From assembly GCA_016744695.1 (NCBI GenBank), contig JADGDV010000034.1:1-35420 (forward strand): a DNA stretch of 35,420 bases, in the 5' to 3' direction. The notes below the pieces were generated by a model that saw only the letters and a program-made list of their open reading frames with translations, made no database searches and was not told where the DNA came from. Each line of letters begins with the position of its first letter. Positions within the stretch are counted from its first letter, which is position 1. The stretch is from Hahellaceae bacterium (GTDB lineage Bacteria > Pseudomonadota > Gammaproteobacteria > Pseudomonadales > Oleiphilaceae). The position numbers were made by a program, and so were the translations under genes. Below are positions 1 to 35,420 of this stretch, piece by piece.

Positions 1-2
1 TA

Positions 3-731
3 AATAAGCTAAACATTGTTCCTCAAAATATTTTTACAGAAAACGCTACACAGGTTGGTTCTGGCTTAGAGATTATCCTTTTATCAATAGCTCTTGCAGA
101 CCGATTATATCAAGAAAAAAAGAAAGCATTTCTTATGCAAAAAAATGCCAACAATTTGCTAGAATTTCGAGTAAAAGAAAGAACTGTAGAGTTAGAAGTA
201 GCTAACAAACAATTACTTGAGTTGAGTAATAAAGACACTCTAACAGGTTTAAATAATAAAGGGTTCTTTAATGATTTCTTTAACAAGACACTAAAAAATG
301 CCAAGCGTAATAATAGTGATGTATCGTTGCTAATCATTGATATTGATTTTTTTAAACGTGTTAATGACACGTATGGCCACCTCACTGGTGATGATTGTTT
401 AAAATCAGTTGCAAATTTATTAAGAAATACTGTTTCAAGACCGTTAGATCTGGTCTCTCGGTTTGGCGGTGAAGAGTTTGTAATTGTTTTACCTGAAACA
501 CCAAGTGAAGGTGCTAACCTAGTGGCAGAAAAAATAAGAAAAAGAATTGAAGAACATTCATTTTGTTGTTCAGAGCAAAAACTTAAATTGACAGTCAGTA
601 TTGGTATAGCCTCTTTATCATCCAATAGGGCAATGAGTTGTAGTGAGGTATTTTCCTTAGCTGATTCTGCTCTTTATCAAGCAAAAAATTCAGGCCGTAA
701 CAGATCTGTTCTGTCAGAATATTCAGCATAA
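3..731 (+). CDS. Diguanylate cyclase, GGDEF domain, 5' end outside window
   Basis: The open frame enters from the window edge at base 3 and ends at 731; an internal ATG at 135 is not the start. The first 40 or so visible residues (FTENATQVGSGLEIILLSIA, then ALADR) match the last membrane segment of 7TMR-DISM sensor proteins. A short coiled-coil linker follows (KERTVELEVANKQLLELSNK) and then a complete GGDEF domain. The active-site loop is GGEEF at about bases 463-477. The inhibitory I-site RPLD lies five residues before it, so the enzyme should make cyclic di-GMP from two GTP and be feedback-inhibited. The predicted location is the inner membrane with the catalytic domain in the cytoplasm. 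The missing N-terminus probably carries a periplasmic 7TMR-DISM extracellular domain; this is inferred from the family. Confidence 0.93.
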   Translation, partial: NKLNIVPQNIFTENATQVGSGLEIILLSIALADRLYQEKKKAFLMQKNANNLLEFRVKERTVELEVANKQLLELSNKDTLTGLNNKGFFNDFFNKTLKNAKRNNSDVSLLIIDIDFFKRVNDTYGHLTGDDCLKSVANLLRNTVSRPLDLVSRFGGEEFVIVLPETPSEGANLVAEKIRKRIEEHSFCCSEQKLKLTVSIGIASLSSNRAMSCSEVFSLADSALYQAKNSGRNRSVLSEYSA

Positions 732-752
732 ATAATACGAGACATTACTTTT

Positions 753-784
753 TTGAGTTTGTGATTTTTTGTACAAAGTCTCAA
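753..784 (+). terminator. Possible weak terminator hairpin after the GGDEF gene
   Basis: TTGAG+TTTGT (753-762) can pair with ACAAA (773-777) and CTCAA (780-784) with a two-base bulge; an AT-rich tract follows. The stem is weak and rich in A-T pairs, so this is a tentative call. The rest of the 732-1030 spacer is AT-rich, with one perfect inverted repeat listed separately and no small gene that I can support. Confidence 0.3.
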
Positions 785-945
785 TTTATTATAATTCTTT
801 TATTAAAAATGTTTTGCTTAGAATAGAAATTCTACTGTATATTCAATACCTTAGATATGTGTTAACTCCTTATTATTAACTTTAAACTTAAAGTGTTTTT
901 CTTTAGCTTGGGTGTTTTGACTAATGCTAATGCTTTAGTGTGTCG

Positions 946-973
946 CAAATGAAAGTCTTACTCCTTTCATTTG
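946..973. repeat. 10-bp perfect inverted repeat upstream of first propeller-cytochrome gene
   Basis: CAAATGAAAG (946-955) and CTTTCATTTG (964-973) are exact reverse complements with an 8-base loop. No T-tract follows, so it does not look like a terminator. It lies 57 bases before the ATG at 1031 and may be an operator or a 5' UTR hairpin. Function is not established. Confidence 0.5.
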
Positions 974-1030
974 GATACTAATAACTGATTCTGCAATAGC
1001 TAATCATAATAATAATGAAATTAAGGTTCT

Positions 1031-4000
1031 ATGATGATAAATACAAAGATAAACTCACCGCCAGGTAAAAGGTTAATTAACCCTCTCTATAAGTCTAGTA
1101 AATTTGCAAAAATGACATGCTTTGGGCTGCTTTGTCTTAGCAGTGCAACAGCTAATGTGGCTTTTTCTTCACCTTCTTTTATCTCTTTTGATAGTGGCCC
1201 TGTGAAGCCAATAGCACTATCTGAAGATGGGAGACAAATGTATGTCACTAATATTTCAGATAACCGCTTGGAAATATTTGACCTATCAGGTGAAACGCCA
1301 ACTGAGATAGGTTCTGTAAGTGTGGGTTTGGAGCCCGTTTCTGTAACCGTATTAGACCAAAACACAGTACTAGTGGCTAACCACCTTTCTGATAGCGTAA
1401 GTGTTGTTAACGTATCGGGAAGCCCCAGTGTCACACATACCTTACTGGTCGGTGATGAACCCCGTGATATTGTAGTTACAGATCCAGACGGTACTGGGCC
1501 CTTATCACCACGCGTATTTATAACCACAGCCCACCGTGGGCAGCATAGGAGTGCCCCCTCAATTGCTGATGTACCAGGTGCAGGTGACCCTGAGTTAACG
1601 ACGCCTGGTGTTGATAGAGCTGATGTATGGGTATTTGACTCAGGCAACCTAGGTACAAATAATACTGCAGGTGGTAAGCCGCTTAAAATTATGAGTTTTT
1701 TCACAGATACCCCTAGAGCATTAGCCACAAGTCCTGATGGGCGTTATGTTTATGTGGCGGGTTTCTTATCTCAGAATCAAACAGCCGTAGTCAGTGAAGG
1801 AGTAGTTTGCCCCGGTTTCAGTGATGCGACCCCTTGTACAACTTATGATGGTTGGACTGCACCAGATGGTCAACCTGAAGGTTTTTTACCGGGTGGACTC
1901 CCCGGACCCGATTCAAATATAGATGGCGTAAAAGCACCTGAAGTAGGCCTGATTGTTAAGTGGGATCCCGATCATGGGCCTTATGACTCTGACCCTAATA
2001 CTGGAGCATTTGTCGATGGTTTAGGCCGAGACTGGAATAACGGTGTTCGTTTAAGAATGCCAGATAAAGATGTATTTACAATTGATGCCTTAAATTTAGA
2101 AGAAATTGCATCGCATTCAACAGTAGGTACCACATTATTTAATATGGTGACCAACCCCGTTACAGGTACTTTATACGTTAGTAATACTGACTCTAGAAAT
2201 GAGCATCGTTTTGAGGGCCCAGGAGAGCACGCTGGTACAACAGTACAGGGGCATATAGCAGAATCAAGAATTACAATTATTAATAACCCAAATGATCATG
2301 ATAGTACCGGAGGCAATGTCAATCCAATACATCTTAATCAGCACATAGATTATGATGTATTAAAAGCATCCCCTTCCGTGCGTGACCGAAGCTTAGCAAC
2401 GCCTCTAGATATGGTTGTAACTAAAGATGGAGAAACCTTATATGTGGCTGGTTTTGGTTCACAGGCCATCGGTTATTATGATACCGCGTCTTTAGAAGGC
2501 AATAGTCTTAGTTCTGGGGAATCGCACCTTATAACACTTAGTGGTGGTGGCCCTGCAGGTTTGGCGTTTAATCCTGATCAGTCACTTTTGTACGTATATA
2601 CCCGATTTGATAATGGCGTTTCAGTCATTGACACGCAAACAAACAAAGAAATATCACATCACTTATTATTTAACCCAGAGCCTGAGCATATTCAAGAGGG
2701 TCGCCCCTTCCTTTACGATGCCCGTTTATCCTCAAGTAATGGTGAAGTTTCATGTTCAAGTTGTCATATTTTTGGAGATAATGATGGATTGGCTTGGGAT
2801 TTAGGAGACCCTGACGCATCAATTAGTGAAAGCCCACTGCCTGTAAAATTACAAAAACTTATTGAAGTAGGAATACGAGACCTTTTAGGTATTGAAGGGG
2901 AAGGTGGAACGGATGTGGATGCGATTAATGGTGGCGCTAGCCTGAACCAGTTTCATCCAATGAAAGGCCCCATGACAACACAAACCCTACGTGGCATGAG
3001 TACACACGGCGCAATGCACTGGCGAGGTGATCGTGCAGCCGGTGTTTTCAATTATGACCCTGAAAACCCAACGCTAGAAGAAGCCTATGATGAAGAGCTA
3101 TCTTTCAAAAACTTTATTGTTGCCTTTGATGGCCTGAATGGACGAGATGGCGCTATATCTGATGATGAAATGCAAAAATTTTCTGATTTTATGTTATCTG
3201 TTACTTTGCCGCCAAACCCTGTTAGAGCCATTGACAACTCTTTGAATCGAGCTCAGCAACGTGGTAAATCATTTTATTTAGGAAAACCAATCGGGCTTGA
3301 AGTGGGTGCATTAAAAAGACGTTCATCAGGTCTTGGCCCAGTACTGGAAGGCGCTGTTAACGTGCTTGCCGGTGAGAAATTTGAAGCAGGGTTTACCTGT
3401 GAAGGGTGTCATCGCTTGAGCCCTGAAGAAGGTTTGTTTGGTACTGATGGAGAGCAAAGTTTTGTTAAAGAATCTCAAATAATAAAAATTCCACAATTGC
3501 GAAATATTTATACTAAGGTCGGTTCCTTTGGTTCATCCCCTACCATTCGAAACAATCTTGAGCATAACCCTGACGTATCTGATCGGTTTGACTTTCAAGG
3601 TAACCAAATTAAAGCATTTGGTTTAATACATGACGGTACGGAAGATACACTGGAAAATTTCTTGAGCTCTGATGTATTTGATGACAATGGCTTGGGTGCT
3701 GGTTTTCAGAACAGTCAGCAGCGTCTTGATGTTGAGCAGTTTATACTGGCCTATGACTCTGATTTAGCGCCAATTGTTGGCCAGCAAGTTACTGCTACCC
3801 GAAATAATGCGGCTTCAACAAAGCGTGCCAAGCTACTTCTTTCAAGGGCTGACAAAAAATTCAGTTCAAAAATATTGGGCGGCAAAGTTAAAGAGGCTGA
3901 TATTGTTATTAAAGGCCTGATTGATGGAAAAGAGCATGGCTTTTTATACGAAGGTAAAAGTCGTTGGGGAGTAATGAAATTTCAGTCTGATAAAGGTAGG

Positions 4001-4132
4001 ATAATTAAAAGATTAAGTCGTTTGCTAGCCTCATTTGATGGTCCGGCAACCTTTACAGCAGTACCTCCGGGTTCTGGTAATCGAATAGGGCTTGACCGTA
4101 ATCTTGATGGTATTTTGAATGGGCTTGAATAA
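1031..4132 (+). CDS. Secreted YVTN beta-propeller / di-heme cytochrome c peroxidase-like protein
   Basis: A 1033-residue protein. An extended N-terminus with a hydrophobic segment (about residues 28-46) suggests export. Residues about 50-560 hold propeller blades of the YVTN type (MYVTNISDNRLEIFDL, VLVANHLSDSVSVVNVS, LYVYTRFDNGVSVIDT). The C-terminal half has two c-type heme sites, CSSCH at 575-579 and CEGCH at 790-794, separated by the conserved block FHPMKGPMTTQTLRG and then HWRGDR. Two CXXCH motifs about 215 residues apart fit the CcpA/MauG di-heme class, but the substrate is unknown. It ends with a calcium-loop-like tail (LDRNLDGILNGLE). AAGG lies just upstream; the second ATG at 1034 is about as well spaced as the first. 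Next to it is a longer paralogue at 4322. Location is probably periplasm or cell surface. Confidence 0.85.
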   Translation: MMINTKINSPPGKRLINPLYKSSKFAKMTCFGLLCLSSATANVAFSSPSFISFDSGPVKPIALSEDGRQMYVTNISDNRLEIFDLSGETPTEIGSVSVGLEPVSVTVLDQNTVLVANHLSDSVSVVNVSGSPSVTHTLLVGDEPRDIVVTDPDGTGPLSPRVFITTAHRGQHRSAPSIADVPGAGDPELTTPGVDRADVWVFDSGNLGTNNTAGGKPLKIMSFFTDTPRALATSPDGRYVYVAGFLSQNQTAVVSEGVVCPGFSDATPCTTYDGWTAPDGQPEGFLPGGLPGPDSNIDGVKAPEVGLIVKWDPDHGPYDSDPNTGAFVDGLGRDWNNGVRLRMPDKDVFTIDALNLEEIASHSTVGTTLFNMVTNPVTGTLYVSNTDSRNEHRFEGPGEHAGTTVQGHIAESRITIINNPNDHDSTGGNVNPIHLNQHIDYDVLKASPSVRDRSLATPLDMVVTKDGETLYVAGFGSQAIGYYDTASLEGNSLSSGESHLITLSGGGPAGLAFNPDQSLLYVYTRFDNGVSVIDTQTNKEISHHLLFNPEPEHIQEGRPFLYDARLSSSNGEVSCSSCHIFGDNDGLAWDLGDPDASISESPLPVKLQKLIEVGIRDLLGIEGEGGTDVDAINGGASLNQFHPMKGPMTTQTLRGMSTHGAMHWRGDRAAGVFNYDPENPTLEEAYDEELSFKNFIVAFDGLNGRDGAISDDEMQKFSDFMLSVTLPPNPVRAIDNSLNRAQQRGKSFYLGKPIGLEVGALKRRSSGLGPVLEGAVNVLAGEKFEAGFTCEGCHRLSPEEGLFGTDGEQSFVKESQIIKIPQLRNIYTKVGSFGSSPTIRNNLEHNPDVSDRFDFQGNQIKAFGLIHDGTEDTLENFLSSDVFDDNGLGAGFQNSQQRLDVEQFILAYDSDLAPIVGQQVTATRNNAASTKRAKLLLSRADKKFSSKILGGKVKEADIVIKGLIDGKEHGFLYEGKSRWGVMKFQSDKGRIIKRLSRLLASFDGPATFTAVPPGSGNRIGLDRNLDGILNGLE

Positions 4133-4140
4133 TTAAGTAC

Positions 4141-4176
4141 TAAGCACCGTCTTTAATAAGGCGGTGCTTATTTTTT
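4141..4176 (+). terminator. Rho-independent terminator
   Basis: TAAGCACCG (4141-4149) pairs perfectly with CGGTGCTTA (4162-4170), and inner pairs extend the stem with a G-T wobble. Six T follow directly (4171-4176). It lies 8 bases after the stop of the first propeller-cytochrome gene, so the two paralogues are probably separate transcripts. Confidence 0.9.
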
Positions 4177-4321
4177 GTGAGCTGCCTCTCAACTAAAGAA
4201 AACTCAGCTTTTTGACGGATATCAAAAACCACCTTATTTAAACGAGTATTAACATAATGTCACCACCAACGCACAATAAAGGTGTTGACATGAGTTAAAT
4301 ACAATAAAAAGGTAGTAAATC

Positions 4322-7300
4322 ATGAAAAGAGCACGCTCACTCAAATTAAAGTCATATTTATATGGCCTTGTTCTCACCACCGCGTTGCCAGCAGGTTTAG
4401 TCAGCGCATCAGATTTCATCGAATTCGAAACCGGGCCGGTACGCCCCTTAGTTTTATCAAATGACGGTAATAAACTTTTCACAACCAATATACCTGATGG
4501 TAAATTGGAAATATTTAATGTAAATGATGCAGGGCTTTCGCCATTATCATCTGTTCCTGTAGGTCTTGAGCCAGACGCAGTTGCTGTAGCGCCTGATGGA
4601 AAAGTCTGGGTGGTTAACCACTTATCAGACAGTATAAGTATTGTAGATGTCAGTGTATCACCCGCACGCGTTGTACAAACTCTGCTCGTAGGTGATGAGC
4701 CAAGAGACATCGTTTTTGCAGGTAGCCCTGCCAAAGCATTTATTACCACAGCTCACCGAGGACAACGAAGAACCTCTCCTGATTTGGCGGGTGTTCCAGG
4801 CGCGGGTGATCCACAGCTTACGACTCCTTCCGTTGGAAGAGCTGATGTATGGGTATTTGATGCGACATCAAACTCTGACATCCCTCTTGAAATATTATCC
4901 TTTTATGCAGACACACCACGAGCATTAACGGTTAGCCCTGATGGCAGCAGTGTTTATGTGGCAGCTTTTCATTCGGGAAACCAAACATCCATTATTGACG
5001 AGAAAGCCGTTTGTGATGGTTTCGCTGGTCCAAATTCTGATGATGCAGATTGTCATGAACTGGCACCGGGTGGCGTTGTTGGTTTAAGCAAAAACGCACA
5101 AGGCGAACAAGCACCTGAAGTGGGTGTTATCGTTAAAATGAACAGAGCTAGCAATAAGTGGGAAGATAACATAGGTAGAGATTGGACTGGCGTAATGCCG
5201 TTCACATTGCCTGACCACGATGTATTCTCTATTAATGCTAACACTTTAGATGCGGGCCCTATCCCCTCCTATGACCACGTAGGCAACATCTTGTACAACA
5301 TGGTAGTGAACCCAGTTACTGGTAAGCTATACGTGAGTAACATTGAGTCGCCTAACGAAGTTCAGTATGAAGGTCCAGGGCATTTGTCTGGTACCACGGT
5401 TCAAGGTCGCCTTTCTGAGTCACGCATTACCGTTATCGATATTAATTCAGGTAAAGTTGAGTCTAAGCACTTAAACCAGCATATTAATTATGATTTGCGC
5501 CATACAAATATACCTGATGATTTTGATACTTCAGTAAAAGCACACAGCCTAGCAACACCGCTAGAAATGGTTGTTAGTGCAGATGGTAAAACAATGTACA
5601 CCGCGGCCTATGGGTCTTCTAAAATAGGTGTATTTGATACCGCTGCTATTGAAGCCAGTGATTTCAAAAAGAGCTTTAATCCAAGAACGGCTAGTGCCAG
5701 CTATATTGATACAGGCCCAGGTCCAGCAGGACTTGCATTAGATGAAACGCGCAAAAGACTTTATGTTTATACCCGTTTTGATAATGCCGTATCGGTTATT
5801 AATTTAGAATCAAAAGAAACTGAGCAAACTATAGCGCTCTATAACCCAGAGCCTGCCTCAATCGTAGACGGAAGACCCTTCCTTTATGATGCACAACTTA
5901 CTTCGGCTAACGGTGAAACATCGTGCTCAAGCTGCCATGCCTTCGGCGATATGGATAGCCTTGTATGGGACTTAGGTAACCCGGATGATGCAGTCTCTAC
6001 CAACCCGCAACCCGGCCCACCTTTAATAGATTTAATTCGTGGTACATCGTTTCACCCTATGAAAGGGCCAATGACAACACAAACATTGCGCGGACTATCA
6101 ACCTCTGGTGCAATGCACTGGCGCGGAGATCGATCTGATGGTTTCTTCGGACTTGATTCTTGCGATAAAGAGAACGAAGCACCTTGTGATGAGTTTTTAT
6201 CATTTAAAAACTTTATTGTTGCATTTCCAGGCTTAGTAGGCCGTAAAGATATGCTAACCGAAGAGCAAATGGACAGCTTTACACGTTTTGCTTTGCAACT
6301 AGCGCTTCCACCAAACCCAAACCGTAACTTAGATAACTCACTTACTGCAGATCAACAAGCAGGTAAAGAAATCTATATGGGGGAGGCTGGCATAACTAAG
6401 GCCACTGAGTTCATTATTAATTGCGATACTTGTCATGAACTTGACCCTGCAAAAGGTTTTTATGGTACTGGAGGAAGACAAAGCGTTGAAGGTGAAACTC
6501 AAACCTTTAAAGTCCCGCATTTACGTAACATGTATCAAAAAGTCGGCATGTTTGGAACGACCTCTCGTCAAGAAGATGAGTCTAGGTTACATAAAGGCTT
6601 CCAAGGGGACCAAATCCGCGGCACAGGCCAACGCCATGACGGTAGTATTGATACTACCCACAGCTTCATTGGCGGCTTAGTGTTCACGGTTGACCCTGAG
6701 GACCGCTTGTTAATTGCAGATTTTGTAAATTCTTTTGATAGCGACCTTGCTCCAATAGTTGGCCAGCAAGTTACCTTAACCAGTAGTAATGCTGGTAAAG
6801 CAAACCCACGGATAGACCTCCTACTAGCACGTTCGTCCACACCATTTGTATCTAAAGTTTTAGGTGCAGGTGTTAATGAATGTGACTTAGTTGTAACAGG
6901 TGTTGTAAATGGCGCTATGAGAGGCTGTGTACATAGTGGTGGTGCTAACTTTCAGTGTGATGATGGCAGCACAATTACAGATACTGAAATACGAAATCTG
7001 GCTGTAACAGAAAGTCCATTAACCTATACTTGTGCTACTCCAGGTTCAGGTACACGTGTTGGTATTGACCGAGATCGTGATGGAATCTTTAACCTTGTTG
7101 ATAATTGCCCGACTGTTGCTAACCCAGGACAGCAAGACGTTGACAATTCTGGCGTAGGTGATGCTTGTGAAGCCACTGCAGATAGTGACGGTGACGGAGT
7201 GGTGAATGCATACGATAACTGCCCTGGAACACCTAATGCAGACCAAGCAGATAGCGACGGAAATGGTGTAGGTGATGCATGCCAGGAAGCTGAGCTTGTT

Positions 7301-7507
7301 ACATATACCGAGTCTATTAACGCGCATGTTGACGCCGGTCGTGTAGTGCGAGTACGCGGTGATGGTTTTTATCGTTCTTATAGAACGGTAGGTTCTGGTG
7401 AAGTAGTAAGTGCTAGATCTTCTTTCTTTTCTATGTACAAACCTTCTAGAAGCTCTGACGTTACTTTAGTTGAAAATCCAGCGGGTTACTTCTCAGTAGC
7501 TCAATAA
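4322..7507 (+). CDS. Secreted YVTN propeller / di-heme cytochrome with thrombospondin type 3 repeats and C-terminal module
   Basis: A 1061-residue paralogue of the gene at 1031, with the same order of parts: signal peptide (about 1-29, ending near GLVSA), propeller (about 30-515), heme site CSSCH at 535-539, the block FHPMKGPMTTQTLRG with HWRGDR, and a second heme site CDTCH at 701-705. It then differs. After GIDRDRDGIFN it carries about two thrombospondin type 3-like calcium-binding repeats (DNCPTVANPGQQDVDNSGVG, DSDGDGVVNAYDNCP). A last module of about 75 residues follows, containing AHVDAGR and ending PAGYFSVAQ. This resembles the HVxAGRA module at the end of secreted depolymerases and lipases; that match is from memory. 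AAGG lies 9 bases before the ATG. It is likely a cell-surface or secreted redox protein; the substrate is unknown. Confidence 0.85.
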   Translation: MKRARSLKLKSYLYGLVLTTALPAGLVSASDFIEFETGPVRPLVLSNDGNKLFTTNIPDGKLEIFNVNDAGLSPLSSVPVGLEPDAVAVAPDGKVWVVNHLSDSISIVDVSVSPARVVQTLLVGDEPRDIVFAGSPAKAFITTAHRGQRRTSPDLAGVPGAGDPQLTTPSVGRADVWVFDATSNSDIPLEILSFYADTPRALTVSPDGSSVYVAAFHSGNQTSIIDEKAVCDGFAGPNSDDADCHELAPGGVVGLSKNAQGEQAPEVGVIVKMNRASNKWEDNIGRDWTGVMPFTLPDHDVFSINANTLDAGPIPSYDHVGNILYNMVVNPVTGKLYVSNIESPNEVQYEGPGHLSGTTVQGRLSESRITVIDINSGKVESKHLNQHINYDLRHTNIPDDFDTSVKAHSLATPLEMVVSADGKTMYTAAYGSSKIGVFDTAAIEASDFKKSFNPRTASASYIDTGPGPAGLALDETRKRLYVYTRFDNAVSVINLESKETEQTIALYNPEPASIVDGRPFLYDAQLTSANGETSCSSCHAFGDMDSLVWDLGNPDDAVSTNPQPGPPLIDLIRGTSFHPMKGPMTTQTLRGLSTSGAMHWRGDRSDGFFGLDSCDKENEAPCDEFLSFKNFIVAFPGLVGRKDMLTEEQMDSFTRFALQLALPPNPNRNLDNSLTADQQAGKEIYMGEAGITKATEFIINCDTCHELDPAKGFYGTGGRQSVEGETQTFKVPHLRNMYQKVGMFGTTSRQEDESRLHKGFQGDQIRGTGQRHDGSIDTTHSFIGGLVFTVDPEDRLLIADFVNSFDSDLAPIVGQQVTLTSSNAGKANPRIDLLLARSSTPFVSKVLGAGVNECDLVVTGVVNGAMRGCVHSGGANFQCDDGSTITDTEIRNLAVTESPLTYTCATPGSGTRVGIDRDRDGIFNLVDNCPTVANPGQQDVDNSGVGDACEATADSDGDGVVNAYDNCPGTPNADQADSDGNGVGDACQEAELVTYTESINAHVDAGRVVRVRGDGFYRSYRTVGSGEVVSARSSFFSMYKPSRSSDVTLVENPAGYFSVAQ

Positions 7508-7513
7508 AGATGG

Positions 7514-7553
7514 AGCACCCTCTTTTGAATAAATTGAGGGTGCTAATAATTTT
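7514..7553 (+). terminator. Rho-independent terminator
   Basis: AGCACCCTC (7514-7522) pairs perfectly with GAGGGTGCT (7536-7544), followed by an A/T-rich tail with four T. It starts 6 bases after the stop of the second propeller-cytochrome gene. Confidence 0.8.
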
Positions 7554-7568
7554 AATTAAAACAACAAT

Positions 7569-8246
7569 ATGGGTTTAGCCATGAAAAATTATTATTTGTT
7601 TGCAACAGTAAGCGCGTTTTCGGCTATTTTAGCATTTAACTTCTACTCAACAGACGAGAGTGAAAATGAAGAAGCGGCTTTATCAAATAATGAGGTAAAA
7701 TATAATGAAGATTCTACCCTTGTTAGTAGTGCTTATGTGAAAGAAAGAAAATCATTAGAAATGCCTATGACGTCATCAAATGAAAACGTTGAAAGTAATT
7801 CAATTGCCGTAAAAAAAATTCAACGGTCAAGTGATCTCGATAACTTCTCAGAAAACGTGAGCAATGTACGTGACCAAATATCACTGGGTATCGCTCCAGA
7901 AAAAGAAGACTTTATTAATGCAATGAGAGAAGTTTACAAAGATCGCCCAGCCTCATTCAAGCGAAATTTAGAGCGGAACTTCCAAGAGGCACTAAACCCT
8001 ACGCCTTATTGTAATGCCATGAGAAAGAACTGGGCTGAGCCTTATGTTTCTGAAATAAATGCAGGTTATGTTTTTATAAATGAAGATTTATGGCAGAGAA
8101 ATTCACCTAGTAACAAAGCGCAGCTGGCACAATACCTCTCAAAGTGCACGCAAGATAGCCAGCCTTTCGAATTAATAGCGCAATCCAGTGGCTACACTGT
8201 TGCCTACTACAGCTTAAACGAAGGTTACCAATCGGCTAATTTGTAA
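7569..8246 (+). CDS. Small secreted or membrane-anchored protein of unknown function
   Basis: A 225-residue protein not recognised as a named family. The N-terminus has one hydrophobic stretch (about residues 6-23, YYLFATVSAFSAILAFNF) that could be a signal peptide or anchor. A low-complexity acidic and serine-rich linker runs to about residue 85, followed by a more ordered C-terminal part of about 130 residues. That part holds two cysteines (YCNAMRKNW and LSKCTQDS) that might form a disulfide. No clear Shine-Dalgarno sits before the first ATG. The in-frame ATG at 7581 (MKNYYLF) gives a more typical signal peptide start and may be the real one. It lies just after the tandem cytochromes but beyond their terminator. 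Confidence 0.65.
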   Translation: MGLAMKNYYLFATVSAFSAILAFNFYSTDESENEEAALSNNEVKYNEDSTLVSSAYVKERKSLEMPMTSSNENVESNSIAVKKIQRSSDLDNFSENVSNVRDQISLGIAPEKEDFINAMREVYKDRPASFKRNLERNFQEALNPTPYCNAMRKNWAEPYVSEINAGYVFINEDLWQRNSPSNKAQLAQYLSKCTQDSQPFELIAQSSGYTVAYYSLNEGYQSANL

Positions 8247-8442
8247 ATTAGGCGACACTTTATATCGCAGTTTAATGTGTCTTGGCTTTATTTGTTGTTG
8301 ATTTACTTCAAGTTAGTCATCTCAGCCAAGGCTTTTTAACTTATGCATATTTAGATAAAACATATCAATTTATAGTGGTTAATCCATTAATAATATAAGT
8401 ATATACTTCTTGTTGTTTTATTAAAAAATAATTATAAAAATT

Positions 8443-10524
8443 ATGGATAACGATTATTATCAAACAGTACCACTAAAACACTTCCAAGTTATGCTAAGCC
8501 AAGAGTATGACTTATCACTAAGTGACTCAAATTATCGAAGCCTCTACGCTATTTGTCGCGGATGGCCTCCTTTAGCTCGCATACTAGCTCAAACAAGCGT
8601 TAATGATGATAATGTAATAGATGATTTAGCTGAATATTGGCAGGCCCAATGCCCTGCTGCGCTTTTGAAGTGCCTTGACTTACCTACCGTGTTAACACGC
8701 CAGCTTATACTAACCCTCCAGAAGCTTGGACCACTACCGCTGACTGCACTTGAAAAAATACCGACTCTGAATTGCCAAATGGCTGAAATTATAAAACCCA
8801 GTTCATGGTTTACTATCAAACAGGGCGTATTATTTCTTAGGTCAGGCGTAATCTCTCAATTAATGCTTGGCTATTTTCCAGTGCCCTCCCCTGAAGAAAT
8901 AGTAAACAGCCTGATCTGCATTTATAAAAATCAAATTCGTTGTTGCGATAAGGTCATTACTGCCGCCTTACTCATAAATAATATGGAACTTGCCGATAGT
9001 TTACTACAGCGCCATAGCTCTTATTTGCTTTCACAACTCAAACTACAAGAGTTAAAAAAGCTAACAGATGAGCTTGATGACCTCAAAACAATTCAACACC
9101 CTCAACTGCTCTTTAACTGTGCAGCTTGTCATTTTTTATTGGGGGATATTGAGGCCTCTCGTAATTACTTTAGACGTGTTTTAAACAATTTACAGCAAGA
9201 AACAAATAGCCCTCTACCGAACATAACGCCTGAAAATGAACGTGCTGCTTTTTTTGCCGGAGTGGTTCTTTATGCCAGATTTACTGATACAACCATTAAG
9301 GATGAATCACAGTTCTCAACATGCATACAAAAAGACTTATCTATCAATACAATGTCAATTTTTTTAAAAGCTTATAAGTTTTCTCGTGCAGGTCAGCTTG
9401 ATAAACTTGATAAAGTGCTTAAAACGGGTTTACTTCGTAGTGTGTCTTTAAACGAATACTCCTTATACGTTGTGTTTTCAATGCTTCATTTCTGGAATCT
9501 TTTACTGTCTTGCAACACAGAAAAAGCGATAAATTTTGCTGAGGAAGCAAAATCCTACTTACTCATAAATGGCGTAACTTATAAAGGAGCGCATGAGTGG
9601 TTTTTGTTAATGGATCTATTAAGGCTGCGCCTAGAGGGTAATATGCCCGAATTAGAGCGCCTTGCTCTCTCATACCTTAAAAGTACAGAGTTTTTAAAAG
9701 ACTCCATACGCTTGCTACACCTTAAAGCACTGCTAATAGAAAATAACCTAATACATCAAAATATTACAAGCTCAGATAATGATTTTAAGCAATTGTTACA
9801 ACTACACAATGCGTCATTTCATCTTAATTATTGGTTACCAACGGCAACTGACTTACATAGAACTTATCAATCACTGTCTAATGATGATCATGAAATTAAT
9901 ATATCTAAAGCCGAATATCAGATAGGCTTAGGTGTAAGGGCGCAAGCAAGCTTGATTTGCACCTTAAAAATGCAACTACATAAGCAGCATTATTTGGGTG
10001 TCTATCCCATATTGAAAAAATTGACAATTGCTCTCACTGAATCATCTCAATGGCTACGCCGTTATGAAGTATTAGTGTTAAAAGCGGTTTATCTTTTTCA
10101 TCACCAAAACACAGCTCAAGCTCTAAGCTTGTTTTCAGATGTAGTGCTTAAACTAAGTGAGCAAAAGTTGTTAGGCGCTCTTTTAGATCCATTTTTACTT
10201 TGGCGAGTATTTCTTGAGCAACCCTGTGATTTCCCTGGGCGTGATGACTTACTAATACTGCTAAAAAAATCTAATTTAACAGACCGGATTAAGCTAAAAC
10301 AAGTAATATTACATCAACCTGACAAGCTATCTAAACGAGAAAAAGAAGTTATTATATTGTTGTCACACGGGTTTAAAAATAAGGATATTGCTGAAAAACT
10401 AAACCTATCTACAAGTACCATACGCACTCATTTACAAAATATTTATAGTAAGTTTTCGGTGGATACACGTACAGCAGCAATAGTTTATGCTTATCAGCAC
10501 AATATAATTTCACCTAGTAGTTAA
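8443..10524 (+). CDS. LuxR-family regulator, MalT-like, lacking the N-terminal ATPase domain
   Basis: A 693-residue protein. The C-terminal 65 residues are a clear LuxR/GerE helix-turn-helix (LSKREKEVIILLSHGFKNKD from about residue 629, then STSTIRTHLQNIYSKF). Residues about 25-50 (YRSLYAICRGWPPLARIL) match the part of MalT/LAL proteins that directly follows the P-loop ATPase, where the family has a GWP.gl.La motif. The middle 500 residues are helical and TPR-like. MalT has about 900 residues, so roughly 200 N-terminal residues including Walker A and B are absent. An in-frame stop at 8422-8424, a weak start context and the short spacer argue that they are not simply mis-annotated. It could be a degraded gene or a regulator that works without ATP. 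The target is unknown; the propeller-cytochrome genes upstream are candidates. Confidence 0.8.
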   Translation: MDNDYYQTVPLKHFQVMLSQEYDLSLSDSNYRSLYAICRGWPPLARILAQTSVNDDNVIDDLAEYWQAQCPAALLKCLDLPTVLTRQLILTLQKLGPLPLTALEKIPTLNCQMAEIIKPSSWFTIKQGVLFLRSGVISQLMLGYFPVPSPEEIVNSLICIYKNQIRCCDKVITAALLINNMELADSLLQRHSSYLLSQLKLQELKKLTDELDDLKTIQHPQLLFNCAACHFLLGDIEASRNYFRRVLNNLQQETNSPLPNITPENERAAFFAGVVLYARFTDTTIKDESQFSTCIQKDLSINTMSIFLKAYKFSRAGQLDKLDKVLKTGLLRSVSLNEYSLYVVFSMLHFWNLLLSCNTEKAINFAEEAKSYLLINGVTYKGAHEWFLLMDLLRLRLEGNMPELERLALSYLKSTEFLKDSIRLLHLKALLIENNLIHQNITSSDNDFKQLLQLHNASFHLNYWLPTATDLHRTYQSLSNDDHEINISKAEYQIGLGVRAQASLICTLKMQLHKQHYLGVYPILKKLTIALTESSQWLRRYEVLVLKAVYLFHHQNTAQALSLFSDVVLKLSEQKLLGALLDPFLLWRVFLEQPCDFPGRDDLLILLKKSNLTDRIKLKQVILHQPDKLSKREKEVIILLSHGFKNKDIAEKLNLSTSTIRTHLQNIYSKFSVDTRTAAIVYAYQHNIISPSS

Positions 10525-10546
10525 TGCCTAACTGTTAACACCTAAT

Positions 10547-10580
10547 AAAAAGGCAGCTGATTATTTACAGCTGTCTTTTT
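10547..10580. terminator. Bidirectional terminator between convergent genes
   Basis: AAAAAGGCAGCTG (10547-10559) pairs with CAGCTGTCTTTTT (10568-10580), with one G-T wobble and an 8-base loop. The A-run on one side and T-run on the other make it usable from both strands, fitting its place between the LuxR-type gene (+) and the DoxX-like gene (-). Confidence 0.88.
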
Positions 10581-10600
10581 ATTCTTTGTAACCTTTAAGC

Positions 10601-11659
10601 TTAAGTATTAACTCGTAAAGAGCGCCATTGAAAACTGACGAAAGGCTTTAATGCCGAATAGCTATACCCTCCCCCAAGTATCACTAACATTATTGCACCA
10701 GCCAATAAAGGCAAGTGACCAGTAAGCTCCATCAATGCTTTATCTAGCTCACCTGTAAAGGCAAAGAAGCTATTGCTCGCTATAAGAAAAACAGCTAAGG
10801 CGAGTGTATTAATGCGTGGAACAAAACCAACAATATAAATCATACCGAACAACACTTCAGCAACCCCGCCGCACAGAACAAACAAACGATTAGAAAAATC
10901 AAGCCCCAAGGCTTGCATAAAATTAAATTCAGGGTATTGATTTACAAAATTCAACGCTAATTCAGGGTTTAAAAGTTTTTCAGATAAACCTAACACTACA
11001 AGCGCAATACCTAAGGTTATTCTATAAAAGGTAAGACCTAGCATCGTTAAAGATTCTTTATTGAATGGCTCTATTAGCGTTCTCTTTTTAGGGGGTCTTA
11101 CTGCAAGGTAAGAAAGTGAAAATAATGAAACCAAGCCGACCAAATTTAAATATTCAAAAGATGAAACAAAACCATAATCAATCGTAACCACTATAAATAT
11201 TATTATCGTCAAAAAGCTAGCTAAGTAAATATAACTTCTTGAAATAAACAGAATACCCGCAACAAGCTCCATCATTAAAAAAATAATTTGATTGGGTGAT
11301 GCTGTAAAATGTGGGGCAAAAAGCACACCGTTGATGCTGCTTGCGAAAAAAGCGCTGCCAGTCAATAACTGGGCAAGCACTATAACCTGTGTTTTTAGCT
11401 TCTGAGTTAGAATACTAGGCTGTTGCGCATACCTAGACAAACAAATATGGATAATAGCGGCACAAATAAAAGTAAGTATCGCTATTCCCAATACAATTTT
11501 CATATTAGGATTTAAGAAAGAGAAATAAACATCGTTCCCCTTATCAATACCTGTGCCATTTTGTGAAACAAACCATTTTACATGGGCTTCAACTTGTTTA
11601 GACGTAAACATACCCAATATAGCAAAAACGGACGTATACCAGACACTGTATTTCATCAT
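10601..11659 (-). CDS. DoxX-like multi-pass membrane protein
   Basis: A 352-residue integral membrane protein. The N-terminus looks like a signal segment followed by EAHVKWFV. Several hydrophobic helices follow (about 52-72, 85-110, 118-190). A C-terminal DoxX-type four-helix unit (about 205-340) contains LGLTFYRITLGIALVVLGLS, then LFVLCGGVAEVLFG. DoxX-family proteins act in the inner membrane, often with thiol or sulfur redox partners; the specific role here is unknown. AGAAGG lies upstream. Spacing is 3 bases to the ATG at 11659 and 6 to the ATG at 11656, so the second is as likely. It is divergent from the glutathione S-transferase-like gene at 12005. Confidence 0.75.
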   Translation of the reverse strand: MMKYSVWYTSVFAILGMFTSKQVEAHVKWFVSQNGTGIDKGNDVYFSFLNPNMKIVLGIAILTFICAAIIHICLSRYAQQPSILTQKLKTQVIVLAQLLTGSAFFASSINGVLFAPHFTASPNQIIFLMMELVAGILFISRSYIYLASFLTIIIFIVVTIDYGFVSSFEYLNLVGLVSLFSLSYLAVRPPKKRTLIEPFNKESLTMLGLTFYRITLGIALVVLGLSEKLLNPELALNFVNQYPEFNFMQALGLDFSNRLFVLCGGVAEVLFGMIYIVGFVPRINTLALAVFLIASNSFFAFTGELDKALMELTGHLPLLAGAIMLVILGGGYSYSALKPFVSFQWRSLRVNT

Positions 11660-12004
11660 AACCCTTCTACTTTTTTATAATTATATTGTAATGATTGGGA
11701 GTACTTCAGTACGATTATAAAAAGTCTTAAATTGAGCCACCTTTCAGAAATCGCTAATTCAATCTCTACAAAATTGAGTAAATATTTTATAGTAATTTTT
11801 ATATGAAAAAGTCATATAAATAGATGAGTTAGAGTGAATTGTGACACTCATCACTTCATATTATTTACACTAACAATTTATATGAGTACCTTGTCATTTT
11901 AAACACTGGTTCATAGAAAATAATTAGCCAATCATTATTATGTAGCTCAGTAACACTGCTGCTCTTGTTACTTTGTTTTAAATAATAAAAATCAGGTTAC
12001 TCTA
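11660..12004. promoter_or_regulatory. Divergent intergenic region with a 9-bp palindrome
   Basis: This 345-base AT-rich spacer separates the DoxX-like gene (-) from the GST-like gene (+). It contains a perfect inverted repeat, TTTATATGA (11798-11806) and TCATATAAA (11812-11820), with a 5-base centre; its size and dyad suit an operator. No open reading frame in the spacer looks real. The GST-like gene has AGG 8 bases before its ATG. Confidence 0.5.
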
Positions 12005-12823
12005 ATGAATCACTCATCAGACATTCACTTATACCATGGTGCTATCTGCACGGCATCACAAAGAGTCAGGCTATTATTAGCAGAATTAAACCTACCTTAT
12101 ACTTGCCACCTTATTGATATGTTAAAGCAAGAACATATCACCGAAGCCTACTTAGCAATTAATCCAAAAGGGCTTTTACCCGTACTTCTTGATGGTGAAA
12201 ACCTTATAACTGATTCAAATGATATTCTTGAATATATAGATGAAAAATATGCTGAAAAAGTCTACACACCATCAGATATTCAAAAAGCGTCTACTCATAA
12301 GCAGTTAATGCTGCAGTCATCTCAACTACTTTCTAATGCAAAATATTTTTATTTCGAGTATTTATTTAAGCCTTTTGTTAGAAAGTCGCCAGAAGAAATG
12401 AATGAATTTAAAAAACTACAGAAAGATGAAAACATCATCACTTTCCATGAAAAACTTTCTATTAATGGAAGGTTTGATGATGAGCAATTACTAGCGGCCT
12501 ATAAAGAAATAGAAAGTATATTAGTTGAGGTAGATGCCCTACTTTCACAATCAGAATATTTATTAGGAAACACGCTTTATTTAGCTGATTTTTCGTTACT
12601 TCCTCTTATCACATGGCTTGATTTTTTAGGTTATCCTTTGGCCCAACATAAAGGTATTTTGCGATGGATGAAGCAAATGAAATTAAGGTCATCCTATCGT
12701 ACTGCTATTAGTAATTATGTGAGTGTTAAGGTTTCAATATTTTTAAGAGCCTATAGTGCAATTAGAACGATCAAAGGTGATTCTTTAAAACAGCTATTAA
12801 GCAAATCAATGCGTCCGGCATAG
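12005..12823 (+). CDS. Glutathione S-transferase-like protein
   Basis: A 272-residue protein, a little longer than usual for the family (about 200-230). The thioredoxin-like N-terminal domain (about 6-85) has the expected start (IHLYHGAICTASQRVRLLLA), the cis-proline region NPKGLLPVLLDG, and a D-S-N glutathione-contact motif (LITDSNDILEYIDEKY). The helical C-terminal domain holds LGNTLYLADFSLLPLITWL, the conserved N-capping and hydrophobic core region. The middle has an insertion of about 50 residues (110-160). Such enzymes conjugate glutathione or act as thiol reductases or isomerases in the cytoplasm; the substrate cannot be read from sequence. The active residue may be Ser18 (CTASQ) or Cys15 (GAICTAS). 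It ends 18 bases from the convergent DUF169 gene. Confidence 0.85.
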   Translation: MNHSSDIHLYHGAICTASQRVRLLLAELNLPYTCHLIDMLKQEHITEAYLAINPKGLLPVLLDGENLITDSNDILEYIDEKYAEKVYTPSDIQKASTHKQLMLQSSQLLSNAKYFYFEYLFKPFVRKSPEEMNEFKKLQKDENIITFHEKLSINGRFDDEQLLAAYKEIESILVEVDALLSQSEYLLGNTLYLADFSLLPLITWLDFLGYPLAQHKGILRWMKQMKLRSSYRTAISNYVSVKVSIFLRAYSAIRTIKGDSLKQLLSKSMRPA

Positions 12824-12841
12824 CCGCTCCATGTTATATTT

Positions 12842-13621
12842 TTATACCGAGTAACTTGCAATTAAACTTTCAAAGGGTGACTTGTCTAATCCATGATTAG
12901 GAATGGGGTATCGAAGTCCATTTTTATGTAAGTTTTCAAGCCCTTCTATGATTAATGGAAGGTAGCGTGGAGGAAGAGCAATCAGCAACTCATCATCCTG
13001 AACACCACCAAATTTTCGTTCTGCATAACAGGGTATAGAAACTGATGGTTCATCCGTTTTTAACGCCCTGCCCCATGAGTCTGCACAGGAACTTTCGCCT
13101 ACACAATTAAACGTATATTTCTTGTACCCTTTCCACTGTAATCCATTGATGAGTGTAATCATTTGTCCGGGAGTGGCATAAATTAAGCAAATGTCAGGAT
13201 CACCCAATAGCAAGGTCGTAAGCGGTGAGACAGCAATGGCCTCATATTCTCCATGAGGCGCACAATCCATCTCTTGTTGATGCCGTGCGCTATCTTCAAG
13301 AGAGCCATACCAAACACCATTAAATGCATGGCCACTTAAAAAACTTTTATCTCTAGGCGAAAGCCCTACTACCGCACCACATTGTGGGGTTGTGAGGTTT
13401 GCCATTGTGACACCTAGGGTATAACCCACCCAACGACACTGACCGACCACTTGATCCATATTTAATTGTTTTTTAGGTCTCTTGATTCTGGGGATCTTTT
13501 GCATTTCTTCTTCAGTCTTAAAGCGTTTCATGCCAATAGGAATTGTTTTAAGTTTTAAATAACGATTAAGACTTTCTACTAGCAACTTATAATCGTATTT
13601 TGGAATAATTAATGATGACAT
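12842..13621 (-). CDS. DUF169 family protein
   Basis: A 259-residue protein matching the DUF169 pattern: an N-terminal segment on substrate names and prolines (YLKLKTIPIGMKRF), a conserved cysteine region (VVGQCRWVGYTLGVTMANLT, then TPQCGAVVGL), and a second half with GDPDICLIYATPGQM and ESSCADSWGRAL. The function of DUF169 is not established. The several conserved cysteines suggest metal or cluster binding or redox chemistry; that is inference. GAGAG lies upstream of the ATG. It follows the M28-like gene in the same direction with an 11-bp hairpin between them, so it may be partly co-transcribed. Confidence 0.8.
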   Translation of the reverse strand: MSSLIIPKYDYKLLVESLNRYLKLKTIPIGMKRFKTEEEMQKIPRIKRPKKQLNMDQVVGQCRWVGYTLGVTMANLTTPQCGAVVGLSPRDKSFLSGHAFNGVWYGSLEDSARHQQEMDCAPHGEYEAIAVSPLTTLLLGDPDICLIYATPGQMITLINGLQWKGYKKYTFNCVGESSCADSWGRALKTDEPSVSIPCYAERKFGGVQDDELLIALPPRYLPLIIEGLENLHKNGLRYPIPNHGLDKSPFESLIASYSV

Positions 13622-13639
13622 AAGGTCTCTCTGAACAAT

Positions 13640-13670
13640 GGGGTAGATAATATAAGAACTTATCTACCCC
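13640..13670 (-). terminator. 11-bp perfect intercistronic hairpin
   Basis: GGGGTAGATAA (13640-13650) pairs exactly with TTATCTACCCC (13660-13670) across a 9-base loop. On the minus strand it lies between the stop of the M28-like gene (13700) and the start of the DUF169 gene (13621). No good T-run follows, so it may be a weak terminator, an mRNA-stability hairpin or an operator. Confidence 0.55.
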
Positions 13671-13699
13671 CAAAGTTTAACTAAGAATTAAACAAAAAA

Positions 13700-15706
13700 T
13701 TAGAAAGGTAAAAGGCTCCGCTCCTTATACGGGTCTGTCCAGAGATTGTAGTTTTCAGGCAACTGCATGTAAGACTCAATTAGGTCAGCAGACTGAACAG
13801 CCGATGGAACTAACCGTTCCTGATAAACCTTATCGAGCGTATCATCTGCACTTAACAGGTACTGTGGGAAGCCCAGATAATTAATATAAGGAATTCCAAG
13901 TACTTTGTGATAATGACCAGACTCTCCTGGTGGTATTGAACCTAGAAGATTGCCGGGTATAGCTACCGTTAGTCGAGGATTATATTTTGTAAGCATATCT
14001 TTTGATGCGGCTACAGTAGCAAGGTCTTCTGAAATCCACATTAAAGTAAGCGCGGGTTTGTCACCATCTAAAACCATTTCATGCGTCACTTCATCCTCTT
14101 TAACTCCTCTAGCAGCTAGGTGTTCAAGGTTAATGTTAATTATAGCTTTTTTCAGCAAGCCATCTTTATGCTTCTCGGCAAAATACTCTGCACCACGACC
14201 GCCATAAAAGTGACCAGCAGAAAGGTGAAACAGCATTGTTTTTTCTCTTTGCTCCAATGGAACCTGAGCCCAGGTTTTCGCCATGGCTAATACTAAAGCA
14301 ATGCCTGTTCCATCCTCTGTTGCGCCTTTAAATGCCGCATCATGGTGTGTGGTAACAAAAATTGTTTCTTCTGACTGACCTGGAAGCTGCACATAAATGT
14401 TACGTGCAAAGCCATTTGGATCAACGGTTCCTTTTAACGTAATTTCTGCTTGTTTATGGCTGTCAGCAATTTTAATTATGTCTTCACCAGTAAATTTATC
14501 AACAAAGAGTACAGGCATTTCTTCAAGAGCCTGTGTTCCATAAGGCCCCCAATGTTTATTAACTTTACCAGCATAATCTTTAAGCACGGCAATAACCCCT
14601 GCCGCTTTCATATCATATGCTCGCCAGTAGATAGAGGCAGGGTTTCTTGGCTCACCTGCATAATCATGCCCAAAATTCATCATAAAGGCGCTAACAGGTA
14701 ACTGAGTACTCAAGGAAACATCATTATTGGGGTCGGAGAATTGATAGGCTTTATCTAACTCAAGAATGGAGTTCAGCAAACCAAGAGGAAGCACAGTAAC
14801 CGGTGTATCTATCACTAACACTTTACCAGAAAGGTCATCGCCATATTTTTCTTTTAAGGCCGCAAAATCTTCTTGTGTACCTTCGCCGGCATACACCATT
14901 TCACCTGAAACCGTACCACCTTGGTTATCTACAGTGAAACCCGTATTATTTGCAAAGAATGACGGGAATTCTTCCCACTTTCCATCTTGTTTAATCCGTA
15001 ACCCGTACTCATCTACTGTTCTTGCATTAACTGTAAAAGGATCAACTTTGACCTCACACTCTGGGCAGTGTTCAGACATAATATTTTGGAGCTCTCTTAT
15101 AATATAATCTTCAGCTTGATGCCCAAAATCTGAACCAATTCTTCGATGATCATTCTTTGAAACTTCTTCCACCCAGTGCATCATCTCTTCTGTAGAAGGA
15201 ATGTAGTTAGCAGTAAAGCTTTCGTTTATGTCAGTACTTGTTCTGGCTTTATAGGCATCGGCAGCATTACTCACATTATTCCAATGGGGTAGTTTTGTTG
15301 CCATATCAGTGATAACGCCAGTCATCCCGGAGCCAGCCTCTTCTGCGAGCTGATTGGGTTCAGCCCATCCAAGATCTTTATTGGTAGAAAAACCTGGAAT
15401 ACCAAATCGGTAAATAGGCTTAACTTTATACCAGTAGTATCGACCATTTTTGATGTCATCATCAATCCAGTTCAAGTCGCTTACTTTGCCACTTTTAGCT
15501 AGATAAGGGCCATCATAATTACTGGATCTATAAACCTTGTATGATTTTGCGTGATCAATTTTTTCCCATTCAATACTAATTTTATTTTTCTCTGTGCCGT
15601 CACTGGCTTGAACGTCTGCATTTACATTTGCACTTAATAATATACTTGCTGCAGCAATTGAAATGGGTATATTCAAAAAGGGTAAGAGTTTGGTAGTTGT
15701 TTTCAT
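13700..15706 (-). CDS. Secreted M28-like peptidase homologue with altered metal ligands
   Basis: Start chosen at ATG 15706 (668 residues); the frame also opens at GTG 15718, but that overlaps the GAGAAAG ribosome site. Signal peptide about 1-31. A fibronectin type III-like domain follows (about 43-105, ISIEWEKIDHAKSYKVYR, then RYYWYKVKP). A PA-like insert with GEMVYAGEGTQEDFAALKEK and GKVLVID comes next, then an M28 exopeptidase fold: TTHHDAAF with H454-H455-D456, GATEDGTG (461-468), SAGHFYGGRG and INLEHLAARG. In active M28 enzymes these are H.D, GA.D..SG, a Glu-Glu pair, and NLD. Here the bridging Asp is Glu464, the Glu-Glu pair is His499-Phe500, the NLD Asp is Glu528, and the last His (YHT..D) is a Leu (LLSADDTLDKV). 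It could be a divergent enzyme or an inactive binding protein. Divergent LysR gene next door. Confidence 0.8.
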   Translation of the reverse strand: MKTTTKLLPFLNIPISIAAASILLSANVNADVQASDGTEKNKISIEWEKIDHAKSYKVYRSSNYDGPYLAKSGKVSDLNWIDDDIKNGRYYWYKVKPIYRFGIPGFSTNKDLGWAEPNQLAEEAGSGMTGVITDMATKLPHWNNVSNAADAYKARTSTDINESFTANYIPSTEEMMHWVEEVSKNDHRRIGSDFGHQAEDYIIRELQNIMSEHCPECEVKVDPFTVNARTVDEYGLRIKQDGKWEEFPSFFANNTGFTVDNQGGTVSGEMVYAGEGTQEDFAALKEKYGDDLSGKVLVIDTPVTVLPLGLLNSILELDKAYQFSDPNNDVSLSTQLPVSAFMMNFGHDYAGEPRNPASIYWRAYDMKAAGVIAVLKDYAGKVNKHWGPYGTQALEEMPVLFVDKFTGEDIIKIADSHKQAEITLKGTVDPNGFARNIYVQLPGQSEETIFVTTHHDAAFKGATEDGTGIALVLAMAKTWAQVPLEQREKTMLFHLSAGHFYGGRGAEYFAEKHKDGLLKKAIININLEHLAARGVKEDEVTHEMVLDGDKPALTLMWISEDLATVAASKDMLTKYNPRLTVAIPGNLLGSIPPGESGHYHKVLGIPYINYLGFPQYLLSADDTLDKVYQERLVPSAVQSADLIESYMQLPENYNLWTDPYKERSLLPF

Positions 15707-15855
15707 TGTCTTTCTCACTTATTATTTTTGTGCCTTTTAATTACAAGTACAATTAAGTTTGTCTTATTTACTTGCACTTGCAGTCTATATTAAGAAATTG
15801 ATAGCCAAAATTTCTATAGTAAAAATTGAAAAACACCTTTAAAGAATAGTTAACA

Positions 15856-16743
15856 ATGAAAACAGATAATGAAACTTTTTTTATAACACTTGCAGAAACA
15901 TTGAGCTTTAGTAAAGCCGCTCAAATACTTGGCGTTTCTACTGCATCAGTAAGTAAACAACTTAAAAATATTGAAAATGACATTGGGGTTTCTTTAATTT
16001 TTAGAAATACTCGATCAATTCGTCTAACAGATGCAGGAGAAGATTTTCTTAAAAGCAGTAAAAAAATTATCGATATTAGAGGGGCTTTCTTCGATAAAAT
16101 AACGGATACAGATGAACATTGTCAGGGTACTATTTCAATGACGGTTCCAACAGTATACGCAAGCACTGAGCTAATTGAGATAATAAATAAATTCAAAGAG
16201 TTACATAATAATGTTCGATTTAATATAGCAACAAACCACCAAAACTCAGATATCATTGGGCTCCCATTTGATTTGGCTATTCGTCTTGGCGTTTTAGAAG
16301 ACTCAGGCCTGATAAGCAGAAAATTAACTGATGTTTCATTGCATATATGCGCTTCGCCAAAGTATTTGAAGCGCTTAGGTTCGTTAAAAAGTCTGCATGA
16401 TTTTTCAAAAGCAGACTTAATTATTTTAGACGGGTTTAGTTTAACGAAGAGGGTAATAGATCAATATTTTGGTGGCATTAATTTATCACCAGAGAAATTT
16501 GTAGTGTCTACAAACGACCCAAAAGTTCAACTTAATGCCGTATTAAAAGGTATGGGGGTAACTGTTTTGACTGATTACATCGCTAAACCTTTTTTCGAGT
16601 CTGGTGAACTGGTTCACATCATGCCATCGGTCAAACTAGGAGCATTACCACTCAGTTTGTTATACCCTCGCAATAAGCAACTACCTTCTCGTGTAAGAAA
16701 ATTTATAGATTTTATTCTTGAACGATATAACAAAGATAATTAA
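15856..16743 (+). CDS. LysR-family transcriptional regulator
   Basis: A 295-residue protein. Winged helix-turn-helix at residues 1-62 (FSKAAQILGVSTASVSKQLK, then LIFRNTRSIRLTDAGEDFL) and a LysR substrate-binding domain after about residue 90 (FDLAIRLGVLEDSGLISRKL). It resembles the CrgA-type branch of the family. It is transcribed divergently from the M28-like gene across a spacer of about 150 bases, the classic layout for a LysR regulator of its neighbour. The spacer holds CAAGTA (15744-15749) and TACTTG (15769-15774), a weak inverted pair. The ribosome site is weak. The inducer is unknown. Confidence 0.92.
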   Translation: MKTDNETFFITLAETLSFSKAAQILGVSTASVSKQLKNIENDIGVSLIFRNTRSIRLTDAGEDFLKSSKKIIDIRGAFFDKITDTDEHCQGTISMTVPTVYASTELIEIINKFKELHNNVRFNIATNHQNSDIIGLPFDLAIRLGVLEDSGLISRKLTDVSLHICASPKYLKRLGSLKSLHDFSKADLIILDGFSLTKRVIDQYFGGINLSPEKFVVSTNDPKVQLNAVLKGMGVTVLTDYIAKPFFESGELVHIMPSVKLGALPLSLLYPRNKQLPSRVRKFIDFILERYNKDN

Positions 16744-16793
16744 AGCCATACAAGGGTAATTTTTTAAGGGTTGGCTGAGCTCGATACAAGGCA

Positions 16794-17213
16794 TTAGTCT
16801 AATTCTGAAAGTTTACCTTCAAGATACTTTAACTTGCTTTCTTCTTCTTTAATTTTACTTTGATATTTATAAATTTTATCTTCTTCCCTATACTCTTTGG
16901 CTTCTTTTAAATTAGTTTTATACTCTGCTAAGTCATCATTTGACGACTTTATTTCATCAATTAACTCTTCCTTTAGCGCTTTGTCTGTGCAATTTTTTTT
17001 AGCATTACTTAAAGATTTTGTTAATCCGTCTACTTTACCCTCATTATATTTTTCCTGAGCGATCTTAAGTTGGCTTTCTATTTCACAGAACTTTTTTTCG
17101 CAGCCTTTAAGGTTATCGCAATCGGTTGATGCCATTACAGGAGAGGCAATTGTAAATAGTAACACCCAGTTAAGTGCTTTAATTGAAAATATAGGTCTCA
17201 TTGTTTTGGGCAT
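16794..17213 (-). CDS. DUF1090 family periplasmic protein (YqjC-like)
   Basis: A 139-residue protein. Signal peptide about 1-28 (ending PVMAS), then a charged, almost wholly helical coiled-coil. The cysteine pattern (CDNLKGCEKKFCEIESQL, then NCTDKAL) and the flow from a short helix to a long Lys/Glu-rich helix match DUF1090/YqjC of enterobacteria. The function in the family is poorly known; a periplasmic location is predicted. GAGAG lies 7 bases before the ATG at 17213. It follows the CocE-like hydrolase gene on the same strand but is separated from it by a strong hairpin. Confidence 0.8.
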   Translation of the reverse strand: MPKTMRPIFSIKALNWVLLFTIASPVMASTDCDNLKGCEKKFCEIESQLKIAQEKYNEGKVDGLTKSLSNAKKNCTDKALKEELIDEIKSSNDDLAEYKTNLKEAKEYREEDKIYKYQSKIKEEESKLKYLEGKLSELD

Positions 17214-17254
17214 GATTGCTCTCTTTAATAATAATTTTATTGTACAAATTGAGG

Positions 17255-17290
17255 ATTAAACCGAAGCGCACTTACGCACTTCGGTTTAAT
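17255..17290 (-). terminator. Rho-independent-type terminator of the CocE-like gene
   Basis: ATTAAACCGAAG (17255-17266) and CTTCGGTTTAAT (17279-17290) are a perfect 12-bp inverted repeat with a 12-base loop, starting 15 bases after the stop of the hydrolase gene on the minus strand. The T-tract is part of the stem base and is only moderate. Confidence 0.75.
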
Positions 17291-17304
17291 GTGTAGAGTC
17301 TTGT

Positions 17305-18963
17305 CTACAAGGTCGGAATAGTTAATGTAGATTGCTTTTTACTACTAAATTCAAAATCTATAGCGTAGTTTTTACTTGATGGTGATTTGTACTGTGGGTC
17401 TTTGGTATCAATTGCCAACACCACTTTATGCCCCGCGGGAACATCATAAGCAGTTGTAACCAACTCAAAATCTACAGTGATTTTTTTACCCGATTTTGCA
17501 TTAGGTAAGGTCATCACACCATGAGTAATTAGCTTACCCGTACCTAAAGAATCCATGTCATACAAGTATGCGACGAGCTGGACTTTATCGTGCTTAGGCT
17601 GAATTTGTAATGTTACACTTGGCTCACCACGAATTTGCATGGGGTTACTTAAACGATCGCTGTCGAAGTAAATGCTTCGCACTTTTGAGGCAAGTGGAAT
17701 ACTGGCATAAATCGGAACCTCAAACTGTTCCAATATCTGTGATAGTATCGGGATTTGGGTGCTAAATATCGTGCCAGCCCACGCGTTAATGGTATTATCT
17801 CTGCCACGCCAGCTTTGATAAGGGTAACTTTCAAGGTCGCCGGTATCAAAAGCACTGCGAGGGTGGAAGTAATATGTTTTATCGGTTGCTTCAGGGATTG
17901 GGTAAGCTTCAAAACTGTCAGATTGGTCTTTGAATTTTACTTTCATATTAACCGGCTTTGCATCAGCCATTTTATTGGCTTCACCTTTTAGGTGAAAGTC
18001 AAACCAGTCATAAACGTTGTTCCAAACAATATCCTCACCTATACCTGTCATAGGGGGGATTAGTTCAGCGGTTGCATGTGTTCCCGACACTAAATCAATG
18101 TACTTGGGTACAGTTAACTGTGAAAACATGTCCATCAAACTGTTCGCTTGAAACATGTTATCTCCGTAAGCTTTAGAAAAATAGATCGCTGTACCGTTGG
18201 CATTTAATTGGTCAACATAGTTAATCGGAGAGCGTGCGTTTGCCCACTCAATGATAGGGGGCAACGCAGCGAGATTTTGGTTTTTTATGTTTTCCCAGTG
18301 CTCTGCCATAATAGGGTCTGGGTTTCCTTGGTTTTGCCCTGCAAGGACTAAAATTTCGGCCCAGACTAAACGAGGTGTTTGATTACCATATAAGGCTTCA
18401 ACCAGGCTTCCCCACCCACTCATCGCAGCAACCGCCTTAACACGGCTATCTTGTGCGGCGCCCATTAAGCTAATACCAGAGCCATAAGAGACCCCACCAG
18501 AACCTATAGCGTTAACATCTACAGGGTAATTCTCAATTAAGAAGTCAATCGCTTTACTGTAATCAGACAGGTCATCTGGCCCTGCCGTACCTATCAGCCC
18601 ACCTGAGGTGCCAAATCCTCGTGTAGTATAGCTCAGTACAATATAGCCCTTTTCAGCAAGGTCTCCTGCTTGTTTTAGGTATTCGTATTCATTAAGTGCC
18701 CAGCTATTAATAAATATAACTGCCGGTAAATCCCCTTCTAGATTAGTCGGGACAAATACATTAGCATCAAGATTTACACCGTCATCCGCAATAATAGAAA
18801 TATTGTCATCAGTCGTGTAAAGGTCTGATTGGGGGAACACGCCTTTATCCAATAAGCCAGCAGCAAAACTGAGAGCGGGTAAAAAACCTTCATCAGCAAT
18901 AACTGGTTGAGCAGCGAAGGTCGTCAGGGCTGCTAAGCCCAGTGCAATTATTTTTGTTTTCAT
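17305..18963 (-). CDS. Secreted CocE/NonD-type alpha/beta hydrolase (X-Pro peptidase S15 fold)
   Basis: A 552-residue protein. Signal peptide about 1-23 (ending PVIA). The alpha/beta hydrolase domain covers about 50-330. Its nucleophile elbow is GVSYG with Ser159, the acid is probably Asp268 (KAYGDNMF), and the base His296 (SGTHAT), giving a full Ser-Asp-His triad in the expected order. The C-terminal part (about 360-552) is a beta-rich jelly-roll of the S15/CocE type (PSVTLQIQPKHDKVQLVAYL, ending in YDVPAGHKVVLAIDT). Family members cleave acyl esters or X-Pro peptides; the secreted form here suggests degradation of an external ester or peptide. AAGGCG lies before the ATG. It has its own terminator and starts 120 bases after the SDR gene on the same strand, so it may be the end of that operon or separately driven. 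Confidence 0.88.
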   Translation of the reverse strand: MKTKIIALGLAALTTFAAQPVIADEGFLPALSFAAGLLDKGVFPQSDLYTTDDNISIIADDGVNLDANVFVPTNLEGDLPAVIFINSWALNEYEYLKQAGDLAEKGYIVLSYTTRGFGTSGGLIGTAGPDDLSDYSKAIDFLIENYPVDVNAIGSGGVSYGSGISLMGAAQDSRVKAVAAMSGWGSLVEALYGNQTPRLVWAEILVLAGQNQGNPDPIMAEHWENIKNQNLAALPPIIEWANARSPINYVDQLNANGTAIYFSKAYGDNMFQANSLMDMFSQLTVPKYIDLVSGTHATAELIPPMTGIGEDIVWNNVYDWFDFHLKGEANKMADAKPVNMKVKFKDQSDSFEAYPIPEATDKTYYFHPRSAFDTGDLESYPYQSWRGRDNTINAWAGTIFSTQIPILSQILEQFEVPIYASIPLASKVRSIYFDSDRLSNPMQIRGEPSVTLQIQPKHDKVQLVAYLYDMDSLGTGKLITHGVMTLPNAKSGKKITVDFELVTTAYDVPAGHKVVLAIDTKDPQYKSPSSKNYAIDFEFSSKKQSTLTIPTL

Positions 18964-19083
18964 AATACGCCTTATTATTTTATTTAAATTTTTATTATTG
19001 GTAATGCAGTCTCTATCAATAAGCTCTCCTTCTAATAAATTAACGTGGAAGTTTTTGGTAATACATTTAATTTTCTGTTTAAC

Positions 19084-19848
19084 CTAACCCAACAAGTAAC
19101 CTCCATCAACATTCAGGCAAGTGCCTGTGGTATAACTTGAGGCATCGGAAGCTAAATAAAGAACTGCGCCTGACATTTCGTCTGGGTTTGCCACACGGTC
19201 CATCGGCACATGTGCCATAGCTTGTTTTAATATTTGTGGGTTTTTCACGAGAGCTGAAGCAAATTTTGTATCGGTTGCACCAGGCAATAAAGCGTTTACA
19301 CGAATACCTAAAGTGGCACACTCTTTAGCAAAGGTTTTTGTCATTGAAATAACAGCGGCTTTAGTGATGGAGTAAATACCTTGCATTGGCCCCGGAATAA
19401 CGCCGTTAACAGAGGCAACATTAATAATTGAACCTCCCCCGTTTTTCTTCATTAACTTTCCACCTAAGGTAGACATAAAGAAGTAACCACGGATATTAAC
19501 ATCTATCGTTTTTTGAAAAGCACTTAAATCAGTGTCTAATACATGACCAAAATATGGGTTGGTCGCTGCATTATTTACAAGAATATCCAACTTTCCATGA
19601 GAGTCTTCAATTTGTTGAAAAATAGATTCTATCTGTTCCATTTCTCCTATATGACAAGCTATTGCTTCTGCACTCCCACCAGACGCTATGATCGAATCAG
19701 CTACTTGCTGACAACCTTCAATTTTACGACTTGAAATAATTACATGCGCACCATTTTCAGCCAGTGATTTTGCGATACTTTCACCAATACCACGGCTTGC
19801 ACCAGTTACCAGCGCGACTTTACCTGTTAGATCAAATGCATTGTTCAT
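19084..19848 (-). CDS. Short-chain dehydrogenase/reductase
   Basis: A 254-residue classical SDR. Nucleotide-binding TGASRGIG at residues 15-22, NNAA at about 92-95, catalytic Ser146 (NVASVNG), Tyr159 and Lys163 (YSITK), and the C-terminal GTCLNVDGGY. All catalytic residues are present. Arg41 near the end of the second strand (SSRK) suggests NADP(H), as inference. GAGGAAA lies about 8 bases before the ATG. It is the last gene of the operon that begins with the acyl-CoA dehydrogenase, so it likely oxidises or reduces a hydroxyacyl or keto intermediate of that pathway. Confidence 0.93.
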   Translation of the reverse strand: MNNAFDLTGKVALVTGASRGIGESIAKSLAENGAHVIISSRKIEGCQQVADSIIASGGSAEAIACHIGEMEQIESIFQQIEDSHGKLDILVNNAATNPYFGHVLDTDLSAFQKTIDVNIRGYFFMSTLGGKLMKKNGGGSIINVASVNGVIPGPMQGIYSITKAAVISMTKTFAKECATLGIRVNALLPGATDTKFASALVKNPQILKQAMAHVPMDRVANPDEMSGAVLYLASDASSYTTGTCLNVDGGYLLG

Positions 19849-19898
19849 TTTGGTATTTCCTCAATATATTAAGCAGTGTTGCTTGTATGTACATACTG

Positions 19899-20591
19899 CT
19901 AGCGATAAGTAACATAGTCAGAGTCAGCCAATTCCAGGTGCAAAAAATTATTCAAATAAGCGATACTAATACGCTCACCTGAAAATAAAAATTTTGACAC
20001 ACTGGTATTAGCAAGCATCTCATTAATAGCAAACGTTTCTTTATTGCCCAGTTTTAAAACCTGCTGCAGAATAGCTGAAACTGGCCCACCGGAGGTAAAT
20101 ACAATAATATTTTTTGCATTATCGGCCTGTGCTATTACTTCTTTCATGGCTTTAGTACAGCGTGACTGAAACTGAGGCCACGATTCTTGGTATTCATGGT
20201 CAAAATCACCACTTATCCAACGGGCAACGCTGGCAGAAAATGATTTTTGAAATGCTTGGCTAGGTATCTGCTGTTTTGCCATGTCTGATGCCATAACGGC
20301 ATGATCTTCCCATTCGGGCTTATAGCGGGTCAGCACTTCTACATGGTTGAACTCATTAAACCCAGAATGAGTAACCACAGGGAGCGTACTCTCACCAAAA
20401 CCGTTCAAAAAATGAGAGGCTGTTTCAACGTGCCGAAGCATATCGCCTGAATATATCTGATCAGGCTGAACCAGTGTTTTAAATTGTGTTCCTAGTATTT
20501 TCGATTGTTCACAGCCTTTTTTTGATAACTTGTCATAATCAGCGTGACCAAAAGAAGCCTGCCCATGTCTAACTAAATATATTGCACCCAT
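19899..20591 (-). CDS. Histidine phosphatase superfamily protein (phosphoglycerate mutase-like)
   Basis: A 230-residue protein. The phosphate pocket LVRHGQ has Arg8-His9-Gly10, the nucleophile His9 of the family, followed by KLSKKGCEQSKILG. The region where the second catalytic His usually sits reads VFTSGGPVSAIL, with Ser-Gly-Gly-Pro in place of His-Gly-Gly; several members share this SGGP form, so activity is uncertain but not excluded. The acid-loop candidate is FNEFNHVEVL. It is the fourth gene of the operon, 29 bases after the kinase gene and 50 before the SDR gene. A role in removing phosphate from a phosphorylated acyl intermediate is possible but inferred only from context. Confidence 0.88.
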   Translation of the reverse strand: MGAIYLVRHGQASFGHADYDKLSKKGCEQSKILGTQFKTLVQPDQIYSGDMLRHVETASHFLNGFGESTLPVVTHSGFNEFNHVEVLTRYKPEWEDHAVMASDMAKQQIPSQAFQKSFSASVARWISGDFDHEYQESWPQFQSRCTKAMKEVIAQADNAKNIIVFTSGGPVSAILQQVLKLGNKETFAINEMLANTSVSKFLFSGERISIAYLNNFLHLELADSDYVTYR

Positions 20592-20620
20592 ATGCTTCTC
20601 TATTTAAGTATGCGACCTAG

Positions 20621-21685
20621 TTAAAGCGTGCTTTTTGAAATCAGTTTCATACAGCGCTTCTCAAGATACTTAGCTACATCAACAAAACCGGCAAAACGCT
20701 TATCTTTTGTTTGTCCGTGGTAATAACGATAATAAATTTGCTGAACAATAGCCGCCAAACGAAATAAGCCATAAATTTCATAAAAGTCAAAATTTGAAGC
20801 CGTTAAACCAGATTTAGCAAGGTAATAGTTGACCACTTCTTTGCGAGTAAGCATACCTTTAAGGTGTGTTGGTTGGCGGCGCATCATTTTGAAACCGGGG
20901 TCATCATCTGCTTGAACCCAGTAAGCAAGGCTATTTCCTAGGTCCATCAAAGGGTCACCGAGCGTTGCCATTTCCCAATCCAATACCCCTATAATTTCAA
21001 ACGGGTTATCGGGATTTAAAACTACATTATCAAAGCGGAAGTCATTATGAATAACGCAGGTTTTAACATCCTCAGGCATCTTATCTTTCAACCAAGCAAT
21101 AACCTCTGAAAATGAAGTCGCGTCTTCAGTGATTGCTTTGTTATAACGATCACTCCAGCCTTCAATTTGGCGCTGAACATAACCACTACCCTTGCCTATG
21201 GCCTCAAGCCCTGCGGCTTTATAATCAACCTTATGGAGGTCTACGAGCTTATCAATTACATTCAAACACAAGCGACGGGTGTCTTCTTCATTTAAGGCCA
21301 GTTCTTTGGGCATTTCCTGTCTAGGAATAATACCAACAAAGCGCTCCATTACGTAAAAGTCACACCCCATTACCGCATGATCATCACACTGAGTAAAAAC
21401 TTCGGGCACATAAGGATAAACGTCTCGAAGAGACTTCATGATATCCGCTTCACGCAGCATGTCATGAGCAGATTTTGCAATTTTTCCAAACGGAGGTCGG
21501 CGTAATATCAAGTCTTTATTATAATACTGTATTAAGTAAGTGAGATTTGAAGCACCGCCAGAAAACTGCTTAACAATCGGCTTCCCTGTTAACTCAGGTA
21601 ACACTTCTTTTAAGTATTCATCTACTTTAACAACGTTAAGATTTTCACCTTCTCTTACGGCTGTTGCTTCATCTAATACTGACAT
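20621..21685 (-). CDS. ACAD10/11-type phosphotransferase (aminoglycoside phosphotransferase fold)
   Basis: A 354-residue kinase-like protein. N-lobe substrate and nucleotide loop with QFSGGASNLTYLI (about residues 40-52). Catalytic loop HNDFRFDN with His213, Asp215 and Asn220; metal-binding LDWEMATLGDP with Asp236. This wording closely matches the kinase domain of ACAD10/ACAD11 and of LvaA, which phosphorylate 4-hydroxyacyl-CoA. The enzyme probably uses ATP on a hydroxyacyl-CoA in the cytoplasm; the exact chain is unknown. AGGAG lies 7 bases before the ATG. It is third in the operon, between an SDR and the histidine phosphatase, and two genes after the ACAD11-like dehydrogenase with which its homologues are fused in animals. 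Confidence 0.9.
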   Translation of the reverse strand: MSVLDEATAVREGENLNVVKVDEYLKEVLPELTGKPIVKQFSGGASNLTYLIQYYNKDLILRRPPFGKIAKSAHDMLREADIMKSLRDVYPYVPEVFTQCDDHAVMGCDFYVMERFVGIIPRQEMPKELALNEEDTRRLCLNVIDKLVDLHKVDYKAAGLEAIGKGSGYVQRQIEGWSDRYNKAITEDATSFSEVIAWLKDKMPEDVKTCVIHNDFRFDNVVLNPDNPFEIIGVLDWEMATLGDPLMDLGNSLAYWVQADDDPGFKMMRRQPTHLKGMLTRKEVVNYYLAKSGLTASNFDFYEIYGLFRLAAIVQQIYYRYYHGQTKDKRFAGFVDVAKYLEKRCMKLISKSTL

Positions 21686-21736
21686 ACGCTCACTCCTTTT
21701 CTTATTCGGGAAGCTAAAATTTGGATGATTTAATTG

Positions 21737-22543
21737 TTACTTAAATAATTTTTTTGCCTGATATTTCATCAGAGCACTAAAGCCTTGCGGTACAATTCGC
21801 TTGAAATACCACATACGACGCTCTAAAGTGTGAGTAACCACCCAGAATTCATTTTTAATGTAGGCCTCGTAAATACTGTCAGCAATATCTTCAGCCGAGA
21901 TCTTAGACTGACTCATCATTTTATTTACTTTTTTATGAATACCCCCCATATTAGTGGCACGTATAGACTCTGTAAGATTGGTCTTGAAAAATGCAGGGCA
22001 TACAACACTGGTTGTTATATTGCTGGCATCAAGCTCAGATGAAAGCGTTTCAGAAAGAGAAATAACACCGGCTTTGGTTACATTGTAATTGCTCATAAAC
22101 GGCGCATTTAATAAACCGGCTGCTGAGGCAATATTTACAAAATGACCACCGCCTTGTTTCTTAAATACAGGAATGAACGTTTTACATCCCCTAACAACAC
22201 CCATCAGGTTAATATCTAGCACCCACTGCCAATCATCTAGGCCAATTTCTTCTAGTGCCCCCGCGGCCCCCCCTACTCCTGCATTATTAACAACAATATC
22301 GACGCCCCCCCAACGATCATCTAATTGAGCTCTGACTTTTTCTATATCTTCAATTTGTGTAACATCACAATAGGTATAAAAAGCATCTGAGGTAATCGTG
22401 TTAAGTTCAGTTTCTGTTTCTTTACCACGATCATTGTTAACATCGCCGATACATACACGAAAACCTTCGCGTGCAAATTTCAGGGCCACAGCTTTACCTA
22501 ACCCGCTAGCCCCACCCGTAATAAAAATTCGTTTTTCAGTCAT
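21737..22543 (-). CDS. Short-chain dehydrogenase/reductase
   Basis: A 268-residue SDR. TGGASGLG at residues 9-16, Asp34 after the second strand (CIGDVNN) suggesting NAD, NNAGV at 86-90, Ser140, Tyr153 and Lys157 (YNVTK). A longer C-terminal tail (about 230-268, LERRMWYFKRIVPQGFSALM) is basic and hydrophobic, as in SDRs of lipid-like substrates that touch membranes. It is second in the operon, 52 bases after the acyl-CoA dehydrogenase. The likely job is oxidation of a hydroxy or reduction of a keto group in the same acyl-CoA pathway. Confidence 0.92.
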   Translation of the reverse strand: MTEKRIFITGGASGLGKAVALKFAREGFRVCIGDVNNDRGKETETELNTITSDAFYTYCDVTQIEDIEKVRAQLDDRWGGVDIVVNNAGVGGAAGALEEIGLDDWQWVLDINLMGVVRGCKTFIPVFKKQGGGHFVNIASAAGLLNAPFMSNYNVTKAGVISLSETLSSELDASNITTSVVCPAFFKTNLTESIRATNMGGIHKKVNKMMSQSKISAEDIADSIYEAYIKNEFWVVTHTLERRMWYFKRIVPQGFSALMKYQAKKLFK

Positions 22544-22595
22544 GGTGAATACACTCTTCGTGATAATTGTTCGTTAATTAAGTAGGTTAATTAAT

Positions 22596-23807
22596 TTATT
22601 TATTTTTGTACTTAGCCAGTTCAAACTTAGAAACAAGTAAGCGGTGAACTTCATCGGGGCCGTCAGCCAGCCTCAAGCATCGAGCATAAGCAAACAGCTG
22701 TGTTAATGGCACGTCTTCACACATACCTTCCCCACCATGTATTTGTATAGCTTGGTCCACAATGGTTTGAAGAACATTAGGTGCAACCACTTTTATTTGT
22801 GATACATCACTCATGGCGCCCATAATACCTTTTGTATCTAGCGTCCAGGCAGCTTTCATGGTTAGCAAGCGTGCTTGCTCAATAGCCATACGGGCATTGG
22901 CGATGATATCTCTGTTGCCACCTAAATTTGCCAAAGGTTTGCCAAATGCCTCACGACTAATGGCTCTTTTTATTAACAATTCTAAGGTGCGCTCGGCTGC
23001 CCCTAATGCACGCATACAATGATGAATTCTACCTGGCCCTAGGCGACCTTGTGCCACTTCAAACCCTCGGCCTGCTCCGGCAATAATTGCGCTTTTCGGT
23101 AACCTTACATCGGTAAAACTCACTTCACCATGCCCATAAGGGGCGTCTAAATCACCAAAAACAGGTAACATTCGCTCAATTTTTACCCCAAGGGTATTTT
23201 TAGGAACAAGCACCATTGTGTGTCGTTGATGCCTATGAGCGTCGGGGTTACTAATACCCATAAAAATTAATACTTCACAGTCTGGGTGACCTATACCGGT
23301 ACTCCACCACTTGCGACCATTGAGTACAACCTCATCACCTTCTATTATGGCTGTTGCGGCTATATTAGTAGCATCTGATGAGGCTACATCTGGTTCAGTC
23401 ATGCAAAAAGCCGAACGTATTTTTCCTTCCAATAGCGGCGTTAGCCACTGCGCTTTTTGTTCTTCTGAACCATAATGAACCAACACTTCCATATTGCCTG
23501 TATCGGGCGCATTACAGTTAAAAATTTCTGGTGCAATAAAACTTCGCCCTGTCTGTTCGGCTATAGGGGCGTATTCAGCATTGCTCAAAGCGGGGCCATA
23601 GCCTTCAACTGGCAAAAACATATTCCATAAGCCCTGTGCTTTAGCCTTTGCTTTTAGCTCATCAATAATGGGTAACACAACCCATGGGTTATCCAGTGAA
23701 TTGAGCTCTCGAAAATAATCATCCTCTATGGGCAGTATTTCTTGCTCCATAAAGGCTTTAACTCGGCTCAAATAGTCTTGCGAACGTTCTGATAAGCTAA
23801 AATCCAT
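22596..23807 (-). CDS. Acyl-CoA dehydrogenase, ACAD10/11 type
   Basis: Start chosen at ATG 23807 (403 residues), 6 bases after GGAG; the frame also opens at TTG 23819, but that overlaps the ribosome site. It has full acyl-CoA dehydrogenase architecture: N-terminal helical domain (about 1-130), FAD and substrate core FCMTEPDVASSDATNI and NGRKWWSTGIGHPDCEV, a middle beta domain, and a C-terminal four-helix domain. ACAD11-type signatures are clear: GRGFEVAQGRLGPGRIHHCM, IHGGEGMCED and LRLADGPDEVH, with a D-E where other acyl-CoA dehydrogenases have their base. FAD enzyme, cytoplasm. It is the first gene of the five-gene operon and is divergent from the LysR gene at 24009. A perfect 9-bp dyad lies in its promoter region. 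Confidence 0.95.
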   Translation of the reverse strand: MDFSLSERSQDYLSRVKAFMEQEILPIEDDYFRELNSLDNPWVVLPIIDELKAKAKAQGLWNMFLPVEGYGPALSNAEYAPIAEQTGRSFIAPEIFNCNAPDTGNMEVLVHYGSEEQKAQWLTPLLEGKIRSAFCMTEPDVASSDATNIAATAIIEGDEVVLNGRKWWSTGIGHPDCEVLIFMGISNPDAHRHQRHTMVLVPKNTLGVKIERMLPVFGDLDAPYGHGEVSFTDVRLPKSAIIAGAGRGFEVAQGRLGPGRIHHCMRALGAAERTLELLIKRAISREAFGKPLANLGGNRDIIANARMAIEQARLLTMKAAWTLDTKGIMGAMSDVSQIKVVAPNVLQTIVDQAIQIHGGEGMCEDVPLTQLFAYARCLRLADGPDEVHRLLVSKFELAKYKNK

Positions 23808-23825
23808 GGTTGTCTCCAAAGGTTT

Positions 23826-23860
23826 TGTAGAACACTGCTTAGGTAAAAGGATGTTCTACA
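23826..23860 (-). promoter_or_regulatory. Perfect 9-bp dyad upstream of the acyl-CoA dehydrogenase operon
   Basis: TGTAGAACA (23826-23834) and TGTTCTACA (23852-23860) are exact reverse complements with a 17-base spacer, 19-53 bases before the ATG at 23807. The arms are long enough for a dimeric regulator such as LysR or TetR. It could also form a hairpin in the 5' leader. Confidence 0.6.
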
Positions 23861-24008
23861 GTAATTGATATTTAATCGATAATTTATGCTAAGCCTCACC
23901 GCCTAATAAAACAAATGAATAATTTGAATTCATCTCTATTAATATTTAATATAGTATAAAGTATAGTACAGATAGCAAAAACCATACTTATTACCATGAG
24001 TAACTATT

Positions 24009-24893
24009 ATGAGAATAGACCTTAATCTCTTTACCGTTTTTGATGCGATTTATACAGAAGGGAATTTAACGCGTGCCGCGAATGTACTTAACCTAACCCA
24101 ACCGGCAGTGAGTCATGCATTGGCTCGTTTAAGAGACAATTTTGATGACCCTCTTTTTGTTCGTCAGGGTAATAAAATGCAACCAACGGCTATTGCTAAA
24201 AATGTGATTATGGATATACGTGAGGCTTTGTGTCAGCTACATGTAGCATTGCAACAAGCTAAACAATTTGACCCCTCTACGGCAAAAAATACTTATTCAC
24301 TTAGCCTTCATGATTCATTAGAGGCCTCGTATATTCCTTATTTAATGAATCAAATGGATAAAGAAGCACCCCAGTCTAATTTGAATTGCCCGCGAATAAG
24401 AAGAAGTGACCTGGAGAATAAGTTGGCATCAGGCGATATAGATATGGCAATTGATATTCTACTGCCTGTTAATGATAGCATTTGCCACACTCAAATTAGA
24501 AAAGACCAACTTGTGGTTGTGGCGGCAAAAAAACACGCTGCATTAAATAAGTGTCTAGATTTAGAAACCTATCTTGAACAAAAGCACGTATTGGTCTCAT
24601 CTCGCTCATCAGGACCAGGTCTAGAAGATTTTGAATTAGGAAGATTAGGCTTGCAGCGTAGAGTTGGTTTACGTTGCCAGCATTTTTTTACCGCTTGTCG
24701 CGTTGTAGAGGGAAGCAATATGCTTTTAACAATGCCTGAAACATCTGCAAAAATTTTTAGTGAACAATTAGATATAACAACCTACCCTGTACCTGTAGAA
24801 CTGCCAGTAATTGATGTTCACCTCTATTGGCATCTTAATTCAGATAAAGACCCTGCAAATCGCTGGCTTAGAAATAAAATTCTCATGGCTTAG
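24009..24893 (+). CDS. LysR-family transcriptional regulator
   Basis: A 294-residue protein. The N-terminal winged helix-turn-helix has the NodD/LeuO-type start (MRIDLNLFTVFDAIYTEGNL, then TRAANVLNLTQPAVSHALAR). The substrate-binding domain begins after about residue 90. It is divergent from the ACAD operon across 200 bases containing the TGTAGAACA dyad, a TATAGTA direct repeat (23950-23956 and 23962-23968) and an ATGAAT/ATTCAT pair (23915-23933), so it is the best candidate to control that operon. GAG lies about 10 bases before the ATG. It ends 23 bases from the convergent LysR gene. Confidence 0.92.
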   Translation: MRIDLNLFTVFDAIYTEGNLTRAANVLNLTQPAVSHALARLRDNFDDPLFVRQGNKMQPTAIAKNVIMDIREALCQLHVALQQAKQFDPSTAKNTYSLSLHDSLEASYIPYLMNQMDKEAPQSNLNCPRIRRSDLENKLASGDIDMAIDILLPVNDSICHTQIRKDQLVVVAAKKHAALNKCLDLETYLEQKHVLVSSRSSGPGLEDFELGRLGLQRRVGLRCQHFFTACRVVEGSNMLLTMPETSAKIFSEQLDITTYPVPVELPVIDVHLYWHLNSDKDPANRWLRNKILMA

Positions 24894-24916
24894 TTTTTTG
24901 CTATTTTCATGATTAA

Positions 24917-25825
24917 CTACTGAAGAAAATCATACCCTTTTGATTTTTCGACAAGAAAATCAACAAATGAGCGTATATTTGGAGAAAGGTGTCGAGCGGA
25001 AGAGTAAACCACCCAAAGTGTTCGTTGAGGAAAAGTCCACTGTGGGAGAATAGACAATAGTGAGCCATCCTTAATATTTTCAGCACACAAGTAGGTAGGA
25101 AGCTTTGCAATTCCATGCCCCCTGCAGGTGAGTTTGTGGAGTAATATCTGGCTATTAACAATGACAGGGCCTGTGACAGAAACCGTTTGTTTTTCATGAC
25201 CTTTAGAAACACCGCCTTGAGAAAGCTGCCATTTGGAATAAATTTCTAAATTACTCATGCGCAAACATTTATGCCCACCTAATTCTGTTAGATCTTTTGG
25301 CATGCCATTTTCTCTTATGTAGTCAGGGGCAGCACAAAGAAGGTCTGTTGTATTACCCAATGGCCGGGCGATAAGTGTTGAATCTTTTAGATTGGCTAAA
25401 CGGATGGCTACGTCAAACCCTTGGTCAATGGGATTAACTATTTCGTTACTGGCAACAATGTCAACTTCCACTTCAGGGTAAAGTTTTAAATAGTCATCAA
25501 TAATATCACCAAGAAAAACATAAATTGACTCAACAGGAGCGGTAACTCTAAGCAAGCCTTTAGGGGTTTCGTGTGAAGACATAACTATTTGGTTCGCATC
25601 AGCAAGATCTTTTGTGATGCGCGCGCAACGTTGATAATACATCATGCCCGTCTGGGTTGGCTTTACTAACCGTGTAGTACGGTTCAATAGTCGAACGCCC
25701 AATTGGTCTTCTAAACGACGTATTTTTCTGCTGACTGTCGATTGAGGGACCGCCAAACTATCAGCGGCACCACTAAAGCTACCTAATTCAACCACTTTTA
25801 CAAAAACTTCAATATCATCAATCAT
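24917..25825 (-). CDS. LysR-family transcriptional regulator (CrgA-like)
   Basis: Start chosen at ATG 25825 (302 residues); the frame also opens at TTG 25831. The helix-turn-helix is FSGAADSLAVPQSTVSRKIR, then RLEDQLGVRLLNRTTR. The effector domain has the usual CrgA-type wording (GLLRVTAPV, IDQGFDVAIRLANLKDSTLI). Transcribed divergently from the GMC oxidoreductase gene with a 137-base spacer, so it probably regulates it. The ribosome site is weak. Confidence 0.93.
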   Translation of the reverse strand: MIDDIEVFVKVVELGSFSGAADSLAVPQSTVSRKIRRLEDQLGVRLLNRTTRLVKPTQTGMMYYQRCARITKDLADANQIVMSSHETPKGLLRVTAPVESIYVFLGDIIDDYLKLYPEVEVDIVASNEIVNPIDQGFDVAIRLANLKDSTLIARPLGNTTDLLCAAPDYIRENGMPKDLTELGGHKCLRMSNLEIYSKWQLSQGGVSKGHEKQTVSVTGPVIVNSQILLHKLTCRGHGIAKLPTYLCAENIKDGSLLSILPQWTFPQRTLWVVYSSARHLSPNIRSFVDFLVEKSKGYDFLQ

Positions 25826-25879
25826 AGTCAAAATATCATCAATTCTAATTTATCCAAAAATGAATTAAAGATATACAAT

Positions 25880-25913
25880 TATCATAGTTAATCCATATAT
25901 GCATTTAATGATA
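25880..25913. promoter_or_regulatory. Possible operator between LysR and GMC genes
   Basis: TATCAT (25880-25885) and ATGATA (25908-25913) form an inverted pair, and the palindrome CATATATG (25894-25901) lies close to the centre. It is AT-rich and short, so chance is possible. It sits in the divergent spacer where a LysR site would be expected. Confidence 0.3.
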
Positions 25914-25962
25914 GAGTAGTTGCTACAAAGTTGCACTTATTTAGTCACTCCAAGAGGTTAAT

Positions 25963-27969
25963 ATGCGTTTAAATACAGAAATTTGTGTTGTTGGCAGTGG
26001 GTTTGCCGGAGCGATTATAGCCTCAAGGCTCGTAGATGCAGGCTATAGCGTAACATTGTTAGAGCGTGGCCCTTGGAGAAACACCCTCCCCCTTGCTTCT
26101 TCTGGTATAACACAGGGGTCACCCTTCCCCAGAGGCGTTAAACTTTTCACCCAACTATTACGCACCTTGCATCATCCAAAGTTACCCTTTAAGTCACTCA
26201 CTTTTTCCAAAAAAGGGCTGTTTGAATACGGTGTTTATAAAGGTGTTAACACGATTTGCTCTTCAGGTGTTGGCGGTGGCAGCCATGTTTATGGTGCATT
26301 AATTGAACGATCCCCAAATAAAGAATACTGGAATGGTATTTCAGATAGTTTAAATGAAGAAATGATGGATGCTCACTATCAAAGAGTAGAATCTGAGCTT
26401 TTGGCTATATCACCCTCATCTGTATCAAATATCCCCAATTACACACCCGATAAATGGAAAGACAGCAATATTTTCAATGTTTCTGATGAGGTTCCACAGC
26501 CTTCTATGGGTTTGCTATTTCCTGACCATTCCTCGTCTGAGAAGCCCTCAACTGACGATCAAATTAAACGTAAAGCATCACGTTACAAGGGAGACTCCAC
26601 ATTTGGCTCGCCTTCAGGGGCTAAAGGAACAGTAGATTTTCTCTATCTTATTCCTGCATTAAAAAAAGGCCTGAAAGTTCTCGATATGCACGAAGTTAAG
26701 TGTTTACGAAAGCTTGAAGATGGTGGATACACTATTGATGCGATTAATCATCGAACGAACAAACCGCTGGCTATTAATTGCAATCAGGTCATTTTAGCAG
26801 CTGGCACCATGAATACCACACGATTGTTATTCCAAAGCCGAGCATCAGGTGGTCTTCAGGGCATGCCTATGCTGGGTCAAGGCTTCGGGTCTAATGGTGA
26901 TTACTCGGCATTATGGGAGTTACAAGATACCGAAAGAGACTATAGGCAGGGAACACCTTGCCATGGTCGAGTGGCCATACCCGGCACACCTAAAGAGCCA
27001 AACTATGTGTTAGGGGGTGTAGATATACCATCACTTCCACGCTGGGTACCAGGCTTTATTCGCACTCCGGTAAATCGTCAAAAACATAATTTACTTTTAA
27101 TTGGAATGGGCGCAGATGCGGCTGATGGTGAGTTCACTTTTCATAAAAATAAGTTATCACTAACGTATAATCAAAAAAATAGCCCTATTTTTGAGCAGAT
27201 TAGAGAAGGCTTTAAGCAAGTAAGTAAAGCGTCAGGCAAGCCCGTTCGTTATGGATATAAAGCAGTCACCGTTCATCCTTTTGGTGGTGCGATAATTGGT
27301 ACCGACGAACGCTCTGGGGTTATCAACAGTAATGGAGAAGTCTATGGTCATCCTTCATTATTTGTTGCTGATGGTTCTGCCTTGCCAAAAGCAGTGGGTG
27401 GGCCACCCTCATTAACCATTGGCGCATGGAGCTCACATGTAGCAGAACAGATAATCAAAAATTATCCAGCATCCCAAAAAGCCGTGAAACTTATGGCAGG
27501 ATATGACCTTGTCGGGAACACCCTTGTTGCAAAATCATTCAAAGAATTAGATTCACTATTTGCAGCACTACCAAGCCCAACATCATTAGACGTTGACGGG
27601 CATTACTGGGGGAAGCTGTTAGTCACCCGAGGGCTTACCCTAGCACCATTTTTTATACGTCGCCCGTTGATCTGTGCCTTTGAGAAAATTTTATTTCTTA
27701 ACTGGAAAGGAAAATCATTTTCAGGCAAGAAAGGTATTAACCTGTTTAAAAGTTACGAGAAACCAAAGAAAGCACTTCCCTTTAAAGTGGGACTAGAACT
27801 CAGCCATGACGGCAGTGGGCAGGTGGTTCAGCTAGATTATAATATTGAGAAAAACCCTAAGAAATTCCGAAAAATATCAGGAGAAGCCAGGCAGCTTAAT
27901 GAAAGCGAATGGTTGGCTAAAATGTACTATGGAAATAAAAACTGGCTTTATTATATTTTGAAAAAATAG
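25963..27969 (+). CDS. GMC-type FAD oxidoreductase fused to a C-terminal GxYxG domain
   Basis: A 668-residue protein. FAD-binding motif GSGFAG (11-16) with Glu34; second FAD loop GVGGGSHVYGA (from 102) as in cholesterol-oxidase-like GMC enzymes; active-site VHPFGG with His438; and a C-terminal FAD contact FVADGSALP. The position that in cholesterol oxidases reads NPxxTI is PPSLTI here (Pro481-Pro482), so the usual Asn is absent. Residues about 525-668 are an additional domain with GHYWG (546-550) and NWKGKSF, homologous to the separate protein at 33037. The substrate is unknown; a sterol, terpenoid or alcohol is plausible. AGAGG lies 5 bases before the ATG. Divergent from a LysR gene. It is followed only by a weak GAGC/GCTC hairpin and a T-run (27972-27994). 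Confidence 0.9.
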   Translation: MRLNTEICVVGSGFAGAIIASRLVDAGYSVTLLERGPWRNTLPLASSGITQGSPFPRGVKLFTQLLRTLHHPKLPFKSLTFSKKGLFEYGVYKGVNTICSSGVGGGSHVYGALIERSPNKEYWNGISDSLNEEMMDAHYQRVESELLAISPSSVSNIPNYTPDKWKDSNIFNVSDEVPQPSMGLLFPDHSSSEKPSTDDQIKRKASRYKGDSTFGSPSGAKGTVDFLYLIPALKKGLKVLDMHEVKCLRKLEDGGYTIDAINHRTNKPLAINCNQVILAAGTMNTTRLLFQSRASGGLQGMPMLGQGFGSNGDYSALWELQDTERDYRQGTPCHGRVAIPGTPKEPNYVLGGVDIPSLPRWVPGFIRTPVNRQKHNLLLIGMGADAADGEFTFHKNKLSLTYNQKNSPIFEQIREGFKQVSKASGKPVRYGYKAVTVHPFGGAIIGTDERSGVINSNGEVYGHPSLFVADGSALPKAVGGPPSLTIGAWSSHVAEQIIKNYPASQKAVKLMAGYDLVGNTLVAKSFKELDSLFAALPSPTSLDVDGHYWGKLLVTRGLTLAPFFIRRPLICAFEKILFLNWKGKSFSGKKGINLFKSYEKPKKALPFKVGLELSHDGSGQVVQLDYNIEKNPKKFRKISGEARQLNESEWLAKMYYGNKNWLYYILKK

Positions 27970-27995
27970 AGGAGCTGAACCGCTCAGTATTTTTA

Positions 27996-28047
27996 ATACG
28001 CATAATGGTTATTGTCCCCATGTGCGTTTATGCTATGCTATGCGTAT
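27996..28047. repeat. 9-bp inverted repeat with overlapping TATGC repeats between convergent genes
   Basis: ATACGCATA (27996-28004) and TATGCGTAT (28039-28047) are perfect reverse complements, 34 bases apart. The right arm overlaps three tandem TATGC units (28029-28043). It may help terminate the convergent GMC and cytochrome genes, but lacks a good T-tract. Confidence 0.4.
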
Positions 28048-28075
28048 GCAACTCATAGTAATCAATTAGGGTCAT

Positions 28076-28552
28076 TTATTGACGGAAAGTAGCATGGCAT
28101 TGCACGCAATAGCCCAATGTAGTTTGCAGTGCACGAAGTGATTTGTTTGTATCTTTTGTTTTCAATACATCACCCAGAACATCACCACTTTCATGAAACG
28201 CTAAGCCTAGTGACTTAAAGTCATTATTACTGAACATATTACACATATTTTTCATTTCTTCAGTTAACCCCAGCTTTGAATGAGCTATTTCAGAACCCTT
28301 ATCAAAATCTCCTTCAGCAATTGAGCTTATAATAGTCTGGACAGCTTCTAGATGAGATCTCATATTTGATAATTGATGCTGCTTCATTTGTGGCGAGAGA
28401 TTAAGAGAAACTCTACCGTCATTCATAGAGTGCTTCATGTTGTGATGCATCATTTTGCCCATAGGGGCACCATTCTCATCGGCATAGGCGTTCAGAGTCG
28501 CCCCTAGAAAGAAAAGTATCGCAAGTAAAGCTGTTACATATTTGATAATCAT
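28076..28552 (-). CDS. Periplasmic cytochrome c'-like protein with C-terminal CXXCH
   Basis: Start chosen at ATG 28552 (158 residues), preceded by TGGGA; the frame extends upstream to a TTG at 28609 with no signal-peptide logic. Signal peptide about 1-24 (ending LNAYA). A Met/His-rich stretch follows (MGKMMHHNMKHSMN), then a predicted four-helix bundle. A single heme site, CVQCH at 149-153, lies at the extreme C-terminus, as in cytochromes c' and related helical cytochromes. The Met/His segment could bind copper or another metal; this is inference. It is downstream of the LysE-type exporter on the same strand, with 69 bases between. Confidence 0.75.
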   Translation of the reverse strand: MIIKYVTALLAILFFLGATLNAYADENGAPMGKMMHHNMKHSMNDGRVSLNLSPQMKQHQLSNMRSHLEAVQTIISSIAEGDFDKGSEIAHSKLGLTEEMKNMCNMFSNNDFKSLGLAFHESGDVLGDVLKTKDTNKSLRALQTTLGYCVQCHATFRQ

Positions 28553-28621
28553 TGATTTCCCATTATATTTTGATGTCTGACGCACGACTGCATTCAGAGT
28601 CCGCTGCAATGCCTTATTAGG

Positions 28622-29248
28622 CTATTTTACAGTTTCCAAGGTTGCCATTTTGATTCCTGTAGAAATCAGGGTTATACCAGCAACTTTGTTAATTATGCGT
28701 ATAACCCAAGATTTTACCTGCTTTTTTGATAATTGTTTACCCATACGGCCAAACATAGTGTAAACCAACAAATCAGCCAAAAAACAAGTGAGTCCCATAA
28801 GGAGCATTTGAAACACAACGGGTTCATTAGGGTCAATGAATTGTGGTAAAAGTGCAGAAAAATACAGTAGTGCTTTGGGATTTGCTAATTGTACAACTAA
28901 ACCTTGAGTGAACGCTTTTGCTGGACTTATTTTAATGCTTTGAGCTTCAATATTTATAGCACCAGCTTTGGTAAAAATTGCTGAAGCCCCTAGAAATATA
29001 AGATATGCAACACCAAACCACTTAATAATTGAAAACACTAAACTTGATGCTACGATCAGCGATGCGATACCAGTAGCCGACAATATAAAAAAAAATGCGT
29101 CAGCACTTGCTACACCAAAAATACTTATAAAGGTTATTTTTGAATTATGGGAGGCACCCTGCGTCGCAACAGTGATAGCTGCAGGCCCAGGAACTATAAT
29201 AAGCATTACAGTTGTAACAAGAAAGAAAAGATATAACTCGATATCCAT
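28622..29248 (-). CDS. LysE/RhtB-family exporter
   Basis: Start chosen at ATG 29248 (208 residues), 6 bases after AGGA; the frame reaches an ATG at 29278, but that has no ribosome site. The N-terminus (YLFFLVTTVMLIIVPGPAAI) and the motif AFTQGLVVQLANPKALLYFS are typical of LysE/RhtB transporters, with about six transmembrane helices. These exporters remove amino acids or related small molecules by proton exchange. The substrate is not predictable here. Confidence 0.92.
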   Translation of the reverse strand: MDIELYLFFLVTTVMLIIVPGPAAITVATQGASHNSKITFISIFGVASADAFFFILSATGIASLIVASSLVFSIIKWFGVAYLIFLGASAIFTKAGAINIEAQSIKISPAKAFTQGLVVQLANPKALLYFSALLPQFIDPNEPVVFQMLLMGLTCFLADLLVYTMFGRMGKQLSKKQVKSWVIRIINKVAGITLISTGIKMATLETVK

Positions 29249-29363
29249 AATATTCCTATTTTTGCCCACTTTGCACATGGGAATAGTGGGATGACATGCT
29301 TTTTTTCATCATCTCCTTACCTATTATTAAACATATGCCTAAACTTGAAAGAAACGGTAATAG

Positions 29364-29795
29364 TTAATTAATAATATCCAGCTGGCTGCTCTGCCACCCT
29401 AAAAAATCGCCATCTAAGTGGTATAAGTTTTTGTAATCAAGATCTTTTAGCAAGTCTGTCACCATCGAAACTCTTCGACCACTTTGACAATAAAAAACTA
29501 TATTCTTTTTTAGATAGGGATCTAATAATGAAATATTTTTTAATATTGCATGATGCGGGATATTTACCGCTGAAGCTATATGCCCTGCATTAAATTCGCC
29601 AGGCGATCTAACATCAATCAGCACATAGTTGTTGTCTTGCCTGTTTTTCCCCTCTAATATCGATAACACTTCTTTTTGCGTCAGATCTGTTACCTCTGAT
29701 TGAGCAAATGCATTACCTGAGGTAATAAAGACTATCGCCAAAAACGAGCAGATATGAATAAGTAGTGTTGTAGACCTTGTAGTTCTCAAAAACAT
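29364..29795 (-). CDS. Periplasmic single-domain rhodanese
   Basis: A 143-residue protein. Signal peptide about 1-31 (ending GNAFA). One rhodanese domain with VLIDVRSPGEFNAGHIASAV and the active-site loop CQSGRR with Cys103 as the persulfide-forming residue. Complete and of usual length. It moves sulfane sulfur or acts as a thiol redox protein outside the cytoplasm. GGAG lies about 10 bases before the ATG. The gene is divergent from the trxB region, with the pseudogene and hairpins between them. Confidence 0.92.
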   Translation of the reverse strand: MFLRTTRSTTLLIHICSFLAIVFITSGNAFAQSEVTDLTQKEVLSILEGKNRQDNNYVLIDVRSPGEFNAGHIASAVNIPHHAILKNISLLDPYLKKNIVFYCQSGRRVSMVTDLLKDLDYKNLYHLDGDFLGWQSSQLDIIN

Positions 29796-29843
29796 TAAAA
29801 TTTATCTCCTTTTGGATACCCTAAAATCCATTTACTTTATACT

Positions 29844-29970
29844 CGAGTGACCCCTTTTTGTAAAATCATTCAAAGAGTTGGATGCGATATTGGGGTAAGC
29901 TGTTAGTCACCTTATGCCCTGCTCTAGCACCTTTATTTATAACTGGCTCCATTACATTATTGAAAAAATA
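29844..29970 (+). pseudogene. Decayed remnant of the GMC-linked C-terminal domain
   Basis: Three blocks align, in order and on the same strand, with the 3' end of the GMC gene at 25963. Block 1, 29859-29891, matches 27528-27560 (15 exact bases at 29862-29876; KSFKELD). Block 2, 29888-29941, matches 27604-27657 (15 exact bases at 29897-29911; KLLVT then LAP). Block 3, 29941-29970, matches 27940-27968, including the last residues before the stop. Between blocks 1 and 2, 47 bases are missing, which shifts the frame; between 2 and 3, about 280 are missing. An in-frame stop follows block 1. Fainter similarity begins near 29844. It is a relic of a second copy of this domain and cannot encode it. 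The spacer 29796-30109 holds this relic, the hairpins and the trxB promoter. Confidence 0.85.
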
Positions 29971-30019
29971 ATGTAATGGAGCAGCTCAAATAAGTTTTTC
30001 TTATTTGAGCTGCTCCATT
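29946..30019 (+). terminator. Two overlapping, mutually exclusive perfect hairpins
   Basis: Hairpin 1: 29946-29960 pairs with 29968-29982, 15 bp, 7-base loop. Hairpin 2: 29975-29994 pairs with 30000-30019, 20 bp perfect, loop TTTTT, and runs into TTTT. They share AATGGAGC (29975-29982), which can pair with GCTCCATT at 29946-29953 or at 30012-30019. It lies directly after the relic and upstream of the trxB promoter, so it is best read as the orphan terminator of the lost gene, not a trxB leader. Confidence 0.8.
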
Positions 30020-30032
30020 TTCTCGCTTGTCA
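29985..30032 (+). repeat. Direct repeat copy 1 (hairpin arm plus promoter -35)
   Basis: The 48 bases match 32921-32968 at 40 positions with no gap. Weaker similarity continues through the -10 region (TATATTG.AC in both). The two copies flank the trxB to LysR block in direct orientation. Confidence 0.85.
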
Positions 30033-30056
30033 CTCTATGAGACTTCTTATTATATT
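30027..30056 (+). promoter_or_regulatory. Sigma70-type promoter of the trxB operon
   Basis: TTGTCA (30027-30032) and TATATT (30051-30056) with an 18-base spacer. The arrangement is conserved in the second repeat copy (32963-32991), which supports that it is real. Confidence 0.65.
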
Positions 30057-30094
30057 GCACTCAACGTTATAACCACTTTCACATCAACCGATAG

Positions 30095-31063
<969 letters not shown>

Positions 31064-31483
31064 ATGAACTTTAATTTCAAAAGTATAAAAATTACCTCTC
31101 TGCTTTTAAGGGTATATGGTTTAGGTTTAGTTGTAGGGATGCCTGCACTGTTCTTTCTTTGGCCCCCAGGGTTTCAATGGGGTAGCCACCCTGAATCTCA
31201 TCATGACCCATTGTCACCTTATGTGTTTATGCTAGGCTGTATGTATATCTCGCTTGGCATCATGCTGTTACGATCAGCTAAGCAACCTCAAAAGCACACA
31301 AGCATCATTGACTATACGATTTTATCCAGTATTTTGCATGGCACACTAATGACCGTTCAATCGTTTATAGAGCCTCATGAATTTTGGCATTTAGCAGGTG
31401 ACGTGCCAATATTGTTTTTTATGGCGCTTACTTTGATAATATGGCACCCTAAACGCATTAATAATGCAGCCTTTAGTAAATAG
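31064..31483 (+). CDS. Small four-helix membrane protein, DUF6632-like
   Basis: A 139-residue protein with four hydrophobic helices (about 10-32, 50-67, 80-98, 108-128). Its wording (LRVYGLGLVVGMPALFFLWP, SPYVFMLGCMYISLGIMLL, and a histidine in SSILHGTLMTVQSF) resembles the DUF6632 family; this is from memory and not certain. The ATG follows the trxB stop with no gap and has no separate ribosome site, which implies translational coupling. The function is unknown. Confidence 0.75.
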   Translation: MNFNFKSIKITSLLLRVYGLGLVVGMPALFFLWPPGFQWGSHPESHHDPLSPYVFMLGCMYISLGIMLLRSAKQPQKHTSIIDYTILSSILHGTLMTVQSFIEPHEFWHLAGDVPILFFMALTLIIWHPKRINNAAFSK

Positions 31484-31491
31484 GGACGTTT

Positions 31492-31959
31492 ATGAGTAAA
31501 CATAAAGATCATGGCCCTGGGGTTCGCTTCCCTCCCCCTATCGTCCCTGTTATTTCAATATTGACAGGTGTCGGTCTTCAGTATGCATACTCACTACTTA
31601 TTAGCGTTCCTTTTTTAACACTATTCGGAGCTGCCTTTCTCTTTTCAGCAGCTTTATTAATATTGCTGTCAGTTATGGCTTTTTATCAAAATAAAACCAG
31701 CATTTTACCTCACAGGCCTGATTCAGCATTAATAACTTCAGGCCTGTATAAAATAACACGCAACCCCATTTATTTAGCATTTGTATTACTGCAAGCAGGC
31801 ACGGCATTAGTTACCCAAAATGGGTGGATACTTATGTTTACACCTGTAACCATTATTATACTAAATGAAAAAGTGATTAAAAAAGAAGAAGCCTACTTAA
31901 CAGGTCTTTTTGGTACAAAATATCATGAATATTTGCTTCAGGTACGTCGCTGGCTGTAA
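31492..31959 (+). CDS. Isoprenylcysteine carboxyl methyltransferase-like membrane protein
   Basis: A 155-residue membrane protein. The C-terminal half has the ICMT/PEMT-like signature: TSGLYKITRNPIYLAFVLLQ, then an E-x-x-L block (KKEEAYLTGLFGTKYHEYLL) ending in VRRWL. Family members methylate small or lipid-like substrates with S-adenosylmethionine, at the inner membrane; the bacterial substrates are mostly unknown. It starts 8 bases after the previous gene and belongs to the trxB operon. Confidence 0.88.
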   Translation: MSKHKDHGPGVRFPPPIVPVISILTGVGLQYAYSLLISVPFLTLFGAAFLFSAALLILLSVMAFYQNKTSILPHRPDSALITSGLYKITRNPIYLAFVLLQAGTALVTQNGWILMFTPVTIIILNEKVIKKEEAYLTGLFGTKYHEYLLQVRRWL

Positions 31960-31997
31960 ATCTAGTCACCTAAATTCGTATAATAAGAGAACCCTGA

Positions 31998-32909
31998 ATG
32001 CTAACACGCCGTGACTTACCCACCTTGAATTTACTCAGAGTATTTGAAGCGGCGGGACGCTATCTAAGTTTCAAAAAAGCGGCTGAAGCGCTCTTTGTAA
32101 CCCCGCCAGCAGTAAGTCAACAGGTAAAGACGCTTGAAGAGCAACTAGGCATCCCTCTTTTCATTCGAAAAAATCGTGAGCTCGCATTTACTGAAGCGGG
32201 AGAACAATACTGGCAGCAAATTAACACTCAACTAAATCAACTTCGGCAAGCAACAGCGACCTTAAGAAAAGACTACAGCCACAGAGTGCTTAAAATCAGC
32301 TTAATGCCTCCCGTCGCAAGCCGGGTTGTATTACCCAATCTTGCCTCTTTTCATAAAGAATACCCAGATATTGAGCTTCGTATTGAGACATCATTACGCA
32401 ATGCTGATGTTTTAAGCCAGCAAGTAGACTTAGCTATACGCTTTGGTGAGCCGCCTTGGGATGGTTTACTGCATGAAAAGTTAATAGACGCCTATATTCA
32501 GGTAGTTTGCCCTACCGGAACCAGTGAAAAGTATCAATTAAAACAAGCACCAAAGAATATCTGTAATGTCCCCTTAATTCATATGACTGAACGACCTTAT
32601 GCATGGCAGCGCTGGTTTGAAATGACAGGATTTGGGGAACCCACAGGCCAACAGTATTATTTGGACGATTACCCCGCTGCAATGGACGCGGCAGAATCAC
32701 TGGGTGCCATGCTAGCACTAATGCCAGTTGAAACCCCCTTAATCAATAGCGGACGGGTTGAAGCCCCCTTTCCTGCTCTTGGGCCGCTTGAAGAGTCCAT
32801 TTATGCGGTTTATCATGAGGGTAACAAAGATGACTTAGCCATTCGCTCGTTCATTAACTGGTTACTGCAGCAGTTTAACCGCTTAGAGTTAAAATCATCA
32901 CACATTTAA
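31998..32909 (+). CDS. LysR-family regulator, GcvA-like
   Basis: A 303-residue protein. The N-terminus (LPTLNLLRVFEAAGRYLSFK, then KAAEALFVTPPAVSQQVK) is the GcvA/AmpR-type start. The effector domain has QVDLAIRFGEPPWDGL and the ERPYAWQRWFEMTG segment seen in this group. It follows the methyltransferase-like gene by 38 bases on the same strand and precedes the GMC operon by about 130 bases. It could control either. Unlike the other LysR genes here, it is not divergent from a target. Confidence 0.93.
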   Translation: MLTRRDLPTLNLLRVFEAAGRYLSFKKAAEALFVTPPAVSQQVKTLEEQLGIPLFIRKNRELAFTEAGEQYWQQINTQLNQLRQATATLRKDYSHRVLKISLMPPVASRVVLPNLASFHKEYPDIELRIETSLRNADVLSQQVDLAIRFGEPPWDGLLHEKLIDAYIQVVCPTGTSEKYQLKQAPKNICNVPLIHMTERPYAWQRWFEMTGFGEPTGQQYYLDDYPAAMDAAESLGAMLALMPVETPLINSGRVEAPFPALGPLEESIYAVYHEGNKDDLAIRSFINWLLQQFNRLELKSSHI

Positions 32910-32920
32910 ATAATGCATAT

Positions 32921-32968
32921 TTCAAATAAGTTATTCTTATCTGATATTCTCCTTTTTCTCGTTTGTCA
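32921..32968 (+). repeat. Direct repeat copy 2 with decayed hairpin
   Basis: Matches 29985-30032 at 40 of 48 positions. The hairpin arm here is reduced to about 9 bp with one mismatch (TCAAATAAG 32922-32930, CTTATCTGA 32936-32944), followed by a T-rich tract, and may still end the LysR transcript. Confidence 0.8.
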
Positions 32969-32991
32969 ACGCCAAAGTGTTCTCGTATATT
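32963..32991 (+). promoter_or_regulatory. Sigma70-type promoter of the GxYxG-GMC-AhpD operon
   Basis: TTGTCA (32963-32968) and TATATT (32986-32991) with a 17-base spacer, conserved with the trxB promoter. A start near 33000 would give a leader of about 40 bases before the ATG at 33037. Confidence 0.65.
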
Positions 32992-33036
32992 GTACACAAA
33001 CCAACCAATTATATGTTTTCAGCATTGGAGAGAAAC

Positions 33037-33543
33037 ATGACTGTAGTTGCTCAAACTTTAGGCTCCTTTAACCCGAACAGCTTATTAAAACACTCACAAA
33101 AAGAGTTAGATGAATTATTTAAAACACTTCCTGCACTTACAGAAGGTGAGCTTGAAGGTGTCTACCGAGGTCGTTTATTTGCCATTATGGGGCTTGGTAT
33201 TCTTCCACGATTTTTACGTAATTTACTTTACCGCCTGCTTCAAACCTTTATTAACCCATGGAAAGGGAAGCGATTTGATGGTGATAATGGCGCAAATATC
33301 TGGTTTTCAAAGAGGGGAACCCTACCTTATGGGTTCTATAGTATTAATTCGCAAGACAGCGCCGTTGATGGAGAACCCGTTACTCACTTATCGTACGACG
33401 TTGATAAAAATTTAAGAATATTACGCCCTGTGCGCGGTGAAACCAGAAAGCTTTCAGATGGAGTCTATCTTGCAAGAATGAATTATCAAACACGTAAGAA
33501 GTTGGTACGAGTTTTATATTTCACTTTAGATAACATTAGCTAG
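33037..33543 (+). CDS. Stand-alone GxYxG domain protein, partner of GMC oxidoreductase
   Basis: Start chosen at ATG 33037 (168 residues), 6 bases after GGAG; a GTG at 32977 opens the frame earlier but lies inside the promoter. It is homologous along its length to residues about 520-668 of the fused GMC protein at 25963: KELDELFKTLP here against KELDSLFAALP there, GVYRG (41-45) against GHYWG, NPWKGKRF against NWKGKSF, and a YD.~KN..~R..~GE.R.L block at the end. The GxYxG motif, the W-x-GK-x-F segment and the length resemble the GXWXG/DUF4334 family, as a tentative match. No signal peptide. It is first in an operon with a GMC enzyme 16 bases downstream. It may bind substrate or hold the GMC enzyme; this is inferred from fusion. 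Confidence 0.8.
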   Translation: MTVVAQTLGSFNPNSLLKHSQKELDELFKTLPALTEGELEGVYRGRLFAIMGLGILPRFLRNLLYRLLQTFINPWKGKRFDGDNGANIWFSKRGTLPYGFYSINSQDSAVDGEPVTHLSYDVDKNLRILRPVRGETRKLSDGVYLARMNYQTRKKLVRVLYFTLDNIS

Positions 33544-33559
33544 ATTTCGGAGCTTTGTA

Positions 33560-35023
33560 ATGACAAACAAATACGATGTTATAGTAATTGGAAGCGGTTT
33601 TGGCGGCTCAGTCTCATCTTACCACTTGGCGAAAGCCGGTGCTAAGGTACTCTTATTGGAAAGAGGCCCTTGGCGCGATACAGAACCCGTACGCGCAATG
33701 GGGATAAAAAAACGAAGCCATTTACCCGCAGGTAGCCATTTTTATACACATATACTTAATCGTTTTAGTGCGCCTTGGTTACCCAAATCAGGAGTCAAAG
33801 TTAATACGCACGGCTTGTTTGATATTCACTACGACCGTGACATGAGTGTAGTGTGCTCTTCTGGTGTAGGGGGTGGCAGCCATGTTTACAGTGCGATGAA
33901 TATTCGACCCGCAGTAGACGCGTATTGGGATAACCATGTTGATGGTGTTAGTACCGACATGATGGAGCCACACTATCAATGGATGATTGATAAAATGGGA
34001 GCTCGCCCCCCTGCCCTTGACGATAATATTCCTAACTTCACAGGTAAACGTTATGAAGACTCACCACACTTTGTGGCTGATGAGAGTGTTCAGCAACCTG
34101 CAATGAGCATGGATATGTCTTCAAACCCTGAAAACTTTAGTAATAACAGTTTTTTTGGTTGTGTGGGCTGGTCTAAAGCGACCCTAGATAAAATTTTATT
34201 GTCTCCTGCAATTAACGCGGGGCTCGAAGTGAAAGCGTTACAGGAATGTCTTGGCATTTATCGCATTGATGGTCCTTCAGCGACTAGTTATCGACTAGAA
34301 GTTATGGACCACCAAACTAAACGCCACACCTATTATCAAGCAGACCGCATTATTTTAGCGGCAGGGACCTTAAATACCCAACGCCTGCTATTTCGTAGTA
34401 GAGATAATGGAGGTTTGTCTGGAATGCCTTCGCTAGGTTGTAACTTTGGTGGTAATGGTGATTTTCCTGCCTACTGGGGCGTTAACGAGAAAGGCGCTGA
34501 TTTCAGTATAGGTACACCCAGTCATGGCCGATTTGAGCTGCGCGATTACCCTTCATGTCCAAATTTCACAGAATACGGTATGAGTGGTATAGATGACGTT
34601 CCCCTTGTTGGGAATGCGGTGAGAAACCGGTTAAAACGTGATCTGGTATTAGTCGGCATGGGCGCAGATCGTGCCAATGGGGCTTTTACTTGGAAAAACG
34701 GGCGACTTCGTACCCGTTATATTCAACACAACAACCCCATTATAGGGGCTATTGCTAAAGCTTTTGAAGAAATCAGCCGTCGCAGTGGAAAAAAAGTCTG
34801 GTTCACCAATAAGCGATTACTCACCGTTCACCCATTAGGTGGTGCTAGATTGGCCTCAAACCAAAATGATGGTGTCGTCAATGAACAGGGGGAAGTTTAT
34901 GGCAACCCAGGATTGTTTATCGCTGATGCGTCAGCGTTACCCGCAGCACCAGGATCTCCCCCATCAATGACTATTGCCGCTTGGGCATGTCATGTGTCGC
35001 AAACCTTGAGTAACAAAATATAA
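33560..35023 (+). CDS. GMC-type FAD oxidoreductase
   Basis: A 487-residue protein, the catalytic part only. GSGFGG at 11-16, FAD loop GVGGGSHVYSA from residue 102, active-site VHPLGG with His424, FIADASALP and then GSPPSMTIAAW near the C-terminus, where Pro again replaces the Asn of cholesterol-oxidase-like enzymes. Clear paralogue of the first about 500 residues of the protein at 25963, with key motifs at the same early positions, but without the C-terminal domain, which is encoded by the gene just upstream. It is followed after 13 bases by the AhpD-like gene. It probably oxidises an alcohol of a lipid or terpenoid type; the electron acceptor is unknown. Confidence 0.93.
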   Translation: MTNKYDVIVIGSGFGGSVSSYHLAKAGAKVLLLERGPWRDTEPVRAMGIKKRSHLPAGSHFYTHILNRFSAPWLPKSGVKVNTHGLFDIHYDRDMSVVCSSGVGGGSHVYSAMNIRPAVDAYWDNHVDGVSTDMMEPHYQWMIDKMGARPPALDDNIPNFTGKRYEDSPHFVADESVQQPAMSMDMSSNPENFSNNSFFGCVGWSKATLDKILLSPAINAGLEVKALQECLGIYRIDGPSATSYRLEVMDHQTKRHTYYQADRIILAAGTLNTQRLLFRSRDNGGLSGMPSLGCNFGGNGDFPAYWGVNEKGADFSIGTPSHGRFELRDYPSCPNFTEYGMSGIDDVPLVGNAVRNRLKRDLVLVGMGADRANGAFTWKNGRLRTRYIQHNNPIIGAIAKAFEEISRRSGKKVWFTNKRLLTVHPLGGARLASNQNDGVVNEQGEVYGNPGLFIADASALPAAPGSPPSMTIAAWACHVSQTLSNKI

Positions 35024-35036
35024 AAGGAGTCAAAAT

Positions 35037-35420
35037 ATGGCTACGTTTAGAAAAAGAGTCTTCACACCAGTCACATTTACAATAAGCCTTTCAAAGGCTG
35101 TAATTTACTCTCCCGTATTGATAAAGGCGCTAATCAAGCCGGCAACATCCCGCGCATTACGTGAGAAAGTGATGCTATCAACAACCTCTGTTAATGATTG
35201 TCGTTATTGCTCATGGGTACACACTAATCTTGCGTTACAGAATGGTGTAGATCTTGATGAACTAAATCAAATGCTAAGTGGTGTTACCGGTGAATTAAGT
35301 GACGATAATGAAGCAGTGGCTGTTATTTTTGCACAGCATTTTGCAGAACAGCAAGGCAAACCTGAAGCCGATTTAAAAGAACAACTTAAAGCTGCATTTA
35401 ATCGCAAACAAAAACGAGAA
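35037..35420 (+). CDS. AhpD/carboxymuconolactone decarboxylase-like protein, 3' end outside window
   Basis: 128 residues are visible with no stop before the window end. AGGAG lies 8 bases before the ATG. The motif REKVMLSTTSVNDCRYCSWV, then H, gives Glu43, Cys55, Cys58 and His62, the AhpD-type redox and proton-relay set (E...C..C...H). Such proteins are peroxidatic disulfide oxidoreductases or partners of catabolic enzymes. Being third in the operon with a flavin oxidase-type GMC enzyme, it might remove peroxide formed by it; this is inference. Confidence 0.85.
   Translation, partial: MATFRKRVFTPVTFTISLSKAVIYSPVLIKALIKPATSRALREKVMLSTTSVNDCRYCSWVHTNLALQNGVDLDELNQMLSGVTGELSDDNEAVAVIFAQHFAEQQGKPEADLKEQLKAAFNRKQKRE

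Follow-up and report, generated by a model that had tools for sequence, protein, structure and literature searches.

A predicted beta-barrel domain fused to one GMC oxidoreductase and encoded directly upstream of another in a Hahellaceae bacterium

Results

The window (the whole 35,420-nucleotide stretch of DNA that was analyzed) contains two genes for GMC oxidoreductases, both on the forward strand. GMC1 (25963-27969) is an intact open reading frame encoding 668 amino acids. Its GMC core (approximately residues 1-505) is followed by a C-terminal fused barrel domain (residues 525-668; 27535-27966, forward strand). GMC2 (33560-35023) encodes a cholesterol-oxidase-like enzyme of 487 amino acids without the fused domain. 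A stand-alone barrel protein of 168 amino acids is encoded on the same strand (33037-33543), and 16 bp separate its gene from GMC2. Both GMC proteins scored above the Pfam cut-offs for PF05199 (51 bits for GMC1 and 50.9 bits for GMC2; cut-off 24.6) and PF00732 (26.6 and 34.1 bits, respectively; cut-off 23). An alignment of their cores over 482 columns shows 39% identity.

Three further genes flank these. Downstream of GMC2 is a gene for an AhpD/CMD-family protein (35037-35420, forward strand), truncated by the end of the contig. The protein has a CxxC...H motif (C-R-Y-C-S-W-V-H) and matched the CMD and AhpD core domain models (PF02627, 32 bits, cut-off 23; TIGR00778, 29.2 bits, cut-off 27.8); peroxidase activity is a prediction from these matches. 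Immediately 5' of the small-protein gene is a gene for a LysR-type regulator (31998-32909, forward strand; PF00126 and PF03466). A second LysR-type gene (24917-25831, reverse strand) is divergent from GMC1 and falls in a BLAST cluster (c3) shared with the LysR genes of the split units described below. Genes were called with a simple ORF script that made some of them over-long at the start, so that neighbors can seem to overlap by as much as 173 bp. For the small protein we used the ATG at 33037. An in-frame GTG at 32977 would give a protein of 188 amino acids; the copy in a sister genome (L014) begins at the ATG equivalent to 33037.

The best PDB match of both GMC proteins was cholesterol oxidase of the Streptomyces/Brevibacterium type (1B4V and 1COY; profile E 1.6e-31). 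Like cholesterol oxidase, both have the histidine of the HP[LF]GG motif. In contrast, the asparagine of the G-V-N-P motif is a proline in both. We take these histidine and asparagine positions to be catalytic in the GMC active site. Because the asparagine is replaced, the substrate and even the catalysis of the two enzymes may differ from those of cholesterol oxidase. Neither protein reached the cut-off of the NCBIfam cholesterol oxidase model NF058674 (91 and 93.6 bits; cut-off 850).

We found that the tail of GMC1 and the stand-alone protein are homologous. Beginning at GMC1 residue 525, the two aligned over 146 columns with 35% identity (BLASTP, 76.6 bits, E 2e-23). In a 17-row alignment of the family, seven columns are invariant (K78, F80, N87, Y120, E135, R137 and L145, in the numbering of the small protein), and the fused tail keeps all seven. 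Given this E value and the seven retained residues, we dismiss a chance match of short segments. The tail is also not a member of an unrelated second family, as it and the small protein group together in a 13-row clade (support 99/99) of the domain tree. In a search of the whole genome, the small protein recovered its own sequence and then the GMC1 tail (E 6.5e-20); the third match was at E 0.39 only. An earlier note on this DNA had claimed that one domain occurs here twice, fused and split, in reversed order. Both parts of that claim stand: the two regions belong to one family, and the GMC precedes the domain in the fusion and follows it in the split pair.

We found that the domain recurs beside GMC genes in other bacteria. 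In the 26 genomes of this order that carry the domain, 41 domain loci were counted, and 10 of them have a GMC fused to the domain or next to it, compared with approximately 0.23 expected. In a separate collection, 8 of 79 GMC loci carried a domain gene, every one directly upstream of the GMC gene. These eight comprised the five closest relatives of GMC2 and three loci from Chloroflexota and Spirochaetota. The family search gave 6 new loci, the best-scoring ones (there were 8 further places besides), and all 6 had an adjacent GMC gene. The co-occurrence that the earlier note had named as support is therefore frequent and extends across lineages. The fusion itself was seen only in this genome (1 of 163 family genomes; 1 of 41 domain places in the order). 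A collection of plasmids gave no match to the small protein of the window or to another family member (L165).

In the GMC tree, the domain-linked genes are spread over separate branches, with GMC1 placed outside the clade of GMC2. Well-supported branches of the domain tree force at least four changes of the GMC label. Those of the GMC tree force only one change of the domain-linkage label, so that, as far as this tree goes, the linkage may have had one origin followed by losses. We consider it very improbable that the linked genes are unrelated and were merely co-regulated and transferred together, with the fusion as a neutral accident. Such a history would account for the patchy distribution, the single fused case and the many domain genes without a GMC neighbor, but the linkage is far above expectation, every invariant residue is kept in the fused tail, and distant GMC branches are linked, including a GMC (loci L089 and L017) that is choline-dehydrogenase-like by eye.

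Within the GMC2 clade, the domain is part of a larger conserved unit. The linkage is tight and on one strand, and the order LysR-domain-GMC-AhpD-like is conserved across 11 loci. Each of the 11 has a LysR gene upstream (identified by BLAST cluster or by sequence), and an AhpD-like homologue directly follows the GMC2 relative in 10 of the 11, the window included. A cultured relative, Thalassolituus marinus (L092), also has the unit. The three-part module of small protein, GMC and AhpD-like protein suggested previously is thus borne out, with the LysR gene also a part of it.

The domain family is not exclusive to GMC genes. Related copies adjoin SDR genes, a block of animal-haem-peroxidase, catalase-like and DyP-like genes, or, at 5 of 44 domain loci, a TetR gene as the only neighbor. 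Another 11 of the 44 loci adjoin none of GMC, SDR, the peroxidase block or that TetR family.

We used AlphaFold models to compare the domain with known structures. The model of the small protein was a beta-barrel (pLDDT 86.9, pTM 0.82), as was that of a distant family member (pLDDT 84). Foldseek ranked 4MVE first for both models (E 1.4e-6 for the small protein and 7.9e-7 for the distant member; TM 0.60-0.69), and 4MVE was the sole PDB match at E <= 0.001 for either. The matches that followed for the two models were FABP5, bile-acid-binding proteins, and lipocalins or L-PGDS. These FABP and lipocalin matches, which would make the barrel calycin-like, were weak, with E values of 1.2e-3 or higher and TM scores, by query length, of 0.23-0.46. 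4MVE (Tcur_1030) was placed in GXWXG/DUF4334 through a PF14232-positive protein that matched it at E 1e-18. A sequence-only search of the PDB with the small protein also gave a terminase (E 0.0037), a tyrosyl-tRNA synthetase (E 0.17) and poorer matches, all of which we took for chance matches as the fold did not back them. One family member had a Pfam match to Terminase_6 at E 0.15.

Profile comparisons also pointed to GXWXG/DUF4334. With hhalign, one alignment of the barrel family (A5) matched a DUF4334 alignment (A7) with a probability of 94.4 and E 9.4e-8 over 70 columns, and a second (A3) matched it with a probability of 77.7 and E 1.9e-5. The control comparison of A5 with a GMC alignment gave E 0.26. 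With a profile of 44 family members, one true PF14232 protein could be aligned over its two halves in the correct order (19.5 bits). Of three DUF4334 proteins searched with family models, the A3 model found none and the 44-member model found one. Against PDB sequences, the A5 profile ranked 4MVE first (E 0.057); the A3 profile did not list 4MVE and returned nothing useful. In a Pfam scan of 18 distinct members, none reached the GXWXG/DUF4334 cut-off. PF14232 was sub-threshold in two of them (L010, 19.2 bits; L165, 14.6 bits; cut-off 25), and PF14231 was matched by none of the 18. A search for DUF4334 in 29 relatives gave no match, a result that says little because the control genomes gave none either.

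Because 4MVE tops both fold searches and the profiles are similar, we assign the small domain, as a predicted beta-barrel, to the GXWXG/DUF4334 superfamily. The idea that it is a divergent relative therefore stands by fold and profile and falls short of the Pfam cut-off. Like GXWXG/DUF4334 proteins (PF14231/PF14232), the domain has the predicted fold of 4MVE, the W-x-GK-x-F motif, and shared Y and R residues. Unlike them, the copies in the window have G-x-Y-x-G in place of the G-x-W-x-G motif that lies near the N-terminus (G-V-Y-R-G in the stand-alone protein and G-H-Y-W-G in the fused tail); the exact G-x-W-x-G is present in three family members (L004, L095 and L096). The window copies also have E-x-R where the DUF4334 proteins seen mostly have H-F-R. 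A further difference may be the coupling to GMC genes, which was surveyed in the barrel family itself.

Discussion

We infer from genomic context that the domain works with the flavoenzyme. The barrel looks fit for a greasy molecule. It is fused to one flavin enzyme and adjacent to another here, and it adjoins related lipid-oxidizing enzymes in many further bacteria, a pattern that suggests a role in handing substrate to these enzymes. We propose, with a probability of about one half for the whole scheme, that the domain is a lipid-binding partner of the GMC flavoenzyme. According to this proposal, the modeled barrel would hold a hydrophobic alcohol or an oxidized lipid inside and present it to the partner GMC enzyme, presumably by direct contact. 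The enzyme would then oxidize the presented substrate. The AhpD-like CxxC protein would probably remove any peroxide formed as a by-product, and the LysR protein would switch the unit on. In GMC1, the putative carrier would be fixed to its enzyme by fusion.

The invariant residues of the family could equally indicate an active site, since the majority (K, N, Y, E and R) have polar or charged side chains. The domain could then be an enzyme in its own right, for example one that isomerizes, dehydrates or hydrolyzes an oxidized lipid, acting on the product or substrate of the GMC through putatively inward-facing invariant polar residues, and GMC1 would be bifunctional. The invariant K, F, N, Y, E, R and L across 17 diverse members exceed the polar needs of a plain lipid cavity, although buried arginine and tyrosine also occur in fatty-acid-binding proteins, where they hold the head of the ligand. 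A barrel enzyme, lipocalin-type prostaglandin D synthase, came second for the distant-member model at a non-significant E of 0.013, and family members also stand with SDRs or haem peroxidases; against this, no known catalytic family was matched in Pfam or NCBIfam. On balance we regard a separate catalytic role as rather unlikely.

It is also unlikely, in our view, that the domain has no ligand and serves the GMC enzyme as a structural subunit or in its maturation (a small subunit, or a chaperone for FAD loading or folding). The close coupling to GMC genes, seen in either order, and the fusion would fit such a subunit, and fructose and gluconate dehydrogenase are likewise GMC flavoproteins with a small partner encoded alongside. 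However, those small subunits are helical and are exported with the enzyme, whereas the domain here is a predicted beta-barrel, and 10 members gave no Pfam match to a PF13618-type small subunit at E <= 10. Moreover, the same family stands beside SDRs and haem peroxidases, and the next relatives of the domain-linked GMCs (22 loci, L097-L118) lacked a domain gene in the flanking sequence retrieved, which was short for some loci.

The proposed substrate transfer has a parallel in animals. One report (PMC11847541) describes experiments in which FABP1 gives fatty acids directly to cytochrome P450 4A11. As proposed here by analogy, a calycin barrel would pass a hydrophobic substrate to an oxidizing enzyme. 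Unlike the system described here, FABP1 is an animal protein and its partner is a P450 rather than a flavoenzyme, and the transfer, experimental in that report, is inferred for the bacterial pair.

More tentatively, and with some doubt, we suggest that the family as a whole acts as a general module that presents substrates for lipid oxidation in bacteria, with one type of barrel serving several unrelated oxidizing enzymes. If so, it would serve GMC enzymes of several branches, SDRs, and the animal-haem-peroxidase/catalase-like/DyP-like block, with its likeness to an oxylipin pathway, in parallel with the FABPs that serve P450s in animals, and this would be a first function for the DUF4334 superfamily. 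In the literature searched, we found no paper describing the barrel-GMC pair and no function for GXWXG/DUF4334 barrels, including 4MVE, for which a structure has been solved.

The link to GMC genes, the fusion and the four-gene unit lead to a testable idea, that GXWXG/DUF4334 barrels carry hydrophobic substrate for an oxidase. If this is right, the barrels would correspond, in bacteria, to fatty-acid-binding proteins, and they would provide a handle on the substrates of cholesterol-oxidase-like GMC enzymes that have no assignment.

Two copies of one domain beside GMC oxidoreductases

We found that the window encodes the same small barrel domain twice, once fused to a GMC oxidoreductase and once beside another. 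GMC1 (25963-27969, + strand, 668 amino acids) carries it as a C-terminal tail (residues 525-668; 27535-27966) that is 35% identical to the separate 168-amino-acid protein encoded at 33037-33543 (+) (BLASTP, 146 columns, E = 2e-23). The small-protein gene ends 16 bp before the start of GMC2 (33560-35023, +) on the same strand. The order is therefore reversed: GMC then domain in the fusion, domain then GMC in the split pair. In a search of the whole genome, the small protein's matches besides itself were the GMC1 tail (E = 6.5e-20) and a single weaker sequence (E = 0.39). Both GMC proteins score above the Pfam GMC cut-offs, and their cores are 39% identical. The next gene (35037-35420, +), cut by the contig end that is also the window end, encodes an AhpD/CMD-type protein exceeding the PF02627 and TIGR00778 cut-offs. 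An ORF check and these comparisons agree with the earlier note on the reading-frame positions, the homology, the adjacency to GMC2 and the reversed order.

A divergent branch of the GXWXG/DUF4334 superfamily

We gathered the domain family by sequence search followed by profile search. Among 390 genomes of the order Pseudomonadales, 26 carried the domain, at 41 places; among 163 from the source organism's own family, 17 did, at 21 places; and an earlier profile found it in 4 of 398 from the phylum. Seven columns are invariant in a 17-member alignment, A3 (K78, F80, N87, Y120, E135, R137 and L145, in small-protein numbering), in the pattern W-x-GK-x-F ... N ... Y ... E-x-R ... L, and the fused tail retains all seven. 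Together with the E value of 2e-23, this places the two window regions in one family rather than in unrelated ones.

The earlier note had guessed that the domain is a GXWXG/DUF4334 relative. The window copies matched no Pfam model at E ≤ 1 and no NCBIfam model at E ≤ 10, and none of 18 distinct members scanned reached the GXWXG/DUF4334 cut-offs of Pfam (two had weak PF14232 matches). The predicted structure of the small protein (11 sequences; mean pLDDT 86.9, pTM 0.82) begins with two helices at the N-terminus and a strand, followed by further helices (the longest at 58-69) and then seven strands. The model of L165, a distant member from Spirochaetota, has much the same element order (pLDDT 83.5, pTM 0.81); the two models share their 11 input sequences from the family and so are not independent. 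In Foldseek searches, 4MVE was the sole PDB match at E ≤ 0.001 for both the small-protein model (E = 1.4e-6, TM 0.60/0.67) and the L165 model (E = 7.9e-7, TM 0.66/0.69). Most of the next-ranked matches were fatty-acid-binding, bile-acid-binding and lipocalin proteins (E = 1.2e-3 to 1.3e-1, low TM). We place 4MVE in the GXWXG/DUF4334 group because it is matched at E = 1e-18 by L171, a protein scoring above the PF14232 cut-off.

Profile comparison pointed the same way. With hhalign, another family alignment, A5, matched three PF14232 proteins over 70 columns (probability 94.4, E = 9.4e-8), compared with E = 0.26 for a control against a GMC alignment; A3 gave probability 77.7 and E = 1.9e-5. A 44-member model aligned the GXWXG and DUF4334 halves of L171 in order (19.5 bits) but recovered only one of three DUF4334 proteins; the 17-member model recovered none. 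Against PDB sequences, A5 ranked 4MVE first at a non-significant E of 0.057, and 4MVE was absent from the A3 matches. The guessed relationship thus stands on fold and profile, yet no member scanned reaches the Pfam cut-off, so we conclude that the domain is a divergent branch of the superfamily and not a Pfam member.

Co-occurrence with GMC genes

We fetched the flanks of 42 places (the order's 41 minus the window's two, plus those in genomes G554, G296 and G294), which with the window's two make 44 domain ORFs. Twelve of the 44 are fused to a GMC gene (1) or directly adjoin one (11), and in every case the two share a strand. Within the order this held at 10 of 41 places (two each in G000 and G025; one each in G223, G019, G006, G710, G714 and G109). 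The 26 domain-bearing genomes contain 192 GMC genes (PF05199, E ≤ 1e-5), and approximately 0.23 GMC neighbours would be expected by chance (Poisson P(≥10) ~1e-13, a rough guide rather than a test, with rounded genome sizes and kinship ignored). Seven family-search loci were inspected. All six new ones had a directly adjacent GMC gene; these rank among the best-scoring of the 21 family places, 8 of which lie outside the check. The seventh, L174, is the G294 place again, included above as L091, and has no GMC gene.

A survey starting from GMC genes covered 79 loci from a separate genome collection, drawn from the best 80 of 474 confirmed. The domain lay within the fetched flanks, directly upstream of GMC, at 8 of the 79: L092-L096, the five closest GMC2 relatives among the matches listed, and L147, L165 and L167, from Chloroflexota and Spirochaetota. 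It was absent from the fetched flanks, some of them short, at 71 of these 79 among the best 80. Both surveys bear out the co-occurrence that the earlier note set as a check. Split pairs were domain-first in the window, L054, L055, L062-L064, L067, L090, L092-L096, L147, L165, L167 and L180, and GMC-first, as in the fusion, in L057, L058, L089 and L175-L179. At L014/L090 (G296, same genus), the GMC2 counterpart is split into two reading frames and the adjoining barrel gene is intact (88% identical).

Eleven loci share a GMC2-type unit (window, L054, L055, L063, L064, L090 and L092-L096). All have an upstream LysR gene, identified by Pfam in the window and by sequence or BLAST cluster elsewhere, and 10 of the 11 (all except L064) have an AhpD/CMD relative directly after GMC, upholding the suggested three-part module. 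In the window and L050-L170, the CMD model (E ≤ 1e-5) matched no locus beyond the unit loci. Glutaredoxin/GST-like and rhodanese genes come next in L094 (Pfam), and genes alike by sequence occur in L093 (both) and L092 (rhodanese). Elsewhere in L094 (358-2847; Alcanivoracaceae MAG), a second barrel gene lies amid three CMD genes with no GMC adjoining.

Origin of the linkage

A tree built from 39 GMC proteins puts GMC2 in a clade of 10 domain-linked rows (support 99/99), and a second, distant domain-linked group has seven rows (100/100). GMC1 groups outside the GMC2 clade with the domain-less L115 and L118 (94/95). Domain linkage requires three changes on this tree, only one of them forced by well-supported branches, so one origin followed by losses may account for it. 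On the domain tree, the GMC label requires five changes, at least four of which are forced by well-supported branches. The L089/L017 GMC, choline-dehydrogenase-like by eye, is a further domain-linked protein, additional to the rows of the GMC tree. On the domain tree, the fused tail belongs to the GMC2-type clade (13 rows, 99/99), its exact place being unsure because of a long branch and unusual composition. The fusion was observed once, in this genome: no other fused reading frame was found among the 41 order or 21 family places, and no GMC1 counterpart in eight genomes searched, four of the same genus.

Other neighbourhoods of the domain

Besides the 12 GMC loci, 12 of the 44 had an adjoining SDR gene and no GMC (a raw count; SDR was assigned where BLAST clustered the gene with a window gene identified as SDR by Pfam). 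Four had a block of animal-haem-peroxidase-type, catalase-like and DyP-like genes without GMC, five had only the c4-cluster TetR gene, and 11 had none of these. The block labels derive from a single locus, L018/L056, where Pfam matched An_peroxidase at E = 1.7e-68 and, below cut-off, Dyp_perox_C (E = 0.002) and catalase (E = 1.6e-4); a third protein of the block had no Pfam match. L057 and L089 combine the DyP-like and catalase-like part with GMC. The SDR, peroxidase and TetR contexts weigh against a GMC-only role for the domain.

The barrel domain lies beside DyP-like and catalase-like proteins in L056, L057, L059, L060, L066 and L089; four of these six blocks add a ~940-1000-amino-acid protein of the animal-haem-peroxidase cluster. 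These blocks may represent a bacterial pathway for oxylipins or lipid peroxides. L050-L053 and L091 share a conserved TetR-barrel gene pair with no GMC, SDR or peroxidase gene directly adjoining, and a TetR gene of similar look precedes the PF14232 protein in L172. Near the fusion, window 19084-23819 (-) encodes, in succession, SDR, His_Phos_1, APH-type kinase, SDR and acyl-CoA dehydrogenase proteins, a set similar to an ACAD10/11-like pathway acting on hydroxy fatty acids. Window 1031-7507 encodes a pair of very large proteins, of 1033 and 1061 amino acids, with lactonase/beta-propeller matches, the second also with thrombospondin type 3 repeats.

A possible carrier for the GMC enzyme

Cholesterol oxidases are the nearest solved structures to the window GMC enzymes. 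However, both enzymes score far under the cholesterol oxidase family cut-off and have proline for the asparagine of the G-V-N-P motif, so their substrate may differ. The proline occurs in window 25963-27504 and 33560-35023 and in nearly all L092-L118 relatives; the position is alanine in L108 and one of two L111 proteins, and L010, a distant domain-linked GMC, retains G-V-N-P.

In the open literature searched, we found no function for DUF4334/GXWXG by title, no mention of 4MVE or Tcur_1030 and no description of a domain-GMC pair. Fold and enzymes are known; the link between them is what we did not find described.

In one study (PMC11847541), FABP1 is reported to pass fatty acid directly to P450 4A11, a precedent for the mechanism we suggest. 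Based on the calycin-like barrel, the polar invariant residues, the recurring alcohol- or lipid-oxidising partners and the CxxC peroxidase-type gene, the domain is most likely a carrier that presents a hydrophobic hydroxylated molecule to the GMC enzyme. The barrel would bind this putative ligand and present it through a proposed contact with the enzyme, and the AhpD-like protein would remove peroxide, a putative by-product.
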